From positions 1,945,056-2,009,055 of the forward strand of contig NZ_AP026830.1 of assembly GCF_026000775.1 (NCBI RefSeq): DNA of 64,000 nt, in the 5' to 3' direction. The notes under the pieces are model-generated. The model worked only from the letters and a program-made list of their open reading frames with translations. It was not told the origin of the DNA and did no database searches. Of this stretch, positions 1 to 64,000 are shown piece after piece; positions within the stretch are counted from its first letter, which is position 1, and each line of letters opens with the position of its first letter. The position numbers were made by a program, and so were the translations under genes. This DNA is from Vulcanisaeta souniana JCM 11219 (GTDB lineage: Archaea > Thermoproteota > Thermoprotei > Thermoproteales > Thermocladiaceae).

Positions 1-929
1 GCCCTGAATGTCTCCCTAATCGTGCGCGTCCTTCTAACTAGTATTGAACCGAGTATGGCACCACCCCAAATGCCAAGTCCTGAGATTATTCCGTAAATAA
101 GTACCGTGTTGGATACGGCAGGCACCGAATAGCCAAGCCAATAACCATATGTTGGTACTAGGTATGGAATTGATGCGAAGGCCATCGTTGTGGCTATTTG
201 CGCAAAGCCTATTGCGTAGGCTATGGGTAGCTTATACGGTGGTGGGCAGCCATGCTTACCTCTCTCAGCCAGGTTCCTAAGCCTATTAATAACTAGGTAA
301 TCATTGTAACCAGGCGCATCCCTATATAGTACAAGGAATATTGCCGTGGCAACCACATCCATCACGCCCGTTATTAAGAATGCCATCCTCCAACCAATCT
401 GCTCAGCAATGGCCTTCTCAATAAACCCACCAAGGGCTGACCCAAACTGTAATGCCGAGAGCGGGGCCGCCATGGCTATTGCCAACTCACCCTTACTAAA
501 CCAACCCCTGAGATTTAGTGTGGCCAACCCCAACTCCATGAACCATAATCCCTGTATAAACCTAAGCACAACAATGGCGTTGTATGAGAATGTAAATGGT
601 ATTAAAAACAATGGAATTATTAGGAATACCTGAGCCAGTATGACCGCGAGCCTAACCCTCGTATTCATCCAACCATTAAAATTGCCAAAGTATATTACGA
701 ATAATCCCAATGAATATGTGAGTACGCCAAGGTAGTAGATGAATGTTGATGGGGGTATACCAAACTCCTTAGCTATATTAGGTAATGCCAGTGGATAATT
801 AACTAGTGTTACGCTGTTTATTGTCATCATCAACAACCAAATACCGAGCATAACCCACCTATACCTAAATGTGCCCCAGGTCCTTTCCCACCCCCTAGCC
901 CTATTCTCATCTGGAAATACGCGAGACAT
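1..929 (-). CDS. MFS transporter, C-terminus cut by window edge
   Basis: The minus strand reads open from an ATG at 929 (MSRVFPDENRARGWERTW) to the window edge, giving about 309 residues. After a short charged N-terminus come hydrophobic segments with the rhythm of a major facilitator superfamily carrier: a first helix near residues 28-48, a helix and loop with a charged 'NTRVR' turn near residue 85, and a central hydrophilic loop (around DAPGYNDYLVINRLRNLAERG) between the two six-helix halves. Only about eight or nine helices fall inside the window. The substrate cannot be read from the sequence. The gene faces the same way as the osmC-like gene upstream of it. The family call is solid; the specificity is unknown. 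Confidence 0.8.
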   Translation of the reverse strand, partial: MSRVFPDENRARGWERTWGTFRYRWVMLGIWLLMMTINSVTLVNYPLALPNIAKEFGIPPSTFIYYLGVLTYSLGLFVIYFGNFNGWMNTRVRLAVILAQVFLIIPLFLIPFTFSYNAIVVLRFIQGLWFMELGLATLNLRGWFSKGELAIAMAAPLSALQFGSALGGFIEKAIAEQIGWRMAFLITGVMDVVATAIFLVLYRDAPGYNDYLVINRLRNLAERGKHGCPPPYKLPIAYAIGFAQIATTMAFASIPYLVPTYGYWLGYSVPAVSNTVLIYGIISGLGIWGGAILGSILVRRTRTIRETFR

Positions 930-961
930 TTTAAATCACCACCTTAATAGTGACGCTTATC

Positions 962-1513
962 TTAGTCTGGTATGTAGAGATCCCTCCTTTGCTTATCGTT
1001 AACGCTCACCCTAAGCTTAACTGGAACTTGCTTAACGAGGGTCTGCAGTACGGGTGATTCAGCCACTATGTATGGTAAAACGTACTTTTCGAACTTATCC
1101 CACTCTGGGGTCTTCACATTAACCTCAATCACAATGTCATTAAACCCAGGCCAACCAACTGATGGGTCAAACATCGAGAGCAATTCATGCCTTCCGCGTA
1201 TAGTTATTGAGACGTCCTCAAGGGATATATCATGCAGTGCCGAGTTCCAGGCAATTATCTGCGTAATGCAACCAGCCAATGACGCTAATAACAGCTCACC
1301 TGGTCTAGGTGCGTTATCATCACCGCCAAGTGCACTTGATGTATCCATCGTAACACTAAAATTCCTGATCTTAACCTCAACCTTAGCCTTACTAGCAAGC
1401 CTACTGGAAACCTCAACACTAACATAGGCATTACCACCCTCCCTCCACTTCGAAATAGACCCCTCCAAAACCCTCTTATCCACAGGCTGAACCATACATT
1501 GTGACATAGTCAA
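962..1513 (-). CDS. OsmC/Ohr family protein
   Basis: A 183-residue protein with the OsmC-like fold. The mid-protein motif 'PGELLLASLAGCITQ' is the family's helix around the second conserved cysteine, here Cys in 'LAGC', preceded by an N-terminal beta-rich half and followed by the 'LEDVSITIRGRHE' strand. OsmC/Ohr proteins are thiol peroxidases acting on organic hydroperoxides. The usual first cysteine is not evident in the expected upstream helix, so this may belong to the YhfA-like subgroup rather than being a true peroxidase. Two N-terminal Met residues (1 and 3) are both possible starts. It lies upstream of the MFS gene on the same strand with a gap of about 32 bp and may be co-transcribed with it. 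Confidence 0.8.
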   Translation of the reverse strand: MTMSQCMVQPVDKRVLEGSISKWREGGNAYVSVEVSSRLASKAKVEVKIRNFSVTMDTSSALGGDDNAPRPGELLLASLAGCITQIIAWNSALHDISLEDVSITIRGRHELLSMFDPSVGWPGFNDIVIEVNVKTPEWDKFEKYVLPYIVAESPVLQTLVKQVPVKLRVSVNDKQRRDLYIPD

Positions 1514-1736
1514 AAAATTAAAAATAAATTATTCCACATAAAATGTAAGATAAGAAAATACATAAATAAGACTTAATTCATATAACAATTCATTCATTAG
1601 TATAATACATATTCAAATTAATTACCGATGAAGCAGTAATAAAATTGAGGAGATTGACACCATTTAAGTATGGATTATGCCGGCATCAAAGATAAACCTA
1701 AAGAGATAAAAACACTAAATTACCACTGTTGCGATT

Positions 1737-2054
1737 GTGTATGGATGGTTGTTTGCCGATTGTTGTTTAGGGTTTACGTTAATAATCAGGTCTTGTTAGG
1801 TGTCTTGGTATTGGGGTGTTGATTACGTGGATGTTGTGGTTAGGTATGGTTAGGCGTATTGAGGTTAATGGCGTTAGGTTGCTTAGGCCAGTCCGTGGTA
1901 GGGGTTCAAACAGTTAATTCACAATACCGAGAGAGGTTAGGGAGGAGTTTGGTGTCAGGCCACTTGATGAGGTTGAGGTAATCAGTATAAGGCCGAAGAC
2001 AGAGAGAAAAACTGAAACCGAAACTAGGCTTAATGAGTTACAGGGCACCAAGTG
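1737..2054 (+). pseudogene. Decayed AbrB-like gene, paralogue of the 24.4-kb gene
   Basis: Broken reading frames here align piecewise with the intact AbrB-like protein at 24383-24700. One frame gives RVYVNNQVLLGVLV (compare KIYINYQVLIPASLV). A second frame gives VDYVDVVVRYG. A third frame gives RIEVNGVRLLRP (compare EIEIPQVRLLRT), and after an in-frame TAA at 1915-1917 it continues FTIPREVREEFGVRPLDEVEV (compare FTIPKEVREKYGISPLDEVEV). There is therefore at least one frameshift and one nonsense codon, the latter where the intact copy has Gln. The last part keeps the SpoVT/AbrB swapped-hairpin motif. The gene is no longer able to make the full protein. Confidence 0.75.
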
Positions 2055-2167
2055 AGGAGGTATTCAATGCTTGGCTGGGCATGGTTTATGAATTAAATAA
2101 GAGGCAGGATTTACCGCCAAATACGCAGCCCATCTTTACCGAGGCCTATCAATCGTTTACGAAGTAA
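2033..2167 (+). CDS. 44-residue small ORF behind the AbrB remnant
   Basis: An ATG at 2033 opens a 44-residue frame (MSYRAPSEEVFNAWLG...YQSFTK, stop TAA 2165-2167) overlapping the 3' end of the decayed AbrB-like gene in another frame. Its composition is plausible for a small helical protein. An overlapping start is typical of a second gene in a two-gene unit such as an antitoxin/toxin pair, but I recognise no family. It may be a surviving fragment of a longer gene rather than a working one. Confidence 0.3.
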   Translation: MSYRAPSEEVFNAWLGMVYELNKRQDLPPNTQPIFTEAYQSFTK

Positions 2168-2647
2168 CCATGCATTGAGGCGGCCTCACGAATGCAATAA
2201 ACAAGGTGCGTGTCCCAAGTACCAGTTCCTTAGTTCCTCACGTCTCGGTGACCAGTAGTGCTCAATGAGTACTCGGTGTTCGCTTGGCGGCGACTTTCCC
2301 TGCAAGGTGTTCACAATGTTCTCTGGCGCTTCCCGACTTATCATGTATGTTACGAAGAACTTCCTGAGCTAGTAAAGCCTTGGGTTGTTATTGGGTACGA
2401 CCAACAATATAGACGTACTAACCCCTCATTAACAGCTAGGCCATGTATCTCATTGTTTTGCTTAATACCATCTCCTGCTCGATTGCCCTCGCCCCCGCAT
2501 GCTTACTTTACCTTAACTGTCCTCACCATATCGCTCGTTATTATGTACGTGGCCTTCAAATGTGATTAAAAGTTCGTCTTTCAAGGGCTGTTGCGTGGGT
2601 CCAAGGGTGGCTTAGCGATTAAATGATTAGGGCCTTGATGGAGGGTC
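2168..2647. other. Spacer with no convincing gene
   Basis: No reading frame here looks like a normal gene. A 103-codon plus-strand frame (2258-2569) is rich in Leu, Pro and Ser and has no family motif. On the minus strand a 52-codon frame at 2186-2344 (MISREAPENIVNTLQG...) has more protein-like composition and could be the end of a decayed gene. I could not identify it. Confidence 0.4.
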
Positions 2648-2983
2648 TTGAGTTCACTATTCGATGCTGAGAAACTTAGGCGATTACTGGTGTTGGCGGG
2701 TACGAAGGTTAGGCCAAAGGGTAAGTCAATGGTTGGGGTCGTTGTCGGCGTGTGGATGAATGTGTACGTGAACAATAGTGGCTATGTGGAGATTAGGGCT
2801 GGGCGCGGAAGTCTCGAGGTTTACGTAAACCAAGATGAAATCAAGAGACGCTCAGGGCTGGTTGCCAAGGTCTGTGATGTATTGAGAAGGATGCATGAGG
2901 AGACGATGAACGAGGGCAACAAAAAGAGGGTGAAAGAGACAGTAAAGACAATAACAAGCATAGGCTGTGAAACCCTAACCTAA
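2648..2983 (+). CDS. Hypothetical protein, possibly a truncated accessory gene
   Basis: A 111-residue frame with alternating beta-strand-like segments (MVGVVVGVWMNVYVNN, GYVEIRAGRGSLEVYV) followed by a basic helix (KRRSGLVAKVCDVLRRMHEE). The start is a TTG at 2648. An ATG at 2638 lies in another frame and stops after ten codons, so the 5' end may have been lost by frameshift. The setting, between decayed DNA and a tRNA gene, is typical for remnants of accessory genes. The style (short beta stretches plus a basic helix) is reminiscent of PaREP2-type proteins, but I see no alignable motif. Confidence 0.4.
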   Translation: MSSLFDAEKLRRLLVLAGTKVRPKGKSMVGVVVGVWMNVYVNNSGYVEIRAGRGSLEVYVNQDEIKRRSGLVAKVCDVLRRMHEETMNEGNKKRVKETVKTITSIGCETLT

Positions 2984-3033
2984 GGCTTACTGGCTCGACA
3001 GCCGAAACCAAAACGAAGGCCAACGATTGCAGG

Positions 3034-3108
3034 CGCCCCGGCCGGGATTTGAACCCGGGTCACGGGCTCGACAGGCCCGCATACTGGACCGAGCTATACT
3101 ACCGGGGC
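3034..3108 (-). tRNA. tRNA-Asp (GTC)
   Basis: On the minus strand the sequence folds as a complete cloverleaf: acceptor GCCCCGG/CCGGGGC, a D arm with GTAT...ATGC, anticodon stem CGGGC/GCCCG around loop CTGTCGA (anticodon GTC), variable loop TGACC and T arm CGGG-TTCAAAT-CCCG. The discriminator base is G. The trailing bases are CCT, so CCA is not encoded and must be added. No intron is present. The gene is 75 nt long. Confidence 0.95.
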
Positions 3109-3187
3109 TCGTTATTCATTAGTTACGTTGGTTTTTAAGGTTTTTTGTTTCGTTTTGTTTCCTGTCTAGTTATTGACGGAGTAAGTA

Positions 3188-3195
3188 CTTTAAAG
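3188..3195 (+). promoter_or_regulatory. TATA box for the thioredoxin gene
   Basis: CTTTAAAG is centred about 26 bp before the ATG at 3217. It places transcription initiation at or very near the start codon (leaderless) and argues against an upstream in-frame start at 3145. Confidence 0.6.
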
Positions 3196-3216
3196 TTGTT
3201 ATTTTGTTTCTTGGCT

Positions 3217-3633
3217 ATGACGATGGGTAATATGGGTATGGATGATAAGGATGAGGAACTGAATGAATTGCTAGAAAAGAAGGCAAGGGAATTGGCAAAG
3301 GTTGCTAATAATGAGCCTATTGAGTTGAGTGCGGATAATTTCGAGGGGTTCATTAGGAGTAAGAGGATCGTTGTTGTTGATTTCTGGGCCCCATGGTGCG
3401 CACCGTGTTTCCTGCTTGAGCCCATACTGAGGACATTGGCTAGGGAGATGCCCTGCGTTGGTTTTGGTAGGTTGAATACACAGGAGTGGCCTGACGTTGC
3501 AGCTAAGTATGACGTCATGAGTCTACCAACCGTGATCATATTCAGGAACGGCGAGCCCGTGGACTTTGTTATTGGCGCTGTTCCTAAGAAGATAATTGCA
3601 GATAAGATAAGGAAAGTTCTTGGCGAGGATTAA
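3217..3633 (+). CDS. Thioredoxin
   Basis: A 138-residue thioredoxin-fold protein with the active site WCAPC (Cys61 and Cys64), preceded by strand VVVDFWAP and followed by the cis-Pro motif 'SLPTVIIF' and 'FVIGAVPK'. An N-terminal charged helical stretch (about 35 residues) precedes the domain, as in several archaeal thioredoxins. The frame stays open upstream to 3145, but the TATA box at 3188-3195 lies inside that extension, so I use the ATG at 3217. The role is cytosolic dithiol-disulfide exchange; the reductant is not encoded nearby. Confidence 0.9.
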   Translation: MTMGNMGMDDKDEELNELLEKKARELAKVANNEPIELSADNFEGFIRSKRIVVVDFWAPWCAPCFLLEPILRTLAREMPCVGFGRLNTQEWPDVAAKYDVMSLPTVIIFRNGEPVDFVIGAVPKKIIADKIRKVLGED

Positions 3634-3675
3634 GGGGATTTTTGTTTGAATTTAAACTTGGTGTATTTTGTTAGG

Positions 3676-4995
3676 CTATCTAATGTTTTCCTCCTTTTCT
3701 ACTTCGCCCAGTGATTTGTCGAGTACGTCGATTGCTTTATCAATGTGCTCCTGCTTAACTGTTAATGGCGGTGCGAACCTAATGACATTGCTGTTCCAAC
3801 CACTGGTTACGAAGAGTACACCCCTCCTTAATGCCCTGTTGAGACATATGTCACTTGTTTCCTTGGTTGCTGGTTCCTTAGTCTTTCTATTCTTAACTAA
3901 CTCAATACCGATCATTAGCCCCAATCCCCTGACCTCGCCAATGAGTGTATGTTTATCATAAAGTTCCATTAGTCTCTTCATGGCATACTCACCCATTTTC
4001 TTGGCATTGCTTAGTAATTCTTCCCTGTGCGTGTTGTAGTAGTCGATCGTTGCCTTCACGGCGCTCATAATCAGCGCCGATGCTCCAAAGGTTGAGTGCT
4101 CATCATTCAACTGCATTGCCGAGATTAACTCCTTCCTAGTGACCACCGCTGACGCTGGTAATCCACCCGTCATGCCCTTGGCCGCGACTACTATGTCAGG
4201 TTTCACATTGAATTGCTCAAGGGCCCAGGTGGTTCCTGTTCTACCCATGCCCGTCTGGACCTCATCAAATATTAGCAATATGCCGTATGCATCGAGGGTC
4301 TTCTTTAACTTCTCGAAGAAGTCCATTGGAGGTACCACTATACCTCCAACACCCTGTATTGGTTCGCTCACTAGGCAACAAACATCCTTCACAGCCACGT
4401 AATTTATGTAATACTCAATGGTTTCAACGGCTGCCTTTCCACATTCCTCAGACGGCATATCGCCGAAGGGGCACCTATATGGATATGGGAATGGCGCTAT
4501 CAACGTGCCTGGCGGTAATGGGCCGTACTCCTTCCTTCTCATTCCATGGTATGAAGACGTTAGGTATGTCCTACCGTGGTAACCACCCATTAGGTACATC
4601 ACGTACGTATTCTTCGTGTACCTCTTTGCAATCTTCAATGCTAGCTCAATACCCTCGGAACCGCTTAACTTGAAGTGGACTTTATTGTACATGTTCTTAT
4701 CAGGGAATAGGCCTAATACCGCCTTTGCCGCATTTAGTAACTCCTCGGTGTACCAGTTATAGCCGTTACCAGCAATTAGGCGCTTTGCGGTCTCGGCAAT
4801 GGCGTCAGCAAGCCCCGGTGGGTTGTGGCCGAGTAGTGCTGTGGTTACTACGGTCATGAAGTCCAGGTATGTATTTCCATCGACATCATACACATATACA
4901 TCCCGTGCCTCCCTAACCACAACTTTATGCGTTGGGTATAGGTTCGTCATTAAATACTCGTCTAATTCCCTTAGGAGTTCCTCGGATCTTCCCAT
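3676..4995 (-). CDS. Class III PLP aminotransferase (4-aminobutyrate/ornithine type)
   Basis: A 439-residue fold-type I PLP enzyme of class III. Visible are the 'SGSEGIELALKIAK' phosphate-binding region, 'GGYHGRTYLT', the signature 'LIFDEVQTGMGRTG' (Asp243 pairs with the pyridine nitrogen) and the Schiff-base lysine Lys273 in 'VVAAKGMTGGLP'. Full length fits 4-aminobutyrate, acetylornithine and related aminotransferases. Sequence alone does not separate these substrates, and no arginine or GABA pathway genes are adjacent. It is a single gene convergent with thioredoxin. Confidence 0.88.
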   Translation of the reverse strand: MGRSEELLRELDEYLMTNLYPTHKVVVREARDVYVYDVDGNTYLDFMTVVTTALLGHNPPGLADAIAETAKRLIAGNGYNWYTEELLNAAKAVLGLFPDKNMYNKVHFKLSGSEGIELALKIAKRYTKNTYVMYLMGGYHGRTYLTSSYHGMRRKEYGPLPPGTLIAPFPYPYRCPFGDMPSEECGKAAVETIEYYINYVAVKDVCCLVSEPIQGVGGIVVPPMDFFEKLKKTLDAYGILLIFDEVQTGMGRTGTTWALEQFNVKPDIVVAAKGMTGGLPASAVVTRKELISAMQLNDEHSTFGASALIMSAVKATIDYYNTHREELLSNAKKMGEYAMKRLMELYDKHTLIGEVRGLGLMIGIELVKNRKTKEPATKETSDICLNRALRRGVLFVTSGWNSNVIRFAPPLTVKQEHIDKAIDVLDKSLGEVEKEENIR

Positions 4996-5154
4996 TAAGA
5001 TAGTTTGAGTTTCTCTCCTTTTAAGTTTAATCTATTAGTTATTTCTCTACACAGTTGTAATAATATTATTCTCATAATGTTTTCGATATTTTTAGGAAAA
5101 ATATTTATGTCATTTTCTATAAAGGTACATAGATTATTTATATATCTAGAAAGA

Positions 5155-5164
5155 TTTTTAAAAA
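5155..5164 (+). promoter_or_regulatory. TATA box for acdA
   Basis: TTTTTAAAAA sits about 30 bp before the ATG at 5190 at the end of a very A+T-rich spacer. It is the only strong TATA element near this operon and implies a leader of only a few bases. Confidence 0.6.
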
Positions 5165-5189
5165 CAGGCTAAAGTGTCTGCTGATTTTT

Positions 5190-6635
5190 ATGGAGGAACA
5201 AAGAGCAGATCTGCAACAGGTTAAGCAAGTGGATGCAATGGTTGCATCACCGCTTGACTTATTATTCAATCCTAAGTCCGTTGCAATCGTTGGAGCCACA
5301 CCCAGGGAAAACAGCGTTGGCGGTGTCATTACCAAGAATCTTCTTACAAAGTTTAAGGGCAAGGTTTACCTTGTTAATCCTAAGTATGATGAGGTTAATG
5401 GCACTAAGTACTACAAGTCAGTGCTGGATATTCAGGATAATGTTGACTTAGCGGTTATAGCCGTTCCAGCACCTGCTGTGCTTAAGGTCACCGAGGAAAG
5501 CATCAAGAAGGGCGTTAGGGTCGTCATAATAATTAGTGGTGGATTTAGTGAGGTTGGTGAGGATGGGGCGAAGCTCGAGGAGGAGCTTAGGAGGGTTGTT
5601 CAGAACCATATCAGGGTACTCGGTCCCAATTGCATTGGCGTTTACAATGCGTTTAATGGCCTGGACACCTTCTTCCTACCTGAAGACAGAATGGGTAGGC
5701 CTAGGCCAGGCCCTGTGGCACTAATAAGTCAGAGTGGCGCGGTGGCCGGGGCGATCCTTGACTGGGCTGCTAGGAGGAACATAGGTGTTGGTCTAGCTGT
5801 GAACTACGGAAATAAACTGGACATCAGTGAGTCGGAGATACTTGAGTACTTTGCCAGGGATAATAGGGTTAAGGTGATCGTTATGTATATGGAGGGGTTG
5901 AAGTACCCAGGGGAAGGCAAGAAATTACTAGAGGTGATGAAGGAGGTATCAAGTATTAAACCGATTGTTGTTTATAAGGCGGGTAGGACTAAGGCAGCCA
6001 CGGGAGCTGTTAAGTCCCACACGGCTGCTCTGGCAGGTAACTACGAGATATACCACGCAATGCTTAGGCAGGCCAATGTCATAGAGGCGGATAACATAAC
6101 TGATGCCTTTGACATGGCCAAGGCCTTAGCCACGCAACCATTGCCAAGGGGAAACAGGGTATTGGTGCTGACGGATAGTGGAGGCATGGGTATACAGGCA
6201 GTGGATGCCCTGGACATGCGTGGGCTACAGGTACCGGAACTATCAGAGAGCCTTCAGGAGATTCTGAGGAAACAATTACCACCATTGGCGGTCACCCGTA
6301 ACCCAATTGACTTGACGGGTAGCGCAACAGACGCCATGTACAAATTCGTACTAGATACTGTATTACCCACAAGCTATGCGGACATGGCCCTAATAATAGC
6401 CCTAATGCAGATACCTGGCCTGTCAATAAACCTAGGTAACTACATAGTGGAGGCCGGTAGGTTCAAAAAGCCAATAGTTGTTGTTAGCTTTGGTGGTAAT
6501 GAGTACGTAGCCAAGTTCGAGAATAACCTAGAGGAGAACGGCATACCTGTATATCATGCACCACATAGGGCTGCAAAGGCGTTGTGGGCTTTATACGAAT
6601 ACGCAAAAATTAAGGGTGTAGCCAAGGAGTGGTGA
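5190..6635 (+). CDS. acdA: ADP-forming acyl-CoA synthetase, alpha subunit
   Basis: A 481-residue protein with the layout of the alpha subunit of acetate:CoA ligase (ADP-forming): a CoA-binding Rossmann domain from about residue 20 (SVAIVGATPRENSVGG) with 'VLGPNCIGVYN', then two succinyl-CoA-ligase-like domains including 'ALISQSGAVAGAILDW' and the phosphohistidine segment 'VKSHTAALAG' (His277). The enzyme converts acyl-CoA + ADP + Pi to acid + CoA + ATP, the usual ATP-yielding step of archaeal peptide and sugar fermentation. The beta subunit follows immediately with stop and start codons overlapping (TGATG). Confidence 0.92.
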   Translation: MEEQRADLQQVKQVDAMVASPLDLLFNPKSVAIVGATPRENSVGGVITKNLLTKFKGKVYLVNPKYDEVNGTKYYKSVLDIQDNVDLAVIAVPAPAVLKVTEESIKKGVRVVIIISGGFSEVGEDGAKLEEELRRVVQNHIRVLGPNCIGVYNAFNGLDTFFLPEDRMGRPRPGPVALISQSGAVAGAILDWAARRNIGVGLAVNYGNKLDISESEILEYFARDNRVKVIVMYMEGLKYPGEGKKLLEVMKEVSSIKPIVVYKAGRTKAATGAVKSHTAALAGNYEIYHAMLRQANVIEADNITDAFDMAKALATQPLPRGNRVLVLTDSGGMGIQAVDALDMRGLQVPELSESLQEILRKQLPPLAVTRNPIDLTGSATDAMYKFVLDTVLPTSYADMALIIALMQIPGLSINLGNYIVEAGRFKKPIVVVSFGGNEYVAKFENNLEENGIPVYHAPHRAAKALWALYEYAKIKGVAKEW

Positions 6636-7339
6636 TGGAGATGAACCCAATAATTACAAAGGCCCTTGAGGAGGGTAGGTATAAGTTGCTTGAGCATGAG
6701 TCCTTCGAGTTACTTAGGCAGTATAATATTCCAGTCCCTGACTTCGCGCTTGTTCAGAATGTTGACGAGGCGCTTAAGGTTGTTAAGGACATTGGTTACC
6801 CAGTGGTACTCAAGGTTGTTTCCCCGGACATAATTCATAAGTCCGACGTTGGCGGTGTCATACTTAATATAAATAATGATGACGAGCTTAAGAACGCCTG
6901 CGAGAGAATTAGGAATAACATTAAGGAGAAATCACCCTATGCTAGGATCAGTGGATTTCTGCTGCAGAGGATGGTACCTGAGGGTTTGGAGACTATAGTT
7001 GGTGCCACGAAGGACCCAATATTCGGTCACGTAATAGCCTTTGGCCTTGGCGGTGTCATGGTTGAGGTTCTACAGGACGTTAGCTTTAGGATCGTACCAA
7101 TCACTGAGGATGATGCAAGATCAATGATTAGGGAAATAAAGGGCTATAGGCTCTTCAATGGTTATAGGAACATGCTGGCCAGGGATGAGGAGGCCATCGT
7201 TTATATAATAACTAAGTTCTCAGAGCTACTTTCCGACAATCTAAACATCGTCGAGGCCGACCTTAACCCAGTCATAGTTCTTGAGAGAGGTAAGGGCGCC
7301 TACGCCGCTGATGCCAGGTTCATTATTGGGTCTACGTAA
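6635..7339 (+). CDS. acdB: ADP-forming acyl-CoA synthetase, beta subunit (ATP-grasp)
   Basis: A 234-residue ATP-grasp protein. 'GYPVVLKVVSPDIIHKSDVGGV' and the C-terminal 'EADLNPVIVLERG' are diagnostic of the acyl-CoA synthetase beta subunit. It has the normal size for a separate beta subunit and binds the nucleotide for the ligase. In-frame GTG codons lie at 6629 and 6632. I choose the ATG at 6635 because it overlaps the alpha stop (TGATG) and has a GGAG element six bases upstream, one of the few clear Shine-Dalgarno sites here, consistent with translational coupling. Confidence 0.92.
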   Translation: MEMNPIITKALEEGRYKLLEHESFELLRQYNIPVPDFALVQNVDEALKVVKDIGYPVVLKVVSPDIIHKSDVGGVILNINNDDELKNACERIRNNIKEKSPYARISGFLLQRMVPEGLETIVGATKDPIFGHVIAFGLGGVMVEVLQDVSFRIVPITEDDARSMIREIKGYRLFNGYRNMLARDEEAIVYIITKFSELLSDNLNIVEADLNPVIVLERGKGAYAADARFIIGST

Positions 7340-7387
7340 TGTAACGTGAGTTAGGTTTAAAATTAATACCGCACTATCCTGCCTAGT

Positions 7388-8365
7388 ATGAACAAGGCAC
7401 TACTGGTATTCAGGTTGAAGATGTCATTGGCAATAATAGCGATATTACTACTTGGAGCCGCCCTTACCTATGGCGTCATGTTATGGATAACAAACGGCTC
7501 AATAAGCGGCATTGCGTTAGTCACTGGCTTAGTTCTCATGGCCTTCTTCCTAACGCTATTCCAGTGGTTGATTGGTCCATTTCTAATCAACGCCATGTAT
7601 AGGGCCCATGAGATTAAGCCTGATGATCCAACCTATGGCTGGGTTTATGACCTGGTGGCTGACGTTGCTAGGGCTAATGGATTTAAGAGTGCGCCGAGGG
7701 TCTACGTGGCCGATGTGCCATTCCCCAACGCCTTCGCCTATGGAAGCCCAATAGCCGGTAAGAGGGTTGCAATAACATTACCCTTACTGAAGATACTGAA
7801 GCCAGGCGAATTAAAGGCCGTTCTTGGGCATGAGATTGGTCACCTCAGGCATAGGGATGTGGAAGTATTGATGGCTATTGGTTTATTGCCCACGGTAATT
7901 TACTGGCTTGGTTGGTCGCTATGGTGGGGTGGTTGGTGGGGAGGCTGGTCAGAGGGCAGGAACAATAATGGTGGTTTACTACTTCTCATAGGCCTGGTAC
8001 TACTTGCCGTTAGTTTCCTATTTCAATTATTTGTTCTATATATCAACAGATTGAGGGAGGCATATGCGGATATTAATGGTGCGTTGACGGTGGAGAATGG
8101 TGCACATAACCTCCAGAGAGCCCTTGCCAAGATAACGCTCTATACGGATCCTAGTGTGGTTAGGAAGACTACTAACGGCACACTTCGAATGTTATTCTTT
8201 GCACCGCCGGTTAATGTTAATGTTGAGTATATTGAGAGGAATGTTGATGATTTAATAGAGTATTGGAGACATTATAAGCCATCCGTTTGGGAGGAACTTC
8301 TCATGTCTCACCCACACCCGGCGAGGAGGATTCAATTACTTGATAGTTTGGCAGAGTCCTCGTAA
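7388..8365 (+). CDS. htpX: HtpX-like M48 zinc metalloprotease
   Basis: A 325-residue membrane protease. Two N-terminal membrane helices (about residues 13-34 and 42-66) precede the zinc site HEIGH (148-152), followed by two more hydrophobic segments (about 165-180 and 195-218), the third zinc ligand Glu224 in 'REAYAD', and the C-terminal 'SHPHPARRIQLL' typical of HtpX/M48B. A Trp/Gly-rich loop (residues 175-187) is unusual. The predicted role is degradation of damaged membrane proteins. TATA-like TTTAAAA lies about 30 bp before the ATG. Confidence 0.9.
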   Translation: MNKALLVFRLKMSLAIIAILLLGAALTYGVMLWITNGSISGIALVTGLVLMAFFLTLFQWLIGPFLINAMYRAHEIKPDDPTYGWVYDLVADVARANGFKSAPRVYVADVPFPNAFAYGSPIAGKRVAITLPLLKILKPGELKAVLGHEIGHLRHRDVEVLMAIGLLPTVIYWLGWSLWWGGWWGGWSEGRNNNGGLLLLIGLVLLAVSFLFQLFVLYINRLREAYADINGALTVENGAHNLQRALAKITLYTDPSVVRKTTNGTLRMLFFAPPVNVNVEYIERNVDDLIEYWRHYKPSVWEELLMSHPHPARRIQLLDSLAESS

Positions 8366-8394
8366 TAACCTCGGTTAAATCACAGAGGTTATTA
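8363..8394 (+). terminator. Inverted repeat overlapping the htpX stop codon
   Basis: A perfect 10-bp inverted repeat TAATAACCTC / GAGGTTATTA with a 12-base loop. The first arm begins on the TAA stop of htpX. T-rich runs follow at about 8408-8426. Position and structure fit a transcript 3' end or an mRNA-stabilising hairpin between convergent genes. Confidence 0.5.
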
Positions 8395-8430
8395 ATTAAA
8401 TAAATTCCCTTATTTTTCGTTTTTACCTGC

Positions 8431-8754
8431 CTAACGCTCCTCCACAGCAGACTGCAAATAAAGTACCTTATATTTACCCCTATACTTAATCAGGGCAAAT
8501 GTAAATATTTGCTTGCCATTGATCTCATTGCTAGTGGCAACGGCCCTCACATACCTGGCATTATCGATATCCTGAGACACATTGCCATCTATGTCGAAGA
8601 ACATGATTTCCTCAACATTTAACCCAATGCTTGTCAATGCATTTTTTACGCAATCCATGACCAATGGCGGATCAACATCATAGCACTGATTACCCATGAA
8701 CATGTTCATTACTTTACCATGCACCTCATATACCCGTTTATCTAGGTTATTCAT
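8431..8754 (-). CDS. Hypothetical protein, 107 residues
   Basis: A small protein that reads as alpha/beta: an N-terminal helix, 'PPLVMDCVKNALTSIG', then 'EEIMFFDIDGNVSQDI' and strands 'YVRAVATSN', 'IFTFALIKYRGKYKVLYLQ'. There are no membrane segments. It is divergent from the neighbouring gene at 8878, with both 5' ends within about 125 bp. I do not recognise a family. Confidence 0.6.
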   Translation of the reverse strand: MNNLDKRVYEVHGKVMNMFMGNQCYDVDPPLVMDCVKNALTSIGLNVEEIMFFDIDGNVSQDIDNARYVRAVATSNEINGKQIFTFALIKYRGKYKVLYLQSAVEER

Positions 8755-8877
8755 CGCAACATGTTCTCTTCACCTACTAAATATTCCTTATGTCTCTTGT
8801 CATTTAACCTACTTCGCCTAATGGGTAATGCAGCACTAGGTAATGCTTATTTTAATGTTAATTGTGTTCCTTACTGT

Positions 8878-9357
8878 ATGGAGATTGTGAATACAGGTAA
8901 AAACGCAATGGACATGTTAAATGATCTCCTTAATGATTTGAATAGGGATGATATAACACTCGTTGAGCGATTACCCTATGTACGTGAGTATGAAAGATAT
9001 AGGGATGTCGTGACCAGTATACTCAAAGAGTTCCACATAGCCCTAGTACTCGTTAGGCTCACATTTAATGATAATTCACGTAAGGGCTATGTTTTCCTAA
9101 TACGGGGAGAAAGCGGAGAGTTGGGCAAAATACCAACATCAGGCGTCGTCGAGGGATACGTAGTGAGCATCAAGGGCACTGATAGAAAGAAGTTCTTGTA
9201 CAAGCCAGCAGCGTTTAATAGGCCTGAGGATGTTGCGGCAAGAATAATGGAGTTTGCAAACATGTATAGGAAAGCCGAGGAAAGGATCTCTCAGCTACAA
9301 TTGCTTCGCGAGGCAGAACGAAGCGACGCATTCTTCTACGAGGAAGCTGGTGATTAA
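8878..9357 (+). CDS. Hypothetical protein, 159 residues
   Basis: A soluble, charged protein with a helical N-terminus (NAMDMLNDLLNDLNRDD), a beta core (IALVLVRLTF, KGYVFLIRG, VEGYVVSIKG) and a C-terminal helix ending in acidic residues. The frame remains open to 8761, but an A+T-rich TATA-like element (TTATTTTAA near 8848-8856) lies inside that part and about 26 bp before the ATG at 8878, so I use 8878. No family recognised. Confidence 0.6.
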   Translation: MEIVNTGKNAMDMLNDLLNDLNRDDITLVERLPYVREYERYRDVVTSILKEFHIALVLVRLTFNDNSRKGYVFLIRGESGELGKIPTSGVVEGYVVSIKGTDRKKFLYKPAAFNRPEDVAARIMEFANMYRKAEERISQLQLLREAERSDAFFYEEAGD

Positions 9358-9394
9358 AATTATTTAAGGTTCTTTTTCTTTAGGTTAAAAATTA

Positions 9395-9462
9395 AGGATA
9401 AGATGACGATCACGCCCTTATCTGAATATCACCTAGATGATGACTATCGCCGGCCTGATTCT
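9395..9462 (+). ncRNA. Box C/D sRNA candidate
   Basis: Ordered boxes: C-like ATGACGA (9403-9409), a 12-nt guide, D' CTGA (9422-9425), an 11-nt spacer, C' ATGATGA (9437-9443), an 11-nt guide CTATCGCCGGC, then D CTGA (9455-9458). A TATA-like ATTATTTAAGG sits about 30-35 bp upstream. Guide lengths and spacing are those of archaeal 2'-O-methylation guide RNAs. The D-guide end overlaps the last codons of the opposite-strand DUF1152 gene. The C box has one non-consensus base. Confidence 0.5.
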
Positions 9463-10487
9463 AATTGATTCCTTAGCTTATTCCTGATTTCCCTTATCAT
9501 TAGGTATGCCTCCTCGGGGCTTGGTAATTTTGACTTTGCCTTGTAATACCTATAGACCTCCTCTTCGAAATTGAGTTCCGTCATTACCCCCTTGCTATTT
9601 AAGGTCTTCATTGCATCCCAGGGATCTCTTGCATTGATCACTAGGTTGACCAGGGGCAATTCATTAATGATCTTCCTAAGGTCTAGGTAATAGGTTATTG
9701 ATGAGGAGATGTCGAGTTTGACTTTCCTCGTTCCACCCCGTATGTCTGTATCACCGTAATATCCCCTAGCGGCCTTATACACTAACTGACTGGCCTCAGT
9801 TATTGCCTTGCCCAGTATATCCTCAAGGAGCACTAGGTCGCTTTGCGTTGGGCCATAGGCGCCCAGGAAGGCGCCTTTACCTGCCAGTTGACTTATCCTC
9901 ATTAATACGTAGTCCCTGTTTAATTCCCCATCAACACCAGGGCCTGCAACACCAAGTACTACTGGAATACCCGTATAGTCCTGAACCTTTGTTAGAATTG
10001 CTACAGAGTAACTATCAGCAAGAGGACTATATAGTTCGTCCTCGCTGCCCAAGGCCAGTGCGTCACCGCCAACGTCAATACCAATCACAGCATCAAAGCC
10101 ATACTTACTCACATATTCACTGATTTCCCTAGCTACATTAATTACAGGTCCCGAGATGCTTATTCCCAATCCATCGTCCTTGATCACACCGAGTACGTTG
10201 GCTATTTGAGGAATTACATGCCTGCCTTCCCTAATGGCGTAGGTATCTCCATTAACTATTGCCAAGTAGTTGCCAAGGGTCTCGGAATTCTGGAGTTCCT
10301 GTATCCTAATGGGGCCGGGCACAGGGTCAGAGACGTATCTTTCCCAGAGCACTGCGCCAAGTGTTGCCTCCTTTTCTTCGCCTAATGCTAGGTTATACGT
10401 AATCGATGAACCAACGGCATCCCCACCACCACCCAAACCAATAATTAGCACGCTCCTAGCCTTGAAACCGAGTATTTCATCAATCAC
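9444..10487 (-). CDS. DUF1152 family protein
   Basis: A 347-residue protein with the DUF1152 layout: an N-terminal glycine-rich 'VLIIGLGGGGDAVGS', a central 'AVIGIDVGGDALALGSE' acidic glycine motif and 'VLGVAGPGVDGEL'. The fold is probably Rossmann-like; the biochemical role of this family is not established. The start is a GTG at 10487, with TTTAAATAAA on the minus strand just upstream as the likely TATA element. Its stop codon overlaps the box C/D RNA candidate on the other strand. Confidence 0.8.
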   Translation of the reverse strand: MIDEILGFKARSVLIIGLGGGGDAVGSSITYNLALGEEKEATLGAVLWERYVSDPVPGPIRIQELQNSETLGNYLAIVNGDTYAIREGRHVIPQIANVLGVIKDDGLGISISGPVINVAREISEYVSKYGFDAVIGIDVGGDALALGSEDELYSPLADSYSVAILTKVQDYTGIPVVLGVAGPGVDGELNRDYVLMRISQLAGKGAFLGAYGPTQSDLVLLEDILGKAITEASQLVYKAARGYYGDTDIRGGTRKVKLDISSSITYYLDLRKIINELPLVNLVINARDPWDAMKTLNSKGVMTELNFEEEVYRYYKAKSKLPSPEEAYLMIREIRNKLRNQLESGRR

Positions 10488-10556
10488 GGGAATGCATAAT
10501 TCTGGGTTTATTTAAATGCGTTAACTCATCAATGCATTACCGTGAGGATAACCTAA

Positions 10557-11351
10557 TTAATTATTGCCTACTGCTCCATTGACCGAGAAATAATACGTAT
10601 TATTAACAAAGGCGTCGATTATTACCATGGCATGAAATCCACCAGTAATTTCCGAGGTCTCATTACAAATGCTAATATCAGGTGAAATGCTTAATACGTA
10701 GTTGATTAATCCTGAATAAACCGTGTAATTACGCGTGCGTTTAATCATACTAAATACTCCAGAATAATGGAGAATAATTCGTACCTGCCCATGATAAGCA
10801 ACTTTGTCGGCTAATTCATTATTTATTTTCCATATAGCGTCCGTTATATTATTGGCATTGATTGTAATGCTACTATCAAAGCCATTGCTTACGTCCCTCA
10901 CCAATTGTGAATAGTAGCATAGGTTGAAAGGGTATGATACTATGATTGTTCCCTCTATATTACTGGATTGAATGAATGCATCAATTACAATACGGTAGAT
11001 AGTAAGGCCCCCGTCCCCATAAACTGTGTAATTAACTACCCTATAGATCACTAGGTTATTTGTATCGTTACTTATTGCACCCAGGGCGTTATTTACGGAG
11101 TTCGTTATGTCTACGGCCATTAAATTGCAGGTGTAGTTTATTGGGTTCGTTATCAATACGCATGCCCTGTTCTGTAGGATCTGCGGCAGTGTTTCATTTA
11201 GTTGCTTGAAGGTATCTATGGATAGCAAGTACTTATTCTCGAGGGTTATGGCTTTAGTGGTTTCAATATTAATGTAATACATAAGGTAGGTGGTTATTGC
11301 TATCATTATTAATAGTGTTATTAGAATTGGTAGTAATGATTTATAAATCAT
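10557..11351 (-). CDS. Membrane-anchored surface protein, last gene of a four-gene membrane cluster
   Basis: A 264-residue protein with one N-terminal membrane helix (about residues 8-28, LPILITLLIMIAITTYLMYY) and a long external part with many Asn-X-Ser/Thr sequons (NET, NYT, NIT, NNT), four to five cysteines and little charge. This is the design of a type II-anchored, glycosylated pseudopilin-like or S-layer-associated protein. It follows the gene at 11358-11663 by 6 bp. No prepilin peptidase site or known family is visible. Confidence 0.6.
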   Translation of the reverse strand: MIYKSLLPILITLLIMIAITTYLMYYINIETTKAITLENKYLLSIDTFKQLNETLPQILQNRACVLITNPINYTCNLMAVDITNSVNNALGAISNDTNNLVIYRVVNYTVYGDGGLTIYRIVIDAFIQSSNIEGTIIVSYPFNLCYYSQLVRDVSNGFDSSITINANNITDAIWKINNELADKVAYHGQVRIILHYSGVFSMIKRTRNYTVYSGLINYVLSISPDISICNETSEITGGFHAMVIIDAFVNNTYYFSVNGAVGNN

Positions 11352-11357
11352 GAATTA

Positions 11358-11663
11358 TCACCTAGTATAGACAACGTAAATACTGGATGTCAATTGTGAG
11401 TCGTTGACCGCCATCCTTGGGCATATAATCAGGTAGTTACTTGACACTAATTTGTTCATGATAATTATGTGGCTGAGGCCATTACCGCTTAGGTTACCTA
11501 ATTGACATGCTATAAAGAGGTAGGTCCCCATGGAAGCTTTGTAGTCAATCATTGATAACCTCATTAATAGATTCACTAGGTAGATGGTTAGCACCAGGAT
11601 CACTACTATTAGGGTTATAGAGATAAGTAAATCAGGGAATACCAAGGAGTCTGCAAGTGCCAT
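11358..11663 (-). CDS. Small single-pass membrane protein of the four-gene cluster
   Basis: A 101-residue protein with a strongly hydrophobic helix at about residues 11-35 (LLISITLIVVILVLTIYLVN), then a short hydrophilic domain with two cysteines (ACQL, ICPR) that could form an external disulfide. Its start overlaps the previous small ORF by 32 bp. TadE/pseudopilin-like topology is an inference; no sequence family recognised. Confidence 0.6.
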   Translation of the reverse strand: MALADSLVFPDLLISITLIVVILVLTIYLVNLLMRLSMIDYKASMGTYLFIACQLGNLSGNGLSHIIIMNKLVSSNYLIICPRMAVNDSQLTSSIYVVYTR

Positions 11664-11793
11664 TCTCGATCACCACCGCGTAATTGCTTACCGAATTCGC
11701 TAGGTATAACGTGTTTAATATGAAGCTTATCATTATTATTACCACAATCATTACCATTACCATTAGTATTGCCGTCACTAAGTACCTAATCAT
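11632..11793 (-). CDS. 53-residue membrane peptide of the four-gene cluster
   Basis: The frame starts with an ATG at 11793 that overlaps the stop of the upstream gene (ATGA) and ends at TGA 11632-11634, inside the start of the next gene. It encodes a basic N-terminus (MIRYL), a Met/Val/Ile-rich membrane helix to about residue 29, then a short polar tail (NSVSNYAVVIENGTC). Tight overlaps on both sides argue that it is a real gene, of minor-pilin size. Confidence 0.55.
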   Translation of the reverse strand: MIRYLVTAILMVMVMIVVIIMISFILNTLYLANSVSNYAVVIENGTCRLLGIP

Positions 11794-12038
11794 TTAATCA
11801 CCCAATTAATCCACTGAATAACCCTGCCAAGTTCCTTAATTAATAGAATATTGTTCCTCAATAGCTCAGCATATAATGCGACGATTACTATCGATAACAC
11901 CGTAGAAACCACGGTGAGTACTAACGCGCCGTACTCCTGAAGCATTATATTCATCAACTCCTCAATTAACTTCACAACTAATACCTGGCAGTTCAATATA
12001 TAAGCCACTACCGTCACGTCTTTGATTAATTCCCGCAA
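11790..12038 (-). CDS. Membrane protein, first gene of the four-gene cluster
   Basis: An 82-residue protein with a hydrophobic segment at about residues 38-60 (ALVLTVVSTVLSIVIVALYA) flanked by amphipathic helices; the N-terminal half is also fairly hydrophobic (VVAYILNCQVLVVKLI). It ends in an ATGA overlap with the 53-residue gene. The four genes read as one operon whose promoter would lie just above 12038. No family recognised. Confidence 0.55.
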   Translation of the reverse strand: MRELIKDVTVVAYILNCQVLVVKLIEELMNIMLQEYGALVLTVVSTVLSIVIVALYAELLRNNILLIKELGRVIQWINWVIK

Positions 12039-12081
12039 GGATCAGTCAAGGGGAGCATCGCCCAACCTACCATAGTGCATG

Positions 12082-12185
12082 ATGCCCTGGATTGGGCATA
12101 GAGGCAAAATTGAAATAAAACAGGTATGGCACCCTTCATTTCTCAATCCCAATAATGCGCATTATACATGAAGGGCGCTGGTACC
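12082..12185. repeat. Nested hairpins between helicase 3' end and membrane cluster
   Basis: Three dyad symmetries in about 100 bp. ATGCCC/GGGCAT lies at 12082-12099 with a 6-base loop. A larger imperfect inverted repeat pairs GGTATGGCACCCTTCAT (12123-12139) with ATGAAGGGCGCTGGTACC (12168-12185). Between its arms is the perfect 14-bp palindrome ATAATGCGCATTAT (12152-12165). It could be a terminator for the helicase gene, a MITE-like remnant or an operator for the membrane cluster. Confidence 0.5.
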
Positions 12186-12219
12186 ATAACGTCAATGCCG
12201 AGTGGATTTTCTAACCCCA

Positions 12220-14913
12220 TTAATGGAAGAGTTGCGTACTGCCAATTACATGGCTTATCAATCTCTTAATCTCGTTGGCCAGATATCTCCTGCATTCAGT
12301 CTCAAGAACCTCGCCCTTAACATGCCTTCCCTCACTAAGCGCTTCCTCGATTGTGTTCCTGGTCACTATCTCGTAGACCCTTGCCTCAACCTTGCCGTTG
12401 CTAGCCCTAACCACACGGCCAACTCTTTGTATCATTTGCCTTTGGGACCCAGTTCCAGATAGTATTACAGCAACATCAGCGTCAGGCACATCTACACCTT
12501 CGTCTAGCACAGTAGTCGTTACAATGACCCTATAGGTACCCCTGGCAAATGCTCTAAATATTGAATCTCTGTCACTGGTCCTGGATGTTATTAAAGTAAC
12601 AATGGGACCAAGTTCATCCTTAAGAACCTTATATACCTCCTCGGCTTGTTTAATGAATTGCGTAAATACAATAATCTTACTTCCAATATTTGTCTCTGTC
12701 TTCACGATCTCCTTAGCAATATCAATCTTGGCGCTCGCCATGCTGGCTATATTCCTCAGGACAATGGCATTATCACCAGCCCTCTCATAGCTCCTCCTCT
12801 CCTCAGGCGTTAAATCAACGTAAATCCTGAAATGCCTAATGGGAACAACCAACTTAGCCTCAACCATATCCCTATAATCAGCCTGATAAACAATATCGCC
12901 AGCGCTCAGGTAAATCAAGTGCTCATTATTATCGCTCCTCTTCGGCGTGGCAGACAAAGCCAACCTAAAGGGTGCCCTGAGCTTAAACGCAACCTCCTTA
13001 AAGGTGTCGGCAGGGACGTGGTGGCAATTATGTACTACTATTCCGTTGACCACGAAACTATGGTCCCCCTCTACCTCAATATCGTAGACAAATTCTTCTT
13101 CCTTGGAAATACCCCTAGGGGTATTGGTGAGTATTTCCACATTAAGTATTCGTACAGGGACAAAGAATGCGCCACAGTCGGTCTTGTATTCTTTGCCTTT
13201 GGTGGTGGAATCGATAGATAGCAATCCCCAAGTACCATACTCAGGACCACCTTCCACTGTTTCTCCGTTAATTTTGGTAACGATGCCAACCCCCTTGCTT
13301 CCCTTACCTTCATCACCTCCCTTATTTGCCGGATTCTCTCCTTCCTCCTGCGAAGCATTCATCGTCTCAACAATCTTTATCTCTGTGGCTTTGGATTGTG
13401 GGCAGTCGCATAATGACCCCACAGAGCCTGGGGCGTTGAAAGTTCCTTTCTGCAGATCCTGCGCTTGTACGCCATAGAAGTACAGTGCATCCCCGCTCTT
13501 CAAAGCTATTGCTGGTTTCCACCCATCCTGCGTAAGGATTAGATGATCTTCCGTCGTCACTAACTCGCCCTTTTCATGAGTGATCCTTACCAATCTTTTG
13601 ATAAGGGGTATCTTAAAGTAGTTGGTTATGCGCATAAAACGTCCTTTATGCGTAAGAACCTTAACAGGTAATCTCTTCTCCACAATCTCTCCAATGGGTA
13701 TTAACCCCATATCCGTAATGACCAGTGCATCGTATGGTAAGCACTCATCGAACATGACTAGGTCAAACTTATCGCTTATCTCCGCTATCCTGTTAACGGC
13801 CGAGTTATAAATAGCCACAGTAACCTCCCTAACATCATCATAACCACCACCTAGCCTACCGGCCCTAATTCCAAGGTACTTCATTATCCTCTCGTACCAT
13901 TGATTCATTAATTCCTCCGTAATGACAAGTATTATTGTTGGTACTCTCACCGTGGCCAGGGTCTTGAGGGCTATGAATGTCTTACCACCGCCGGTCGGTA
14001 CGACAATCGTACCCTTCTTACCAGCCCTTAGCCAGGAATCGAGGGCTCTCTCTTGGAATGGTAGGAGTTTTATCTCGTCCTTAGGAATCTGTATTTGCCT
14101 TGGGCTCCATGGCAAGTCAACGACCTTATAACCGCTCTTTGCTAGTAATTCTCTTACAGTATCTTTGAGGAATATGGGGAATTTAATCATGACTTTATCG
14201 CTGTCTTTAATAATGTCGTCCTTACGTATGAGCCTCAAATCATGCTTGTTCAGGTTACCTTCCTTATCAACGATGTAATACGGAATGGTTAAGTCCTTCA
14301 GCTTTTCATAAAGCTCCCTAGATAGAAAGTGCAGCTCAGCGCTATCAAGGCTGAGCTTGGCGGTCCACCACTCAACTCTCCTCATGAATAAATCCCTCAG
14401 TTTATTGTTAGCCAGGGCGAATTCCCGAGCTCTCCTTAGTGCGAGCTCTGCATCGCCAATCACTGCCTTGCCAGCGAGTAATTGCCTGATATTCTCCACA
14501 GCCTTGTCGACGTACTCCTCGAATGATGATACATCACCTATGTAATTCCTGTCACTCTTAATGAAGTCCCTGATTAGGCATGACAATGATACAATGAACA
14601 AACCACCCTCCTCATTCAACACGCAGTCGCTTGGTATGGAACCGAGGCTCCCTGGGTCCTCAACACCAATTACACCACCTGACGAGTTTACGAGTATAGA
14701 TCTCATCAACTTCTCAGTCTCCTCACTGGTTAACTCAAGTAAGTCCTTAAGCTCCCTAATTAACGAGACCGAGTAGACCTTACCGGACCAATACTCGCCA
14801 TTCCACCTGAAGCCCAGCTCCTTCAGCCTATCCTTAACCTGGGATACCCTATCCCACGGCCACTCCCTCCTAATCTCAACATCGCCATTTACTACAACTC
14901 TAAAACGAGTCAT
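12220..14913 (-). CDS. XPB/Rad25-type DNA helicase containing an intein
   Basis: An 897-residue precursor; the spliced protein would be 658 residues. SF2 helicase motifs are present: Q-like 'LLPFQERALDSWL', Walker A 'VPTGGGKTF' (306-313), Walker B/DEAH 'VMFDE-CHH' split by the intein between residues 390 and 630, 'ALSATPKR' (motif III), and motifs V/VI 'TTTVLDEGVDVP' and 'SQRQMIQRVGRVVR'. The order fits archaeal XPB (Rad25), an ATP-dependent DNA translocase of repair or transcription. The roughly 280-residue N-terminal part is longer than in many archaeal XPB proteins and begins with a 'RFRVVVNGDVEIRR...FRWNGEYWSGK' domain. No bax1-like nuclease gene is adjacent. The start ATG at 14913 is close to the first bases of an A+T-rich spacer. 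Confidence 0.88.
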   Translation of the reverse strand: MTRFRVVVNGDVEIRREWPWDRVSQVKDRLKELGFRWNGEYWSGKVYSVSLIRELKDLLELTSEETEKLMRSILVNSSGGVIGVEDPGSLGSIPSDCVLNEEGGLFIVSLSCLIRDFIKSDRNYIGDVSSFEEYVDKAVENIRQLLAGKAVIGDAELALRRAREFALANNKLRDLFMRRVEWWTAKLSLDSAELHFLSRELYEKLKDLTIPYYIVDKEGNLNKHDLRLIRKDDIIKDSDKVMIKFPIFLKDTVRELLAKSGYKVVDLPWSPRQIQIPKDEIKLLPFQERALDSWLRAGKKGTIVVPTGGGKTFIALKTLATVRVPTIILVITEELMNQWYERIMKYLGIRAGRLGGGYDDVREVTVAIYNSAVNRIAEISDKFDLVMFDECLPYDALVITDMGLIPIGEIVEKRLPVKVLTHKGRFMRITNYFKIPLIKRLVRITHEKGELVTTEDHLILTQDGWKPAIALKSGDALYFYGVQAQDLQKGTFNAPGSVGSLCDCPQSKATEIKIVETMNASQEEGENPANKGGDEGKGSKGVGIVTKINGETVEGGPEYGTWGLLSIDSTTKGKEYKTDCGAFFVPVRILNVEILTNTPRGISKEEEFVYDIEVEGDHSFVVNGIVVHNCHHVPADTFKEVAFKLRAPFRLALSATPKRSDNNEHLIYLSAGDIVYQADYRDMVEAKLVVPIRHFRIYVDLTPEERRSYERAGDNAIVLRNIASMASAKIDIAKEIVKTETNIGSKIIVFTQFIKQAEEVYKVLKDELGPIVTLITSRTSDRDSIFRAFARGTYRVIVTTTVLDEGVDVPDADVAVILSGTGSQRQMIQRVGRVVRASNGKVEARVYEIVTRNTIEEALSEGRHVKGEVLETECRRYLANEIKRLISHVIGSTQLFH
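13027..13743 (-). other. Intein in the DEAH box of the XPB-type helicase
   Basis: Residues 391-629 (239 aa) interrupt the helicase between DE and CHH. The first residue is Cys (block A CLPYDALVITD); block B is 'GELVTTEDHLILTQDG' with the TxxH histidine; block F is 'YDIEVEGDHSFVVNG'; block G ends VVHN, followed by Cys+1 of the extein. All four splicing residues are present, so splicing should restore DECHH. The middle third (about residues 480-590) is low-complexity, Gly/Glu/Lys-rich and has no LAGLIDADG motif in the spliced frame. Confidence 0.88.
13071..13358 (-). pseudogene. Frameshifted LAGLIDADG endonuclease remnant inside the intein
   Basis: In a second frame of the same strand, 95 codons starting with an ATG at 13358 read like the start of an intein homing endonuclease: 'LTEKQWKVVLSMVLGDCYLS' (first LAGLIDADG helix) followed by 'HSLSLYEYLMWKYS', the usual 'hS..Q.eYl.wKy' motif. 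The second LAGLIDADG half is absent. The intein frame through the same DNA is open but low-complexity. I infer that the endonuclease was knocked out of frame and shortened while splicing was kept in frame. Confidence 0.65.
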
Positions 14914-15349
14914 TAATTATATGGAATTACATAATAAAGGGTTTTAAAATCCATGGGTAAGTATTATTTGTAGGCTTCATATATGTTGTATTACGTAATA
15001 CGTGATTGTATAGTAATATTTGTTTTCTTCATGCTTAAGGTACTAACAACGCATTAAGTAATGTTCATGTTACTTATAAAATGCAAGTGAAGGTATCAAT
15101 AGCCTCTGTCTAGCGTTCAAATAACTCTTGGTCTGTTCGGTTCACTTTCTCTGAACACCGAGTATAGGCCCAGGTCCATCACCACCGGCAAGCTTCGACG
15201 CCCAGGTAGTAAATCAACAAAGCCCATACGGCATAACTGAGGGTGAGCGGTAACATAATACGGTGAATACATACCGTATGTCTGCGGTGACGTAACTATA
15301 TAGTACAGTGCTTAAAGCTTACAAAGGCCTGGTTTCTATAATCCTCAGT
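14914..15349. other. Non-coding spacer with dyad near 15258-15279
   Basis: The spacer lies between divergent genes. An inverted repeat ATACGGT (15258-15264) / ACCGTAT (15273-15279) with an 8-base spacer lies about 70-90 bp before the isomerase start, and a related ATACGGC half-site occurs near 15225. A TATA-like CTTAAAGCTT (15311-15320) fits a leaderless start at 15350. Minus-strand translation of 15130-15240 gives protein-like pieces (FTTWASKLAGGDGPGPILG) broken by stops, perhaps old coding DNA. Confidence 0.4.
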
Positions 15350-16366
15350 ATGAATCTAATTGATTACCCGAGGTGGCCCTCACTGGCGAGGGAGTCAATA
15401 CTTAATGTACCCATGGACCTAAGGAGCATTAGGTTGAGTATTGACGGTAAGGTCATTGATTATAGTGGAGATATAGATTCGGTGATCATTACTGGGATGG
15501 GTGGTAGTGGCGTTGTCGGCGATATTATTAATGACCTATGTTTGTTCTGGGATTGCAGGGTGCCAATAATCGTGAGTAAGAACATGAGGTTGCCGAGGAG
15601 GTTATCGAGGCCGTTGGTCATAGCTATTAGTTACTCGGGCAATACGGCAGAGACAATAATGAGCGCTAATGAAGCATTGGCCAGGGGATACCCAGTGATT
15701 GGTATTACTACGGGCGGTAGATTAAGTACAGCACTTAGTGCTAAGGGTGTCCCTGTTATTTTGACCCCAAAGGCATCGGCGCCAAGGTATGGACTACCGG
15801 CGTTACTATACCCAGCACTGATAATTCTAGAGAGGTTTAGCGTTGTTTCAGTAACCAATGAGTTGGAGAGCGGTATTTCGGGTATTGAGAATGCCCTTAA
15901 GCACGTTGATGATGCGGTGAACCTAGCCAGGCAGTTAGTGAATTCAGTACCCGTGGTTTGGGTTACGGAGAGCAGGCGTGGCGTTGGTATCAGGTTTAAG
16001 AACGATCTTAATGAAAATGCCAAGTACTACTCAGTGGTTTCAGTGGTGCCTGAGGGCGCCCATAATGATATAGCCGCGGTAATCACAAAACAAAACGGCT
16101 TAAAGCATGTAGCAATAATGGGACCAAATGACTATGAGGGTAGGTATGAGGAAGTCCTCATTGACGTAATATCCTCATTTGGAGCAAAACCGATAATTGT
16201 TAAGCTGGAGGGTAAGATGCCCCTCGAGTTGGAGATGTATGGTGCGACGTACCTGGGGATAACCACCCTGGCCCTCGCCGAGTTATTGGGAGTCGAGCCT
16301 GTATCCACGGAACCAATTGATAGGCTTAAGAATCTCCTGAATGAAAGGAAAGTATTCCAGGTCTGA
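15350..16366 (+). CDS. Bifunctional phosphoglucose/phosphomannose isomerase
   Basis: A 338-residue SIS-domain isomerase. Visible are 'VIITGMGGSGVVGDI' (first SIS domain), 'VIAISYSGNTAETIMSANEA' (phosphosugar-binding SYSGNT), 'TPKASAPRYGLPALLYP', and the catalytic 'VPEGAHNDIAAV' with Glu and His. This matches the crenarchaeal PGI/PMI family that interconverts glucose-6-P, fructose-6-P and mannose-6-P in the cytosol. The frame extends upstream to 15308, but the TATA-like element at 15311-15320 lies within it, so the ATG at 15350 is preferred. The last 41 bp overlap the convergent MFS gene. Confidence 0.9.
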   Translation: MNLIDYPRWPSLARESILNVPMDLRSIRLSIDGKVIDYSGDIDSVIITGMGGSGVVGDIINDLCLFWDCRVPIIVSKNMRLPRRLSRPLVIAISYSGNTAETIMSANEALARGYPVIGITTGGRLSTALSAKGVPVILTPKASAPRYGLPALLYPALIILERFSVVSVTNELESGISGIENALKHVDDAVNLARQLVNSVPVVWVTESRRGVGIRFKNDLNENAKYYSVVSVVPEGAHNDIAAVITKQNGLKHVAIMGPNDYEGRYEEVLIDVISSFGAKPIIVKLEGKMPLELEMYGATYLGITTLALAELLGVEPVSTEPIDRLKNLLNERKVFQV

Positions 16367-17528
16367 ATTGCTCAAGGCCTGAACTTAGATAAAATTTAAT
16401 GAATACAGTGGCCATAGCGATTACCGGTATTAAAAGCAACACTACTGATAATCTAATGCCAATAAGATCCGCAGAAACACCAAATAATGCTGGCACCACT
16501 ATACCCAGTATACCCTGGAATGCCGAAAAGTACGAATTAGCAGCATTCCTCTCCTCAATACTCGTCCCCCTACTAATCATTAATGTCGAAAGTGGGTATA
16601 CAGAGCCGTGGGGTATGCCGAGTATTGTCATTGACGCTATAAATACAGCGTAATTTGGCGATAGGTAAAGTGTCGTAATGCCGATTATGGTTAGTACTAT
16701 AGAAATTAGCATTGGTGTAAATAAGCCCCTTGGGACCCTAATGGTTAGGTAAAGTCTGGTAAGGAATGAAGTAAGGAAGAACGGTACGAATGAGAAATAG
16801 GCCAAGTACCTACTGACGTGGTATATGCTTTGTGCGTATATGGCTATGAATGCCGTAAAGACAATAAATGGTATGCTATACGTGGAATTCGCAAGCATGG
16901 CTGATACTAAACCCCTATTTCTAAGTATTTTTCCCATGTCAATGCTCCTTCGCGTCCTCTTGGGATCTGGTGGGAATCGTACTCTAAATGATAGGGCAAA
17001 GGAGAGTATTGCCAGTGGTATGAATAACAGGAATACGTACCTATAACCAAAGCGGGTCAGTAGGTATGTCTCGAATAATGGACCCACAACAAGGCTAGTA
17101 CTTAAGGCCAGGGTATAGAGTACTAGCAGTCTCTCTGCAGTGAGTTGATCGCCTACAATGCTTGCCGACGTCATTATATTGGGCATTATTAGGCCGTATG
17201 CGAACCCAGTGAGTATTGACACCAACCAAATGCTGAGCGAATTAGCCAGGAAGTACATGGGCAGTAGGGTTATTATTAATGCACTTGAGATAATGAATAG
17301 TAGTCTCCTTGTTGATCCAGGTAATCTTGCGTTTATGAATAAAATGGAGACAAGATTCACAGTGGTAACCAATGACGCCAAGAAGCCAACTAGGTAATTG
17401 GGAAATAATAGGTCATATCTGGCTAGGAGGGGTGCCGTGGTCCCAATCATGTTGTTTGTCGCACGTGTGGCAAACGTTATTAGGAATATTGTGATTGCGT
17501 AATAGGTAATTTCTTGATTGGCACGCAT
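16326..17528 (-). CDS. MFS transporter
   Basis: About 400 residues with twelve predicted membrane helices. The first runs 'ITYYAITIFLITFATRATNNM'; the loop between helices 2 and 3 carries 'NARLPGSTRRLL'; 'GFAYGLIMPNIMTSASIVGD' lies between helices 4 and 5; and a charged central loop 'RVRFPPDPKRTRRSID' separates the halves. The substrate is unknown. I choose Met at 17528 because TTTTTAAGC about 30 bp upstream is a good TATA element; the frame itself is open to 17564. The 3' end overlaps the convergent isomerase by 41 bp. Confidence 0.8.
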   Translation of the reverse strand: MRANQEITYYAITIFLITFATRATNNMIGTTAPLLARYDLLFPNYLVGFLASLVTTVNLVSILFINARLPGSTRRLLFIISSALIITLLPMYFLANSLSIWLVSILTGFAYGLIMPNIMTSASIVGDQLTAERLLVLYTLALSTSLVVGPLFETYLLTRFGYRYVFLLFIPLAILSFALSFRVRFPPDPKRTRRSIDMGKILRNRGLVSAMLANSTYSIPFIVFTAFIAIYAQSIYHVSRYLAYFSFVPFFLTSFLTRLYLTIRVPRGLFTPMLISIVLTIIGITTLYLSPNYAVFIASMTILGIPHGSVYPLSTLMISRGTSIEERNAANSYFSAFQGILGIVVPALFGVSADLIGIRLSVVLLLIPVIAMATVFIKFYLSSGLEQFRPGILSFHSGDS

Positions 17529-17590
17529 TATAAACAACGGAAAAGCCCATTGCTTAAAAACCATTCTTGATTTAATAAGTCACTAATCCC

Positions 17591-18496
17591 TTAGTAAATC
17601 GGTGTGAGCCAATTCTTGTACTTACTTACTCTACCGTGAACCACATCCATGTAATAACTCCTCACCTTAAGTGTTATTGAGCCTGGCTCTCCATTACCAA
17701 TGATCTTACCGTCGATGTTTATTACCGGTGTAACCTCAGCAGCGGTTCCCGTGAAGAATACTTCATCGGCTGTGTAAAGCTCCTCTCTGGTTATTCTTTT
17801 CTCAATGACGGTGAATCCTAAATCCCTTGCTATATTAATTACGGAGTCCCTGGTTATTCCCTCGAGTATTGAATCATAGGTTGGCGGCGTGTATAACACG
17901 CCATCCTTAACGATGAAAACATTTTCACCGCTACCCTCGGCCACATACCCATCGCGATTAAGTAGGATCGCCTCATCAAATCCCGATGCCTTAGCATCCA
18001 TTAATGCAATCACAGAATTCACGTAGATTCCACCCACCTTAGCTTTCATTGGGAACATGGAGTTATGAACCCTAAGCCAACTAACTACCTTAGCCCTAAT
18101 GCCCTTGGGCTCTAGGTAGTGCCCGAAGGGTACCGTTATTATTGCCGTGGACACATCAAGGTTCCTAATATCTAGGTTCACAGTGCTCGCTGAAACAAAG
18201 GCTATTGGCCTTATGTAAACGTCCTCGTGAACCTCATTAGCCCTCAGCAACTCAACCGTGGCGTCAACTAACTCATCAATGCTGTAATTAACCTTGATGC
18301 CCATTATCTTGGCTGAGTTGTGGAACCTTATGTAATGTTCCTTGGCCCTAAAAATAAATAGGTTATTATTCTCAGGGTTCCAATAGGCCCTTATGCCTTC
18401 GAATACCGATGTACCGTAGTGCAGGGCATGTGTTAGTATCGGTACCGTAGCTTCGTTTTCAGAGACCAACTTGCCATTAATCCACACATACCTCAT
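17591..18496 (-). CDS. ilvE: Branched-chain amino acid aminotransferase
   Basis: A 301-residue fold-type IV PLP aminotransferase. Features include 'THALHYGTSVFEGIRAYW', 'YIRPIAFVS', the PLP-lysine region 'SMFPMKAKVGGIYVNS', 'EAILLNRDGYVAEGSGENVF' and the C-terminal 'ADEVFFTGTAAEVTPVINID', all hallmarks of IlvE. It transfers amino groups between Leu/Ile/Val and 2-oxoglutarate. It is downstream of the MFS gene's promoter region on the same strand and appears to be a single-gene unit. Confidence 0.93.
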   Translation of the reverse strand: MRYVWINGKLVSENEATVPILTHALHYGTSVFEGIRAYWNPENNNLFIFRAKEHYIRFHNSAKIMGIKVNYSIDELVDATVELLRANEVHEDVYIRPIAFVSASTVNLDIRNLDVSTAIITVPFGHYLEPKGIRAKVVSWLRVHNSMFPMKAKVGGIYVNSVIALMDAKASGFDEAILLNRDGYVAEGSGENVFIVKDGVLYTPPTYDSILEGITRDSVINIARDLGFTVIEKRITREELYTADEVFFTGTAAEVTPVINIDGKIIGNGEPGSITLKVRSYYMDVVHGRVSKYKNWLTPIY

Positions 18497-18559
18497 TAAG
18501 CATTACGCAATAGACTCCTTATTAAGTATTATTGCATATATAATATATTTGCATAGGGA

Positions 18560-18958
18560 TCATGAGCCCGGTATTTCCCTACCATGGGGGCATTTGTTTG
18601 GTTTTCCCAGATATTCGTAGAGCTTATCCACGACTTCCTCTGGCAGGGCATAGTCAAACATTTTAGCCAGTTCGCAGGCCTTGTCAGGATCAATACCTGC
18701 CTTTACGAGTAAGATCTCAATAACCCTATGAGCCCTAATTAACGAATTCATCTCCCTAATTCCCTCATCGGTTATGAAAATGTCACTATCTCTCTTCTCC
18801 ACAAGTCCCTTCTTAACTAGGTGGTTAATTTCCTCATAGGCGCTCGCTGAAGAGATACCAAGGGCCTTGGCAATGCCGAATATTGTTGCCCCAGAACCTT
18901 TGTCGTTAATCCCCTTAATTACCAGCAGATAAAGGAATTCTCTACTGGATATTCTCAC
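18560..18958 (-). CDS. DtxR/MntR-type metal-responsive regulator
   Basis: A 132-residue winged-helix protein: an HTH near residues 28-60 (GIAKALGISSASAYEEINHLV), a wing 'KRDSDIFITDEG', then a dimerisation domain with 'AHRVIEILLVKAGID', 'ACELAKMFDYALPEEVVDKL' and a C-terminal 'NKCPHGREIP', the classical DtxR-family metal-site end (Cys, His, Glu). There is no SH3-like third domain. It lies just after the NRAMP-type transporter gene on the same strand (63 bp), so Mn/Fe control of that transporter is the natural inference. Confidence 0.88.
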   Translation of the reverse strand: MRISSREFLYLLVIKGINDKGSGATIFGIAKALGISSASAYEEINHLVKKGLVEKRDSDIFITDEGIREMNSLIRAHRVIEILLVKAGIDPDKACELAKMFDYALPEEVVDKLYEYLGKPNKCPHGREIPGS

Positions 18959-19021
18959 GCTAAGTCCCAGCTACTACACTTAATAAAGATCTAATTAAAC
19001 CTTATTCCCCAGATATTCCCA

Positions 19022-20287
19022 TCAGATCGAGGTTATAGCCACGTAAATACCGGAGACTATTAGTAACGTCGTCACCACGTAGAGTGCGATTGCCCTTGCC
19101 TTACTTATTACGTAGTCACCAACGACTTCCCTTCTGGATACAATGTTTATCAGTAAGTACGTAGGTACGGCAAGGGCTACTGCATTAAACACCATTATAT
19201 CCAGTATTAGGTTAACGAGATCCTTCATAAACAGTATTATTAGGGCGGCAGGTACGATCTCAACTACATAAAACAAGTAAAAGCCCCTTGCCTCGCACAT
19301 TTTTTTACTAAGCCCTGTTGCCCACCCAAAGTACTCACTAAGTCCATAGGCAAAACCAAGGCTAATTACGAATATCGCTAGTAACGCGGCAGCCACCATG
19401 CCTATGGCGGCTACTATGAACCAGTATGGGCTAATGACCCTGCTTATCGAGAGTAGCGCCGATTGGAATCCATCGACAACCCCACCCCTAACCCTAAGCC
19501 AATAACCAACCAATAGGCTACCAATCATTAATGTCTCGCTTATTATCGCGCCCATTATCGTTTCAAACCTCTCATGTGTATAATGCTCCCTCCTCAATCC
19601 CTTATCAACAATTGCCGACTGCTGGTAATAAAGCATCCAGGGCATTATTACGGCGCCAATGTTGGCCGCGAGTAACGTTAAATATAGGGAATTGGAGTAT
19701 GAGCTTGGTAGGAAAATCGATAGTAATGCACCATACACCTCCTGAGTCTTAATGGGTATTACAGCAAAGGCCACTAGGTACACCAGTATGAACGCGGAAA
19801 TCGCAAGCAGTACATTCTCAACCCTCTTATACGAACCACCCATCAGTATTATTACCGTGTGAAACACAAGGACTAAGACCACGGAAATAACCACGGGCAC
19901 CCCAAAGAGGAGCCCAATGGCTGATATGGCCGCGTACTCACTGACATAGGCAGCCCCATCTATTATGAGCATGGCGATTAATGATATAACCGCAGCCTTA
20001 TTACCATAAACCTCCCCAAGTAGGGTCCCCATACCCTTCCCACTGCCCAGGGCAGCCCTGATGGTTAGTTCCTGAATGAAATATAGAGGTATTGTTAGGA
20101 GTATTAGCCAGGGAACCATCGCAAGCCCCGTATAATAGCCGCTCTGCATTGCCGTGAGTATACTTGGCGCATCCACATCCGCAAGCATAGTCAACCAGCC
20201 AGGACCAAGCAATACCTTAAATGAATCGCTAATTCCCTTAATACTCTTCGATACTCTTTCCTGAAAATCCACGGCAGAGTCACACAA
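19022..20287 (-). CDS. NRAMP-related divalent metal transporter with altered TM1 and TM6 motifs
   Basis: A 421-residue polytopic protein with about eleven helices. The NRAMP TM1 region is present as 'LLGPGWLTMLADVDAPSILT', but the canonical DPGN is DAPS. The TM6 region 'ANIGAVIMPWMLYYQQSAIV' keeps the A-x-x-M metal motif but has PWM where PHN is normal. These changes are in the metal-binding unwound helices and suggest altered ion choice or coupling. It is co-directional with the DtxR-type gene. Confidence 0.82.
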   Translation of the reverse strand: MCDSAVDFQERVSKSIKGISDSFKVLLGPGWLTMLADVDAPSILTAMQSGYYTGLAMVPWLILLTIPLYFIQELTIRAALGSGKGMGTLLGEVYGNKAAVISLIAMLIIDGAAYVSEYAAISAIGLLFGVPVVISVVLVLVFHTVIILMGGSYKRVENVLLAISAFILVYLVAFAVIPIKTQEVYGALLSIFLPSSYSNSLYLTLLAANIGAVIMPWMLYYQQSAIVDKGLRREHYTHERFETIMGAIISETLMIGSLLVGYWLRVRGGVVDGFQSALLSISRVISPYWFIVAAIGMVAAALLAIFVISLGFAYGLSEYFGWATGLSKKMCEARGFYLFYVVEIVPAALIILFMKDLVNLILDIMVFNAVALAVPTYLLINIVSRREVVGDYVISKARAIALYVVTTLLIVSGIYVAITSI

Positions 20288-20340
20288 GCACCTACTTAAT
20301 TAATATTTTTTCTGTGGCAACTAAAAGGGCAGGGATCATA

Positions 20341-21546
20341 CTAGGTACCGTGGATCACCCTGATCCTACCCTCAACACCCCCAAGTAGTACATAGAATAG
20401 TATCACCGCTACGGCATAGAGCGCTGATGTAATATACAGAGGCAGGTCCAGGTAACCAACGTCCATTAGGTAACCACCAATGCTAGGGCCCACGGCTCGC
20501 GGTATTGAGGATATCATATTCCAGATGCCGAATACCCTGCCGCGTTCTTCCCTTGGTACCAACTCATTAATGAGTGAGGTCAGTAATGGACTTGCCATGT
20601 TCATAAGTGTGTTCCTAACTATGAATAAGGCCAGTAGTAGCGGTAAGTCATATATTGACGGCATTATCGCCAGGACACCTGTGGCTAAACCCTCAAGCAT
20701 CACCACAGAAATTACTCTACTACGCATTAGTCTAGATATTGTGGGCGCCATTAATGTACCCAGGGCAAGCGTGGCATTGGATACGGCGTAAACCACACCC
20801 AGGCTGGCAATGTTTATGTGAAACTTTAGGTAAAACCACAGGCTGAACAATGGTATTATAACACCGGCCCCAAGCCCGATTATTGCCTCGGGCACTAGCC
20901 TCTTTAACAACCATGACGAATGCAACCTACTCAAATCTCTAAGGTCGATCCTCTCGATCCTAACATTAACAACGGCAGGATCCAAGTGCCTAATTGCATT
21001 GAGGACTAGTGGTATTGTTAGGTAAACGGCGATCGCCTCAATGATGAAGGTGAGTTCATAACCAAGACGCCCAAGGTAACTGGGCAATACGGCAATTGCT
21101 GAACCAACAACGCTGAAGACCACGTTGAAGGAGGATGATAGGCTAAAAACCTCGTCAGAAACATTCCTCTGCTTGGCATATTCACCGATCATGGCCGTTA
21201 ATACCACGTATCGATTAAACAACGCCGATGCTAAATAAGCCGCTGAGACGATGATGGGTACGCCAATAGCCATTAGGAGTATTAGGGAACCGCTGATTAT
21301 GGATAGAATAATGAAGAGCCTGACTCGATCCATCAAGTCCGTTAGGTAGCCAACAATAAACGAGCCAAGGGCGCTCATTAGCGAGAAAAGCCCGAGAACA
21401 ATACCGATAAGCGTAGTTGATATACCAATACTCAGCATGTATATTGAAAGAATGACCGAATTAGCACCCCAAATAATACCACTTAGTGAATTTGCTGTTG
21501 CCAATAACAACCCAACACGGTCAATGCGACTCAGGGGCATCGCCAT
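20341..21546 (-). CDS. MFS transporter
   Basis: A 401-residue carrier of about twelve helices. The MFS loop 2-3 signature is clear as 'GYLTDLMDRVRLF'; an equivalent 'APTISRLMRSRVI' lies in the second half. 'RNTLMNMASPLLTSLINELVPREERGRVFG' marks helices 9-10 and resembles drug or sugar efflux members. The substrate is not predictable. It is separated by 53 bp from the NRAMP-type gene downstream on the same strand and could share its transcript. Confidence 0.8.
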   Translation of the reverse strand: MAMPLSRIDRVGLLLATANSLSGIIWGANSVILSIYMLSIGISTTLIGIVLGLFSLMSALGSFIVGYLTDLMDRVRLFIILSIISGSLILLMAIGVPIIVSAAYLASALFNRYVVLTAMIGEYAKQRNVSDEVFSLSSSFNVVFSVVGSAIAVLPSYLGRLGYELTFIIEAIAVYLTIPLVLNAIRHLDPAVVNVRIERIDLRDLSRLHSSWLLKRLVPEAIIGLGAGVIIPLFSLWFYLKFHINIASLGVVYAVSNATLALGTLMAPTISRLMRSRVISVVMLEGLATGVLAIMPSIYDLPLLLALFIVRNTLMNMASPLLTSLINELVPREERGRVFGIWNMISSIPRAVGPSIGGYLMDVGYLDLPLYITSALYAVAVILFYVLLGGVEGRIRVIHGT

Positions 21547-21660
21547 TGAGTGGAAACCAGGATTAATAAGGTGTATTCTTCAGCGGAAATAGAAAGGCCT
21601 TGGGAAGATAGATGCACCGGAGATAATTTTGGTCAAAGTGTAATATGAAATCGAGGGAAA

Positions 21661-21670
21661 TATTTAAAAA
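21661..21670 (+). promoter_or_regulatory. TATA box for the S53 protease gene
   Basis: TATTTAAAAA lies about 30 bp before the ATG at 21696, supporting that Met rather than an in-frame TTG at 21687. Confidence 0.55.
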
Positions 21671-21695
21671 TAAATAGGGCTATTAATTGGCCAAT

Positions 21696-23615
21696 ATGGC
21701 AGGTACAAAACCAGGTAAAATACTACCGATAATAATCACAGTAGCCTTGCTAATTCTAACTGCATCAACAACATACGCACAACAGGCACAGTCTCAATAC
21801 TTTACCTGCACTGAGGTTGTTCCTGGTGTGTCAGGTTCTGTCCCGAGTCATGTGATCGTCTGGTTCTGGCTTAGCAATGTAACCACAACCAACGGGCTCA
21901 ACTACCTCCTGTACCAGATGTATTATAACCCATCAAGTCCATACTTCCATCAATTCGTGACACCAAGGGAATTCACCAAGTGGTACTCACCACCGAGTTA
22001 CGTCTTTAATTATATAACGAAACTTGCTAAACAGAGTGGCTTAGTTGTTAATTACACGTTCCCGATGCTCATGGAGGCCACTGGTACGGCCTCGGAGGTA
22101 GACAGCTTCCTAACAGCCCTGCAGTCAGCACCAATTAATATACAGCAATGGATAATAGCCGGAGAATGCATACCAATTGGCTACTTTACAGCAAGTAGTG
22201 TTATTCCGTCTTATAAACCACAATACGTGGCTATTCCTTTAAATACCACAAACGTGAATTCGGTATTAACTACGAACGTTACAGCAATAAATGGAGTACC
22301 AATGCAAATAAGGTACCACCAGGCAGAGATATGGTTACCCAAGGGCCTAGAGTTCATTTATGATGAATTACCATTATTTAATGGCTATTCCTATAGTGGT
22401 TACACGGGTAAAGGCTTAACGATCGCAATAGTTGATGCCTTTGGTGATGTTAACTTTACCCTAGCCAACAGACTCGTTTACCAGAACGTCGCATGCAATG
22501 ACCTTGCTACCTTTAACTCGCTCTTTAGCTTACCACCAACCTCATGTCAGGTCAGCTACCCAACCGGTACACCGGTACTTACATCAGCTGATCTAAGTAC
22601 TGCAGAAGGTTGGTCGTACGAAACAGCTCTGGATATCGAGTATGCCCACACAATGGCCCCAGGTGCCAAGATACTACTTGTTGTGTCGCCCACGGCTGGT
22701 GATGATTTATTCACTGACGTTGAGTACGTAGTTGCCAATAATCTTGCCAACTTCATAAGCCTAAGCTGGGGAGAACCAGAGGACATACTTTATTATCCAC
22801 CGCCGAGTTACAACCTACTTTATGGCTATGATGAGATATTCATGCAAGCGGCTGCGGAGGGTATTGGTGTATTTGCGGCATCAGGCGATAGCGGCGCCTT
22901 TGACACTGCTTGGCTCTCTTTCAATATGGCAATGGAGCCTAGTGTTGGATATCCAGCCAGTGACCCATGGTTAACCGGTGTCGGCGGTACGGCTCTTAAG
23001 GGCGTAATTAATTACACAATGACTAGTCGTGTTGAGTATGCGTGGAATTGGAATAGTCACTACATGTGGGGTAGTGGCGGTGGTTACTCATTTGCATTTA
23101 ATGAGACACCAGGTCAGACATTGATAGACATAGCTTATGAGAGAACTTACGTGTATGAGCCTGACCTGGGTGTTTACTTCTATACGGTTGGGCATAGGGG
23201 TGTTCCAGACATTGCTGCTGACGCTGACCCATATACTGGTGTTCTTCTGGTTATTAATGGCGGGTTATCACAATATGTATGGGGTGGTACTAGCCTAGCG
23301 ACACCGCTGTCTGCGGGCATGACAACGACAATACAGAGTTACCTCGGTACTTCATTCAAGCTAGGTGACTTGGCACCTAACCTATATCTAATTTATTACT
23401 ATTATCCAAGCCAATTCTATACATGGAACACCGCTTATCCAACCGGTGTGTTTTTCACTGGGATACCTGGTACTATGTTCGTGACACTTGGCGGCGAGAA
23501 TGGGCTTTACTGGGTTGTTCAGGGTCTGTGGAATCCAGTGGATGGCCTTGGTCAGATAAATACCTACGGACTGGCCCAATTGTTCTCTCAATTTAATGGA
23601 TTGAGTGTGGGATAG
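21696..23615 (+). CDS. Secreted S53 (sedolisin/kumamolisin-type) serine-carboxyl protease
   Basis: A 639-residue preproprotein. A basic start and hydrophobic stretch (ILPIIITVALLILTAST) ending at TYAQQ form a signal peptide; a pro-domain with 'YYNPSSPYFHQFVTPREF' follows. The catalytic residues of family S53 are visible: Glu309 and Asp313 in 'YETALDIEYAH', oxyanion Asp398 in 'ASGDSG', and Ser533 in 'GGTSLATP'. 'PDIAADADPYTG' with calcium-type Asp residues is also present. Sedolisins work at low pH, so this supports an acidic habitat and extracellular protein digestion. The gene stands alone between divergent and convergent neighbours. Confidence 0.93.
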   Translation: MAGTKPGKILPIIITVALLILTASTTYAQQAQSQYFTCTEVVPGVSGSVPSHVIVWFWLSNVTTTNGLNYLLYQMYYNPSSPYFHQFVTPREFTKWYSPPSYVFNYITKLAKQSGLVVNYTFPMLMEATGTASEVDSFLTALQSAPINIQQWIIAGECIPIGYFTASSVIPSYKPQYVAIPLNTTNVNSVLTTNVTAINGVPMQIRYHQAEIWLPKGLEFIYDELPLFNGYSYSGYTGKGLTIAIVDAFGDVNFTLANRLVYQNVACNDLATFNSLFSLPPTSCQVSYPTGTPVLTSADLSTAEGWSYETALDIEYAHTMAPGAKILLVVSPTAGDDLFTDVEYVVANNLANFISLSWGEPEDILYYPPPSYNLLYGYDEIFMQAAAEGIGVFAASGDSGAFDTAWLSFNMAMEPSVGYPASDPWLTGVGGTALKGVINYTMTSRVEYAWNWNSHYMWGSGGGYSFAFNETPGQTLIDIAYERTYVYEPDLGVYFYTVGHRGVPDIAADADPYTGVLLVINGGLSQYVWGGTSLATPLSAGMTTTIQSYLGTSFKLGDLAPNLYLIYYYYPSQFYTWNTAYPTGVFFTGIPGTMFVTLGGENGLYWVVQGLWNPVDGLGQINTYGLAQLFSQFNGLSVG

Positions 23616-23663
23616 AGTTAAACGATGACTTGGTTTGCGTAAAAATCACAATCTTTCTTCTCC

Positions 23664-24248
23664 CTATATCACTTCCTTAATGCCTTCCACTATTAGTGAT
23701 ACTGCCCACGCCATTATTATTAGGCTCATGAACCTACCAATGAACCTAAGCATGTTACTCCCAATAAGTCTCATTATGATGAAACTGAACCTAATCACCA
23801 GGTATGTTATTAGGGAGGCGATTACTATGCTAATTATTACTTCGGGGAGGCCGTAGTAGGTGCTGAAGAGCATTACTGAGGTTATGGCACCGGGGCCTAC
23901 GAGCATTGGGGTCACTATTGGCGTGAAGACGAAGTCCTCGGGATTCAGACCCATCGTCCTTGGCGCTCCCTCCCTAAGTGTGTCAATGCCTATGATGAGT
24001 AGGACAATGCCACCGGCTATCCTGAAGTCAGCAACACTTATGTTAAATGCGCCCAGTATGTATGGTCCAGCCACCGTGAATAGCACCAGTAGTGAAGGGA
24101 CTGCGATGGCTATTATTCTCAACGCCCTGTTGAAAACCACTGGTTTATCTATGCTTGGTATCTCCATTATTATCGGTAGGGCGCCCACCGGGTCTATTAT
24201 TGCAATTAACTGTGTTGTCATTACCAATACGTCAATTGCAACATTCAT
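23664..24248 (-). CDS. MarC family membrane protein
   Basis: About 194 residues, six predicted helices. MarC/UPF0056 hallmarks are 'TQLIAIIDPVGALPIIM' in helix 1, 'FRIAGGIVLLIIGIDTLR' in helix 3 and 'PMLVGPGAITSVMLFS' in helix 4. The function of this family is not established; it was formerly linked to antibiotic resistance. I use the Met at 24248 because the 21 residues ahead of it are not hydrophobic or conserved; the frame is open to 24311. Confidence 0.85.
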   Translation of the reverse strand: MNVAIDVLVMTTQLIAIIDPVGALPIIMEIPSIDKPVVFNRALRIIAIAVPSLLVLFTVAGPYILGAFNISVADFRIAGGIVLLIIGIDTLREGAPRTMGLNPEDFVFTPIVTPMLVGPGAITSVMLFSTYYGLPEVIISIVIASLITYLVIRFSFIIMRLIGSNMLRFIGRFMSLIIMAWAVSLIVEGIKEVI

Positions 24249-24382
24249 TGATGATAGTGTGGTAAAACCCTTTAAAAGGGTTCCATAGTAAGCATGCCCA
24301 TGGCGTTCCATGGGTGTACATACTTTTTCTAATTCCCATTAGAAACTTTAATAAATAAATTAAGCAATTCCTGACTTTGGGT

Positions 24383-24700
24383 ATGGCATCTGGAATTTAT
24401 AAGGTAAGGAGAATTAGGAGAAGCATAGTAATTACTAAACTACCGTATGTAACGAAGATATACATAAACTACCAAGTCCTCATACCGGCCAGTTTAGTTA
24501 AGGCTCTCAATATTGAAAACGCCCTATATGCAAACATAACCATCGAGTATAGGGGCCTCGAAATCGAGATACCGCAGGTAAGATTACTGAGGACTAGGAA
24601 CACGGCTAGTAGGCAATTCACAATACCCAAGGAAGTCAGGGAAAAGTACGGTATAAGTCCCCTCGACGAGGTAGAGGTACTTGACATAAAACCGGCATAA
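24383..24700 (+). CDS. AbrB/SpoVT-like DNA-binding protein
   Basis: About 105 residues. It appears to hold two related beta-hairpin units: an N-terminal 'KIYINYQVLIPASLVKALNI' and a C-terminal 'RQFTIPKEVREKYGISPLDEVEV', the latter being a clear AbrB swapped-hairpin motif (TIPKEVR...G...D.V.V). Such proteins are DNA-binding transition regulators or antitoxins. The Met at 24383 follows a TATA-like element by about 30 bp. A decayed paralogue lies at 1737-2054. No toxin gene follows. Confidence 0.72.
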   Translation: MASGIYKVRRIRRSIVITKLPYVTKIYINYQVLIPASLVKALNIENALYANITIEYRGLEIEIPQVRLLRTRNTASRQFTIPKEVREKYGISPLDEVEVLDIKPA

Positions 24701-24768
24701 AGGTGTTTGAAACAACCCCATAAAAGCCCTAAACACGCGCATTACACTTAACGAAAATACTAACGTAC

Positions 24769-24970
24769 TTGCTTGCTGCGTAATTCCTCGAGTGATGCCT
24801 TGGTAGTGCCCTCCTTACCCAACTCGCCCTCGATACTCCTCAACTCCTCCTCAAGCTTACCCAGCTTCTCAGTCTCACTATTTAATTCGCCTAGTCTCCT
24901 CCTCAACTTCTCCCTCCTCCTACCCAACTCCCTAAGTCTCACCTCCCTACTAACCACGAGTTCACGGGAC
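24769..24970 (-). pseudogene. rad50: Coiled-coil fragment, probably from a Rad50/SMC-type gene
   Basis: A minus-strand frame reads as an uninterrupted charged coiled coil (REVRLRELGRRREKLRRRL, LEEELRSIEGELGKEG) of about 65 residues with heptad spacing. It has no domain before or after it. Directly adjacent, on the opposite strand, is the Walker B end of a Rad50. The simplest reading is that two pieces of one rad50 gene were joined head to head by an inversion. The Ser/Leu-rich plus-strand frame over the same DNA is its shadow. Confidence 0.5.
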
Positions 24971-25090
24971 ATACCAATGCTAGTGCTTGATGAGCCAACG
25001 GAGCACTTAGATGAGGAGCATAGGCGTAGAGTTGGCGACTGAATTAGGAGCTTAAGCAATGGCGTCAGACAGTCATAATAACATCACACA
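24958..25090 (+). pseudogene. rad50: Rad50 C-terminal Walker B fragment with stop codons
   Basis: Plus-strand translation gives RDIPMLVLDEPTEHLDEEHR, the Rad50/SMC ABC signature-to-Walker B and D-loop sequence. It then stops at a TGA where the next residues would be 'IRSLSNGVRQ', followed by two TAA codons. No intact ATPase head, zinc hook or partner mre11 is present in the window, so this is a dead fragment rather than a gene. Confidence 0.75.
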
Positions 25091-25108
25091 TGGGCGTCCT
25101 GGAGACGA

Positions 25109-26640
25109 TTACTGCCCCACGGCCACCCCCTCTGTGGGTGCAAGTTTTTTCAAAGCTTCAATTATGTTCTTTTTCCTCCTCTCGTCTTTTATCCTCTCGA
25201 GTCTTCTGCGAAGCACCTCAATAACTTGTGTCCTAATTTCGTCATACTTTTCGAATGTATATATTGGTATTTTAACGATGAAGTTTTTACTCTTCCCATT
25301 AATGTAGGCGTGGAAATCATCGCCGTACTTAGCCCTCAACACATCAATAACTCTCTCAGCCTTAATCCTGTCCCTGACTTTACGCTCTAAGCAGACAGTA
25401 CCCTCTCGAACACTCACCGTGAACCCATAACCGGCCACCATAATCTGCGCCTCACCTCGCCTGAACTTGAGCTCCGCCTCAAATATTCGTTAATCCTTAA
25501 CCACTTCTCGAAGCCCAGAGCATCGAGGACGTCCCTAAGTATTGGCGGTAAAATGCCAATCGTTGTTCTAGCTAGGTCAATGGCACGACTGCCACGGAAC
25601 CACACGTTGACCGTGCCATCATTGTTTAGAGCAGGCTTGCCCCAATCAAAGCCTATTTTCTTCAATTTCTGCAATAGCGGCTCCCATGCCTCAAACTTCT
25701 CACCAGACATCGTTATTCCAATTTTAATTGTGTTTTTCGAAACATAAGCGCTTCCATCGCCTAACACCGCTGTTAGTGTAAGTGCTAAAACTTCCTCATC
25801 GCTAAACTTATCTACATCTGCATCCTTGATTTTGCCCTTGAGCGACTTGTGGTTACTGGATCTTAAATACCATGTTACTGTCATGTTATTAACATTGACG
25901 TTAACGGTGTTTATATGCACGCGAATCTCGCCAGGATACAACAACGACCAAAATATTACTTGCCAGGTTTGGTTGGTGCCCATAACTGGTCTGCCTTTCT
26001 CTACGCTTTCATCGGTTTCAGCGAAACCGATGCGAAGGCTCCTAAGCGTCTTAACAAACTTTGTATACTCCTCCTTATTCATCATCATCATGAAATCAGG
26101 CACCTCAACATCCACTCCCTCAAGACCCTTAAGCACTAAGTGAACCGGTATACTAGTGCTCGTCCTATCCGTCTCAAGCGTTATGTGCTCACTATGCACA
26201 CTTATTCCTGATGCGCCCTCGCCCCTAATGATTACCTCTGCCCTGCCGTTCATTAGGTTATCAATTAGTCTCCTTGTCTCGTTGCCAACATCACGCCAGT
26301 AGTTCAAGAACCGTTCATTATAGTTTATGAACTTGTCAACGAGCCCCGTGATGGCGTTGACGATATCCTCGCTGTATTTGCCCCTCAACTGGACCTCCAG
26401 CCTGTCCCTGGCCTCCAGCCACTCGTCCATTGTCTCCTCTATCCACCATGTTTCCCAAACCCTCCAGTGTTGTATTCGATTGATGGCTTCAACCAGAAAA
26501 TCAACGGCCTTGTTCACGGCATCCTCACCTGCCTCACCACTGCAGACATATTCCCTGCCGCGCTTCACACCCATGCAGAAACGGTTCCTCCTCAACAACT
26601 CAGCGTTAAACCCCGTGAATTGACCAGGAGCACCAGACAT
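25109..26640 (-). pseudogene. PaREP2b-type gene split by a frameshift
   Basis: The 5' part (408 codons to 25414) contains a region recognisable as PaREP2b-like: 'EVLALTLTAVLGDGSAYVS', 'GITMSGEKFEAWEPLLQKL' and 'RAIDLARTTIGILPPIL'. After 'WLRI' near 25490 the frame runs into an atypical Ser/Arg tail. In another frame the sequence continues naturally as 'FEAELKFRRGEAQIMVAGYG' and on through 110 more residues to 25109. One frameshift near 25480-25492 therefore splits a protein of about 510 residues. PaREP2 proteins are lineage-specific repeats of Thermoproteales with unknown function. Both pieces could still be translated, overlapping by 28 bp. Confidence 0.65.
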
Positions 26641-26694
26641 ACCAATACCTAATCCCCAACCAGATTAATAAGGCACTACGCAACATCTAAATTC

Positions 26695-26870
26695 CCAAAC
26701 CGCCCAACCCTCGATCCACAATAGCCCTGCGCCCTGGCCTTAAGTAGTTAATTACGAAGACCACGCTAGCCGTATTCAATGGTTAGCTTTACATAAGCTA
26801 AGAAGGCCCTTGGGTTTTCAAGCAGTAGGTAATGCTCGCCAAGTTAACCATGAGGTAATCATAAAATAGT
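26695..26870 (-). pseudogene. Remnant paralogue of the gene at 41845-42342
   Basis: Minus-strand frames give, in order, FYDYLMVNLASITYCL (compare RYDYLMIDLASITYGL), then ENPRAFLAYVKLTIEYG after one frame change (compare KNPRAFLMNVRLALDYD), then ASVVFVINYLRPGRRAIVD after another (compare PSVVFVIDHSRPEHKAVAE). Collinear matches across three frames show a decayed second copy of that gene. Confidence 0.75.
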
Positions 26871-26900
26871 ACCCGTTGAATGATCGCTGTTAATAGGTAA

Positions 26901-26910
26901 AAATATAAAA
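26901..26910 (+). promoter_or_regulatory. TATA box for rpl40e
   Basis: AAATATAAAA about 26-30 bp before the ATG at 26936. It is a strong archaeal promoter element and supports the short r-protein gene. Confidence 0.6.
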
Positions 26911-26935
26911 AGGGCCTTAATACCCATAGGTACGT

Positions 26936-27091
26936 ATGCCCATTAGCGACCCTGAGAAGCTTAGAATAGCCGTTGAGCACAGGTTTAACTATTGGATATG
27001 TAGGGAGTGTGGAGCCAGGAACCCACCAGGAGCTGAGAAATGTAGGAGGTGTAAGAGTAAGAATCTAAGGCCTAAGAGGTTCAAGAGATAA
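26936..27091 (+). CDS. rpl40e: 50S ribosomal protein L40e
   Basis: A 51-residue zinc-ribbon protein beginning [18 protein letters not shown], with two CxxC knuckles (CRECG at 22-25, CRRC at 36-39) and the basic end '[10 protein letters not shown]'. This is the archaeal L40e pattern and size. It is preceded by a good TATA box and stands alone, directly after the decayed gene cluster. Confidence 0.93.
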
Positions 27092-27214
27092 AACATTAAC
27101 CAGGCAATAACCTCTTAATGTATTACTAAGAGTATTATTAAGTTTACGTACTTATGCCGCGGGTATTTAGGGGACTTAGATAAAAATATAAAGAGGTGGT
27201 CTGAGCTTTATGTA

Positions 27215-27526
27215 ATGGAAGACGAAGATAGGTACGAGGAAGAGCCCGAGAATGAGGAGATTAACGAGGAGTCAACGGATAATGAGGACTACTCATCACT
27301 TGTTAATAAAGCGCCTGAGTGGAGCGTCGGCGTTATACTGTACAATGGCAATGCTTACCCACTGGCCAAATCCAAATATAAGAGGAGCGAGTACTATTTC
27401 TCACCAAGTTGGAGGCCTGTGGCTAAAAACGTGAATGGCGAAGTCGTGGTACTCAGGGACGGCAAAGTAAGCAAGTACAAAATAAGTAGGCATGGAGATA
27501 AATATTTACAGGTAGTCCTTGTTTAA
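27215..27526 (+). CDS. Hypothetical protein with very acidic N-terminus
   Basis: A 103-residue protein. Residues 1-28 are almost all Glu, Asp and Asn; the rest looks like a small beta barrel (WSVGVILYNGNAYPLAKSKY, SPSWRPVAKNVNGEVVVLRDGK, KYLQVVLV). TATA-like AAAATATAAAG lies 26 bp before the ATG. There is no membrane segment. An RNA- or protein-binding adaptor is possible, but I recognise no family. Confidence 0.6.
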   Translation: MEDEDRYEEEPENEEINEESTDNEDYSSLVNKAPEWSVGVILYNGNAYPLAKSKYKRSEYYFSPSWRPVAKNVNGEVVVLRDGKVSKYKISRHGDKYLQVVLV

Positions 27527-27543
27527 TGGCAAAGGTAAATTAA

Positions 27544-28917
27544 TCAAAACCGTTTTTCATTAATACGTTTTACAATTATCAACAATTTATTAACAACGTC
27601 AATTGGGCTTTGTCCTAAAATCACGATCTGAGGCTCCTTCCCATAATCACCGAGGTGATAAATAATGTCGGGAACCCTACCGGCGTTCTTTATGGCTTGC
27701 TCAGTGCCCCAGGGTATTGAAGCACCCTCCCTAGCCTTAACCTCAGGTGGTTCCTGTCTCCTATCGTAACCACTAACCACATAACCAAGTTCCCTTGCAG
27801 CCTCTATTACCCTATTATCATACTTAATATTCATTGCAGACCTAACCTCGGGTCCATGTTTCATGGCGGTAAGTATGTAATTAGCCACATGGGAACTAAC
27901 GCCAAAGGTTGGTGGGCCACTCGGCTTGGCCTTACCCATGTACTTAACAATCCTACCAGGTACAGCAGCAACATCATCCAAGTTCCTGGCATATAACGCG
28001 GGTAATGCGTAGCCTAGGTTTGACTGAACCTCGGGTATGTAATTCCCAATTAGGTCGGCATTATCCTCGATAACCTTCAACGCCTTATTTAATTCATCAA
28101 TAATATCAGCCCTATAGGCCCTAAGCTCGAGCCATGCCATTGGATTAACGGGGCCATGGCCATGACCAAGAGGTAATGAGTACTTAATGGCTGTGGTTAT
28201 TAATTCCTTAGCTAGTTTAATAGCATCCCAGGGACTTAAGCCCTTAGCTAATCCAGCGGCTATGGCTGCCGAGAATGAACAACCAGTTCCGTGAGTGTTC
28301 TTCGTGTCTATCCTGAGAGCCTTCAACTCCCTATACTCGCCGGAATCCCTGAAGTAGACAATGTCAATACTCTCGTCCCCAGTTAGGTGGCCGCCCTTAA
28401 CAATAACAATTTCTGGGTGAAGTTCTTCGGCAATAACCTTGGCAGCCCTCTTGGCATCATCGAGGGTCTCAACTCGGAAACCCACGAGGTGAGAAGCCTC
28501 AGGCGCGTTTGGAGTCACGACCTTAGCAATGGGTATTATTACACGCCTTAGTGTCTCCATGGCCTCAGGTCTAATGAGAGGATCACCACTTTTAGCATAC
28601 ATCACAGGATCAACAACCAACGGGAACCCCCACTTCCTGACTGCGCGGGCTGCAGCCTCCATAATCTGCGAACTACTCAACATACCTGTTTTAGCTGCGT
28701 TAATACCTATGTCCTCGGCTACTGCGTCTATCTGAGCCTCAACTATTGATGGATCAATCTCCTGGACAGCCCTAACACCAAGGGTGTTCTGCGCTGTTAC
28801 CGCCGTTAGTGCAACCATGCCGTAAACACCGAGTGCATGAAACGTCTTTAAATCAGCAGTGATACCAGCACCGCCACCTGAGTCAAGCCCTGCTATTGTT
28901 AATGCCCTCGGTATCAT
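27544..28917 (-). CDS. thiDN: Bifunctional HMP-phosphate kinase / ThiN-type thiamine-phosphate synthase
   Basis: About 457 residues in two domains. The N-terminal 265 residues are ThiD: 'ALTIAGLDSGGGAGI', 'VVDPVMYAKSGDPLI', and the anion-hole 'KNTHGTGCSFSAAIAAGLA'. The C-terminal part (about 285-457) is ThiN, with 'EVQSNLGYALP', 'GPPTFGVSSHVANYILTA' and 'PDIIYHLGDYGKEP'. The protein phosphorylates HMP-P and joins HMP-PP with thiazole phosphate, replacing ThiE as in many archaea. A TATA box at 28941-28949 lies about 26 bp upstream of Met 28917, so I prefer it to the in-frame ATG at 28938. Confidence 0.93.
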   Translation of the reverse strand: MIPRALTIAGLDSGGGAGITADLKTFHALGVYGMVALTAVTAQNTLGVRAVQEIDPSIVEAQIDAVAEDIGINAAKTGMLSSSQIMEAAARAVRKWGFPLVVDPVMYAKSGDPLIRPEAMETLRRVIIPIAKVVTPNAPEASHLVGFRVETLDDAKRAAKVIAEELHPEIVIVKGGHLTGDESIDIVYFRDSGEYRELKALRIDTKNTHGTGCSFSAAIAAGLAKGLSPWDAIKLAKELITTAIKYSLPLGHGHGPVNPMAWLELRAYRADIIDELNKALKVIEDNADLIGNYIPEVQSNLGYALPALYARNLDDVAAVPGRIVKYMGKAKPSGPPTFGVSSHVANYILTAMKHGPEVRSAMNIKYDNRVIEAARELGYVVSGYDRRQEPPEVKAREGASIPWGTEQAIKNAGRVPDIIYHLGDYGKEPQIVILGQSPIDVVNKLLIIVKRINEKRF

Positions 28918-28940
28918 ACAAAATAATGCCCCTATCATAA

Positions 28941-28949
28941 TTATATAAA
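28941..28949 (-). promoter_or_regulatory. TATA box for thiDN
   Basis: CTTTATATAA on the minus strand. The spacing gives a leaderless mRNA starting at 28917. No room is left for a TPP riboswitch. Confidence 0.55.
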
Positions 28950-29033
28950 GCTTTTATTAAAGTGAAGAAGAACGAGAGTTCACTGAAAGTAATTAATAAG
29001 CTTCAGCAATAAATCAAAGTATTGGTGAGAAAA

Positions 29034-29393
29034 ATGAGGAAGGCTCTGGAAGTGTTTCTCGTGATCCTAATAACGCTGGCAACACCGACAGTGACTCATG
29101 CGGCGCAGCACATTAACGACGTGGCCAGTAATGTAACTAGTACAATAAATAACTTCATGAGCTCAATAACAAATGGCACCGAAAACGTAATAAACACGGC
29201 ACTTAATAACCTAGTTTCATTCACGAACTATCTAAAGAACGTAATATACAGCGCCTCAGAGACCCTGGCAATACTCTTCGGCATTGTTGGCGGTTTCCTC
29301 TGGCTCTCTAACATAAGTCCATACAGAGGTAGGAGACTTGTGGTATCAGCAATACTATTGGCATTATTAGCCATAATAATAGCCCACATATGA
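29034..29393 (+). CDS. Secreted or membrane protein with signal peptide and C-terminal helix
   Basis: About 119 residues: a signal peptide (KALEVFLVILITLATPTVTHA), a polar middle of about 50 residues rich in Asn, Thr and Ser with several glycosylation sequons (NVT, NGT), then two hydrophobic segments (ETLAILFGIVGGFLWL and VSAILLALLAIIIAHI) flanking 'SPYRGRR'. It resembles small surface or pilin-associated proteins of Crenarchaeota in design only. TTG and GTG codons at 29022/29025 are possible starts, but the ATG at 29034 is preferred. Confidence 0.55.
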   Translation: MRKALEVFLVILITLATPTVTHAAQHINDVASNVTSTINNFMSSITNGTENVINTALNNLVSFTNYLKNVIYSASETLAILFGIVGGFLWLSNISPYRGRRLVVSAILLALLAIIIAHI

Positions 29394-29420
29394 GAGAGCA
29401 AGCGATATAAGTGAGTTAAT

Positions 29421-29732
29421 ATGTTGGTGGTTCCAATGTTAGTAAAGGTTCTAAAGGAAATGGGGTTCAGAAGAGATGACGAAGATGATTACTGGTTTAA
29501 GGATTATGGAAATGATGTCGTGTTGAAGGTGGCATCAACTGGGTATAATGAGATGGAGATTGAACTTGATATGCCTGTACCAACGGATATCAATTCATCC
29601 TCACTGAACAAACCCGAGAAGTTAATCGAAGCAATAATGAACTCCTCATTAAATAAGGGCCTCTTGTCATCATTGCTCCATGCAATTAATGACATGATTC
29701 ACCTAAAACTCATTATCAACCTAGGTAATTAG
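29421..29732 (+). CDS. Hypothetical protein, 103 residues
   Basis: A soluble protein with N-terminal 'LVKVLKEMGFRRDDEDDYWFKDYG', strands 'DVVLKVASTGYNEMEIELDMP' and a helical C-terminus. An internal Met at 29436 could be the start. It ends 4 bp inside the end of the opposite-strand SRP19 gene. The layout suggests a small alpha/beta single-domain protein; family not recognised. Confidence 0.55.
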   Translation: MLVVPMLVKVLKEMGFRRDDEDDYWFKDYGNDVVLKVASTGYNEMEIELDMPVPTDINSSSLNKPEKLIEAIMNSSLNKGLLSSLLHAINDMIHLKLIINLGN

Positions 29733-30046
29733 GCCCCTTTGACCTGCATTATTGATTGACGGATCCTAATTAACTCCTTGGCAATCATGAGCACCAGCTT
29801 CCTTTTATTAACTCCATTCCTCTTCTTGATCACGACGCAACCATGCGGGCCCTCAAACCAATTGCCTGGATGTCTCTTATCGGCATGAACCTCAAACTCA
29901 AGGCCAAGGTTACTAACTGCCTTAACTAACTCCTCAATTGTTGGGGACCGCACAGCCATACTACTAGGGACCTTCCTACCAAAGCTTCTACTCTTGCTTG
30001 AGTCGAAGTAAACAGTCCAAATAATCCAATAATCCTTCTTGTCCAC
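29729..30046 (-). CDS. srp19: Signal recognition particle 19-kDa protein
   Basis: A 105-residue SRP19: 'YWIIWTVYFDSSKSRSFGRKVP' (the archaeal 'iYPvYfd...sRseGRrvp' start), 'SPTIEELVKAVSNLG' and 'DKRHPGNWFEGPHGCVVIKK'. It binds SRP RNA helices 6/8 to prepare SRP54 binding. It lies 41 bp downstream of rps8e on the same strand and is probably co-transcribed. Confidence 0.93.
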   Translation of the reverse strand: MDKKDYWIIWTVYFDSSKSRSFGRKVPSSMAVRSPTIEELVKAVSNLGLEFEVHADKRHPGNWFEGPHGCVVIKKRNGVNKRKLVLMIAKELIRIRQSIMQVKGA

Positions 30047-30087
30047 GTATAGTTTAGGTAAGGCATTGGTTAATAATGCTTTTGGGA

Positions 30088-30489
30088 TTATTTCTCAAGG
30101 AGTATTGCGTTAATTATACCGTCTTGTCCAGGTCTCGACGTAACGACTGCCCTTCCCTTCTCTGTCTCTATAATCGAGCCCTTAACAATAACGTCCCTCT
30201 TGGCCAATTCCTTATTGGCGGGCGTCTCAAGGATCCTCAGTATCTTCACCCTCATTACCTTACCTTCCTTGGGAATGTATAGGTTAGCGTACTGTACATT
30301 AATAGCCTTAACTTTAACGTTACCACCAAAGACCCTAATTACGTTCCTTGATTCGTTATCAGACAGTATGGTATTAGTCGGCGGACCACCACCAAGCGCC
30401 TTCCTCTTAACTTTATACGGCCTAGCTCTATAACCACCAGTGGGCTTCCTGGAATCCCTGCCTTGGTAAAAACTCAGTAGCTTAACCAC
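30088..30489 (-). CDS. rps8e: 30S ribosomal protein S8e
   Basis: A 133-residue protein with the S8e signatures 'RDSRKPTGGYRARPYKVKRK' at the N-terminus, 'GNVKVKAINVQYANLY' in the middle and 'VIVKGSIIETEKGRAVVTSRPGQDG' near the end. The length is normal for archaea. It is followed by srp19 on the same strand. Confidence 0.95.
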   Translation of the reverse strand: MVKLLSFYQGRDSRKPTGGYRARPYKVKRKALGGGPPTNTILSDNESRNVIRVFGGNVKVKAINVQYANLYIPKEGKVMRVKILRILETPANKELAKRDVIVKGSIIETEKGRAVVTSRPGQDGIINAILLEK

Positions 30490-30768
30490 GAAGACCCAAC
30501 GCGGGCATTGCCTTTAAAAGATTTTGCTTCGCAAACTCACGCGGTAATGGTGCGTATCGTTACAGGATAATGGAGTAATCAAGGAGAATGGCTTCAAATT
30601 AAACGTTGCCAATACTCGGTTATTAGGCGATCAAAAGCGCAGTAATAAGGTCTCCACGGCGAAGACATGGTTAAGGAAAATATGGCAGGAAGACGTCTTT
30701 GTCTGAAGTGCATGTTTTGCATAAATAATCAATGTATTAAGGCATCGATCACATAGTAAGCATGGATA

Positions 30769-32112
30769 ATGAGTAAAGAGAAAATGAGTGAATATAAGCA
30801 TGAGAAGGCACCAAGTAATATGTTGGGGAGACTTCACGATAGGGTTAAACTCAATCCAGGCGGATATAGTGAAACCGAACCTGGAGTTCTGTTTGCGATC
30901 AGAGTACGCAAAAACAGAAACCTCGTCCTATCACTGAGTACATGCATGGACTGCGGGGCATGCTTAACAGTATGCCCAGCATACCTAGCAACACGCAATA
31001 TCAGGAATTCACCACTTGGGAGAATAACATTGGCTAAGTCAATAATGAAGGGACGTATTAATGATGAGGTGATTAATGAAGCATATACGTACTTCTGGCA
31101 ATGCCTAACATGCAGAAGGTGTGCCTGGGCATGCCCCTTTGGTGTTGACGTGGCTGACATAACAAGGGCAATTAGATCCATGCTCTATGAGCTCAACCTA
31201 GCACCCAACTACGTGGTGGGGGTCATAGATAACCTGGAGTCCACAGGAAACTTCCTAGGATTACCAGAGGATGTCCTTAAGGAGGTAATAATCAATGCGG
31301 TTAACGAAATAAGGCTTGAGAAAGGTGTTAATGCTAGGGTCAAGATCAATGAGGCGGCCTATGCATTGCTGTTGCCGTCTGCATGCGCCGACTACACCAC
31401 GGCATTAAACACATTCAAGGGATACGTACTACTACTTAATGAATTAGGCGTAGACTTCACCCTAAGCACGAGGGCACCTGACATAACGAACTATGGACTG
31501 TTCATGGATGAAAGACACATGAAGTTAATAGCCGAGAGGATTGTTGAGGAGGCACGTAGGTTAGGCGTGAAGCTCGTAATAGCCGGCGAATGCGGTCACG
31601 GATGGAGGGTGTTCAAGAACTACGTAATACCAAGGCTTAGGGAGTACGGTATTGAAGGGACGCACATAATATACATAGCTACGGAGGCCATTAAAAGGGG
31701 CTTGGTTAAGCTTGATGTATCGTTGAATGATGGTATTACGTACATATACATGGATCCATGCCATTATGCCAGGGGCGGTGACTTAGTTAAGGAGCCAAGG
31801 TTTGTCCTACGGAGTGTGGTTTCTCGGTACATGGAATTGAATGAGAGACCAGAACTAGCCATATGCTGCGGCGGAACAAGCGGAATGCTGGCCAAGGAAA
31901 TGGAGGAGCTATCCATTAAGTATGCCGAGCTCTGGTACCAAAGTGTAATCAATAAGGGCGCCAACTGTATAGTAGTGCCCTGCGCAGCATGCAAACTACA
32001 AATGGACAGGGTATTACCAAAACTAAACAAGCTTCATGAAAGGGAAATAACATTCACGGGGCTAATGGACTTAGTATACAAAGCCATCATACCAAGGAAA
32101 ACAATAAAGTAA
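30769..32112 (+). CDS. (Fe-S)-binding protein with CCG domains, HdrD/GlpC-like
   Basis: A 447-residue cytosolic-type redox protein. It has two [4Fe-4S] ferredoxin motifs, CMDCGACLTVCP (Cys59, 62, 65, 69) and CLTCRRCAWACP (Cys112, 115, 118, 122). Two cysteine-rich CCG-type domains follow, with 'GECGHGW', 'DPCHYARGG', 'ICCGGTSGML' and 'VPCAACKLQMD'. This is the layout of the HdrD, GlpC and LutA-like electron-transfer subunits. No FAD or membrane partner gene is adjacent, so its donor and acceptor are unknown. It stands alone with its own spacer of about 280 bp upstream. Confidence 0.85.
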   Translation: MSKEKMSEYKHEKAPSNMLGRLHDRVKLNPGGYSETEPGVLFAIRVRKNRNLVLSLSTCMDCGACLTVCPAYLATRNIRNSPLGRITLAKSIMKGRINDEVINEAYTYFWQCLTCRRCAWACPFGVDVADITRAIRSMLYELNLAPNYVVGVIDNLESTGNFLGLPEDVLKEVIINAVNEIRLEKGVNARVKINEAAYALLLPSACADYTTALNTFKGYVLLLNELGVDFTLSTRAPDITNYGLFMDERHMKLIAERIVEEARRLGVKLVIAGECGHGWRVFKNYVIPRLREYGIEGTHIIYIATEAIKRGLVKLDVSLNDGITYIYMDPCHYARGGDLVKEPRFVLRSVVSRYMELNERPELAICCGGTSGMLAKEMEELSIKYAELWYQSVINKGANCIVVPCAACKLQMDRVLPKLNKLHEREITFTGLMDLVYKAIIPRKTIK

Positions 32113-32251
32113 GTCCATACCCTAATCACAAAACTTGACGTAGATTAATTATCTATCGATCTCACGCCTAAAAGTTTCTAACCAAGAAAAATGAAAATAA
32201 ACTATTGCACGACAAAGCGACCTTTATGCGATCTACATTACATAACTAAAG

Positions 32252-32283
32252 GTCTAGCCCTTTGTGGATGAAGGGGGTTAGAC
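32252..32283 (+). promoter_or_regulatory. Hairpin directly before the GIY-YIG gene start
   Basis: GTCTA and CCCTT pair with AAGGG and TAGAC in a two-part stem around TGTGGATG, with short asymmetric bulges. The last base of the stem is followed immediately by the ATG at 32284. If transcribed, it could occlude translation or bind the encoded nuclease (autoregulation). Confidence 0.4.
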
Positions 32284-32811
32284 ATGGAGGGCAATCTACA
32301 ATCGTGGATGATGCTCAGAAGTACTAAGGCATGCGATATCGAACTGGTCATTAAGAGTTGCCTAGGCGTTATTGATGTTTTGTCTGGTGATTGTTTACTT
32401 GGTGTTTATGATTGCAGGAGCATTGATGTTCATGGGGCTGGTGTTTATGTCTTCTTCGATGGCTCCATTGTTTATTACGTGGGTGAGGCTGGTGATGTTG
32501 CCCGTAGGTTGTTAAACGAGCATTGCCCAGCCAATATAGGTGGTTCTGAGGGTGTTGTTAGGTTCCTAATGCATTACCTCAATGAGATCTGCGCCAATAG
32601 CAGTAAATGGGCTGGACTTGACGCCGTGGGTAGGGAGGAATTCATTAAGAAAATCCTGAGCGAGAGGATTAGTAGGTTGGGGATATACGTGGTCACGTGC
32701 AAGGAGCTAGGCGATGAGAAGCAAGGCAATAGGAGGGCTAAGAATAGGCTTAGGAAAGAGCTCGAGGAACGCCTTAAAAAGGAACTAAGACCAATATTAA
32801 ACCCATACTGA
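32284..32811 (+). CDS. GIY-YIG domain protein
   Basis: A 175-residue protein. 'GVYVFFDG' (53-60) and 'YYVGEAGDVARRL' (64-76, with the catalytic-type Arg) match the GIY-YIG nuclease core; the C-terminal 'EELRPILNPY'-like segment supplies the usual late Glu and Asn-Pro (KKELRPILNP). An N-terminal 45 residues and a basic helical insert (EKQGNRRAKNRLRKELEERL) are extra. GIY-YIG enzymes cut DNA in repair, restriction or homing. The tRNA-Pro gene follows at 32946, and decayed DNA lies beyond it. Confidence 0.72.
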   Translation: MEGNLQSWMMLRSTKACDIELVIKSCLGVIDVLSGDCLLGVYDCRSIDVHGAGVYVFFDGSIVYYVGEAGDVARRLLNEHCPANIGGSEGVVRFLMHYLNEICANSSKWAGLDAVGREEFIKKILSERISRLGIYVVTCKELGDEKQGNRRAKNRLRKELEERLKKELRPILNPY

Positions 32812-32945
32812 CCCTTCCTATTAATTGTAGATTCTGACCGTGGAAGGAGAATCAGAAAGGTAGGGTGAATACATAAACCTACGGGAAAGAGCTAAACCGA
32901 TATTAAGTAAAAACTTAAATTTCTAATTCGTTGCCTTCCTGGAGA

Positions 32946-33071
32946 GGGGCCGTAGTCTAGCCTGGCTAGGATACGTGGGTTCAACCACGCCTGAGGCGCG
33001 GCTCGGGATCTATGGCTAGAGCGAGACGAGAGCCCGCGTGACCCCGGGTTCAAATCCCGGCGGCCCCACCA
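32946..33071 (+). tRNA. tRNA-Pro (CGG) with two introns
   Basis: Removing 23 nt (32974-32996, or the same intron slid 1-2 bases) and 25 nt (about 33008-33032) leaves a 75-nt cloverleaf plus encoded CCA (33069-33071): acceptor GGGGCCG/CGGCCCC, A73, anticodon stem CGCGG/CCGCG, loop CTCGGG(C/A) with anticodon CGG at 33004-33006, T arm CCGGG-TTCAAAT-CCCGG. Intron 2 is at the canonical 37/38 site. Intron 1 is at a non-canonical site between positions 26 and 27 and contains the perfect hairpin CGTGG-GTTCAA-CCACG. Confidence 0.85.
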
Positions 33072-33505
33072 CAACTATGTTAATGTTAAATCCAGGTTTA
33101 GCATTGCCATCATTAGAAATGTGAAGGATATAATTGCTATTCATGACTATGTGTTATGGAGTGTACGTTACATGCCTATTTCCTGAGGGACCTCATACCT
33201 GGATTCATCCTCTAAGATTATTTTTCTATACGTTATAGTCTCCTTATACTTCCTAACTCATTATGAATATTCTGACTGTATATTAGGCATCCTGAAGAGT
33301 CGTTGATACCCTGTAGAGTTTTGCGTTTATGAAGCCATCCACGTTTTCTTTAAGGAAGTTCAGCGTTTCATTAAAGATTCTTTCAAATACCTTCTCGTGG
33401 TTCCTCTTAACCTTATAATACAGATCTCGCATTTATCATTTAAATAATCCGTCATATGTAATTTACAACTGAAGCCTCGCACTTTAGGGCGGGAGGTCAG
33501 ATAGT
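33072..33505. other. Spacer with one small minus-strand frame
   Basis: Apart from a 49-codon minus-strand frame at 33283-33432 (MRDLYYKVKRNHEKVFERIF...), nothing gene-like is seen. That peptide is helical and basic, has a TTTAAAT element immediately upstream and could be the start of a gene cut off by a stop codon. I recognise no family for it. Confidence 0.35.
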
Positions 33506-33868
33506 TTATTGCTTGGTTAGGTTAAATATTGATTCATTCATCATCACTACCCTACCATCATAGTCCTCAATCCTTATACTTCTTTCGCCACCGCTTACGG
33601 AGATAAGCACAGTCCTCACCCTGCCCATGTTGCCTATTGTAATGGCCCTCTGTATTAATTTTCTGAATTCCCTATAGTGATCTCCGCAGCAGAAGTATAG
33701 TCTTGAACCTGCCGTCTCCTGGTAAGTCCCGCTCCATGGTTTACCGCATGTCTTACATTTGAGGGTTCCGTCAATGCTTAGGTAAGTGCCCGTCCTTCTA
33801 TTATCACCGCATAGGGCACATCCTGTGTATTCATCACCAACCTCCCTGTCATTAATTAGAACCTTCAT
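33506..33868 (-). CDS. Zinc-ribbon/cysteine-rich hypothetical protein
   Basis: A 120-residue protein with three cysteine pairs: 'GCALCGDN' (about 16-19), 'KCKTCGKPW' (about 38-41) and 'YFCCGDHYREF' with Cys-Cys and His. This looks like a treble-clef or double zinc-ribbon domain followed by a basic helix (FRKLIQRAI) and a beta tail. Similar small proteins bind nucleic acids or act as ribosome-associated factors, but the family is not recognised. It is divergent from rps8 and its upstream RNA. Confidence 0.6.
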   Translation of the reverse strand: MKVLINDREVGDEYTGCALCGDNRRTGTYLSIDGTLKCKTCGKPWSGTYQETAGSRLYFCCGDHYREFRKLIQRAITIGNMGRVRTVLISVSGGERSIRIEDYDGRVVMMNESIFNLTKQ

Positions 33869-34035
33869 AATATAGGTTATTAATCGCCCTAGTTTTATTA
33901 TTGATTGCGGCTTCTAATCATTTATGAACAGTTATATTTATTAATATTTTATTCAATATAAATGCATTATAATAAGTAACCAAGTACATCATGCTGGCTA
34001 AGCATTTAAACCGGCGTGTTCAAGGTGATTAGTGG

Positions 34036-34092
34036 TTTCGTGATGTGAGGGAGTACGGCTGAGTGTTGATGACGTGGTCCTTCACTGATTGG
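34036..34092 (+). ncRNA. Box C/D sRNA
   Basis: Box C GTGATGT (34040-34046), a 12-nt guide GAGGGAGTACGG, D' CTGA (34059-34062), a 3-nt spacer, C' TTGATGA (34066-34072), a 12-nt guide CGTGGTCCTTCA, D CTGA (34085-34088). Two 12-nt guides and tight D'-C' spacing are textbook for archaeal dual-guide 2'-O-methylation RNAs. A TATA-like CATTTAAACC lies about 26-30 bp upstream (near 34002-34010). It ends just before the rps8 promoter. Confidence 0.72.
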
Positions 34093-34133
34093 GTCAGTAA
34101 AGTTTTTAATTTGTGGTCTTATACGTTGGTTGT

Positions 34134-34526
34134 ATGGTAATGCTTGATGTACTGTCCAATGCCTTGATAATGATAAAGAACGCGGAGGCCAGGGGACATA
34201 AGGAGGTGGTTATTTGGCCTTCTTCTAAACTAGTGGGTAACGTACTTAGGGTTATGCAAAGGTATGGTTATGTCGGTGAGATTGAGTTCATAGAGGATGG
34301 TAGGGGCGGTAAGTTTAAGGTACAGCTTCTAGGTAAGATAAATGATACTAGTACGATAAAGCCCAGGTATAACGTTAAGGCATCCAAACTAATGGAGTGG
34401 GAAGAGAAGTACTTACCTGCCAGGAATGTCGGTTTACTGATCCTAAGCACCTCCAGGGGCGTTCTATCGCACCTAGAGGCTAGGCAATTGAATGTTGGCG
34501 GTGCGTTAATTGCATATGTCTATTGA
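34134..34526 (+). CDS. rps8: 30S ribosomal protein S8
   Basis: A 130-residue S8: '[20 protein letters not shown]', '[21 protein letters not shown]', the conserved '[21 protein letters not shown]' and 'GGALIAYVY' end. It binds 16S rRNA helix 21. The frame is open to 34113, but TTTTTAA (34102-34108) about 26 bp before Met 34134 indicates a leaderless start there. Normally S14 precedes and L6 follows S8 in archaeal operons; neither does here. Confidence 0.95.
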
Positions 34527-34639
34527 CACGCTGGTCTCCTTTCTCGTTATTGGGTAAGTTACCATTTATTTGGGTTTGCCTTCCCTCATCTGCGGGGTAG
34601 TTAGAATGGTAAGAGATATCTCCACCTGAAGGTTTTTGG

Positions 34640-34900
34640 TCAAAGTTCTTCCTACTGGATTAAATTGCCGTAATGCCTTTATTATTCTGAGTGCTCCAGT
34701 TCTACCATAATCTACCTTACCAAGTTTAAAATCATAGACTGGAATTTTTATCGCCTCATCGAGTACAGCCTCTCAGGGCTTTATCCAAGCCTCCTAGCCC
34801 AGTACAGGCGCGATGCTTAGCCCTATGCCTCCTAATGAATTCCAGAACCTCCCCATCCGCAATCATTGTAAGCGTTAGGGCTCTAAATCCTCTCAACCTT
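34640..34900 (-). pseudogene. Decayed coding DNA between S8 and L32e
   Basis: Minus-strand frames give protein-like pieces broken by stops and frame changes: 'LTMIADGEVLEFIRRHRAKH', 'CTGLGGLDKALR', then 'VLDEAIKIPVYDFKLGKVDY' and 'RIIKALRQFNPVGRTLTKN'. They read as one lost gene of about 90-100 residues or more. The family is not identified; it is not L6. Confidence 0.4.
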
Positions 34901-34912
34901 CCGTGACAACAA

Positions 34913-34955
34913 TCGGCCAGAACCCCGCCCTTCAAGGACGGGGGGGCCGTCAGCT
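34913..34955 (+). mobile_element. IS200/IS605-like terminal hairpin remnant
   Basis: CCCCGCCCTT / AAGGACGGGG (34923-34943) with almost no loop, preceded by GGCCAGAA and followed by a G-run and CCGTCAGC. GC-rich 'CCCCGCCC...GGGCGGGG' hairpins of this kind mark the right ends of archaeal tnpB-carrying elements, where they form the 3' part of the guide-like RNA. No transposase remains next to it. Confidence 0.45.
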
Positions 34956-35126
34956 TAGAGTTTAACAGAGATAATAGGCGTGCCGTATCTCTCGGTTTGT
35001 TAATTAATTCAATACGTTAATCGTCGATTGGATAAGGTAGCTTGTAATTCCATCATTGTCCTGAAAGGCAAGGCTTTAAGTACATTGTGGTAAATTTAAA
35101 AAGGCATTAAATTAGGTGTTTCTGCA

Positions 35127-35723
35127 ATGTCCGCGGAGGAAAATAAGCCCACGGAGCAGGAGCAACGGCAGCAACAGGAGACAGAGTCTACCAACGAGCA
35201 ACCAGCTCAACAACAAACCCAAACTGTCCAACAGGAGATTGCCAAAACGGCCGAGACAAAGCCCGAGGTTAAGGAGGTGAAGTTACCAAGACCTAGGGCC
35301 TCGTTGAGTGGTAGGTTAAGGCAGTTACTGAGGCTTAGGTTGTTGATGGAGAGGAGGGAGCCGCGTTGGATGAGGATGGATGAGTGGAAATACCTTAAGG
35401 TTGCCCATGGCGAACATTGGCGTAGGCCCAGGGGTAATGATAATAAGATTAGGCTTGAGATTAAAGGTTACCCGAAGAGAGTTAAGGTTGGTTATGGAAA
35501 GCCAAGGCTTGTCCGGAACCTACACCCAAGTGGCTTTAGGCTTGTAATTGTCCACAGACCTGAGGATATTGATAGGGTTGACCCGACGAGGGATGCCGTA
35601 GTTATTGGCAGGACTGTTGGACTTAGGAAGAGGATTGAGATTGTTAAGAGGGCCATTGATAAGGGCGTTAGAGTCATCAATGTGACTAAGGACGTAATTG
35701 AGGAATTAAAGAGGACCCAGTGA
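35127..35723 (+). CDS. rpl32e: 50S ribosomal protein L32e with long N-terminal extension
   Basis: A 198-residue protein. The L32e core occupies about residues 80-198 (LLMERREPRWMRMDEWKYL, RPRGNDNKIRLEIKGYPKRV, GYGKPRLVRNLHPSGF). The first 75 residues are a Gln/Glu/Thr-rich disordered extension (EQEQRQQQETESTNEQ) followed by a basic linker. TATA AATTTAAAAA lies about 30 bp before the ATG. It is isolated from the L6-L19e-L18 genes it usually sits with. Confidence 0.93.
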   Translation: MSAEENKPTEQEQRQQQETESTNEQPAQQQTQTVQQEIAKTAETKPEVKEVKLPRPRASLSGRLRQLLRLRLLMERREPRWMRMDEWKYLKVAHGEHWRRPRGNDNKIRLEIKGYPKRVKVGYGKPRLVRNLHPSGFRLVIVHRPEDIDRVDPTRDAVVIGRTVGLRKRIEIVKRAIDKGVRVINVTKDVIEELKRTQ

Positions 35724-35725
35724 AC

Positions 35726-37645
35726 CTAGGTCTTTAACTTCTCATTGAACCAATCAACAATAGTCCTCAATCTAGTAATCCTATGGCTAGGCTTACCAAA
35801 CCTGGATAAGTCGTGATTCTCACCAGGAAACACAACCATCCTAACCTCCTTACCCAAGTACTTCAATGCAGTGTAGAATTGAATGGCTTGCTCAAACCAG
35901 CAACGGTAATCCTCAAGGGAGTGTATTATAAGTAATGGCGTCTTAACGTTCTTCGCATACATAATTGGGGATTTAGCAATGTAATCCTCCATGTATGACC
36001 AGAAGTCCCTGTCCTCACCACCACCTATTTGATCATTGGCAAAATAGGGGCCTATGTCACTTGCGCCAAAGAAACTGACCCAGTTAGATATCGACCTATC
36101 AGTGATTGCTGCCCTGAACCTATCCGTATGCGTTATTATCCAATTAGTCATGAACCCACCGTATGAGCCACCAATGACCCCCAATCTGCCTGGGTCTATG
36201 AAATCGTAACTCCTAATCACATAGTCAAGACCCTCCATTAAGTCCTCATAATCCCTCTCACCATAGTGCCCACGTATGTCCGCGAACTCCTCATCATAAC
36301 CATCACTGCCCCTGGGATTCATGAAAATAACCACAAAGCCCTCGCTTGTCAACAGCTGGAATTCGAACATGAATGAGTAACCGTAGGCCGTCTTTGGACC
36401 ACCATGGATTTCCAGGATCGCTGGATACCTAGTGCCCTGCTTAAGCCCTGCAGGTTTCATTAGCCAACCCTCAACCTCCTTATCATCGCTGGCGCGGAAC
36501 TTGAAGGGCTCGGGTTTTGAGAGTTCTACGGAATTAACCCAATTATTGAAGTTCGTTATCCTCTCCTCACTGCCATTAGACCATTTATACAGTTCCGTGG
36601 GCCTCAGCGGGTTCATGGAAATGAAGTATATTGTTCCATCTCCCATAGCCACGAAATCCTCAATACTCCCCTCGCTACCGATCACAGTCTCAACACCGCT
36701 ATTTACATTAGCCCTCACGAGTTTTGTTGATCCACCATCCATCATTATGAAGTAGACCCAGTCACCAACCCACTGAAGTCTAATCGGTGGTGGTGAACCC
36801 CTAACATCACTATTAAGGTTATTACCAACATTCCTATCAATGCCCCTCATTAGTTCAATGACCTCACCACCCTCGGGCCTCACGAGCAATACGTGATCAT
36901 GGGTAGCGAAGCCCCTATGAAGGTCATTACCCACTAACGCCAGGTACTTTCCATCGGGTGACCATCTAATCGCTGTTACACCATAATTACTGAGGACTGT
37001 GTATCGCTCACCATCTTCCAAACTTATTACCCAAATCTCATTCCTATATGGCTTAAATCTATTGGTGCTTACGGCAATAGCCGCCCTCCTACCATTAGGT
37101 TCAATGTCGTAGGCAACAACGTTAAAGTCACCATTCGTTACTTGCCTAATAGCTCCATTTAGGTCCAGTGAAAATAGGTATGACCTAAACGTGTGTATGA
37201 ATCCCCTGCCATTGAACCAAAGGGGCCATTCATTAATGAACTTAACATCCTCCTGTACAGGACCGACATTACTAATGAAGTACATGGCATTATTAACAAC
37301 GCGTAGGTCACTAACGCCACCACTTATGTATGCTATTTTAACGGCCTCGCTACCATCAGGAGGCAGATACCAAACCTCGGTGCCAGTTTTATCCTTACCA
37401 AGCCCTCTCCTAGATAGGAATACCAAGCCCTTATTACTTAGGATTCTCGGCGAGAAATCGCTATTACCTCTGGTGACTTGTCTCAGGGACTTACCATCAA
37501 AGGCCCATATGTTTCTTTCGTAATCCTCCAGGGAATCCGCAATCTTTGAAACGGTAAAAACTAGGGTATTGCTCTCAGCGTCGGCATTTAACTCATGAAC
37601 CATCCTTACCAATTTTAAATCCTCGATCGTTAATTTCCTAGTCAT
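35726..37645 (-). CDS. S9 family acylaminoacyl-peptidase/prolyl oligopeptidase
   Basis: A 639-residue cytosolic serine peptidase: a seven-bladed beta-propeller (about 1-375, with WD-like 'IRWSPDGKYLALVG') and an alpha/beta-hydrolase domain (about 385-639). The nucleophile Ser is in 'GVIGGSYGGFMTNW', the Asp in 'IHSLEDYRC', the His in 'FPGENHDLSR'. 'LEIHGGPKTAYGYSF' supplies the oxyanion region. It degrades short peptides or removes acylated N-terminal residues. It is convergent with rpl32e, leaving only 2 bp between their stops. Confidence 0.92.
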   Translation of the reverse strand: MTRKLTIEDLKLVRMVHELNADAESNTLVFTVSKIADSLEDYERNIWAFDGKSLRQVTRGNSDFSPRILSNKGLVFLSRRGLGKDKTGTEVWYLPPDGSEAVKIAYISGGVSDLRVVNNAMYFISNVGPVQEDVKFINEWPLWFNGRGFIHTFRSYLFSLDLNGAIRQVTNGDFNVVAYDIEPNGRRAAIAVSTNRFKPYRNEIWVISLEDGERYTVLSNYGVTAIRWSPDGKYLALVGNDLHRGFATHDHVLLVRPEGGEVIELMRGIDRNVGNNLNSDVRGSPPPIRLQWVGDWVYFIMMDGGSTKLVRANVNSGVETVIGSEGSIEDFVAMGDGTIYFISMNPLRPTELYKWSNGSEERITNFNNWVNSVELSKPEPFKFRASDDKEVEGWLMKPAGLKQGTRYPAILEIHGGPKTAYGYSFMFEFQLLTSEGFVVIFMNPRGSDGYDEEFADIRGHYGERDYEDLMEGLDYVIRSYDFIDPGRLGVIGGSYGGFMTNWIITHTDRFRAAITDRSISNWVSFFGASDIGPYFANDQIGGGEDRDFWSYMEDYIAKSPIMYAKNVKTPLLIIHSLEDYRCWFEQAIQFYTALKYLGKEVRMVVFPGENHDLSRFGKPSHRITRLRTIVDWFNEKLKT

Positions 37646-37694
37646 TAATAATACGGGAAATCATTGGACTATTAAGATTTCACCCAGGACAAAC

Positions 37695-38054
37695 TTAATA
37701 AATGAGCATACTCATTGTAATGACTATGAATATCAGCTCAGCAATTTCGTAATAACCATAATATCTGAGACCGTTGCGTTTATGTGATAGATAGGTCAAC
37801 GTACCATTTACGTATAGATAAACTCCGCCAACATGTATTAGCAGGAACAGCGTCGTCATAACCAGTAGTACTATGCCATAGTGGTTCAGTAAGAGGTACG
37901 TCAGGAGTATTACATAGTATACACTTTCATAAACAGCTATTGGCAGACCAATAAATCTCGGCACTGTAATGTACCTTAGGCTAATCAGCGATGTTGCGGC
38001 GTGTATAATAACCATAGGTATTGCTAGAACCAGTACTAAATCCGTGGGCACCAC
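37695..38054 (-). CDS. Small polytopic membrane protein
   Basis: A 119-residue protein with four predicted membrane helices (VLVLAIPMVIIHAATSL, IAVYESVYYVILLTYLL, IVLLVMTTLFLLIHVGG, EIAELIFIVITMSMLIY) linked by short basic loops. No family motif. It sits alone upstream of the S9 peptidase gene on the same strand (49 bp gap). Confidence 0.6.
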   Translation of the reverse strand: MVPTDLVLVLAIPMVIIHAATSLISLRYITVPRFIGLPIAVYESVYYVILLTYLLLNHYGIVLLVMTTLFLLIHVGGVYLYVNGTLTYLSHKRNGLRYYGYYEIAELIFIVITMSMLIY

Positions 38055-38208
38055 ATAAACCCTTAATTAAGGTGGTGATAAATCCCTTATCTATGTGAAT
38101 AGGTCTATCTTTATTGCCGTGGTTGGTACCGAGAAGACGCATTAAGAGTGTGATACTGAAATTGGGTCATGATTTAACAATACAATAATCATAACCATGA
38201 TTTATGAA

Positions 38209-38454
38209 TTATTTGACCGTTAATTTCCTAGCCTCCCTCTCAGTCTCCCTGAGCATTACAATATCTCCAACTCTAACTGGGCCCTTCACGTTCCTAGTTA
38301 TTACCCTACCCTTATCTCTACCTTCGAGTATCCTAACCCTAACAATATTGACCTCACCGGCTATTCCAGTCCTACCCAGCAACTGAACTACAAGGGCCGC
38401 AACAGCATCCTCATACGGACTAAACCTCTCAACCTTAGTCTCCTCATTGCTCAC
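38209..38454 (-). CDS. rps28e: 30S ribosomal protein S28e
   Basis: An 81-residue OB-fold protein with '[21 protein letters not shown]', '[21 protein letters not shown]' and the conserved end 'REARKL'. Its start overlaps the L7Ae stop by 4 bp (ATGA), a coupled operon seen across archaea. Confidence 0.95.
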
Positions 38455-38972
38455 TTGGATTCACCCTTCCTGGCGGCCCTCTTGGTAGGCGCCCTCTCGG
38501 TCGGTGGCGCAGCCTGTGGCTGCGGAAGTTGAATCGGGTTTAAGCCAGCCTTAACCCTCACGTCATTTATTTGCTTAACAAGGGTCTCTAATTCGGTGGC
38601 TGCCTGCCCTGGGTCGATTATAACTGCCGAAGCTGCTGACGTACTTTGAAGGCCGGCTGATTTGCCAAGTCTCTCCTTACTAGGCACATAGACGTATGGA
38701 ACGCCCTTCTCTTCGCAAAGTATTGGTAGGTGGGCCACAATCTCCGGTGGGTCAACATCCTCGGCTATAAATACGAGCTTTGCTATTCCTCTCTCAACAG
38801 CCTTAGTGACTTCGTTAGTGCCCTTCTTGATTTTACCAGTTTCCCTAGCTGCTGACAAAACTTCGTAGGCCTTCTCAGCTATATCCTGCGGTACAGCGAA
38901 TCTCACGTAGAATGGCTTTCCCTGCGGTGGATTTGCGTAAAATGCCTTTGGGTCTACACTTACTGTCGCCAT
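38451..38972 (-). CDS. rpl7ae: 50S ribosomal protein L7Ae
   Basis: A 173-residue L7Ae. The core contains '[21 protein letters not shown]', '[18 protein letters not shown]' and '[21 protein letters not shown]'. It binds kink-turns in 23S rRNA, in box C/D sRNAs (two candidates in this window) and in H/ACA RNAs and RNase P. A C-terminal tail of about 45 residues, Pro/Ala/Gln- and Lys-rich, extends beyond the usual archaeal length. Confidence 0.95.
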
Positions 38973-39041
38973 ACTCGTTTATACCGTGAATCTAGCATTT
39001 ATAAGTATTTTTCAATACGAAAGAGGTGGAATATTGAGTAA

Positions 39042-39650
39042 TTACTTTGAGGCTATGTGTAGCGTGCTCCTTGTAGCCTTAAGCCCTGGCTCTCCATGCT
39101 GCACGATCTTTGATGTTATCACAAATTCCCCAAGATAGTGACCAACGTGCCATGGACTAATCGTAATTGGTAGATAGGTAATGCCGTTATAAACGGCTAT
39201 TGTTAAGCCAACCATCTCGGGCAGTATTATCATGTCCCTGGTATGTGTCTTCAGGGTTACCTTCTTGCCCTCGATCACGAGCTTCCTGGCCCTCCTAACC
39301 TTCTCAAGGAACTTCCTATGCTCAGGCTTTAAACCTCTCATTAACGACCTCCTCTGCCTTGCAGGTAATAACTTAATGAATTCCTCCATGGACATCTTTG
39401 AAATTTCCTCGAAGGTAAAGCCCCTATACTTAAACCCCTTCCATTCTTCTTGTGGTATTACGGCTGCGGTTAACCAACCCTTCCTACCAGCCTCTGCACC
39501 TCCCTCTTCCTCCTTAGTTGCTGCTGCCGGTACAGCCGCTGGCTTCTCTGCAGCCTTTTCCGCCGCCTTACCAGCTGCCTTAGCTGCAGCCTTGGCTCCA
39601 GCCTTCTCCTCAGCCTTACTGGGTGCCTTTGTTTCCGGTTTCTTGGACAT
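39042..39650 (-). CDS. rps19: 30S ribosomal protein S19 with Ala/Lys-rich extension
   Basis: A 202-residue protein. The S19 core spans about residues 68-202 ([32 protein letters not shown], '[22 protein letters not shown]', '[20 protein letters not shown]'). The first 58 residues are an Ala/Lys/Glu repeat-like tail ([18 protein letters not shown]) resembling a histone H1 tail, probably disordered and RNA-binding. It stands outside the L2-S19-L22 context expected from other archaea. Confidence 0.93.
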
Positions 39651-39780
39651 TCAAGTCCCACAGCATCAGCCCTTTTTATAACTTTTACTCGTTGTGGTGG
39701 CTCCCGCAGTCATTTTATACGAGTAAAATAAAATCAATGATAAACTAATACTTAATAAGTAGCTACACATAAATAATTAT

Positions 39781-41784
39781 ATGGAGGGAAAAACCAGGAT
39801 TCTTTGGCGTCCTAGCCAGGATGTGATTAAGGGTTCGAATATCTTGAGGTTTGTTAATTGGCTTAATGAGGTCTTTGGTTTCAATTTTGAGGTATCCATA
39901 GATAAACCAATGAGGAATGTCCACAATTATGATAGGCTCTGGAGGTGGAGTGCTGAGGACCTCGAGACTTTTTGGGTAAGTATTTGGCGCCACTTTGGTG
40001 TTATCCCCCACTCGCCGTATACGAAGGTTCTTGAGCCAAGGATAATGCCCGGTGCCCGCTGGTTCATTGGTTCAAGGCTTAACTACACTGAGCACGTGTT
40101 TAGGGCTTCCCGTTGGGGTGAGGAGGCAATAATTTACGTTAGGGAGGATGGGTTCAGGAGAAGCCTAACCTGGGACCAACTGTATAGGGAGGTTGCGGCA
40201 TTGTCTGATTGGCTTAAGGGCATTGGCATTGGTAGGGGTGATAGGGTTGCTGCGTACGTTAGCCAAGTCCCAGAGGCTGTGGTAGCTCTACTGGCCACCG
40301 CAAGTATTGGAGCCATTTGGGTTGGCGTGGGTGCCGAGTTGGCACCCAGGGCAGTCATTGATAGGTTTAACCTACTGCAGCCCAAGGTCTTGATTGCAGT
40401 TGATGGTTACCCATATAGGGGCAGGGTGTTTGATAAGTATGGCGATATTAAGCAGATTGTTGATTCCGTGCAGAGTATTGGGAGGGTTGTCATCATACCA
40501 AACATGAAGGATTCGGTGGAGTTGAGTCTCAGCAAGTCTGTCCATGATTGGAGGGAGATAACGGGTAGGAGAGGTGTTGGGCTTTCCATCGAGTCCATGG
40601 AATTCAATGAACCACTATGGGTTCTATTCACATCCGGTACAACGGGGATACCGAAACCCGTGGTCCACAGCCATGGTGGCGTACTCCTCGAGGCCTACAA
40701 GGTTGGTCTTCACATGGATTATAAACCAAGTGATAAGTTCACCTGGTACACGACGCCGTCATGGATGATGTGGAACTTCACGGTTAATGCGCTCCTCTTC
40801 GGCGCAACAATACTGTTCTATGATGGTGATCCAACGGTCAGGAACTTCGAGCCCTACTGGGAGATCACGGAGAAGGAGGGTCTCTCAATACTCGGTCTCA
40901 GTGCGCCCTATATTCACGCGGCCATGAAGTCCACGATAGAGCCCGGCATGCAGTTCAACTTAGGGAGCCTTAGGGAGATTGGTTCAACGGCTGCGCCACT
41001 GTCACCCCAGGGCTTTGAATGGGTTTATGGGAAGGTTAAGGAAGACGTGTGGCTGGCGCCGATCAGCGGTGGTACTGACGTGGTCTCCGCGCTCGTCGGC
41101 GGTTGCCCAATACTGCCCGTGTGGGAGGGCGAAATGCAGTGCAAGTGGTTGGGCGCGGCTGTTAATGTGTATGACGAGGAGGGTAGGCCCGTGGTTAATG
41201 AGGTGGGTGAGTTGGTCATCGAGAGGCCAATGCCCTCAATGCCCATCTACTTCTGGAACGACCCAGACTACAACTGGTACAGGGAATCCTACTTTGGTGT
41301 ATTTCCCGGCGTTTGGAGGCATGGTGACTGGGCTATGATCACTGACAGGGGCACCGTAATAATAACCGGTCGCTCAGACTCAACGATAAAGAGGAAAGGT
41401 ATCAGGATTGGTACCCTGGATATTTACAGGGTCGTTGAGTCCCTGCCTGAGGTTGTGGGTAGCCTAGCCGTTGAGGTTAAGAATAAGTTGGTTATCTTCG
41501 TTGCCTTAAGGCCAGGCCTTCAATTAACTGAGGAGTTGAAGAAGAAAATAAATGACGCACTAAGGAACCAATTAGGGCCTTACTACATAGCTGACTACAT
41601 AATACAGGTACCCGACATACCAATGACTAGGAATTACAAGAAGCTTGAGGTCCCCATTAAGAAGGTCCTAATGGGCTGGCCCATTGATAAGGCAGTGAAC
41701 ATAAACGCCGTGCTAAATCCAGAAGCTTTCTATGCGGTTATTGAGGCGTTGAAGCCGTACATGGACGAAATAATGAAGGAATGA
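39781..41784 (+). CDS. Acetoacetyl-CoA synthetase-type acyl-CoA ligase
   Basis: A 667-residue ANL-superfamily ligase. Residues 1-110 carry the acetoacetyl-CoA synthetase cap (ILWRPSQDVIKGSNILRF, ARWFIGSRLNYTEHVF). The AMP-binding motif is 'WVLFTSGTTGIPKPVVHSHG'; 'GGTDVVSALVGG' and 'WRHGDWAMITDRGTVIITGR' carry the adenylate- and hinge-contacting residues. The near-C-terminal Lys lies in 'RNYKKLEVPIKK'. It activates acetoacetate or a related 3-oxo or short-chain acid with ATP and CoA. It is followed 60 bp later by a gene of unknown role. Confidence 0.88.
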   Translation: MEGKTRILWRPSQDVIKGSNILRFVNWLNEVFGFNFEVSIDKPMRNVHNYDRLWRWSAEDLETFWVSIWRHFGVIPHSPYTKVLEPRIMPGARWFIGSRLNYTEHVFRASRWGEEAIIYVREDGFRRSLTWDQLYREVAALSDWLKGIGIGRGDRVAAYVSQVPEAVVALLATASIGAIWVGVGAELAPRAVIDRFNLLQPKVLIAVDGYPYRGRVFDKYGDIKQIVDSVQSIGRVVIIPNMKDSVELSLSKSVHDWREITGRRGVGLSIESMEFNEPLWVLFTSGTTGIPKPVVHSHGGVLLEAYKVGLHMDYKPSDKFTWYTTPSWMMWNFTVNALLFGATILFYDGDPTVRNFEPYWEITEKEGLSILGLSAPYIHAAMKSTIEPGMQFNLGSLREIGSTAAPLSPQGFEWVYGKVKEDVWLAPISGGTDVVSALVGGCPILPVWEGEMQCKWLGAAVNVYDEEGRPVVNEVGELVIERPMPSMPIYFWNDPDYNWYRESYFGVFPGVWRHGDWAMITDRGTVIITGRSDSTIKRKGIRIGTLDIYRVVESLPEVVGSLAVEVKNKLVIFVALRPGLQLTEELKKKINDALRNQLGPYYIADYIIQVPDIPMTRNYKKLEVPIKKVLMGWPIDKAVNINAVLNPEAFYAVIEALKPYMDEIMKE

Positions 41785-41844
41785 GGTTCCTTAAACCTTA
41801 GTTATTTATTTTGCAAAATGCCCATGAAAATAATGGAGTAGTTA

Positions 41845-42342
41845 ATGGATCCAAGGCTCAGGAGGATATACTCAAGGTGTATTGTCGAGGTCGAGCGCGG
41901 GACACTACCAGACCTAGTCAACGACAGGTATGACTACTTAATGATAGACCTGGCAAGCATAACCTACGGCCTCAAGAACCCAAGGGCATTCCTAATGAAC
42001 GTTAGGCTCGCCCTGGACTACGACTACCTAAGGCCAAGCGTGGTATTCGTGATTGACCACTCAAGGCCTGAGCATAAAGCCGTCGCTGAGACCAGGGTTA
42101 AGTGGTTCAGGGAGCTAGGCCTCGACTACATGCTCGCGGAGGACGAGCCAGCCGAGGTTAGGGCAGCCAGGGAATGCATGAGGAGGGGTAAGTGCATAGT
42201 CCTGAGCAGGGATTACGATCCGCTCACCGTGATGGATGAGATGATACAGCCAATAAAAATAACCGAGATGGCATGGATAAACAGGAAGATAACAATAAAT
42301 AAAGAATGCCTAAGTAATTATTTAAAAAAGAAAAATAATTAA
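41845..42342 (+). CDS. Hypothetical protein, possibly PIN/NYN-fold
   Basis: A 165-residue protein. It reads as a Rossmann-like alpha/beta fold with acidic residues at strand ends: 'YDYLMIDLASITYGL' (Asp), 'SVVFVIDHSRPEHKAVAETR' (Asp), 'LDYMLAEDEPAEVRAARECM' and 'KCIVLSRDYDPLTVMDE' (Asp). Four spaced acidic positions of this type resemble PIN/NYN nucleases, but no signature is exact, so this is inference. It is very basic at the C-terminus. A decayed copy lies at 26695-26870, so the family has been duplicated or moved in this genome. Confidence 0.5.
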   Translation: MDPRLRRIYSRCIVEVERGTLPDLVNDRYDYLMIDLASITYGLKNPRAFLMNVRLALDYDYLRPSVVFVIDHSRPEHKAVAETRVKWFRELGLDYMLAEDEPAEVRAARECMRRGKCIVLSRDYDPLTVMDEMIQPIKITEMAWINRKITINKECLSNYLKKKNN

Positions 42343-42804
42343 TGACTAGTATTAAATATTTTATTTACTTAATTTTAATAAATACCCATGTCTATTTATG
42401 ATTAAGTTATTCCTATTCAATGCTGAATTCACGGCATGAACGTTGAGAGTGCGCTTAGGGAGGTTATCAAGAAGGGTTTGCCTTTAACCTGCCTAGGGTT
42501 ATACAGGGATATTTCATACTTATTATATGAGGGTAAATGGTTACGAGATGAACTTCGTAATTAATCAAGGCCCAGGGAGTACATGCAGGTTACCTATGCC
42601 TCGGCAATTGATGAAACCGATAGGAGGAAGTCTGGGCATTGGTTAAGGTACATGAAGTACTTGGGTGTGGGATGGCTAAGGTAATTAGTTGGGACCTTGA
42701 GGATGAGGTCGAGATAGAGGGACTCAAGGTTAAAATAACACCGCTTTGGAGTTGGTTGCTCATGGGCTAATGCTTAAAGCCCATGGTAGTAATGCCAATC
42801 AACA
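42343..42804 (+). pseudogene. Spacer with three short coding-like frames, probably decayed
   Basis: Three plus-strand frames follow one another: 42436-42564 (MNVESALREVIKKGLPLT...), 42583-42684 (MQVTYASAIDETDRRKSGHW...) and 42672-42770 (MAKVISWDLEDEVEIEGLKV...). Each is protein-like, but they are 42, 33 and 32 residues long. Together they look like one or two small accessory genes broken by stops. No family recognised. Confidence 0.4.
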
Positions 42805-43287
42805 ATGCAGGAATTAAAGTGCGAAGCAGGCAATGATGAGCTACTGAGGGCAATGAAGGTCATTGAGGAGTTAAGCCCCTACTGGGCATTGATAGGAATT
42901 AAGGTTGAGGATGTAGGCAAGGACTGCGCAATAGGCTCTGTGGAGATAGGCAGGAAGCACCTACAGGTGCTGGACACAGTACACGGCGGGGTCCACGCGG
43001 CGCTGGTCGATGCAATGGCCTGGGTAGCCGTAATAAGTCACTATTACCCAAGGTACGTGATCGCAGTGACCACGGACCTAACAGTGAAGTACCTAAAACC
43101 AATAGCCGAGGGGGTACTTAAGGCAGTTGCAAGGGTAATCCACGTTAGGGAACCAATTGTGTTGATAACAGCAGAATTAATGAATAGGAGTAATGAATTG
43201 GTAGGTTCATCAACAATGACGTATTGGGTGACAAAAACAGGAAAGTCAATTAGTGAGTTCATTAGTGATATTAGTAATAGAACATAG
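42805..43287 (+). CDS. Hotdog-fold thioesterase (PaaI type)
   Basis: A 160-residue hotdog protein. The signature is 'LDTVHGGVHAALVDAMAWVA' (HGG followed by the acidic Asp of the long helix); strands 'VIAVTTDLTVKYLKPIAEG' and 'LKAVARVIHVREPIVLITAE' follow. PaaI-type members hydrolyse aryl- or short acyl-CoA esters. It lies close to the acetoacetyl-CoA synthetase-type gene (about 1 kb), which may be relevant, but decayed DNA lies between. Confidence 0.85.
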   Translation: MQELKCEAGNDELLRAMKVIEELSPYWALIGIKVEDVGKDCAIGSVEIGRKHLQVLDTVHGGVHAALVDAMAWVAVISHYYPRYVIAVTTDLTVKYLKPIAEGVLKAVARVIHVREPIVLITAELMNRSNELVGSSTMTYWVTKTGKSISEFISDISNRT

Positions 43288-43307
43288 ACGTGAGTAGCAC
43301 CTAGGAA

Positions 43308-43489
43308 TTATCTAATCACTTTATTGGTTAATGTTCCGACCATTATCAAATCCCATGCAACCAGATATCGTGCTGCTTCTAAAACATCCTTGTCCATTGA
43401 TACGTAGAATATCATGTCGCTAAAGCCCACTGTGTATCCTCCATCCTTATCTCGTACCAAGTTCTCCAGGACGTAATCGAGGCATTGAT
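43308..43489 (-). pseudogene. Coding-like fragment without a start
   Basis: A minus-strand frame of about 60 codons, 'CLDYVLENLVRDKDGGYTVG', 'FSDMIFYVSMDKDVLEAARY' and 'LVAWDLIMVGTLTNKVIR', ends at TAA 43308-43310. Its composition is that of a real protein, but a stop lies directly upstream and no start codon precedes the first part. Probably the C-terminus of a lost gene; identity unknown. Confidence 0.4.
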
Positions 43490-43713
43490 ATTACCTGGAA
43501 TTACCTGAGAAAGGTGAGGAAATTAACGAGACGGAGGATGAGGCGGGTTGGTATTAGTAATTAAATGCATTGGGCCTGTAAAGTGAGGGTAATTATTAAG
43601 TTACCTCCGTTCTGTCTACCAAAAACGATAAGCCCTAAATAAATCAATCCTCGAGTATGCATTTTTGCCCATCTATTTAATGTTTTTAAGTTGAACCGTC
43701 TCTGCTTGTTTTG

Positions 43714-44262
43714 ATGCCTGATAAGTGGTTAATTAGGGACTTAAGGAGTGTGCTGGAGAGAGTTGATAGGGTTGGGCTGGGTTTTAGGGCTCAAAACCCT
43801 AGGTTACTTATCATAGTATTTTATGATCTTCATTGCCCTGGTTGTGCATTGCTTGAGGATGAGGCTGGTGACTACCTAATGGAGTTGTTTAGGGAGGGTA
43901 AGGCATCTCTTTACTTCGTTGATTACCCAGTACATAGAGGTATTGAGAAGCTCCACGCGGTTTTTCGATGTATCTATAGGAGGAATCCAACGGCCTTTCT
44001 TGAGGTGCTCAGGAGACACTATGAGGCTTACCTAAGTGGCAAGTTAAGTGGTGAGGATGCAATTGCTGAGGCTAGTAATGACTGCGTTAATGAGGAGTTG
44101 CAGAGGATCATGGAAGCAAGGTCTGTTGCGAAGGAACTGGGTGCTCCAGGAACACCGACAGTAATAATCGGTAATTTAGTTAAAAATATTGGGCAGGGAA
44201 TATTTGGGTACCCAGGAATAACAAGGCTTATGAAGACCATAGAGGAGTTCTACGTATACTAG
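43714..44262 (+). CDS. DsbA-like thioredoxin-fold protein
   Basis: A 182-residue protein with 'LLIIVFYDLHCPGCALLEDE' (active site CPGC), a helical insert of about 80 residues, and 'LGAPGTPTVIIGN' with the cis-proline. This is the DsbA/FrnE-like arrangement. No signal peptide is visible, so it probably acts in the cytosol, where hyperthermophilic Crenarchaeota use disulfides to stabilise proteins. The Met at 43714 lies 26 bp after TTTTTAAG, favouring it over the TTG at 43711. Confidence 0.82.
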   Translation: MPDKWLIRDLRSVLERVDRVGLGFRAQNPRLLIIVFYDLHCPGCALLEDEAGDYLMELFREGKASLYFVDYPVHRGIEKLHAVFRCIYRRNPTAFLEVLRRHYEAYLSGKLSGEDAIAEASNDCVNEELQRIMEARSVAKELGAPGTPTVIIGNLVKNIGQGIFGYPGITRLMKTIEEFYVY

Positions 44263-44361
44263 GGCGTCGTTACAGCTTATTAAGTAATTTACTGATTAAA
44301 AATCCCTTGCCTCTTTAATTAAATAATAGTTTAAAATTAAGCTCATTATTTTGAGATTTCG

Positions 44362-45621
44362 TTAGAGAGTAAGCACTAGGTGGCTAACTAAGTTCATTAT
44401 TGGGTGTATTAGCCATGTTGGTGGTATTGTTGTTGACAGAACTATTATTGTGAAGGCCAGCATTAATCCCTCGGCCAAGCCACCCCGCCACCCAGTCCCT
44501 AATTCTCTAGCTAGCCTAACGTAGTAAGGCACTGAAATCACAGAGTTTATCACGAGGAGCACCGCAAGCCAAGTGAGGTTTCCATAAACCAGGGCGATTA
44601 TTATGTATAACTTTGACCAGAAACCAAGGAGTGGTGGTGTTCCAATAAAGGCTAGGGATATTAACCAGGTACTAACTGCATTATTACCCTTCGAGAATAT
44701 GGTATTAAAGAATCCCATCTTACCTACAGCATTCATGAATAACTGCAGTAATAAACCAACCAGAGCAAGTTGTTGCGCACCCATTATAGCCGCTGCGAAG
44801 GCGGCCATCACATAACCCATGTTGGCTATTGATGAGTAAGCAAGAACCCTGGGGCTCTCTCTACTCGTTAATGCACCTATGTTGCCCAGGAACATTGATA
44901 TCGTGGCGAAGGCGCCAGCCATGTAGGCCAGGTAGTAGGTCGGTATTCCATATAGTCCCATTGTTGTTAGCGTTATCTTTATGGCAACAATGAACGGAGC
45001 TATCTTGGCTATCGAGGCTATTATAGAGACCGGTATCGGGTTGCCCGCGGTGAATACATCTGGGACCCATTCATGCATTGGAGCTGCGCCAACCTCAAGG
45101 GATAAGCCGAGGAGTAATAGGGAGAAGCCTATTATGTAGGTTATTAGCGATGGTCCTGAGCTGATTATTATCGCGCCTACGAAGAAGAGCACTGTGGCTA
45201 TTATCATGTTAACAACGTACTTGATACCAACCTCAATACTGACACTGGGATCACCCATTAGTATGAGTAAGTATGTTGGTGCTGAGATAAGCATTAGTGA
45301 TAGTAGGACCAGTGCTAGGTCGCTTGTGTATAGGGCTAGTGCTGTGGCGAGTATCATTATGGAGATAAGCATGTAATCAACACCCCTTATTGACGAGTTT
45401 AACCTCATTAGTGTAATCATTCCAAGTATCCCAATAACCACAAGGAAAGCCACATAAGCCAATAAGTGAATGCCCGGGGTCATCAGGAGGATTAACATTG
45501 AAATTAACGGTGCTATCCAGGAATACCTCTTGGAACTATCACTGAGTAGTGTGGGTACTGTGCCAACTACGTTTATTATTGCCGAGACAAGGAGAATGTA
45601 TGTGTAGGGGATGATCATCAT
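44362..45621 (-). CDS. nuoN: NuoN-like proton-translocating subunit
   Basis: A 419-residue polytopic protein with about thirteen to fourteen helices from the NuoN/antiporter family. Key segments are 'EVGAAPMHEWVPDVFTAGNP' (the conserved P-x-H-x-W-x-P-D-V), 'IASIAKIAPFIVAIKI' with the functional Lys, 'RVLAYSSIANMGYVMAAFAA' and 'TPPLLGFWSKLYII'. It is the third gene of a J-K-N run, 21 bp after nuoK. NuoL and NuoM homologues are not in the window. Confidence 0.88.
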   Translation of the reverse strand: MMIIPYTYILLVSAIINVVGTVPTLLSDSSKRYSWIAPLISMLILLMTPGIHLLAYVAFLVVIGILGMITLMRLNSSIRGVDYMLISIMILATALALYTSDLALVLLSLMLISAPTYLLILMGDPSVSIEVGIKYVVNMIIATVLFFVGAIIISSGPSLITYIIGFSLLLLGLSLEVGAAPMHEWVPDVFTAGNPIPVSIIASIAKIAPFIVAIKITLTTMGLYGIPTYYLAYMAGAFATISMFLGNIGALTSRESPRVLAYSSIANMGYVMAAFAAAIMGAQQLALVGLLLQLFMNAVGKMGFFNTIFSKGNNAVSTWLISLAFIGTPPLLGFWSKLYIIIALVYGNLTWLAVLLVINSVISVPYYVRLARELGTGWRGGLAEGLMLAFTIIVLSTTIPPTWLIHPIMNLVSHLVLTL

Positions 45622-45642
45622 GCATCACCCCAAGGACCATAT

Positions 45643-45972
45643 TTAGGTATTACTCTTTGGCTCAACATACTGCTCACCACCAGCCTTAACTTCCTCAACC
45701 CTAACGGACTTCCTGATCCTATCCATGGACATTATGGCTATTATTAGTGTCATGAACTCCGTGGACGAAGCCAATATAGTGACAATAAGTATTCCGAAGG
45801 CAACGACAGGATTCACTGCAAACAATGGTATTAGGGCCAGGAATATTGCGTTAAACATGAGCTCCAGTGATATTAACACCCTAATTAGGTCATTAGCCCT
45901 CAATGCGCTGTAGTAGCCAATCATTAATATTATTGAGGCGAATCCGTAGATAATAGCCGAGTTCACTTCCAT
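45643..45972 (-). CDS. nuoK: NuoK-like subunit
   Basis: A 109-residue protein with three helices. 'ALRANDLIRVLISLELMFNAIFLAL' contains the conserved Glu of helix 2 (SLELM), and 'VAFGILIVTILASSTEFMTLIIAI' replaces the usual A-E-A-A with S-T-E-F. An additional charged C-terminal tail (RVEEVKAGGEQYVEPK) follows. Its start overlaps the NuoJ-like gene by 10 bp. Confidence 0.85.
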   Translation of the reverse strand: MEVNSAIIYGFASIILMIGYYSALRANDLIRVLISLELMFNAIFLALIPLFAVNPVVAFGILIVTILASSTEFMTLIIAIMSMDRIRKSVRVEEVKAGGEQYVEPKSNT

Positions 45973-46484
45973 TGCTTATTCACCTCATGATAATACATTA
46001 TCAGGCCAAGCATTATTGCCATGAGTAATGATGATAGTAATACCATTAGTAATAAGTTATTCATTGATGCAAACCCCGTTAATGACTGTGTTGTTAATGG
46101 TGAAACCCTGTACTCAGTCCACAGTGACGCTGTTATCACAGCTACTATGAATAATAGCATCGGCACCACCCAGGACTTACTAACACCACCCCTGTACTCA
46201 ATACGCCTATACGTTGCCGCGAGGACTATGGTTATAGTTATTGTGGCACCAACAAACACCAGGTATATTAAAACAAAACCATAGGTTATACCAAATAGAC
46301 CGTATATTGCACCAACGAGGCCGGTCGTTATCGCGAGATAAATAGCCGCATACAGGTTATCCTTGGATGCGGAAATGCCTATGGCGGTTATCACTGCAAT
46401 AGTACCGAGCGTTATTAATGCACCTAAATACGCACCAACCATAGCAAGGGACTCACTATCTTGCGTATTTTTAAGCATAACCAA
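45963..46484 (-). CDS. nuoJ: NuoJ-like subunit
   Basis: A 173-residue protein with five helices: 'LGALITLGTIAVITAIGISA', 'NLYAAIYLAITTGLVGAIYG', 'ITYGFVLIYLVFVGATITITIV' (the NuoJ helix 3 region with 'YlvyVGA'), 'WVVPMLLFIVAVITASL' and a last helix. It is divergent from the cobO gene. With K and N it makes part of the membrane arm of a complex I-like (Nuo/Fpo) enzyme. Confidence 0.8.
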   Translation of the reverse strand: MVMLKNTQDSESLAMVGAYLGALITLGTIAVITAIGISASKDNLYAAIYLAITTGLVGAIYGLFGITYGFVLIYLVFVGATITITIVLAATYRRIEYRGGVSKSWVVPMLLFIVAVITASLWTEYRVSPLTTQSLTGFASMNNLLLMVLLSSLLMAIMLGLIMYYHEVNKQWK

Positions 46485-46590
46485 TCAACATTCTACAAGT
46501 GTTTACTAAGGACGCCGAATTAACGCAATGACCCAAGGCATGAAATATGTACCTTTATGCTGATGGTTCTTGGGCATTAACTACCTGGTA

Positions 46591-47124
46591 ATGCAAATTA
46601 AGGGAGGTCGGTGGCAGTATAATGTGGGCTTGGTCCTCCTTTACACTGGTGATGGGAAGGGAAAGACGACGGCAGCCCTTGGCCTCGTGCTTAGGGCCGT
46701 TGGTCATGGATACAGGGTGATAATTGCCCACCTAATGAAGACATTAATATATAGGGGCGAGTACGTTGGTGAGTACCTTGCAATTAAGAAATTTCTCAGT
46801 GGTTATGTCGATGTCTTCTCATTAGACCCAGACCAACACCTGACACCTAGGGATGTACTTAAGACGGCCTTATCCAGGGCTATGGAGATTAAGCCATTTC
46901 TACTTATCCTTGATGAGGTCAATAATGCAGTGACCAATGGTTATTTAACAACTAGGGAAGTAATTGACGGCATTAAGTCGTTGTCTCCCGAGGTTAATGT
47001 TGTGTTAACAGGTAGGGATGCGCCCAGGGAGTTCATGGAGCTTGCCGACCTTATAACGGTTATGGAAGCCGAGAAGCACTATTTTAATAAGGGCGTGGTT
47101 GGTGTGGAGGGCCTTGAGTGGTAA
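46591..47124 (+). CDS. cobO: Corrinoid adenosyltransferase
   Basis: A 177-residue P-loop protein: 'VLLYTGDGKGKTTAALGLVLRAVGHG' (Walker A GDGKGKTT), 'LLILDEVNNAVTNGYL' and 'VVLTGRDAPREFMELADLIT', all CobO/BtuR (CobA-type) hallmarks. It transfers the adenosyl group of ATP to Co(I) corrinoids. The Met at 46591 is preferred to the upstream TTG because the residues between are not conserved in type. BtpA follows 33 bp downstream on the same strand. Confidence 0.9.
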   Translation: MQIKGGRWQYNVGLVLLYTGDGKGKTTAALGLVLRAVGHGYRVIIAHLMKTLIYRGEYVGEYLAIKKFLSGYVDVFSLDPDQHLTPRDVLKTALSRAMEIKPFLLILDEVNNAVTNGYLTTREVIDGIKSLSPEVNVVLTGRDAPREFMELADLITVMEAEKHYFNKGVVGVEGLEW

Positions 47125-47157
47125 CATTATTTAATTCCTAAGTTAAGCCATCAATTA

Positions 47158-47952
47158 ATGTCAGCACTGAGATTCCGAGATGATCGACCAACATTAATAG
47201 GGGTTGTGCACTTACCACCATTGCCTGGAGCAATCAGGTATGGTGGTCTTGACGTTAGTACAATAGTGGATTTTGCCGTGAGGAATGCCAGGACTCTTGA
47301 TGAGGCTGGTTTTGATGCCGTGATCCTCGAGAACTACAATGATTACCCATTTAGGGCCAGGGTTAGGGAGCCGGAGACCATAGCATCCATGGCTATAATA
47401 GCGAGGGAGGTAATCAAGACAGCAACGATACCCGTGGGGATAAACCTTCTCAGGAACTCAGGGCCTGAGGCAGCCGCAATAGCCGCAGTTACAGGCGCAT
47501 CCTTCATTAGGTCAAATGCCTACTGTGAGGCCGTAGTTAGCACCGAGGGAATTATTGAGCCAGTAGCTAGGGAGGTGCTTGAGGTAATGACGAGGTTAAA
47601 CACAAAGATAACCGTACTGGCGGACATATTCGTTAAACATGCAAGCCCCTTGCACAGAATGACTATTGAGGATATTGCCAAGGACTGCATTGAGAGGTCG
47701 CTAGCAGATGCACTTGTGGTCACCGGGCCAAGGACCGGTGAACCTCCCGACCCATTGCTTGTTAGGCGCGTGGTAAAGGCAGTAGGCACGAAGATACTCG
47801 TAGGTAGCGGCATCAACCCGAACAACATTAATGATTATAGGGATACTCACGGCTTCATAGTCGGGACATACCTAAAGGATGAGGAGGGTCAGATAGATCC
47901 CGCGAAGGCCAGGAACATGGTAAACATCGTTAAATCACTAGCCAAGACATGA
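47158..47952 (+). CDS. BtpA family protein
   Basis: A 264-residue TIM-barrel protein: 'TLIGVVHLPPLPGAIRYGG', 'DAVILENYNDYPF', 'PVGINLLRNSGPEAAAIAAV', 'FIRSNAYCEAVV' and 'LADALVVTGPRTGEPPDP'. This is the BtpA/SgcQ family, named for photosystem I assembly in cyanobacteria; in archaea the role is unknown, perhaps sugar-phosphate or nucleoside-like metabolism. It is probably co-transcribed with cobO. Confidence 0.88.
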   Translation: MSALRFRDDRPTLIGVVHLPPLPGAIRYGGLDVSTIVDFAVRNARTLDEAGFDAVILENYNDYPFRARVREPETIASMAIIAREVIKTATIPVGINLLRNSGPEAAAIAAVTGASFIRSNAYCEAVVSTEGIIEPVAREVLEVMTRLNTKITVLADIFVKHASPLHRMTIEDIAKDCIERSLADALVVTGPRTGEPPDPLLVRRVVKAVGTKILVGSGINPNNINDYRDTHGFIVGTYLKDEEGQIDPAKARNMVNIVKSLAKT

Positions 47953-48480
47953 ATTTAGTTAATCTCTATAACGAGTACTGCGGAGAGATCGATTTAGATA
48001 CGTAGAGTGGGTAAGACTAGTTTTATCCTTGCTCTATCTATCCAGCACGATCAAACCCTAAGCCATCCCAACTGGATCTTAACTCAGATAAAGCAATTTT
48101 CAATTCATTGCTCCTTAGAGCTTAGTCATTATCCATGTTCTTAATAACGCCGGCTCACTGGCTTAATTACGTCATAGGCCGCGCTCCCTTTTACATAAGT
48201 ACCTATTCATCATGTCGGGGTCGATTCATTGCGGATCAATGACCATGCTTGTCCATAATAATGCATTGGTATTGCGTTCCTAACAAGACCTTTACTTAGG
48301 AAGTCCATGGATAGTAATTAACCCAAGTAGCGTCTCCAGTATTCTTGCTTTAACGTAGTTCTTAATATTGGGCAATTATAACTCTAATCCGTCAAACGCA
48401 ATAGAAACCCTGAGGGGCATTAAAACATGATTTAAAGAATAGTGTGTATAGCCATACTTAGTGGGGTTTGTAAGGTTTGG
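47953..48480. other. 528-bp spacer without a recognisable gene
   Basis: No open frame of useful length. A minus-strand piece near 48215-48310 reads 'MDFLSKGLVRNAIPMHYYGQ' and then 'AWSLIRNESTPT' before a stop; it may be a short remnant. No tRNA-like or box C/D pattern was seen. Confidence 0.4.
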
Positions 48481-48741
48481 TCAAAGTCTTGATATGGCAT
48501 ACAATAGTGATATCACGACCAGATTTAGGGATGCGATTAGTAGCGTTGGTGCAGCAACCACCATCCCAAGACCCCAGCTTAGCCACATGTAGTATATCGT
48601 GATCATTAATATGCTTTCAACCAGTAATATTATTGATACTGAGAGCAGTATCTTGCCAATTCTGGTAAATCCAATATTTAGGTAATTCCTAAGTATTAAT
48701 ATCACAATTATTGTTTGCACAATTGCGACTCCAATATCCAC
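48481..48741 (-). CDS. Small membrane protein paired with a winged-helix regulator
   Basis: An 86-residue protein with three hydrophobic helices (VAIVQTIIVILILRNYL, ILLSVSIILLVESILMITIYYMW, MVVAAPTLLIASLNLVVISLLY). It begins 17 bp after the winged-helix gene on the same strand, so the two are probably one operon. Such pairs (wHTH plus small membrane protein) can form a membrane-tethered sensor. No family recognised. Confidence 0.6.
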   Translation of the reverse strand: MDIGVAIVQTIIVILILRNYLNIGFTRIGKILLSVSIILLVESILMITIYYMWLSWGLGMVVAAPTLLIASLNLVVISLLYAISRL

Positions 48742-48758
48742 ATACCATAGGTAGTGGG

Positions 48759-49139
48759 TTATGGTTCATCACCTCCCTCTATTTCCTCCTTTTCGTTAAT
48801 GCCCATTATCCTCATAACTTCCCTAATAAGGTCCCACTTCTTTTCAAGTTTATCACTAATGAAGTATGGTGCACCATAACCAATATCTAACCTACTAACA
48901 AGTTCATATCTCTCAAGGAGCTCAAGATGGTACATTATTGTTCTATAGTTTACGTTTAATGCCTTAGCCAATTGATTAGGGTTCATTGGTTTTTTCTTAA
49001 GTATTAGCAGGATCTTTAGTCTCATTAAACCTCCACGTGAGCCACCGAGCAACCAAATAAGTATTTTCCTTAGATCCTTCTCATACTCAACCATTAGATA
49101 CGTAGCATTACCTGACAATGATTTATAAGTTTTAAGCAT
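48759..49139 (-). CDS. Winged-helix transcriptional regulator
   Basis: A 126-residue protein with a winged-helix domain of the ArsR-like type at about residues 35-100: 'GLMRLKILLILKKKPMNPNQLAKAL' then recognition helix 'NVNYRTIMYHLELLERYELV' and wing 'DIGYGAPYFISD'. It lacks metal-binding cysteines. The acidic C-terminus (EKEEIEGGDEP) is unusual. It is upstream of, and co-directional with, the small membrane gene. Confidence 0.75.
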   Translation of the reverse strand: MLKTYKSLSGNATYLMVEYEKDLRKILIWLLGGSRGGLMRLKILLILKKKPMNPNQLAKALNVNYRTIMYHLELLERYELVSRLDIGYGAPYFISDKLEKKWDLIREVMRIMGINEKEEIEGGDEP

Positions 49140-49388
49140 CGACGTCGCTTAAGATTAATTAATTAAAAGGCATCTGCGCATCATAGTTATGGGCATTAAT
49201 AATAAATTGGAAACTAAATTGTAATAACACTGCAATAGTCCCATATAACTTAACTAATGCCGTGAAATAGCATCCTAATTCAGTCGTACCAAATCATCAA
49301 GGATAGAGCGTTTAATTTAAATTGAGGGATAAAAATAGGATAATGGGTATTTTAATTTTATACTAAATACAATGCATTATGGCAATTA

Positions 49389-50831
49389 CTATGGATAACC
49401 TGATGAGTAACTTGATGACTGACCTGTTGATGGCATAGTTGTACTCGTTAAATTCATAAAACCATGCACTGGAGCTACAAATATCCACGGAACTGGCTTA
49501 ACGAATACCACATTAACTATGTAATCGTTACCCACTAGCCATGGATCTGCAAAGGCGTAATTACCGCCGAGTAGTGTTCCATCGGGTAATTCTGCGTAGC
49601 CTAACCACGTCCATGACGCTGTTACCTTAGTCGGCGCCGTCATGCTACTTGGGTTGTAGAATGCTTGGGGTGGTAGGAAGGCGATGGTTACCACTGGGGT
49701 TGGTGAGCCTGAGGCATTTACAAAGGTATAACCTGGGCTTATTTGGTTATTTACCGCAAAGGCGTAGGAGAATATTGGCCAGTATATTGTGTTACTCTCA
49801 TTTAGGTAAGTTGGGTTATAAACCGCTTGGTACACTAGACTGAAGTTATATGTGTTGAGTATTTGTCCGCTTGAAGTCTTTACGTAGGTACCAGGTGGTA
49901 TTATGGCTAGTAGATTACCCACGGCAACTGCGCTTCCTTGTGTTGCATTCACGGTTACCGTACCTATACTAACCGGCGCTAACTCCGTCTCCATGGTGGT
50001 TATCTCAGTACTGTTTGGCGTGGTCTCGGAGGCGTAAACGGTCATTGGCATTGCAGGCATTCCGGTGTATACGAACACCCAGGGCACTGGCTTGACGAAT
50101 TGGTAGTTCACGAATATGCCAGAGCTAACATACACCCAATTATCCGGGAATGCATAACGGCCACCGATCAATGTGCCGTTTGACTCCTCGGTGAACCCAA
50201 GCCATGTCCAGGTGGTCCATGTGCTCGGCATCCTAACGACAGTTATTATTGCCTGCGGCTTACCCTCCTGGTTAACAAATGTGTATCCCGGTGATACTTG
50301 CCCATTAACGGCATAGGCAAAGGCATATATTGGTGGTGAGCCTCCCATGTTCATCTCCATGGGCGTTAGCCCAATGTTCTCAATCATGTAGTCGATTATT
50401 GAGAATTGATACGTATTGAGCACCTGCCCACCTGGTGTTTCCACGTACGTGCCCGGCCTAATTACGGCTATTATGTTGCCAAGCCTAACGGTAGCTCCTT
50501 GTGTTGCATTCACCATCACCGTAGCTTCACCGACCGGTATTAACTCCGGCTGCATCATACCTATACTTGAGTTAGACATACTCTCCAGTGATTGGTACTG
50601 GCCTTGTAGGCTCATGTACTGATTCTCAAGATTTGTATAGTTCGTCATTAAGCCTGAGTACTCACTCTCCAGGGTCTGATACTTACTCTGCAACTGCTGG
50701 TATTGGCTTTGAAGTGCCATGTACTTACTGGCTACTGACGCCGTGGTTGAGTATAGGTAACCCACGTATATTAGTCCCACTGCGAGTATTACCACCAGTA
50801 TTATTAGTCCTATTGTTTGATTGTTCATCAA
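49389..50831 (-). CDS. Surface-anchored protein with coiled coil and duplicated domain
   Basis: A 480-residue protein. An N-terminal membrane helix (TIGLIILVVILAVGLIYVGY) is followed by a Gln-rich coiled coil (about 30-92, 'YQQLQSKYQTLESEYS'), then two copies of a domain of about 180 residues. The copies start 'ATVMVNATQGATVRLGNIIA' (about 105) and 'GTVTVNATQGSAVAVGNLLA' (about 290), and share 'PGTYVxTxxGQxLNTYxFS', 'SPGYTFVN' and 'PDxWVxxxxxxVNxxFVKPV'. It ends Ser/Tyr-rich. The domain faces outside the cell. No known family; the stalk-plus-tandem-head layout fits a surface receptor, sheath or enzyme. It stands alone about 250 bp from the wHTH gene. Confidence 0.65.
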   Translation of the reverse strand: MMNNQTIGLIILVVILAVGLIYVGYLYSTTASVASKYMALQSQYQQLQSKYQTLESEYSGLMTNYTNLENQYMSLQGQYQSLESMSNSSIGMMQPELIPVGEATVMVNATQGATVRLGNIIAVIRPGTYVETPGGQVLNTYQFSIIDYMIENIGLTPMEMNMGGSPPIYAFAYAVNGQVSPGYTFVNQEGKPQAIITVVRMPSTWTTWTWLGFTEESNGTLIGGRYAFPDNWVYVSSGIFVNYQFVKPVPWVFVYTGMPAMPMTVYASETTPNSTEITTMETELAPVSIGTVTVNATQGSAVAVGNLLAIIPPGTYVKTSSGQILNTYNFSLVYQAVYNPTYLNESNTIYWPIFSYAFAVNNQISPGYTFVNASGSPTPVVTIAFLPPQAFYNPSSMTAPTKVTASWTWLGYAELPDGTLLGGNYAFADPWLVGNDYIVNVVFVKPVPWIFVAPVHGFMNLTSTTMPSTGQSSSYSSGYP

Positions 50832-51048
50832 CTACGTACCCACGGTCTCATTTAACTCTGTTTTTCGTAATCTCTTACAAATTCTTACCTAATTACTAAA
50901 TACTAATTAATTTAGGAAAAACGTTAATCACTGGTAATTAAAGCATGAACCACTACTATGCATAAGCCCTAGTATGGCTAACCACTGAAACTGTGTTAAT
51001 TCCACCATGAGTCTTTACCTGGGATTTTAATGAGTAGTGATTAATTCA

Positions 51049-52392
51049 CTAGACATAGCTCCTAACCCCCTTCATACCCGATGCGTTCTCAAGCATCTTC
51101 TTAGCCGTATAGTATCTCCTACAGTCTGGGCATAGATACAACCATTCAGGGTCACCCTTAATGCCAAGTCTAACCTTCGTAGCCATTATGTGCCTCCTGG
51201 TATCAAATGGCTTACCACATACCTTGCATGTAATCACCTTGTCATAAACAATATCTGCGCTACCACTTGTCGGAAATTCCTTAGCCCTATCAACTGCTAT
51301 TGCCTTCTCTGGGCATAGCCTTGAGCAATAACCACACCCAATGCACTTGAGGTTGTTGAATTTGAGCACGGTCTTATTACCAGCCCTATCAACATCGAAT
51401 GCCCTCTCGGGGCATTTAGCGAAGCATACACCACAGAATGAGCACTTGACATCATCAACATGCACACTAAATATCTTCAGTAATTCATTGGTAACGCCTG
51501 TAGCCTTTGATCTAAGTCTTGTTAATGCCTTAACATAGTCATTACGTCTAATGCCCATGTAAATAATTTCCTCACTTGGTGCCTTGTTACCATCCACTGA
51601 TAACGCACCATTCTCAGCGGCGCTGAGCTTGAACAATTCCATAAACGCATTGACTAAGTCCTTGACATAGTCAGCACCACCCAACTTACATGACTTATCA
51701 GGGCACTCAATACTTACCTCAAGGGACTTGACAAGCGCCATTGCCACCCATTCAGGTCCAACTGCATTAACACATGGCACTTTATAGATGTACTCGCCGT
51801 TCCTAGGTTCCCTGGTGTTTAATGGGCATGTGAATGTTACTTTCTTAATACTCTTCACGGTATTTAACTTATTAAGTAGGGCTACGTACTCATTATCGTC
51901 AGCGCCCACCATTGCCAGGGCACCTGTTGGGCATTTTGACACGCACAACCCACACTCAATGCATGTGCTCTCATTAATGGTGACTTTATTGTTGACTATG
52001 GATATAGCGTTTACTGGGCATGCATTAACGCATTCACTACAGCCAAACCTAGCCCTACATGCACTCTCGAGGTATGTGGGTACGTTCTTCTCGATAACCT
52101 TGGCAACCCTACCCATCAGTAGCTCCCTCCTACTGATGGGACCCTCGATGGCAACCTTCCTCATGCTCGTTCTCCTAGCCATTAACTGAGCCTTCAACGT
52201 CTCAAGCTCCTCTTCGCTTGGCGACTTAAGTATATAAATGCTCATTGGATGCTTACCCTGAATATCAACACTGTTCAATTTCCTGAGCACTATTATTACT
52301 GGGCCATCATGCTCTCTAGCCCTACTCAATTCCTCGTCATTTGGATCCTCAAGTATTAATAACCTGCCCTCCTCACTTACCACCATAGGCAT
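51049..52392 (-). CDS. Polyferredoxin, SreD-like
   Basis: A 447-residue protein with four ferredoxin-type motifs: 'CSECVNACPVNAISI' and 'CIECGLCVSKCPTGAL' (about 120-165), then 'CSFCGVCFAKCPERAF' and 'CIGCGYCSRLCPEKAI' (about 320-365). A C-terminal zinc-ribbon-like 'CKVCGKPF...CPDC' follows, and a middle region holds four more cysteines (TFTCPL, IECPDKSCK). Its start overlaps the TorD-type gene by 20 bp. Gene order matches the polyferredoxin of Acidianus sre operons, where its role is thought to be electron transfer or enzyme maturation. Confidence 0.75.
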   Translation of the reverse strand: MPMVVSEEGRLLILEDPNDEELSRAREHDGPVIIVLRKLNSVDIQGKHPMSIYILKSPSEEELETLKAQLMARRTSMRKVAIEGPISRRELLMGRVAKVIEKNVPTYLESACRARFGCSECVNACPVNAISIVNNKVTINESTCIECGLCVSKCPTGALAMVGADDNEYVALLNKLNTVKSIKKVTFTCPLNTREPRNGEYIYKVPCVNAVGPEWVAMALVKSLEVSIECPDKSCKLGGADYVKDLVNAFMELFKLSAAENGALSVDGNKAPSEEIIYMGIRRNDYVKALTRLRSKATGVTNELLKIFSVHVDDVKCSFCGVCFAKCPERAFDVDRAGNKTVLKFNNLKCIGCGYCSRLCPEKAIAVDRAKEFPTSGSADIVYDKVITCKVCGKPFDTRRHIMATKVRLGIKGDPEWLYLCPDCRRYYTAKKMLENASGMKGVRSYV

Positions 52393-53047
52393 CCCTCATA
52401 GCCTTAATGACCTCCTTGTCCTGAGCCACGAAATCCCTCGTAAAATTGAGCAGAAGTTTAAGGTAATCAGTCTTCACAAGCTTAAGTGATGTACTTACGA
52501 ATATCGAGACCCAATTAATTAGGTGATTATTTAGGAAGTAATCCTCTTCCTCAACATACTTAATGGCATTACTCCAGTCATCATACTCCTCATAAGCTAG
52601 GAAACTCATGAAGGCGAACTCAACGGCAATGTGATCACCCCTTAAATCCCTAAAGTCCTTATTCACGATAAGGTTATAATCCGCGTAAATTCTTTTAAGC
52701 GATATCTCGGTATTCATATCAAGATAACCCGTGTGGGTGTATCCCTCGTATGGTATTGCGCCATAGTCAATCCTTGTAAAATCCACTTGTATTGGTGTTA
52801 ATGCGTTGTAGTCATTAATACCTTTAGCAATATCAAGTAACTTAATTAGGTCATTCATTGATGAGTAAAGCCTTGCCAGGACCTTGGCGACACCCCTAAC
52901 CCTACTAATCCTCGATTTAATCAACTTCTCAAAATCATTAAGCCTATACGGGTATATGTAGGATGAGGCTAGGAAGTCATAAATAATAGAACGGGAAAAG
53001 GCAAGTGATTTTAAAGCCTGTGGATCTAAGTTCTCCATATTAATCAC
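52373..53047 (-). CDS. TorD-type molybdoenzyme chaperone, SreE-like
   Basis: A 224-residue all-helical protein with the TorD/DmsD layout: 'RSIIYDFLASSYIYPYRLNDF', 'PIQVDFTRIDYGAIPYEGYTHT' (the family's P-Y-E motif) and 'GDHIAVEFAFMSFLAYEEYD' (the D-H-x-x-x-E-x-x-F-M motif). It should bind the TAT signal of the catalytic subunit and hold it for cofactor loading. It overlaps the Fe-S gene by 4 bp. Confidence 0.85.
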   Translation of the reverse strand: MINMENLDPQALKSLAFSRSIIYDFLASSYIYPYRLNDFEKLIKSRISRVRGVAKVLARLYSSMNDLIKLLDIAKGINDYNALTPIQVDFTRIDYGAIPYEGYTHTGYLDMNTEISLKRIYADYNLIVNKDFRDLRGDHIAVEFAFMSFLAYEEYDDWSNAIKYVEEEDYFLNNHLINWVSIFVSTSLKLVKTDYLKLLLNFTRDFVAQDKEVIKAMRDAYGGK

Positions 53048-53835
53048 GTGCCTTGACCCTTAGCATTACCCACTCCACCACCACAGTGACCACCAGTTGG
53101 TTTAACGCCCTTCAGCTTCTGTAATAATGTCGGTAAATCAGCCGCGCCAGTTCTTAGGGCAAATTCCTCAGGTTCTTCTCCGGTTACTATCCTTGTCGAT
53201 TCGTTAGTCTGTACACCGGGCATTACATAAAGACTGGGTGGGTCTGTGCCGTACTCAGGACCCATTGGTACTGCGCCCTTTCTCATAGCTGTCCTGTAGA
53301 CTATGCTATTGGGATCATCCATGTCACCAAATACCCTAGCACCGGCCGGACAATTCCTAACGCAGGGTGGTACTCTCTCGTAAAGCGGTAATGACTCATC
53401 GTAAACTCTATCAATGGCCATGACACACTTCTTACTAACGCCCTCCACTGGGTCAAATATTATGTTGCCATATGGACATGCATTCTCACAGTACCTGCAG
53501 CCAATGCACACCTCGTAGTTAATAACGACCACACCATCCTCTCTCCTCTTATATATGGCCCCGGTTGGACATACTGTGACACATGCTGGATTCTTACATT
53601 GGAAACAGCTAATTGGTACACTAAATGTCTTAGTGTTTGGGAACTCACCAACCTCCACATGCAGTACCCTCATGAAGAATACCGACCATGGCGCCTTACC
53701 GGGTTCTGGACCCCATGGCTTCAGATCTGTCATTGGCCCATAACACCCACTGGAGTGCCACTCCTTGCAGGCCAGCATACATGCGTTGCATCCAAAGCAC
53801 TTACTCAGGTCTGTGAGTATGGCTAGCTGGACCAT
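53044..53835 (-). CDS. Molybdoenzyme Fe-S subunit (DmsB/PsrB/SreB type)
   Basis: A 263-residue protein with the sixteen-cysteine, four [4Fe-4S] cluster pattern: 'CFGCNACMLACKEWH', 'CFQCKNPACVTVCPTGAIYK', 'CIGCRYCENACPYGNIIF' and 'KCVMAIDRV...PPCVRNCPAGA'. It carries electrons between the membrane anchor and the molybdopterin subunit. A Gly-rich tail with 'GGHCGGGVG' is an extra Cys-containing end. It lies 5 bp after the catalytic gene. Confidence 0.92.
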   Translation of the reverse strand: MVQLAILTDLSKCFGCNACMLACKEWHSSGCYGPMTDLKPWGPEPGKAPWSVFFMRVLHVEVGEFPNTKTFSVPISCFQCKNPACVTVCPTGAIYKRREDGVVVINYEVCIGCRYCENACPYGNIIFDPVEGVSKKCVMAIDRVYDESLPLYERVPPCVRNCPAGARVFGDMDDPNSIVYRTAMRKGAVPMGPEYGTDPPSLYVMPGVQTNESTRIVTGEEPEEFALRTGAADLPTLLQKLKGVKPTGGHCGGGVGNAKGQGT

Positions 53836-53840
53836 TCAGG

Positions 53841-56800
53841 TCACCCCTGCCCGTTCTTCTTACTCTTTGGATCCGTACCTGGATTTGAATTAGGTGGTGG
53901 CATTGTGGCGTTGGAGAATGAGTAGCCCATTGAGTGCCTAATGGTTTCTTGGAATTGAAGCCATTGAGTGTTCTGTTCATACCAGGATAATCCCATCTCC
54001 TGCGGCGTCTTGTAGGCATTATAGTTGAAGACATTTATGTTCCAAGCCTCACTACCAACGATTAGTTTCGGTGGTGTCTTAACTATTGGATCTGCATTAC
54101 CCCATGCTGAGTATGGCTGGTCATTAGCTATCCTAACTACCTTAACCCTTAAATCACCCCAAGCAGTCTTGCCACTAAATATGTCGAATTGAAGTGTTGG
54201 ATATTGTCCGCTTTGTACCGCATTTATTAAACCCTGTACTGTATAGTCTGAGTTAGGTACACCACCCTGGCTTTGAGCCCTTGTGTATACGTATATGTCA
54301 TTAAACATAAAGCCCTTAGTAACCTCCAGGGCATTAGGCGGTAATGCCATCATACCGGCTCTGGCATTCCTTGACTTCCAATAACCAACAACACCTGGTG
54401 CCACAGCTTCCGTTAACTTAACCTGGCCTCTAGCTATCTCGCCGCCTCTACTGGTTAATTCAACCCAATCACCATCCTTAATACCATACTGAGCCGCAGT
54501 TTGTGGATTCATCCAAATCACCGAATATGGTATAATCTGCCTAAGCCATGGGTGGTGATTCTCCCACGTGTGGTAGAACCACGGCGTAGTCTTCCTATTA
54601 ATCGTGGCCAGTGGGTACTCACTTGGTGGTGAACCATCTGGTGCTATCCAGTCCAGTGGTTCGTACCATACGGCTATTGGGTGGTAGAACTGCTTAATTA
54701 TTTGGGCCACATGGCTGCCCCACCAATCACTTGGTGGCGATGCGTTCTTCTGGGCCAGCTGTAGATACGACTGGTCGCCAGTCTTCTGGTACATGTAGTA
54801 GAAGTATGCGTTCATGCCCTTCCACAGGCCGTAGGCTGCCAGTATGAACTTCATTATTATCTCTGAGTATATCGGTATAATCACTGGCTTTGCGTATGGC
54901 ATCATACTAACGCTTGCAGCCCACTCCAGATAGCCTTGGTTCACGTGCCTGTAATACCTAATCTCAAGTGGTAATTCGTAGTAGGCGAAGGCATGTCCAA
55001 CTGTCTGAGTACCTGGTGAAACACCTAGCGGATAAACACCATTGGTAACTGGTATCTGCTGTGGAGCTGGGTACGTATTACTATTTGAGTATGCGGCTGC
55101 ATTTATGAAGCCTGGATAAACGTACATCTTAATCTGATTCGGGTTAGGATCTCCCTTACAACATGATGCTCCATCCGCACCCCTAGCCATGTAAAGCACA
55201 CCAATACCTGGAGCAAACTGCCACTTCCACAACCAATCATACATTAGATTAGGATACATTGGTTCTCCAGTATTTGTAACGAAGCCAGGTAACTGAAGCT
55301 TCTCACCGAGTAAAATCTCACCATCACTCCACGGCCTAACTTCCTTAAAGAGCGGCGGTAGTATAGGCCACTCGATATTGTCCGCAGGACCGTGCACCGA
55401 TGACACTGGCCTATCTAGTAGACTGTGCTCACCATATCTCTCAAAGAATGTGGTGTCAGGTATAACTAAGTCTACACAGGGCACTGAACCGCCATAGAAC
55501 GTATCAACCTGAGCCACGAAGGGTATCCTATACCTACCATCAGTATCCTTCATAGTGAGCAGGCCTAGGTCCTTATCAATATCGTAGGCATTATCCCAAT
55601 ACTCATTGGTTATATGCCATAGCAGAAACTCTACTCTGTACGGCCACTCAAGCCCAGCATCAATATTAACAGCGGTATAAACCCTATGAACAGATAATGG
55701 AAACTCCCAACTAAAGCCCCTCTCTATGAGCAATGGATGACCATTTTCATCAATTACCATATTATCCGGCGTATATACTATAGGCTTTGTCGTTATTTGC
55801 AAAGCCTTTGAATATGGAACCTTCTCAACACTTAATACCTGAACAGTACCATCGTTAAGTATTCTCTCCTGAATCATCGTACCACCAACTACACCTATAA
55901 GTTGCTCGCCATTGGGTCCAGTGTATAGGCTTGGATTAGAGTTGTAATCGTCCTGTGTAATATTCATCCTTGGATCAGCTGGCGTAATATATGCTGGCCA
56001 GTAATCGCCGTCAGGTACTGGCCACGGTGCTGGCGGCTTATATGTAAATCCACCAGGTGTATCTATCGCCCCAACTAAGGCGAATAGAAGGGCAAAGGCT
56101 CTTGCTGTGACAAAGCCATTACTATGTGCCGAAATGCCTCTCATTATGTATGCTGAGAATGGTGTGCCTATGAAATAATCATGCTGCCTACCTAGGTAGT
56201 CAGTCCACTTGGCTTGTATAACGACCCTACCATTATTGAGCAAATTAACTATCTTCTGAGCAAGCTCCCTAATTTTGTAAGCTGGTGGTGTTTTCCAGGT
56301 CGCCTCAACATTCTCTGGACTCCATTGATCTTGCAGCGCAATTTCCTTTAGTATACTGAAGACAGTTCTAACATTTAGAGTTACTGTCTGGTCACTATCA
56401 GGAGCGATTGGTATTGTTATTGATCCCTGCCACTCAAGGACGGGTTCAACACCGTTTTGCCACGGTATGTCAGTAAATGGGTAAATATTACCATCGCTAC
56501 CCATAATTATTGGTACCCAATCACCATTCTTATTCTTCATCCTAGCGAAAAGCCCAACATTAGATGCTTGTGGTGGTATTATCGAACCGTCTGGATTTGT
56601 TATGACAAGCCAGGGCGCGTTTGTATACCACTTTAAGTAATCCTCATCCATTGAGTGTATACCCTGCTCCCTCATTTCAAATAGTTCATGTATTACTGAC
56701 CAAATCACCATGCCATCAGTACCGGGTATCACGGGTATCCACTCATTGGCAACTTGGGCGAAGTTGCCGATTCTCTCCGGCGACATCCATATTATCTCAC

Positions 56801-57623
56801 CACCATTGGTTATCACCTTCATAACCTCACGTCTCGTTATTGTTGGAAAATGATCCTGCGTCATACCAGCGATAATCAATAACTTCGTGTAATTGCTGTC
56901 CCAACCACCGTACTCCCACCAGGTGCCACCCATGGCATAAGAACCACCTGACGCCACGGCCGTTGCACAGAAACCACCGTGAGCTGCTTGGTTCGGTGTA
57001 CCGAACATCGCAGCAAACCACGTGTTCTCGGTTGGATTGTATTGATCCCTACCTGTGAAGTATACGAACTTATATGGGCAGCACTCCCTAATTTGCTTAA
57101 GACCTAGGAACCCATATTTCCAGCCTCTTTCCTGTAAATAAGATGAATTATCTCCATTTGCAAGTATGTCTAGCAGATCATCGTATGTAATTTCCACGAA
57201 GTTACCCTCACACCTCTCGCTAGTGGGTACCCTAAGCAATGGCGACCTTAGCCTTGCTGGGCTTAGGTAGTGGAGCATAGTTGTTGCGCCTATATCACAG
57301 GTGGCACCCTGGTTCCTAGTGAATATTGAACCCGTTATGAACCTAGGTAGTTTAGTCGTTCCACTTATTACAACCTCAACATTGCATCTACCTAGGCATC
57401 CGTAGCATGTCGTGAACGCAACAACGTCGCTCGTTACCTCCTCAGGAGCCAACTTACTCTCCTTAAATATCTGACCAAAAACAAATGCTTCCCTACCCAC
57501 AGTACCTAGGAATGCCACTGCTGCAGCCGTTACACCGGCGATCTTTAGGAAATCCCTTCTTGTTATTAATAGGCCCTTCTTAGTCTCCTCATGGGTAAGC
57601 TTTGTGGTGGTTTCCATGCCCAT
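53841..57623 (-). CDS. Molybdopterin oxidoreductase catalytic subunit (SreA/PsrA/TtrA-like), TAT-exported
   Basis: About 1260 residues. The twin-arginine signal is 'TRRDFLKIAGVTAAAVAFLG' (Arg22-Arg23). The N-terminal [4Fe-4S] site is CYGCLGRC plus a later Cys in 'GATCDIG' (Cys73, 76, 80, 109). The Mo-ligand region reads 'TPNQAAHGGFCATAVASGG', giving a cysteine ligand as in Psr/Phs/Ttr enzymes. The C-terminal MGD-binding domain includes 'TAAQYGIKDGDWVELTSRGG' and 'EAVAPGVVGYWKSRNA'. Its length is at the upper end, nearer tetrathionate reductases. Gene order favours sulfur/polysulfide reductase (Sre). The ATG at 57623 overlaps the anchor gene's stop (TGATG), so I prefer it to an in-frame ATG at 57644. 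Confidence 0.87.
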   Translation of the reverse strand: MGMETTTKLTHEETKKGLLITRRDFLKIAGVTAAAVAFLGTVGREAFVFGQIFKESKLAPEEVTSDVVAFTTCYGCLGRCNVEVVISGTTKLPRFITGSIFTRNQGATCDIGATTMLHYLSPARLRSPLLRVPTSERCEGNFVEITYDDLLDILANGDNSSYLQERGWKYGFLGLKQIRECCPYKFVYFTGRDQYNPTENTWFAAMFGTPNQAAHGGFCATAVASGGSYAMGGTWWEYGGWDSNYTKLLIIAGMTQDHFPTITRREVMKVITNGGEIIWMSPERIGNFAQVANEWIPVIPGTDGMVIWSVIHELFEMREQGIHSMDEDYLKWYTNAPWLVITNPDGSIIPPQASNVGLFARMKNKNGDWVPIIMGSDGNIYPFTDIPWQNGVEPVLEWQGSITIPIAPDSDQTVTLNVRTVFSILKEIALQDQWSPENVEATWKTPPAYKIRELAQKIVNLLNNGRVVIQAKWTDYLGRQHDYFIGTPFSAYIMRGISAHSNGFVTARAFALLFALVGAIDTPGGFTYKPPAPWPVPDGDYWPAYITPADPRMNITQDDYNSNPSLYTGPNGEQLIGVVGGTMIQERILNDGTVQVLSVEKVPYSKALQITTKPIVYTPDNMVIDENGHPLLIERGFSWEFPLSVHRVYTAVNIDAGLEWPYRVEFLLWHITNEYWDNAYDIDKDLGLLTMKDTDGRYRIPFVAQVDTFYGGSVPCVDLVIPDTTFFERYGEHSLLDRPVSSVHGPADNIEWPILPPLFKEVRPWSDGEILLGEKLQLPGFVTNTGEPMYPNLMYDWLWKWQFAPGIGVLYMARGADGASCCKGDPNPNQIKMYVYPGFINAAAYSNSNTYPAPQQIPVTNGVYPLGVSPGTQTVGHAFAYYELPLEIRYYRHVNQGYLEWAASVSMMPYAKPVIIPIYSEIIMKFILAAYGLWKGMNAYFYYMYQKTGDQSYLQLAQKNASPPSDWWGSHVAQIIKQFYHPIAVWYEPLDWIAPDGSPPSEYPLATINRKTTPWFYHTWENHHPWLRQIIPYSVIWMNPQTAAQYGIKDGDWVELTSRGGEIARGQVKLTEAVAPGVVGYWKSRNARAGMMALPPNALEVTKGFMFNDIYVYTRAQSQGGVPNSDYTVQGLINAVQSGQYPTLQFDIFSGKTAWGDLRVKVVRIANDQPYSAWGNADPIVKTPPKLIVGSEAWNINVFNYNAYKTPQEMGLSWYEQNTQWLQFQETIRHSMGYSFSNATMPPPNSNPGTDPKSKKNGQG

Positions 57624-58672
57624 CACCCCCACCATGGACCCCATTGTGGTTGTGTGTTATAGAATGGTGTTATTGGTGTATGGAAATAGGCCGTGGCTAT
57701 GACTACATACCTCAGCGTATAACCACCAACTATAACTGCAACAAATATTATTGCTATCATTACGGCCGCAGTGCGGTTTAACGGATTAACCCTCAATAGT
57801 GCTATTTCAAGTAATAATGGTATTGCTATACCTATGGAAATAACCACACCCCAAAACATCGGTGCATATGCGCCGAATAAAAGCTCGTAGAGATCCAGCC
57901 CAGCTAGGTAGTGATTCGCCATGGCCACGGCTATGAATAACGCCCAACCAAATCCTTCAAAAATCTCCGCAAGTAGGTCCAGCCAACTTAATTCATGCAG
58001 TACATGAGCTAATTCACTTGTGCCTCCATCAGCCTTCACAGGTACTGCCGTTGTTACAGACTTCTCGAAGAATCTGGTAACCAGCAGTGAAAATGCGGAG
58101 CCATAGGCAAGGCCTGATGATAGCCATAGCAGGGGCAGTACGCCATTCCACCAGTAGGACTTGCCACCAGCTGCTGCGAATAGGAATGCTGTGTATACCG
58201 TAGCCGCTATACCCGTGAGCATTATTAAGTAGTCAAGGACTATCTGCGTGGGCCTAATATACTTACCCAGCACAGCCCTCGCCAGTGATGGTATGTAGGT
58301 TATTGCCAGGTATATTATGCCCCAAATAACCATACCACTTAGGAACAACACACCCCAATCCATCCAGGACTGAGCAAGTCTACCATTTGGATAGCCAATG
58401 AAAATTATGTTACCAGCCCTATCCGGCCTTCCAAGATCTATTACGAAGAAGGCCAAGGCACCCAATATAAATATCCAACCAGCCGTCATATTTATCTTAA
58501 CCATCCTACTAACCTTACCCCTAACATTATAAACAGCGGCTAGCAACATTGTCATGCTACCGAGCGCCGTTAGGAAAACCGCAGCCGCAATTCTCCAACC
58601 CCATATCAAGTGATAACCAGGCGGCATGTATGGACCCCAGCCTGTCCAGCTAACCGGCCAAGGTGATGACAT
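57623..58672 (-). CDS. NrfD/PsrC-type membrane anchor (SreC-like)
   Basis: A 349-residue protein with eight to nine helices: 'GWRIAAAVFLTALGSMTMLLAA', 'GWIFILGALAFFVIDLGRPDRA' (typical NrfD 'DLGRP'), 'WGVLFLSGMVIWGIIYLAI' and 'LLAEIFEGFGWALFIAVAMANHYLAGLD'. It should bind menaquinone and pass electrons to the Fe-S subunit on the cell exterior. It is the first gene of the operon, with two TATA-like repeats 24-58 bp upstream. Confidence 0.88.
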   Translation of the reverse strand: MSSPWPVSWTGWGPYMPPGYHLIWGWRIAAAVFLTALGSMTMLLAAVYNVRGKVSRMVKINMTAGWIFILGALAFFVIDLGRPDRAGNIIFIGYPNGRLAQSWMDWGVLFLSGMVIWGIIYLAITYIPSLARAVLGKYIRPTQIVLDYLIMLTGIAATVYTAFLFAAAGGKSYWWNGVLPLLWLSSGLAYGSAFSLLVTRFFEKSVTTAVPVKADGGTSELAHVLHELSWLDLLAEIFEGFGWALFIAVAMANHYLAGLDLYELLFGAYAPMFWGVVISIGIAIPLLLEIALLRVNPLNRTAAVMIAIIFVAVIVGGYTLRYVVIATAYFHTPITPFYNTQPQWGPWWG

Positions 58673-58695
58673 CAGGTAATGCCTAGTTACGTGTT

Positions 58696-58731
58696 GGATA
58701 TAAACGGTGCTTTCTCACTTGATATAAACAG
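58696..58731 (-). promoter_or_regulatory. Duplicated TATA-like elements before the sre-type operon
   Basis: The nonamer GATATAAAC occurs at 58697-58705 and again at 58721-58729, 24 bp apart, on the plus strand (GTTTATATC on the transcribed side). The nearer copy is correctly placed as TATA box for the anchor gene. The farther copy could be a second promoter or an operator half. Confidence 0.45.
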
Positions 58732-58756
58732 CCGTAGTTATGCCCGTGCTTAAGAA

Positions 58757-59548
58757 TTACTTATTTTCATATAAGTGAAAAATTTTGAGTAAATTGCCCT
58801 TGTTCATTATGGACGTGAGCACTGGGCAGTTTAAACGTAATGCGTAACCATTGATCCTGCACTTAATGGCTACCGGCCTTACGACAGGCTTTCCCGCACT
58901 CTCCTCTATTAGTAATGCGGCCTTACACCCGTCATTTAGGGTAACCACTGGTAGTAATTCAAGTAGTGCCTTGGCGATTACCCTCTCGGCTTTCCTAACG
59001 AGCTCCAGGGGTACGTTTAAGGTCTCCGCAATTACTTGGTCTAGGGACTTCGTGCCTATCCTTAGATTGTCAGGGAGCAGAACTAGGGCAGTCCTACTTA
59101 AGTTGCTGGCGCAGAAATCCTCAATCTTCCTACCCAGCCTAATCAATCCCTTAATTAACAATGAGATGTATTCCTTAACTTCATCGTCACTGAAATCCTC
59201 TAATTCCCAATCTTCTTTCAATTTCATAATTGCATACTTAAAAGCGACTTCGTTAATTTTGATAGCGCCAGTTAAATAAGCGACCGATAGCAGAAGGGCG
59301 CCTCTAGCCGTAACCACGTACTGCCCCTTATTAACCTTCTCAACAAAACCCATTGATAGAAGTTCTAACATCTTTCTATAAATTGACGCTATGCTTAACC
59401 CAGTTACCTTGGATAAGTACGTTAATGACAATGTATTGATACCTTTTTGCATTAAGGCTAATTGAAACATCGAGACGATGAGAGTTTCAAGAATAAGTAT
59501 ATGAATTGAATCTAGCGAATCTTCCCTAACTAATAAATGAGGCATCAT
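58757..59548 (-). CDS. Winged-helix regulator with three-Cys C-terminal signature, copy 1
   Basis: A 263-residue protein. An N-terminal helix pair precedes a winged helix at about 38-80 (YLSKVTGLSIASIYRKMLELLSMGFVEK) with wing 'KGQYVVTARG'. A middle helical domain (LKEDWELEDFSDDEVKEYISLL) follows, then a C-terminal region with 'AERVIAKALLELLP', 'LNDGCKAALLI', 'AIKCRINGYALRLNCPVL'. It has about 35-40% visible identity with the next gene, with the three cysteines conserved. It lies between the sre-type operon and its paralogue. It could sense redox state, metals or sulfur species; no named family recognised. Confidence 0.75.
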   Translation of the reverse strand: MMPHLLVREDSLDSIHILILETLIVSMFQLALMQKGINTLSLTYLSKVTGLSIASIYRKMLELLSMGFVEKVNKGQYVVTARGALLLSVAYLTGAIKINEVAFKYAIMKLKEDWELEDFSDDEVKEYISLLIKGLIRLGRKIEDFCASNLSRTALVLLPDNLRIGTKSLDQVIAETLNVPLELVRKAERVIAKALLELLPVVTLNDGCKAALLIEESAGKPVVRPVAIKCRINGYALRLNCPVLTSIMNKGNLLKIFHLYENK

Positions 59549-59607
59549 TATTAATAATTTTAAATCATGATTTAGTATTAAAGTGTTTTGGGAGTATGCT
59601 AAGATTC

Positions 59608-60357
59608 TTACTCGTTAAATGCCTTATGAATTAATGATAAGGCTACAGGGCAGTCACTATTAAGCGAATAGCCCCTAATCCTACATTTAATGGCGAGTAT
59701 TACCGGCGAGGCCCTAATCGACTGGTCCCCAGCCAATACAACCACTGCCCTGCAACCATCCCTTAAACGGACACTTGGTAGGTAATCAAGTAGTGCCTTG
59801 GCGATTACCCTCTCGGCTTGTCTCACCTCATCGACACTCACACCCAGGTAATCAGCTATTGAGTGAATTAGGGAGATCCTACCGTTATTAATGCCGTCAG
59901 GTAATACGTAATAAACAGACTTACCAAGCAAATTAACATTGACGTTTAATGGCGAGAGACCCAACTTACTAAATCCTTTATATAGTAATTTTAAGTAACT
60001 AATTACCTCATTACGATCAAATTCCTCAAGGTCCCAATCTTCCCTCAACTTATCAATGGCCAACTCAAAGACATCCTTATTTATGGAACCCCCATTACTT
60101 AGGTACATCATTGCAAGTAGTAACACGCCCTTAGTGGTTATTACGTAATGACCCTTACTAACCCGCTCTATCAAGCCAAGATTCATCAGGTCAAGAGCCT
60201 TCCTATATGCCGTAGCTATACTCATACCCGTACTCATCGAAACATAGTAAAGAGAATCCAAATTCCTGCTACAACGCCTTACCTTACCCTTAATGAGATG
60301 AAGAAGGAGTGCCTGAAGTATTAGTATGTGGTAATTATCTAGGTAGTAAATACTCAT
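59608..60357 (-). CDS. Winged-helix regulator with three-Cys C-terminal signature, copy 2
   Basis: A 249-residue paralogue of the preceding gene: winged helix 'MSTGMSIATAYRKALDLMNLGLIERV', 'KGHYVITTKGVLLLAMMYLS', 'LREDWDLEEFDRNEVISYLK', then 'AERVIAKALLDYLP', 'LRDGCRAVVVL' and 'AIKCRIRGYSLNSDCPVA'. It has extra Cys near residue 28 (RRCSRN). It is the first gene on its strand after the A+T-rich region upstream of doxD, and a tandem duplication best explains the pair. I infer it controls dox and/or sre genes. Confidence 0.75.
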   Translation of the reverse strand: MSIYYLDNYHILILQALLLHLIKGKVRRCSRNLDSLYYVSMSTGMSIATAYRKALDLMNLGLIERVSKGHYVITTKGVLLLAMMYLSNGGSINKDVFELAIDKLREDWDLEEFDRNEVISYLKLLYKGFSKLGLSPLNVNVNLLGKSVYYVLPDGINNGRISLIHSIADYLGVSVDEVRQAERVIAKALLDYLPSVRLRDGCRAVVVLAGDQSIRASPVILAIKCRIRGYSLNSDCPVALSLIHKAFNE

Positions 60358-60507
60358 ATTAAATCACCTAGAAAATAACATAAATGTACTATTTTTAACC
60401 TTTATTGTCAAAAAAATGACACTACAAACGTAGAAAACATGCAAAAGTGAATGCTGGAATCTAGAGCAGAAAGTGTAACTTTTCGATAAGTTAATAATTT
60501 ATGATTT

Positions 60508-60565
60508 ATGGAAAAACATGCATTAATATAGTAATAAATTTGTTTAAATACTCATGGTTTTTCAT
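60508..60565. promoter_or_regulatory. Inverted repeat in the regulator-doxD intergenic region
   Basis: ATGGAAAAACATG (60508-60520) and CATGGTTTTTCAT (60553-60565) form a 13-bp inverted repeat with 11 matches, separated by 32 bp containing TTTAAATA. The repeat lies in a 298-bp, very A+T-rich divergent promoter region. It is a good candidate operator for the adjacent regulators. Confidence 0.45.
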
Positions 60566-60655
60566 GATATCTTATACAATGTATATTTTCATTTTTCTCA
60601 GTATCTAGAAACTAATCCTTAATAGAACAATATCTTTGCGGTATTCTCGATAAAT

Positions 60656-61204
60656 ATGACAGAAATAGTCAAATATATGGAAAAGACTGTGGAGGTATCT
60701 AGTGTTGAGAGGTTCTTGCCTATACTGAGGGTTACGTTGGGTTGGATGTACTTCTCTGCGTTCCTGAGGAGAACTGTTAATGTGCCTGCAAAGCTTAACC
60801 CATCATCCACTGCGTATGTTGGTGGTAAGTTGATAACGTTCTTGCCACATGCGTGGCAACCTGTTGTTGGGCAGCTTGAGTGGGTATTGCTACATCCGCA
60901 CCTGCTTTACATATTCCTACTCTTCTTCACGGCTGTCGAGGGGATATTTGGCTTATTAATGATTCTTGGCTTCATGACGAGGCTCTCCGGGCTCGTAATA
61001 ACCATACTAGCCTGGAGCATTGGGGCTGCTGGTGGTTGGTTGGGGCCAACGTGTGTTGATGAGTGGCAGATCGCGGCTGTTGAGGGTGCTGCCGCGTTGA
61101 TGTTCATGTTTACAGGTAGTAGGTGGTTATCAATTGATCAGTACCTGGCTAAGAAGTATCCAAGGGGCTTAAGGATATGGAGTGTGTACGTACCACTATG
61201 GTGA
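60656..61204 (+). CDS. doxD: Thiosulfate:quinone oxidoreductase large subunit (DoxD)
   Basis: A 182-residue membrane protein with four helices in DoxD order: '[20 protein letters not shown]', then after an external loop '[26 protein letters not shown]', '[21 protein letters not shown]' and '[18 protein letters not shown]'. 'GPTCVDEWQ' carries the conserved external Cys. With DoxA it oxidises thiosulfate to tetrathionate and reduces caldariella- or menaquinone. It is divergent from the regulator pair. Confidence 0.88.
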
Positions 61205-61208
61205 GGTG

Positions 61209-61721
61209 ATGAGTATGGATAGGACAACTGCACTTGCACTGTTGGGCTTCATAATCGCCACTGGAGTAACGATGGGTCTATACCAAATAAACTTTCAGGG
61301 ATTCACCCACCTAACCAACTACTCAAAGACGCCTGCCTACTCACTGGCTGGTACTCAATTACTTGAGAATGGTACATTAATACTACACATCACTAGGGTG
61401 GCGGGTCCGGACACATACGGTGGATTCATAGTACTCGTACAGGTACTTTACCCAAATGGTACCATAGCTTATGAATGGAACTCAACATACTTAGGTCACA
61501 TACCCCAATACGACATTATAAACGAGTACGACCTGCCAGGGCATTTAGTGCACTCCGACGGCTTCGCCCTCGTGGTACCACTGGGCCAGTCTGCCATTGT
61601 TAAGTTATACGCACCAACAACATTCAGCCCAGGCACCTACATTGTCAGAGTTTACGATGTTGACGGGCAATACGAGGCGTACGGAATTAAGTTCCAGATA
61701 TACGTAACAGTCGGTGGGTAA
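61209..61721 (+). CDS. doxA: Thiosulfate:quinone oxidoreductase small subunit (DoxA)
   Basis: About 170 residues: one N-terminal membrane helix (ALALLGFIIATGVTMGLYQI), then an extracellular beta-sandwich with 'LILHITRVAGPDTYGGFIVL', 'DGFALVVPLGQSAIVKLYAP' and 'GTYIVRVYDVDGQYEAYG', as in DoxA. A GAGGTG element directly before the ATG at 61209 and the 4-bp gap after doxD support this start over an in-frame one at 61182. The two genes are one operon; in Acidianus the same pair forms the enzyme. Confidence 0.87.
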   Translation: MSMDRTTALALLGFIIATGVTMGLYQINFQGFTHLTNYSKTPAYSLAGTQLLENGTLILHITRVAGPDTYGGFIVLVQVLYPNGTIAYEWNSTYLGHIPQYDIINEYDLPGHLVHSDGFALVVPLGQSAIVKLYAPTTFSPGTYIVRVYDVDGQYEAYGIKFQIYVTVGG

Positions 61722-61807
61722 AGCGATGAGTCCTATCAATCTCTCATTAAAACCCATTACTCATTAATTTCCTTCTTCTCACTTTCTTTTAACTCACACC
61801 TAAACAC

Positions 61808-62233
61808 CTACTTAACTCCAATTACCTCCCTAACCTCATCAATCAACGGCCTTATGTACTTAACCCTCCTCTCAACCTCATCAATCTTGATCCTAACCTC
61901 GTGGAACCCGTTAACGTGTAAGAAGTAGGCCTCAGCCCATGCCCTCTCCGCCACATCGCCTAGTTTCGAAGCCGCATCATCGAGTAGGCTCACGGTCCAT
62001 CTGCCCCTTTCCAGGGCTTCCCTCGCCTCATCGAGGTTCTTGGCAATGGCTAATGCCTTGATGGCCTCCTCCACAGCCTTATAAAGCCTCCCACTGGCCT
62101 GAACCACATCACCCTTATCAACGAAACCCAAGCCCTCATTAAACATGGCCAAGGCCAACTCGGCATGAGCCTTAGCGGTGTCTGAGGGGTCTAGGTTGAG
62201 CTTTGCGGCTAGTACATCTATTATTGTAGTCAA
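61808..62233 (-). CDS. PaREP1 family protein
   Basis: A 141-residue, all-helical protein with the PaREP1 pattern: 'DTAKAHAELALAMFNEGLGFV', 'DVVQASGRLYKAVEEAIKALA', 'EALERGRWTVSLLDDAASKLG' and 'RAWAEAYFLHVNGFHE'. This family is expanded in Thermoproteales and has a HEPN-like helical bundle. HEPN proteins are often toxins or RNases, but the R-x4-6-H catalytic motif is not evident here. It is adjacent to an IS605-type element, with a nucleotidyltransferase-like gene on the other side. Confidence 0.8.
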   Translation of the reverse strand: MTTIIDVLAAKLNLDPSDTAKAHAELALAMFNEGLGFVDKGDVVQASGRLYKAVEEAIKALAIAKNLDEAREALERGRWTVSLLDDAASKLGDVAERAWAEAYFLHVNGFHEVRIKIDEVERRVKYIRPLIDEVREVIGVK

Positions 62234-62317
62234 GGTCTAATCCCCTTTTTCTGAGGGGTTCAGGTTTGAATGTTTTTCTTCATCCCCTCATGTTTTATTT
62301 CCCCGTTCCCTCGGGTT

Positions 62318-63492
62318 TCATTGTTCATTGCGGGGGCGTTTAGGGGTGACCCGAGCACCTCCCACATACGCGTGCAGTGCCCTTAGCCAAATGTTTGTTG
62401 CGCCAACTACGTCTCTATCGCCTATGAATCCGCATCTTAGGCAGTATGCTAGTCTGTGAATGTAGTTAAGTCTCGCCCCGCACATTGGGCAGACGTTAGA
62501 CGTGTCCCTGGGATCCACGAATACCACCGGCACATTGTACTCAACGGCCTTGGCTATGACTGCATGTTGAAGTCTCCTATAGGCGAATAGCGTTAGCTTC
62601 CACCTAACGCCACCATCTTTCTTATTAATCGAATCCCTCAAAGCTCTAAATCCTCCAGGACAATCGCATGCCTAAGCCTCAGCGCCTTTAGGACTATTTC
62701 CTTCGCCACCTTCCAGCAGAAGTCATTAATGATGTTCCTAGCACTCCCATGCAGTGCCCTAACCCTATTCAGAATCCTCCTATTGAATTTCCACCTCCTT
62801 GGGTACTTCCTCTGAAGCTCCTCAGCCCTAGCCCTCTTACTCAAAGCCTCGATGAACCTAGTCCCGAACCTCCTAACCTCAGAGCCATTGAATGTTGTAA
62901 TGTTCCTAAGGTTTACATCTATGGCTACGAATCCTTTAGGTGTATATGGCTGATACCTTAATTCAAACACTACGCTAACGTAGAGCTTCCTATTCTCGTA
63001 CTTTACGTGAACCTCCTTCCACCTCAATCCCTTAAACTTTCCAATATATTCTCTTCCGTGTTTGAGCTTCAGCACATACCATTTATCTCTCAGAATTATC
63101 TTTACGGTTCCTTTATCCATCTCCGCCCTGGCATCCTGATAGTCGAACCTAGCTGATAGCCTTCTAACCCTTGGCTTACCACCACCATTGCTTCTGGCTG
63201 ATTTAACCAGAGCCAGTGCGTATTGGTAGATGTTCCTAGTGACATGAGCCCTAAAGCCGTACTTCCTCAGCATTAGGTAAAACATTTGATGGAGTTGGCT
63301 CCTCCTTGGTAGTTCATCCAAGTCCCACAGGGCGTCAATCACCTTTTGTAGTGCATGCCTATGAATGGCTAAATCCCACAGCAAGTCATTAATACTTCCT
63401 TCGGCAACTTCAACCTCAGCCCTCAACGCCTTGTAGTACCTCCCCTCGGGCATCCGCCACGCGCGGCGGATAAACACCCCCATCGGGCTCAC
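62318..63492 (-). pseudogene. tnpB: IS200/IS605-type TnpB split by one frameshift
   Basis: Two minus-strand frames overlap at 62638-62641. The first (to 62638) holds RuvC-I Asp192 in 'GFVAIDVNLRNITTF' and ends at RuvC-II 'IVLEDL' (Glu280). The second begins 'LRDSINKK' and has the zinc finger CPMC...CLRC and RuvC-III Asp in 'GDRDVVGATNIW'. All three catalytic acids survive, so a single shift near 62640 is the only visible lesion. The combined length of about 390 residues is normal for archaeal TnpB. No tnpA is present. A second Met at position 14 of the first frame may be the true start. Confidence 0.85.
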
Positions 63493-63555
63493 TAAGTTAA
63501 ATTAACGAGTACAGATTTATAAGTATTTGTACTCTATTACTGTGGGTAGAGTATC

Positions 63556-63699
63556 TTGGTCGCAATATACGTATTCGAGGGTAAGGTAGTCAGGACAGCG
63601 GGCAAATACCTAATATATCCACCCAAGGAATACCAAGAAAAACTATCAAAACTCCACGGAAGAAAAGTCAAGGTAATAGTAATAGAAGAAAGCGACTAA
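63556..63699 (+). CDS. Small transposon-associated protein (DUF2080-like)
   Basis: A 47-residue protein from a TTG at 63556 (VAIYVFEGKVVRTAGKYLIY, then PPKEYQEKLSKLHGRKVKVI). It is an AbrB-like beta-rich peptide of the kind found next to tnpB in crenarchaeal IS605-family elements. It diverges from tnpB with start codons about 64 bp apart, and both share the A+T-rich stretch with TTTATAAG near 63513. It was probably carried in with the element. Function unknown; a DNA-binding regulator of the transposon is plausible. Confidence 0.65.
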   Translation: MVAIYVFEGKVVRTAGKYLIYPPKEYQEKLSKLHGRKVKVIVIEESD

Positions 63700-63831
63700 A
63701 AATAATCAAAACCCACAAAAAGCATTATAACACTATACGGCTTCGATTAATGTCTGCGGTATGCTCATTATTATTAATCATTAATTCCGCGGATTTATTA
63801 AGTCTTGTGTGGTTAAGTTGGGTAGGTGAAA

Positions 63832-64000
63832 TCACTGCTCCGGGTTTATGCCGTAGGTCCTCATTAGGTCGACGAGCCTAACTGCTTCATGCCTCATCTG
63901 CCTTATCCAGGCCGTCACTTCACCATTCCACTCCTCAGTGGTGTATATGAAGAATTCAATCCTGGGCTCAATGAATTCCTTAAGCAACAACCTCCTCTCC
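63832..64000 (-). CDS. C-terminus of a nucleotidyltransferase-like protein, cut by window edge
   Basis: The last 55 codons of a minus-strand gene entering from the right edge: 'RRLLLKEFIEPRIEFFIYTT', 'EEWNGEVTAWIRQMRHEAVR', 'LVDLMRTYGINPEQ', stop TGA. The strand 'RIEFFIYTTEEW' followed by a helical tail resembles the end of minimal nucleotidyltransferase (MNT) domains that pair with HEPN proteins. The call is tentative because the catalytic part is outside the window. Confidence 0.45.
   Translation of the reverse strand, partial: ERRLLLKEFIEPRIEFFIYTTEEWNGEVTAWIRQMRHEAVRLVDLMRTYGINPEQ

Follow-up and report, generated by a model that had tools for sequence, protein, structure and literature searches.

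Inteins with a putative overprinted homing endonuclease gene, and a dead copy in an XPB-like helicase of Vulcanisaeta souniana

Inteins are usually described as one polypeptide that splices and, if large, also homes. The intein that interrupts an XPB/Rad25-like DNA-repair helicase gene of Vulcanisaeta souniana JCM 11219 probably represents an arrangement in which the homing endonuclease is a separate gene, overprinted on the splicing frame and translated by internal initiation, and of which this intein is a dead copy. The gene lies in a window of 64,000 nucleotides, the whole stretch of DNA that was analysed, and the window genome (G000) is a single contig of 2,432,148 bases.

The window intein and its endonuclease remnant

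The host ORF matches the NCBIfam model repair_heli_XPB (2.9e-48, under the curated cut-off) and is interrupted in motif II/Walker B of the XPB-like helicase, at FDE^CHH. Direct reading of the insert gives an N-terminal Cys (C1, CLPYD), the TxxH of block B as TEDH, block F/G as FVYDIEVEGDHSFVVNGIVVHN, a terminal HN and Cys+1, all within an open host frame and at a conserved host site. Inteins of six related genomes, among them G001, G004 and G008, share 78-88% identity with the N-terminal splicing domain. Judging from its intact splicing motifs the intein is predicted to be splicing-competent, so that the host ATPase could be spliced. The features of the locus are as follows.

12220-14913, minus strand: XPB/Rad25-like helicase ORF that hosts the intein, 897 aa (Pfam ResIII, Helicase_C, ERCC3_RAD25_C and Intein_splicing)
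13027-13743, minus strand: intein of 239 codons, residues 391-629 of the helicase ORF, frame fully open (motifs; PF14890, 5e-10)
13468-13743, minus strand: N-terminal splicing domain of the intein, about 92 codons, blocks A and B (conserved across relatives)
13027-13092, minus strand: C-terminal splicing region of the intein, its final 22 codons, blocks F and G (sequence; NCBIfam TIGR01443 intein_Cterm, 2e-9)
13071-13475, minus strand: overprinted endonuclease remnant in intein frame +1, from a conserved ATG (13473-13475) to a conserved terminal TAG (13071-13073) (match to G004; Smith-Waterman z=54)
13398-13475, minus strand: N-terminal C2H2 zinc finger in degraded form, with Arg in place of the first Cys (YKRRICRKEL) (alignment with G004 and G008)
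13377-13379, minus strand: first nonsense codon of the endonuclease frame
13359-13361, minus strand: second nonsense codon of the endonuclease frame
13212-13271, minus strand: first LAGLIDADG motif region (LTEKQWKVVLSMVLGDCYLS), catalytic-type Asp retained (alignment with G004 and G008)
13128-13169, minus strand: HSLSLYEYLMWKYS motif of the first endonuclease half (sequence, alignment)
13127-13128, minus strand: deletion junction at which about 417 nt of G008, a multiple of 3, are absent; common to G001

Read in frame +1 from the ATG at 13475, the intein gives MAYKRRICRKELSTPQALWGHYATAHNPKPQR, a stop, RLLRR, a second stop, MLRRRKE...LTEKQWKVVLSMVLGDCYLSIPPPK...HSLSLYEYLMWKYS, the deletion junction, PIPLGVFPRKKNLSTILR and the terminal stop. 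The degraded C2H2 finger is thus followed by the two stops and the first LAGLIDADG half, which the junction joins to the extreme end of the protein. The remnant is 60% identical to residues 2-117 of the G004 endonuclease (E=2.8e-39), and its similarity to the endonucleases of related inteins is also clear in tblastn searches with the frame-2 peptide, which the sequence-only reading of this locus had proposed (E=1e-28 and 2e-27 in two complete related genomes). Smith-Waterman alignment in frame +1 scored 346 against a shuffle mean of 31.6 and a maximum of 55 (z=54), which rules out a chance ORF; frames 0 and +2 of the window intein gave no endonuclease match, and the endonuclease therefore lies outside the splicing frame. 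A Pfam search with the short remnant alone recognised no endonuclease family, the second of the two LAGLIDADG halves covered by PF03161 being deleted. Sequencing error at the locus is ruled out by the occurrence of the same offset in several complete genomes.

The sequence-only reading had placed a first LAGLIDADG half out of frame at 13071-13358, within an intein frame that stays open and keeps its splicing motifs. The ORF and both of the peptides quoted from it are present, the match to PF03161 of full-length relatives bears out the assignment, and the open frame and motifs can be read directly in the 897-aa ORF. The remnant itself starts further upstream than had been supposed, at the ATG at 13475, and is interrupted by the two stops listed above. 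The deletion that had been suspected also exists: G000 and G001 share a junction that leaves them 417 nt shorter than G008, in phase, and the second endonuclease half is removed. The window endonuclease is dead, having two stops and no second half, in a splicing frame that is still open, and the decayed copy retains the +1 frame, the position of the ATG and the terminal TAG.

Related inteins and constraint in two frames

An intein occupies the XPB site in G001, G004, G005 and G008, of the window's genus, and in G012 and G015, of a second, Caldivirga-like genus; in other genomes of both genera the XPB gene is uninterrupted at this site. G008, G004 and G012 are presumably Vulcanisaeta distributa, Vulcanisaeta moutnovskia and Caldivirga maquilingensis. 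The splicing domains are 77-84% identical between the two genera and the exteins 61-66%, and the distribution of the intein is patchy within each genus, from which it follows that the intein moved horizontally. In an intein tree, based on short sequences, the two Caldivirga-like copies are not firmly separated (AU p = 0.078).

The endonuclease lies in the +1 frame in all six related inteins, for G005 relative to the C part of the intein. In this last XPB intein (L006, G005:C15), which comes from a draft genome, the splicing frame is broken by a frameshift in the linker near a T run, which reflects either a sequencing error or a broken gene. G004 and G008 each have a helicase ORF of 1046 aa that contains no stop, and frame +1 of each encodes a full-length endonuclease, some 270 codons long, that has the N-terminal zinc finger as well as both LAGLIDADG motifs. 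These endonucleases match PF03161 (LAGLIDADG_2) at about 1e-35 (1.2e-35), their zf-C2H2_6 domain is intact (7.8e-7 and 1.5e-6), and the closest solved structure to the enzyme of these full-length relatives is I-SceI (E=4e-12). A single TAG interrupts each of the two, at different places. In G012 and G015 the linker has decayed and resembles the endonuclease in the +1 frame only (Smith-Waterman z = 9.3 and 20.2). No intact full-length endonuclease was found in Vulcanisaeta-like genomes among the genomes of the order examined, and since even the G004 and G008 copies carry a TAG, endonuclease activity in this lineage would at best be a thing of the past.

These relatives bear on the origin of the offset, which the sequence-only reading had attributed to paired frameshifts: an in-frame endonuclease domain would have been shifted in the window lineage and then partly deleted, leaving a snapshot of intein domestication. 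The deletion is real, but alignment with fuller relatives, suggested at the time as a means of locating the two shifts, returns the same +1 offset. The offset is common to the related inteins of both genera, including the two whose endonuclease is full-length but for one nonsense codon; because full-length endonucleases sit in the same frame, the +1 shift is ancestral. Furthermore, a dead frame would accumulate indels and stops at neutral rates, whereas the endonuclease frame has been under purifying selection while out of frame. Paired frameshifts as a recent event are thereby contradicted, and what was lost in the window, through nonsense codons and a deletion, is an overprinted gene and not an in-frame domain. 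In the endonuclease tree, in-frame LAGLIDADG_2 inteins (L055 in G217, L191 and L200) do branch amid overprinted ones, so that an ancient frame switch is possible, yet as a whole the frameshift explanation is judged quite improbable.

The selection in question is seen between G004 and G008, whose 270 endonuclease codons differ by 52, 46 and 116 substitutions at codon positions 1, 2 and 3, so that conservation is greatest at the wobble base of the intein. In the endonuclease frame the two are 71% identical, as against 47% in the splicing frame. The endonuclease has therefore evolved under constraint while out of frame. The splicing frame is constrained in another manner: when codons are resampled synonymously with the codon usage of the exteins, 19-21 splicing-frame stops are expected in G004 and G008, where none is observed, and a stop-free splicing frame arises in 0 of 20000 resamples. 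Across the three genes tested, 18-21 intein-frame stops are expected in each and none is found.

The arithmetic of the overlap reduces to one codon rule. In the +1 arrangement the endonuclease wobble base is the first base of an intein codon, so any protein can be written without intein-frame stops; a stop requires an endonuclease codon ending in T followed by one that starts with AA, AG or GA, and avoiding this combination is all that an open splicing frame demands. No pair of residues forces a stop, because each NNT codon has a synonymous NNC. The other offset does have such pairs, a stop being inevitable wherever Met precedes Ile, Met, Thr, Asn or Lys, and it is plausible that the bias towards +1 reflects this avoidability of all stops by synonymous choice. 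T is found at none of the 77 and 79 risky junctions of G004 and G008, compared with 37 of 194 and 53 of 190 other junctions. In 15 overprinted genes, these two included, T precedes AA, AG or GA at 0 of 1129 junctions, a count that in part restates the open frame by which the genes were selected, and precedes other codons at 883 of 3256 (27%). The evidence therefore resides in the simulations and in the contrast with control genes, for in 231 other LAGLIDADG_2 genes T stands before AA, AG or GA at 4291 of 13407 junctions and none of them is at zero.

These counts also decide against an overlap without common function, in which the spacer would be open by chance or codon bias and the endonuclease frame a mere passenger. 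Such an account fits the low complexity of the spacer and the poor conservation of the splicing frame, but it is refuted by the missing stops and by the T avoidance, which has no counterpart in any of the 231 other endonucleases; the third frame, moreover, is full of stops (30-39 in G004 and G008). It can be regarded as extremely improbable.

Overprinted endonucleases in other hosts

First scans of genomes and viral contigs with a two-sequence alignment (A2) gave no matches, and the productive scans used wider alignments (A4-A7), the final two scans yielding no further overprinted locus. The best match in the genome collection is L088, on a Bathyarchaeota contig, a TerL-like gene of 729 codons with a 440-residue intein (PF14890, 4e-8). 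Its endonuclease, a 334-codon ORF (PF03161, 5e-35), is intact in the +1 frame of the intein; it starts at a GTG that immediately follows the N domain and ends at a TAG within block F, with T at 0 of 78 risky junctions. Scans of viral contigs and an HMM survey of 292 distinct domains added 12 distinct intact loci (L168, L169, which equals L170, L171, L172, L174, L205, L215, L230, L239, L260, L261 and L280), all in frame +1 and all ending in TAG. This makes 13 intact +1 endonucleases in open inteins of other hosts, which further speaks against domestication by frameshift. Two candidates were dropped: L144 is an in-frame RecA intein in DNA of 71% GC, and the open frame of L093 is marginal.

Host genes of the +1 cases include TerL and helicases of the Hel308-like and UvrD types, with the intein at the Walker B/motif II Cys in those read in detail. 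PF14890 spans the endonuclease in nine of the ten +1 hosts scanned, and the intein of L205 was recognised by eye alone. The endonucleases of L088 and the viral copies match PF03161 at 1e-22 to 1e-38, and between pairs of overprinted genes identity is 45-70% for the endonuclease frame as against 17-38% for the splicing frame. G004, G008 and the 13 further loci, most of the intact cases being metagenomic contigs, have in common an open intein frame, an endonuclease in frame +1, a start past the N domain, a TAG in or next to block F and the absence of T before AA, AG or GA. Taken together they probably constitute a distinct kind of mobile intein, in which splicing and homing are performed by two proteins in overlapping frames, which recurs at the Walker B motif of several archaeal, viral and phage genes, and for which the +1 offset is favoured as a means of stop avoidance. 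In the endonuclease tree the overprinted enzymes and those of in-frame inteins intermingle, requiring four label changes, and the tree is compatible with one origin of the overprinted state as well as with several.

Several loci outside this set were also noted. L152 (Woesearchaeota) and L175 (a viral contig) branch beside the overprinted endonucleases, and under the survey criterion they do not themselves count as overprinted; their surroundings could reveal how the overprinted state is gained or lost. L055 (G217:C2:359066-359599), in an apparent LigD-type gene, serves as an in-frame LAGLIDADG_2 comparator. L085 (G345:C12) is an intein in a radical-SAM-like gene whose spacer has in-frame zinc-finger-like and nuclease-like segments of a non-LAGLIDADG type.

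In the cultured Xanthomonas phage FoX3 an XPB-like helicase is interrupted by a 314-codon intein (PF14890, 6e-11), whose +2 frame holds an intact endonuclease (PF03161, 1e-21); here the open splicing frame by itself is weak evidence (2.5% by permutation). The phages FoX1, FoX2, FoX5, Murka and M29 are 97-99% identical to FoX3 and have no intein, and the FoX5 helicase presents the empty site as an uninterrupted DECHH; FoX3 and its intein-free sister phages thus make the dual-coding idea testable. The FoX3 locus (L248, MT161383.1, 26902-29268) is annotated as a putative DNA helicase only, the RefSeq record names head morphogenesis, and the overprinted endonuclease is unannotated.

Translation, proposed mechanism and known systems

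The intact +1 copies start just past the intein N domain and end in a TAG inside or adjoining block F. All 13 intact +1 genes have an ATG or GTG in the short interval, a few codons long, that separates the upstream stop from the conserved core (joint chance 8e-7), and the starts are conserved within subgroups (MYQK; M-EELT) or alternate between ATG and GTG at the same place ([M/V]K-YDPS). For these reasons internal initiation is favoured over programmed +1 ribosomal frameshifting, by which a fusion of intein N domain and endonuclease would be made with no start codon of its own. Frameshifting would account for the +1 offset of every case but FoX3 and for an endonuclease frame that opens just a few codons upstream of its core, but starts that are conserved or exchange ATG for GTG behave as initiation codons would; no common slippery site was noticed on informal inspection. 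Frameshifting is accordingly considered unlikely. Shine-Dalgarno motifs before the starts are inconsistent, and in most loci they match no better than background.

It is proposed that the endonuclease is encoded in the +1 frame between the two splicing half-domains, as a separate gene in place of an in-frame domain. The open splicing frame would yield a spacer peptide of little sequence conservation and allow the host ATPase to be spliced, the endonuclease would probably be translated from the host mRNA by internal initiation, and by cutting intein-free alleles it may cause the element to be copied. In the window lineage the endonuclease gene has died and the splicing frame has stayed open; on this proposal the window intein is a dead member of a living class. 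Splicing and homing functions then share DNA and not frame, and with separate frames the endonuclease can be lost with no indel in the splicing frame, as in the window, and can be produced separately from the host protein. The arrangement is relevant to the entry of endonuclease genes into mini-inteins and their conversion to in-frame domains, and if the proposal is true it would preserve a step that has been postulated, in which an endonuclease gene invades a mini-intein before fusion as a domain. As a long natural overprint of a selfish gene, governed by a simple codon rule, it would also be among the clearer examples. Single-frame annotation misses such endonucleases, as the example of FoX3 illustrates.

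In reviews and structures the intein endonuclease is treated as a nested domain at a conserved insertion site (PMC6801210). A search of the open-access literature found no published out-of-frame endonuclease in an intein and one parallel, ShiLan, so the double-coded arrangement provisionally seems not to have been described before for inteins. ShiLan is an out-of-frame HNH insertion in phage methylases; its authors show that it is not an intein and predict that the insert stays within the methylase (PMC11855218). As in the present inteins, the host reading frame runs on through the insertion and another frame encodes an endonuclease, whose ORF starts close to the 5' end and stops close to the 3' end, and the distribution is disjunct. 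ShiLan differs in having an HNH enzyme in the third frame and no splicing motifs, whereas the enzyme described here is of the LAGLIDADG_2 family in frame +1, and its carrier is an intein with intact splicing motifs (PF14890) at an ATPase motif.

Classical large in-frame LAGLIDADG inteins, such as L055 in G217, likewise hold the endonuclease between the splicing domains at the usual site, but there it belongs to a single polypeptide, whereas the overprinted enzymes occupy a separate frame and have start and stop codons of their own. Like a mini-intein, the window intein would be spliced out without an endonuclease domain, but a readable, decayed endonuclease is kept in frame +1 and relatives have it at full length. 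By sequence the enzymes belong to the same fold family as I-SceI and other intron-encoded or free-standing LAGLIDADG_2 (PF03161) proteins, from which they differ in being overprinted in an intein and in having N-terminal zinc fingers in Vulcanisaeta, or C-terminal Cys-rich zinc-finger-like motifs in many viral copies. The single C2H2 finger of the Vulcanisaeta-like enzymes is N-terminal, whereas in the endonuclease ORFs of L168, L171, L230 and L239 Cys-rich zinc-finger-like motifs are repeated at the C terminus in varying number.

Follow-up and report, generated by a model that had tools for sequence, protein, structure and literature searches.

A conserved sulfur island in Vulcanisaeta souniana with a SoeA-lineage molybdoenzyme operon, doxDA2-type genes and two paralogous regulators

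In the hot-spring archaeon Vulcanisaeta souniana, a molybdoenzyme operon faces away from a doxDA pair across the genes of two cysteine-rich regulators, which raises the question of what these enzymes are and whether they work together. The window, the whole 64,000-nucleotide stretch of DNA analysed, corresponds to positions 1945056–2009055 of the 2,432,148-bp genome. The island comprises nine genes, with sreC-A-B-E-D on the minus strand diverging from doxD-doxA on the plus strand and the two regulators between them (Table 1). In both operons, gene ends overlap or almost touch. The profile search gave strong Pfam support for the island genes, and these matches and the coordinates bear out the nine genes at the place and in the orientation described in an earlier note on this DNA. 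In Thermoproteus, Caldivirga, Vulcanisaeta and three Sulfolobaceae, the operon ends with the orthologue of sreD.

Table 1. Features of the V. souniana sulfur island (positions in the window)
Feature	Position	Strand	Description	Basis
sreD	51049..52392	-	Polyferredoxin, 447 aa	Pfam; orthologues
sreE	52373..53047	-	TorD/NarJ-type maturation chaperone, 224 aa	PF02613, E 2e-11
sreB	53044..53835	-	4[4Fe-4S] electron-transfer subunit, 263 aa	Pfam
sreA	53841..57644	-	Mo/W-bisPGD catalytic subunit, 1267 aa, TAT signal	Pfam; SoeA lineage by tree
sreC	57623..58672	-	NrfD-type quinone-binding membrane anchor, 349 aa	PF03916, E 2e-26
regB	58757..59548	-	wHTH regulator, C-terminal Cys triad, 263 aa, sre-proximal paralogue	Pfam
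regA	59608..60357	-	wHTH regulator, C-terminal Cys triad, 249 aa, dox-proximal paralogue	Paralogue comparison
Palindrome	60406..60421	.	TGTCA-N6-TGACA, probable operator of regA (possibly dox)	Conservation
doxD2	60656..61204	+	DoxD-family membrane subunit, 182 aa, TCxDEWQI motif	PF04173, E 1e-56
doxA2	61182..61721	+	DoxA-family subunit, 179 aa, start overlapping doxD	PF07680, E 3e-40

In a tree whose reference SoeA sequences were recognised from their gene neighbourhood (operon, xsc) rather than from enzyme assays, the window SreA, a ~1440-aa Sulfolobaceae type and bacterial SoeA form one clade (UFBoot/SH-aLRT 100/99). Judged from its sequence, the catalytic subunit belongs to the SoeA (sulfite dehydrogenase) lineage and is neither an Acidianus-type SreA nor a TtrA. 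A joint clade with the A. ambivalens type (aSreA) was rejected (AU p 3.6e-5 and 2e-9), as was a joint clade with TtrA (AU p 9e-4). On the TtrA profile NF011567 (cut-off 1750 bits), the window SreA reaches 69 bits and archaeal TtrA proteins 428–484 bits. The designation "Sre-type" in the Acidianus sense, used in the earlier note, is thus not upheld, and the tetrathionate reduction that it held to be a real alternative lacks phylogenetic support; the clade of the enzyme is still one of sulfur enzymes.

The Fe-S motif of SreA is CYGCLGRC (C80–C87), and the probable Mo ligand is C226 within an HGGFC motif that is common to SoeA. SreB follows the same pattern as SreA, with 41–45% identity to SoeB vs 33% to canonical SreB. 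SreC has no significant BLAST similarity to SoeC, and its anchor is NrfD-type (PF03916), not DmsC-type. The published D1866_07880 residue pattern is found at 14–19 of 22 positions in SreC proteins of 431–456 aa and, in the same scan, is absent from the window-type SreC of L099, L184 and L186. Besides this enzyme, the searches of the V. souniana genome recovered two MopB enzymes, NarG (1720 bits) and a formate dehydrogenase, and no canonical SreA was found in any Thermoproteales genome searched.

Among known systems, sreA1B1C1DE of T. tenax (TTX_0045-0049) is orthologous to the window operon by synteny, with 76% SreA identity and one regulator upstream. It has no doxDA and only this single regulator, whereas the window has doxDA and two regulators. 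The T. tenax operon was published as SR from gene composition, and it falls outside the A. ambivalens SreA clade. The A. ambivalens SreABCDE operon resembles that of the window in its five matching functions, its chaperone and polyferredoxin genes and its TAT-exported A subunit. It differs in its order A-B-C-D-E, its SreA of ~1040 aa outside the SoeA lineage and its SreC of 431–456 aa, which belongs to another NrfD group than the window SreC of only 349 aa. What is annotated as sulfur reductase in Thermoproteales thus does not share the lineage of the assayed Acidianus enzyme, which makes transfer of function by name unsafe. The archaeal catalytic subunits have bacterial SoeA as their sister group (30–33% identity over 85–90% length). 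SoeA is ~950–1000 aa long and has no TAT signal, in contrast to the 1267-aa, TAT-bearing window SreA; bacterial SoeABC has a DmsC-type anchor and no chaperone-polyferredoxin pair. The lineage of bacterial SoeABC was named bSreA/SoeA in a survey that found only five archaeal members (PMC10100899), and the archaeal branches found in this analysis enlarge that picture.

The dox genes also differ from those of the characterised enzyme. They share Pfam families and the TCxDEWQI motif with the A. ambivalens thiosulfate:quinone oxidoreductase (TQO, DoxDA), so the family membership claimed in the earlier note holds, but not identity with the Acidianus enzyme. On the NCBIfam equivalogs NF041179 and NF041178, the window proteins score 124 and 37 bits, below both cut-offs of 300, vs 340 and 324 bits for the canonical paralogues; they were therefore rejected as characterised TQO (DoxDA1). 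The window DoxD shares about 39–44% identity with canonical Sulfolobaceae DoxD and 67–75% with Sulfolobales DoxD2, and it falls in the DoxD2 clade of Sulfolobales (16 members, support 100/100), a name that rests on ~40% identity to DoxD1 and on the taxa of the clade (PMC8551704). The genes are accordingly best classed as DoxDA2 type, not as the purified enzyme. DoxD2 retains the TCxDEWQI motif of DoxD1. The function of DoxD2/DoxA2, which are often solitary in Sulfolobaceae, is listed as an open question in a review of Sulfolobales sulfur metabolism (PMC8551704); with its conserved regulator and operon partner, DoxDA2 can now be probed in a defined setting in cultured type strains. Expression of dox genes has already been achieved in the genetically tractable thermophile S. 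acidocaldarius (PMC11323534).

The two regulators were predicted to be paralogues in the earlier note, and they are (45% identity). The Cys triad of RegA (C202, C225 and C236) is conserved. When a RegA-type structural model (pLDDT 82.5) was compared with the PDB, nothing significant was matched (best E 2e-3 at a TM of about 0.25). Orphan regulator paralogues adjoin amino-acid permease or cobyrinate-type genes and offer no functional clue. The palindrome lies 48 nt upstream of the regA start and 234 nt from doxD. It is present in all six dox-adjacent Vulcanisaeta loci (with one mismatch in G025), conserved amid otherwise diverged intergenic DNA, and a copy with one mismatch precedes the lone regulator gene of Caldivirga G005 at a locus that lacks dox. 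None was found within one mismatch upstream of the regulators in the Thermoproteus and Sulfolobaceae loci. Since 55 of 100 shuffles of the window reach two matches with one mismatch allowed, the palindrome by itself is not improbable, and its weight rests on conservation. Because it is much nearer to regA than to doxD, control of dox by it is no more than possible; sreC seems to have a separate promoter element.

The sre-dox adjacency is retained in every Vulcanisaeta assembly spanning the site, and the pairing persists across Vulcanisaeta divergence down to 75–81% DoxD identity. The trio of molybdoenzyme operon, Cys-triad regulator and doxDA2 also occurs in Sulfolobaceae G336 and G409, again with the regulator in between, and doxDA2 is present in all three Sulfolobaceae having window-type SreA. 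The same pairing thus occurs in a second archaeal order besides that of Vulcanisaeta. Since the trio recurs in two Sulfolobaceae, the linkage is real, and the adjacency exceeds chance. These results confirm the combined, conserved sulfur island with CISM-type molybdoenzyme, doxDA and paralogous regulators that the earlier note described, and its neighbourhood is kept among relatives. The gene order is not universal: Thermoproteus and Caldivirga have the molybdoenzyme operon (module 1) with a regulator and no dox beside it, so dox is dispensable for module 1, and Caldivirga G005 keeps the operon and doxDA2 far apart. Module 1 looks vertically inherited in Thermoproteales, and the Thermoproteales DoxD2 is nested inside Sulfolobaceae (97/97). 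The regulator is an ancient part of the molybdoenzyme operon, which dox joined later by transfer from Sulfolobaceae. We found no report of the sre-dox pairing in the openly accessible literature.

With slightly less than an even chance of being right, we propose that the island encodes two quinone-linked sulfur modules, a sulfur/thiosulfate reductase acting outside the cytoplasm under anoxia and a thiosulfate oxidiser for micro-oxic conditions, used as alternatives under a shared regulator family; we infer the substrates, direction, sensing and binding. Module 1 would be a SoeA-lineage enzyme that TAT export places outside the cytoplasm and in which electrons pass from quinol through the NrfD anchor and Fe-S subunit to the Mo subunit, which under anoxia would most likely reduce elemental sulfur/polysulfide or thiosulfate. 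Module 2 (doxD2-doxA2) may be a thiosulfate:quinone oxidoreductase-like pair that most likely makes tetrathionate from thiosulfate whenever a little O2 allows cytochrome bd to drain the quinone pool. Sulfane sulfur or redox state is probably sensed by the Cys-triad wHTH regulators, which would bind the palindrome at the regA promoter, so that the modules would be used as alternatives.

V. distributa requires sulfur or thiosulfate as acceptor (PMC3035369), and the other recovered MopB enzymes and the lack of canonical SreA in the Thermoproteales searched point to a reductase role, as does the orthologue in the anaerobic, S0-respiring T. tenax, the TAT-exported SreA1 (PMC3189178). V. souniana also has a Dsr pathway that could explain part of its sulfur respiration (PMC9872577). 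An oxidative role of DoxDA2 is suggested by the retained motif, by two cytochrome bd loci in the V. souniana genome and by the weak growth of V. distributa at 1% O2 once thiosulfate replaces sulfur (PMC3035369).

Because sulfite oxidases are among the members of the SoeA lineage, the window enzyme could also run oxidatively. An extracytoplasmic, SoeABC-like sulfite:quinone oxidoreductase, with both enzymes feeding sulfite/thiosulfate electrons to the quinone pool, would fit the grouping of the catalytic and Fe-S subunits with SoeA/SoeB and the nearest bacterial genes, which lie in an ABC operon, one adjoining xsc (a sulfite-releasing pathway). We consider it unlikely, given TAT export of an enzyme whose SoeA counterparts are cytoplasmic, the NrfD-type anchor and the conservation of the operon in anaerobic S0 respirers (Thermoproteus) without dox. 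That transferred doxDA2 merely landed beside an unrelated operon, with no joint function, agrees with the nested DoxD2, the apparently vertical module 1, the separated genes of Caldivirga G005 and the solitary doxDA2 of several Sulfolobaceae genomes; the recurrent three-part grouping, the co-occurrence in all three Sulfolobaceae and the persistence across Vulcanisaeta make it quite improbable.

A tetrathionate reductase completing a thiosulfate/tetrathionate cycle across the membrane appears very unlikely. DoxDA-type enzymes do produce tetrathionate, and in its large size the catalytic subunit resembles archaeal TtrA (1150–1170 aa), but it lies outside the TtrA clade, and one quinone pool for both enzymes would create a futile loop. 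Of the two outcomes raised in the earlier note, alternative use of sre and dox is plausible, backed by the shared regulator, the conserved palindrome and physiology, and the closed cycle is unsupported. Mere juxtaposition of canonical archaeal SreABCDE and canonical thiosulfate:quinone oxidoreductase is the most doubtful reading: the five functions match those of A. ambivalens, the T. tenax orthologues are annotated sreA1-E and the Pfam DoxD and DoxA matches hold, but gene order, SreC type, SreA clade and the DoxDA equivalog scores contradict it on lineage, and only a shared activity could remain.

A broader version of the proposed alternative modules is possible, though rather unlikely as a whole: one archaeal branch of the sulfite-dehydrogenase lineage, acting outside the cytoplasm, would have turned into a sulfur/thiosulfate reductase and regular partner of orphan DoxDA2, both under a new Cys-triad sulfur-sensing regulator family, with the pairing assembled separately in Thermoproteales and Sulfolobales. 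In one Vulcanisaeta (G018, a single contig of 2,298,983 bp), sreBED and doxDA remain after a ~6.3-kb deletion that took both regulator genes, sreC and the greater part of sreA. This genome would represent a natural knockout, allowing a knockout comparison without genetics.

All genes named in the earlier note were found in the window with strong support. The V. souniana genome used here is 2,432,148 bp in size, as is the published chromosome of strain IC-059T (PMC9872577). G015 is taken as V. distributa, whose type strain IC-017T has a genome of 2,374,137 bp (PMC3035369). G041 (1,841,542 bp), taken as T. tenax, agrees with that species in gene order. Downstream of sreD, the window encodes a protein of 480 aa whose two halves resemble each other (44%); it has a membrane helix at its N-terminus and a probable coiled coil. 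Its gene is kept downstream of sreD in G015 and G018, and also near the truncated locus of G020 (Vulcanisaeta). A TnpB-like gene (OrfB_IS605 / TNB domain) in two overlapping frames lies beside the island.

Locations of the sulfur island, neighboring genes and compared loci
Feature	Location	Strand	Remark
Window	G000:C1:1945056-2009055		
sreC-sreA-sreB-sreE-sreD	58672-51049	minus	
regB and regA		minus	upstream of sreC
doxD-doxA		plus	
480-aa protein gene	49389-50831		
PaREP1-family gene, window	61808-62233		
PaREP1-family gene, Caldivirga G005	L044:9205-9690		
TnpB-like gene	62318-63492		
XPB-type helicase gene	12220-14913		
NarG gene, V. souniana	L112:3798-7370		about C1:1,872,800
Segment missing from G018	about 53,966-60,298		~6.3 kb
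regA-sreA junction in G018	L042:9301-9500		
Interrupted regB of G025	L041:13296-14079		
Operon remnant in G028	L055:8705-10190		

The pairing of sre and dox in one divergent locus, emphasized in the earlier note, was found in Thermoproteales only in Vulcanisaeta. Every Thermoproteus-like (g7) genome with a complete locus carries one regulator followed by sreC-A-B-E-D without dox, as do G005 and G003, two genomes of the Caldivirga type (in G003 the locus was assembled from two contigs). In Vulcanisaeta, the dox pair is added beyond the regulator, on the side away from sre, with two regulators in G000, G015, G025 and G022 and one in G024. In Caldivirga G005, doxDA is located on a different contig from sre; a PaREP1-family gene adjoins doxDA both there and in the window. 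No close DoxD was found in further genomes of the order, where two distant DoxD-like matches occur in g4. In G028 (same order, genus g6), an N-terminal piece of a window-type sreA is joined to sreD and contains internal stops. This remnant is a decayed operon in another genus.

G018 (2,298,983 bp), which we tentatively take to be V. moutnovskia, has regA fused at about codon 20 to about codon 1227 of sreA. The promoter region of its sre operon is lost, while sreB, sreE and sreD (80–98% identical) and doxDA are still open. The deletion, seen in one genome, must be recent or an artefact of culture or assembly; if genuine, it makes G018 a natural knockout.

The catalytic subunit groups with SoeA, the bacterial sulfite dehydrogenase, rather than with the sulfur or tetrathionate reductases proposed in the earlier note. 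Residues reported for A. ambivalens SreC (D1866_07880; PMC8076601) served as a 22-position fingerprint for canonical SreC. The 456-aa SreC of locus L195 matches 19 of the 22 at offset 0, three others match 14, and the next-best ORF matches 6. All four lie in A-B-C-D-E operons with a SreA of ~1040 aa, assigned on this fingerprint to the canonical type. Canonical SreA is absent from all Thermoproteales genomes searched. The window SreA shares 30–33% identity, across 85–90% of its length, with bacterial plasmid-borne enzymes encoded in operons of order A-B-C that include a DmsC-type anchor. One of these adjoins xsc of a sulfonate pathway, the setting expected of SoeABC, and the SoeA references were recognised by such gene context. 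In maximum likelihood trees, the window type, a Sulfolobaceae type of ~1440 aa and SoeA form one group (SH-aLRT 100; second tree 100/99), apart from TtrA and canonical SreA. TtrA was represented by two archaeal proteins, to which the TtrA model gave 428 and 484 bits, and the trees were built without Allochromatium SoeA, Aquifex SreA and A. ambivalens SreA themselves. Grouping with canonical SreA was rejected for the window type (AU 3.6e-5) and for the window and 1440-aa types together (AU 2.4e-9), as was grouping of both with TtrA (AU 9e-4). The probable Mo-ligand motif HGGFC occurs only in the window type, the 1440-aa type and SoeA. In agreement with the SreA tree, SreB shares 41–45% identity with SoeB versus 33% with canonical SreB. 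However, the window anchor is NrfD-type, unlike SoeC, and a TAT signal sets the window SreA apart from SoeA. An independent study placed archaeal SreA with PsrA/PhsA and Aquifex SreA with SoeA (PMC10100899). For Thermoproteales populations, molybdopterin genes that fall outside both the ArrA and the SreA/PsrA clusters have been reported (PMC3654217); these may belong to the same family as the window SreA.

Window-type SreA was found in 3 of 31 Sulfolobaceae genomes (54–57% identity), all three of which also have a DoxDA2-type pair. In G336, a small gene and, behind it, doxD-doxA are divergent from sreDEBAC. By inspection, the 216-aa product of the small gene has a wHTH and C-terminal Cys triad like the window regulators; BLAST and Pfam searches with it gave no match. 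In G409, doxDA and sreCABED are separated by a regA-like regulator (27%) and a U32 peptidase gene. In G407 (MAG CF.Pisc.bin.25, L118), doxDA is ~16 kb from sre on the same contig. The TAT-exported sister of the window enzyme (~1420–1460 aa, SoeA lineage; loci L100, L101, L103-L108 and others) is intact in ~21 of the 31 genomes, usually with a Cys-triad regulator close by. The gene for the sulfite-oxidising enzyme of Sulfolobaceae has been reported as unknown (PMC11323534), and this sister enzyme is a candidate.

The dox genes are also of a distinct type. Against the NCBIfam equivalogs for the purified enzyme (cut-offs 300 bits), the window DoxD and DoxA score 124 and 37 bits, versus 336–340 and 324 for canonical Sulfolobaceae paralogues. 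The window DoxD falls in a 16-sequence clade (100/100) distinct from the canonical clade, with its seven Thermoproteales sequences nested in Sulfolobaceae beside G407 (97/97). DoxD2/DoxA2 are ~40% similar to DoxDA, with unclear function (PMC8551704). Both types share WLGxTCxDEWQI in DoxD and NxSKxP and GPDxY in DoxA, suggesting that their chemistry is likely similar. Between the orders, DoxD identity (73–75%) exceeds that of SreA (54–57%), and within Vulcanisaeta DoxD evolves no slower than SreA; the move of dox is thus most likely more recent than the molybdoenzyme split.

Every sre-linked regulator whose full sequence was read combines a wHTH with a C-terminal Cys triad (GC[KR]...C[KR]..G...L...C with minor variation), and the regulators next to the Sulfolobaceae 1440-aa operons do the same. 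A TGTCA-N6-TGACA palindrome precedes the regulator in 6 of 6 Vulcanisaeta loci where dox is adjacent, within DNA that otherwise diverges; the G025 copy has one mismatch. Caldivirga G005 has TGTCATATTTTTGACT at 35 nt before its regulator. The palindrome is thus part of the regulator promoter and probably older than dox. A tighter pattern occurs once in the V. souniana genome. Since regB of G025 is interrupted (two frames), regA may be the essential copy and the second regulator may be dispensable.

The earlier note proposed that the two modules are alternatives or form a thiosulfate/tetrathionate cycle. Given the redox potentials, sulfur reduction cannot be driven via one quinone pool by the oxidation of thiosulfate to tetrathionate, so the sre and dox modules would be used as alternatives. 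The physiology of V. distributa fits such alternative use: sulfur or thiosulfate is required as acceptor, and growth is weak at 1% O2 when thiosulfate replaces sulfur (PMC3035369). V. souniana carries two cytochrome bd loci. Judged by its SoeA lineage alone, the sre module could equally well oxidise sulfite; we infer the reductive direction because the module is present in anaerobic S0 respirers. The other molybdopterin enzymes recovered in the V. souniana genome are a formate dehydrogenase and NarG (1720 bits, curated cut-off 1084); despite NarG in V. souniana, V. distributa reportedly does not use nitrate. Elsewhere in the window, an XPB-type helicase contains a Pfam intein-splicing domain.

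Follow-up and report, generated by a model that had tools for sequence, protein, structure and literature searches.

Gene content of the locus

The window, that is the whole stretch of 64,000 nucleotides analysed here (Vulcanisaeta souniana JCM 11219, contig NZ_AP026830.1, positions 1,945,056 to 2,009,055 of the forward strand), carries two neighbouring regulator genes on its minus strand, RegB (59608-60357, 249 aa) and RegA (58757-59548, 263 aa). A first-pass annotation of the sequence had proposed these two open reading frames as a pair of related regulators, and they are homologous, with 47% identity across 217 residues (E 3e-62, pairwise alignment). Both have the same order of domains, an N-terminal winged helix, a helical middle domain and a C-terminal cysteine domain. 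The features described as shared in that annotation, the winged helix, the stretch LKEDWELE/LREDWDLE and the signature 'DGC...IKCRIxGY...CPV', are all found in the two proteins. The middle domain also contains a tryptophan, W114, which is invariant in the regulator family and has conserved neighbouring residues.

RegB is the first gene of an operon that continues on the minus strand after RegA. It encodes an NrfD-type membrane subunit (57623-58672; Pfam: PF03916, E 2e-26), a molybdopterin oxidoreductase catalytic subunit of 1267 aa with a TAT signal (53841-57644; Pfam: PF01568), an Fe-S electron-transfer subunit (53044-53835; Fer4_11, E 6.5e-20), a NarJ/TorD-type chaperone (52373-53047; Pfam: PF02613, E 1.9e-11) and a polyferredoxin with several Fer4 domains (51049-52392). 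Divergent from RegB, on the plus strand, are doxD and doxA (60656-61721; Pfam: PF04173, E 1.1e-56 and PF07680, E 3.1e-40), which encode the subunits of thiosulfate:quinone oxidoreductase. The neighbouring genes, previously noticed as sulfur redox genes, also include one conserved molybdoenzyme (Mo) operon headed by RegB and RegA.

The catalytic subunit carries a molybdopterin dinucleotide-binding domain. Its closest solved relative is a thiosulfate reductase (PDB: 2vpw, E 1e-14), and the PhsA, DmsA and TtrA models match it partially, far below their curated cut-offs. By this resemblance the Mo enzyme would be of the sulfur-oxyanion or polysulfide type. A characterised sulfur reductase of Acidianus is SreABCDE (PMC8551704). 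The window protein belongs to a clade of PhsA/TtrA-like molybdoenzymes of great length (1240-1460 aa) that is common to Thermoproteales and Sulfolobales (a second example is L061:11438-15742).

Two further parts of the window are recorded as side observations. At the far end of the cluster lies an ArsR-type HTH protein (48759-49139, minus strand; Pfam: PF01022, E 2.3e-7), which adjoins a protein of 480 aa whose two halves resemble each other. Overlapping ORFs of 284 and 107 aa at 62318-63492 (minus strand) look by eye like the gene of a TnpB-type transposon protein, apparently split by a frameshift.

Family assignment

Pfam and NCBIfam searches with the whole RegA and RegB proteins returned weak winged-helix matches only, below the cut-off. 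The middle and C-terminal parts (RegA residues 97-263, 58760-59260; RegB 59611-60087, the same domain by alignment; both minus strand) matched nothing in Pfam even at E 5, which agrees with the earlier statement that no named family with this signature is known. A profile of the family gave weak matches throughout when compared with solved structures, mainly within the winged helix.

The closest candidates among known families were rejected. RegA reaches 20 bits against the TrmB family (Pfam: PF01978), with a gathering cut-off of 25.6, and RegB is not listed among the Pfam matches. Against the IclR family (Pfam: PF09339) the scores are 16.5 and 13 bits with a cut-off of 22, and the IclR effector domain is unmatched (Pfam, NCBIfam). 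Weak PADLOC matches to the winged helices of CARF, Csa3 and CasR proteins cover the winged helix alone. We searched the open-access literature and found no description of the regulator family there. We assign RegA and RegB to a family of one-component transcription factors that is unnamed in the libraries searched; the sensing chemistry discussed below is a proposal.

Distribution and linkage to the Mo operon

We surveyed 300 genomes of the phylum. Close relatives of the regulators occur in the order to which the window belongs (Vulcanisaeta, Caldivirga and Thermoproteus groups) and in one further family, f27, which we equated with Sulfolobales from its cluster content and in which the homologues are mostly shorter (206-252 aa). 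A profile search of contigs with a narrower alignment returned five named loci from Vulcanisaeta, Thermoproteus and Caldivirga.

At every intact enzyme locus examined the regulator adjoins the NrfD subunit and/or the 1240-1460-aa molybdopterin subunit, and these loci usually also hold genes for the Fe-S subunit, the chaperone and ferredoxin. The catalytic subunit is present in 25 genomes of the sample, 23 of which have a close relative of the regulator. One of the 25 (G244) has a diverged regulator beside NrfD and another (G165) has an enzyme match that is a 567-aa remnant only, so that a regulator lies close by in 24 of 24 intact enzyme operons. Among the 147 genomes of the Sulfolobales-like order, the enzyme is found in 17 and the regulator (E<1e-50) in those same 17, a count that ignores kinship. 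None of the 130 genomes without the enzyme holds the regulator at a comparable score, again without regard to shared ancestry; two further genomes of this order match it at about 1e-11 to 1e-12 only. The regulator family is firmly tied to one sulfur-type molybdoenzyme operon.

Regulator and enzyme have also been lost together. The Vulcanisaeta genome G117 keeps doxDA and the Fe-S, chaperone and ferredoxin genes and has lost regB, regA and nrfD together with nearly the whole catalytic gene. The scar (L044:8404-8574) encodes the first ~22 residues of RegB; a different frame gives the C-terminal end of the Mo subunit, WLQFQETIRHSMGYSFSN. Since it joins the start of RegB to the C-terminal code of the Mo subunit, a single deletion took all of these genes. 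Separately, the copy at the RegA position in another genome (G141, L008:630-1434) is split into ORFs of 131 and 109 aa and is apparently a decayed second regulator.

Besides RegA and RegB, the V. souniana genome contains a third copy of the regulator (L034:6954-7628), which lies inside a sulfate-reduction island with genes for ATP sulfurylase, a CbiA/GATase (DsrN-like) protein, sulfite reductase and DsrM- and DsrK-like proteins, and with an aprA-like gene identified by eye. A tree separates the RegB, island and permease clades of the regulator. In the permease clade the regulator gene is followed by an APC-type permease gene (L046:7380-8087, L050:3257-3964, L053:7870-8631 and L102:7452-8171).

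A more distant sister family of regulators is found in the same kind of dsr/apr/sat islands (L034:4026-4856, L035:5278-6069, L101:6002-6697 and L085:1429-2355). At full length it is homologous to the RegA/RegB family with a probability of 98.9% (E 1.7e-17), and the C-terminal part alone reaches 74.5% (E 2.7e-5).

Conserved cysteines and predicted structure

The first-pass annotation had pointed to three cysteines kept between the tandem copies. They are kept far beyond this pair: C208, C230 and C241 (numbering of family cysteines follows RegA throughout) are invariant in the alignment of 21 of 21 Mo-operon regulators, which span two orders. To these we add a fourth and nearly invariant cysteine, C146, which is at least 90% conserved among the same 21 proteins. 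In the window the RegA codons, all on the minus strand, are 59111-59113 (C146), 58925-58927 (C208), 58859-58861 (C230) and 58826-58828 (C241). RegB has C202, C225 and C236 and has lost the equivalent of C146.

Across the wider family of 37 members, comprising the Mo-operon, island and permease clades, C208 and C230 are invariant (37/37), so homologues do not commonly lack them, and they stay so although the identity within the family drops to 20%. C241 is conserved in 31 of 37 and is absent solely from six dsr-island members, whose proteins end just upstream of its position. C146 (24/37) occurs throughout the Mo-operon members apart from the RegB clade and is absent from the island and permease clades. 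All four cysteines occur together in 24 of the 37 members; the RegB and APC clades carry three and the dsr clade two. A distant clade adjoining dsrN-like genes (L081-L083) is without C208 and C230.

AlphaFold models were built with 37 family sequences. RegA was modelled confidently, with a pLDDT of 89.0 and a pTM of 0.87 (AF2), and residues 97-263 alone with 89.1 and 0.86. The model predicts a hairpin of the strands 209-217 and 220-230, with C208 at the start of the first strand and C230 at the end of the second, hence both at its open end, while C241 opens the helix 242-249 that follows the hairpin. In this secondary structure the two cysteines bound a single short hairpin, one at each end, which would put them next to each other. 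Their spacing in the alignment varies from 14 to 23 residues depending on the clade while both cysteines are retained, which also fits spatial adjacency. The winged helix of RegA resembles MarR/DtxR-type structures (Z up to 9.5). For the isolated C-terminal domain a search of the PDB found no significant match (Foldseek best E 0.44, Z at most 2.2). This result is consistent with a new fold, of which a missing match is no proof. EnfR, which we considered as a recently reported archaeal regulator fold (PMC10570040), is by its description a shorter protein with a different layout.

The first-pass annotation had suggested an Fe-S, zinc or persulfide sensor, a reading that the analysis supports in part. 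The four cysteines might form a structural or sensory zinc or Fe-S site, so that the proteins would respond to metal, cluster loss or oxygen. We consider this a serious possibility that falls short of an even chance. It would suit the 24 members with all four cysteines, for which a metal site is a strong rival chemistry, and it draws on the sister family, in which an invariant C-x2-C-x5-C-x4-C motif (spacing from its first sequence) lies near the C-terminus. This is typical metal-site spacing, and the first and last cysteines of the motif align with C230 and C241, so that the two families have these positions in common. The motif gives the best indication that the region of C208, C230 and C241 may be an ancient site for a metal or for thiol chemistry. 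That some clades have only two or three of these cysteines speaks against a single four-cysteine metal site on which every member would depend, and the model resembles no solved metal-binding domain, a search which by its nature cannot exclude one. Across the entire family, C208 and C230 alone among the cysteines are retained in every member, which slightly favours a dithiol or persulfide bridge linking these two. C208 and C230 at the base of the hairpin would be the core of the sensor, and C241 and C146 would assist it in the majority of members.

Cysteines can also serve the stability of proteins in hyperthermophiles. The cysteine domain could accordingly be mainly structural or serve dimerisation, with another ligand bound through the middle helical domain, where W114 and its neighbours are conserved, or with constitutive action of the regulators. 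The invariance of C208 and C230 down to 20% identity and the consistent association of the regulators with sulfur loci make this unlikely.

Candidate operator

The intergenic region between RegB and doxD (60358-60655), which had been suspected to hold the target of the regulators, contains a conserved palindrome, TGTCA-N6-TGACA (TGTCAAAAAAATGACA, 60406-60421), 48 bp upstream of RegB, that we regard as a candidate operator. The exact palindrome is present as a single copy in the 2.43-Mb genome. A BRE/TATA-like sequence, GGTTAAAAATA (60390-60400, minus strand), begins 6 bp past its TGAC, and the same sequence with the same spacing occurs in G153 of the Caldivirga group. In three lineages from two genera, GGTTAAAAATA or GGTTATAAATT lies exactly 6 bp past GTCA-N6-TGAC. 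With its candidate operator just upstream of BRE/TATA, the RegB promoter has an activator-like arrangement.

All five diverged lineages tested from family f1 carry GTCA-N6-TGAC upstream of the regulator, where it has been kept at the regulator promoter while the flanking sequence diverged. As a control we used 1000 first-order-Markov shuffles, none of which equalled this best dyad (5/5). Across the genome, GTCA-N6-TGAC shows no enrichment (28 copies versus 39 for the reversed control), hence the specificity of the site rests on its position and conservation. In the regulator promoters of the Thermoproteus group and of Sulfolobales the palindrome was not found and no dyad recurs above the shuffles. 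For the APC clade, the dyad GGATT-N6-AATCC (3/5) was reached by 45 of 1000 shuffles and is unconvincing.

Related sites lie at other genes. Of six genomes with closely related sequences, five carry TCTCA-N6-TGAGA (at most one mismatch) at the promoter of the island paralogue, and the spacer length is unchanged. In dsr islands, GTCA-N6-TGAC is located between TATA and the start codon of genes for a TauE/SafE-type exporter and an H+-ATPase (L034:9361-9374 and L103:13753-13766), which is a repressor-like placement. It also stands before TATA-like sequences in front of a lipoamide-dehydrogenase-like gene, in two genomes, and of an operon of a sulfur-transport gene (Pfam: PF04143) and TauE in G129, where the palindrome is the exact TGTCA-N6-TGACA (L182:2480-2495). 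As a separate observation, G000 (L179:1112-3487) has an SQR-like gene, a DUF1641 gene and two ThiS-like genes, and GTCAAATTTTTGAC overlaps the first ThiS-like gene at its start, as it does in G086.

The palindromes persist in G117, which is without RegA and RegB, so the protein that binds them may be a paralogue or an unrelated regulator. The palindrome could then belong to the ArsR-type protein at 48759-49139 or to the dsr paralogue, and RegA and RegB would act elsewhere; its occurrence at dsr-island genes points the same way. At the Mo operon, in contrast, every f1 lineage with the regulator has the palindrome directly upstream of the regulator's promoter, and we therefore judge binding by another protein to be improbable. 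Binding of the palindrome by dimers of RegA or RegB is the likely alternative.

Proposed function

Our main reading is that RegA and RegB are autoregulated one-component sulfur/redox regulators of the adjacent Mo operon that sense through their cysteine domain, and we assign this reading a probability of roughly 0.6. Their winged helix would bind TGTCA-N6-TGACA beside their own promoter, the cysteine domain would sense reactive sulfur or the thiol-redox state, and the operon would be switched in response. Placed beside one kind of sulfur enzyme and equipped with an unusual cysteine-bearing tail, the regulators probably turn the adjoining enzyme on or off when the sulfur chemistry changes. The parts of this reading differ in strength. 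Control of the Mo operon is very likely and sensing through the cysteines is favoured by a fair degree, whereas the chances are about even that the signal is a sulfur species rather than oxygen or a metal.

More tentatively, the C-terminal domain might be an undescribed sensor fold, and the superfamily with its Mo-operon, dsr-island and C-x2-C-x5-C-x4-C branches might also provide the main one-component sulfur signalling of dissimilatory sulfur metabolism in Thermoproteota, with related palindromes as operators at the genes for enzymes, sulfur transporters and exporters. We would bet against this combined proposal, if not heavily.

Comparison with known regulators

To our knowledge, the control of dissimilatory sulfur enzymes has hardly been described in Thermoproteota, and the regulators MsvR and SurR operate in other archaea. 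With a defined regulator family and its probable enzyme target, together with the candidate operator and the four cysteines, the question can be tested on the two proteins in purified form and a single DNA fragment. The 1240-1460-aa molybdoenzymes of Thermoproteales and Sulfolobales also emerge as an uncharacterised clade with its own dedicated regulator.

The redox switch of SurR is a CxxC motif. SurR, a two-cysteine protein of the ArsR family, is the sulfur-response regulator of Thermococcales; it controls sulfur and hydrogen electron-flow genes, and elemental sulfur oxidises its cysteines (PMC9426492). Like SurR, RegA and RegB are archaeal one-component regulators, and the cysteine control known for SurR is what we propose for them. 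Unlike in SurR, their cysteines sit in a separate C-terminal domain. SurR-type membership was rejected, as Pfam gave no ArsR-family match and the RegA cysteines 146, 208, 230 and 241 form no CxxC.

OxsR of Haloferax is a thiol regulator of the TrmB family with a palindromic motif 5' of BRE/TATA (PMC9426492). The winged helix of RegA is weakly related to TrmB by profile, and the palindrome is 5' of BRE/TATA in both systems. OxsR is a single winged-helix domain, whereas the C-terminal cysteine domain is found in RegA and RegB only. Sulfur-oxidation genes in bacteria are controlled by the CsoR-family protein TTHA1953 (PMC10318464) and the tetrathionate pathway of A. caldus, with its thiosulfate:quinol oxidoreductase, by the two-component system RsrS-RsrR (PMC5093147). 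Both belong to protein families unrelated to RegA and RegB.

MsvR is a redox regulator of methanogens with a V4R domain. In M. acetivorans it has three conserved C-terminal cysteines, C206, C232 and C240, and it autoregulates through the inverted repeat TTCGTA-N4-TACGAA (PMC3729527). Common to MsvR and RegA/RegB are thus an archaeal HTH protein beside redox genes, conserved C-terminal cysteines and an inverted repeat. The cysteine spacing of MsvR prompted a comparison with 15 V4R domains (Pfam: PF02830) by hhalign, which gave a probability of 0.1%, and no V4R match was found in the V. souniana genome. The two systems differ in the sensor, which is V4R in MsvR, in the operator and in the target, an oxidative-stress operon versus a molybdoenzyme. 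By analogy, RegA and RegB would work most like MsvR and SurR, and they are members of neither family.
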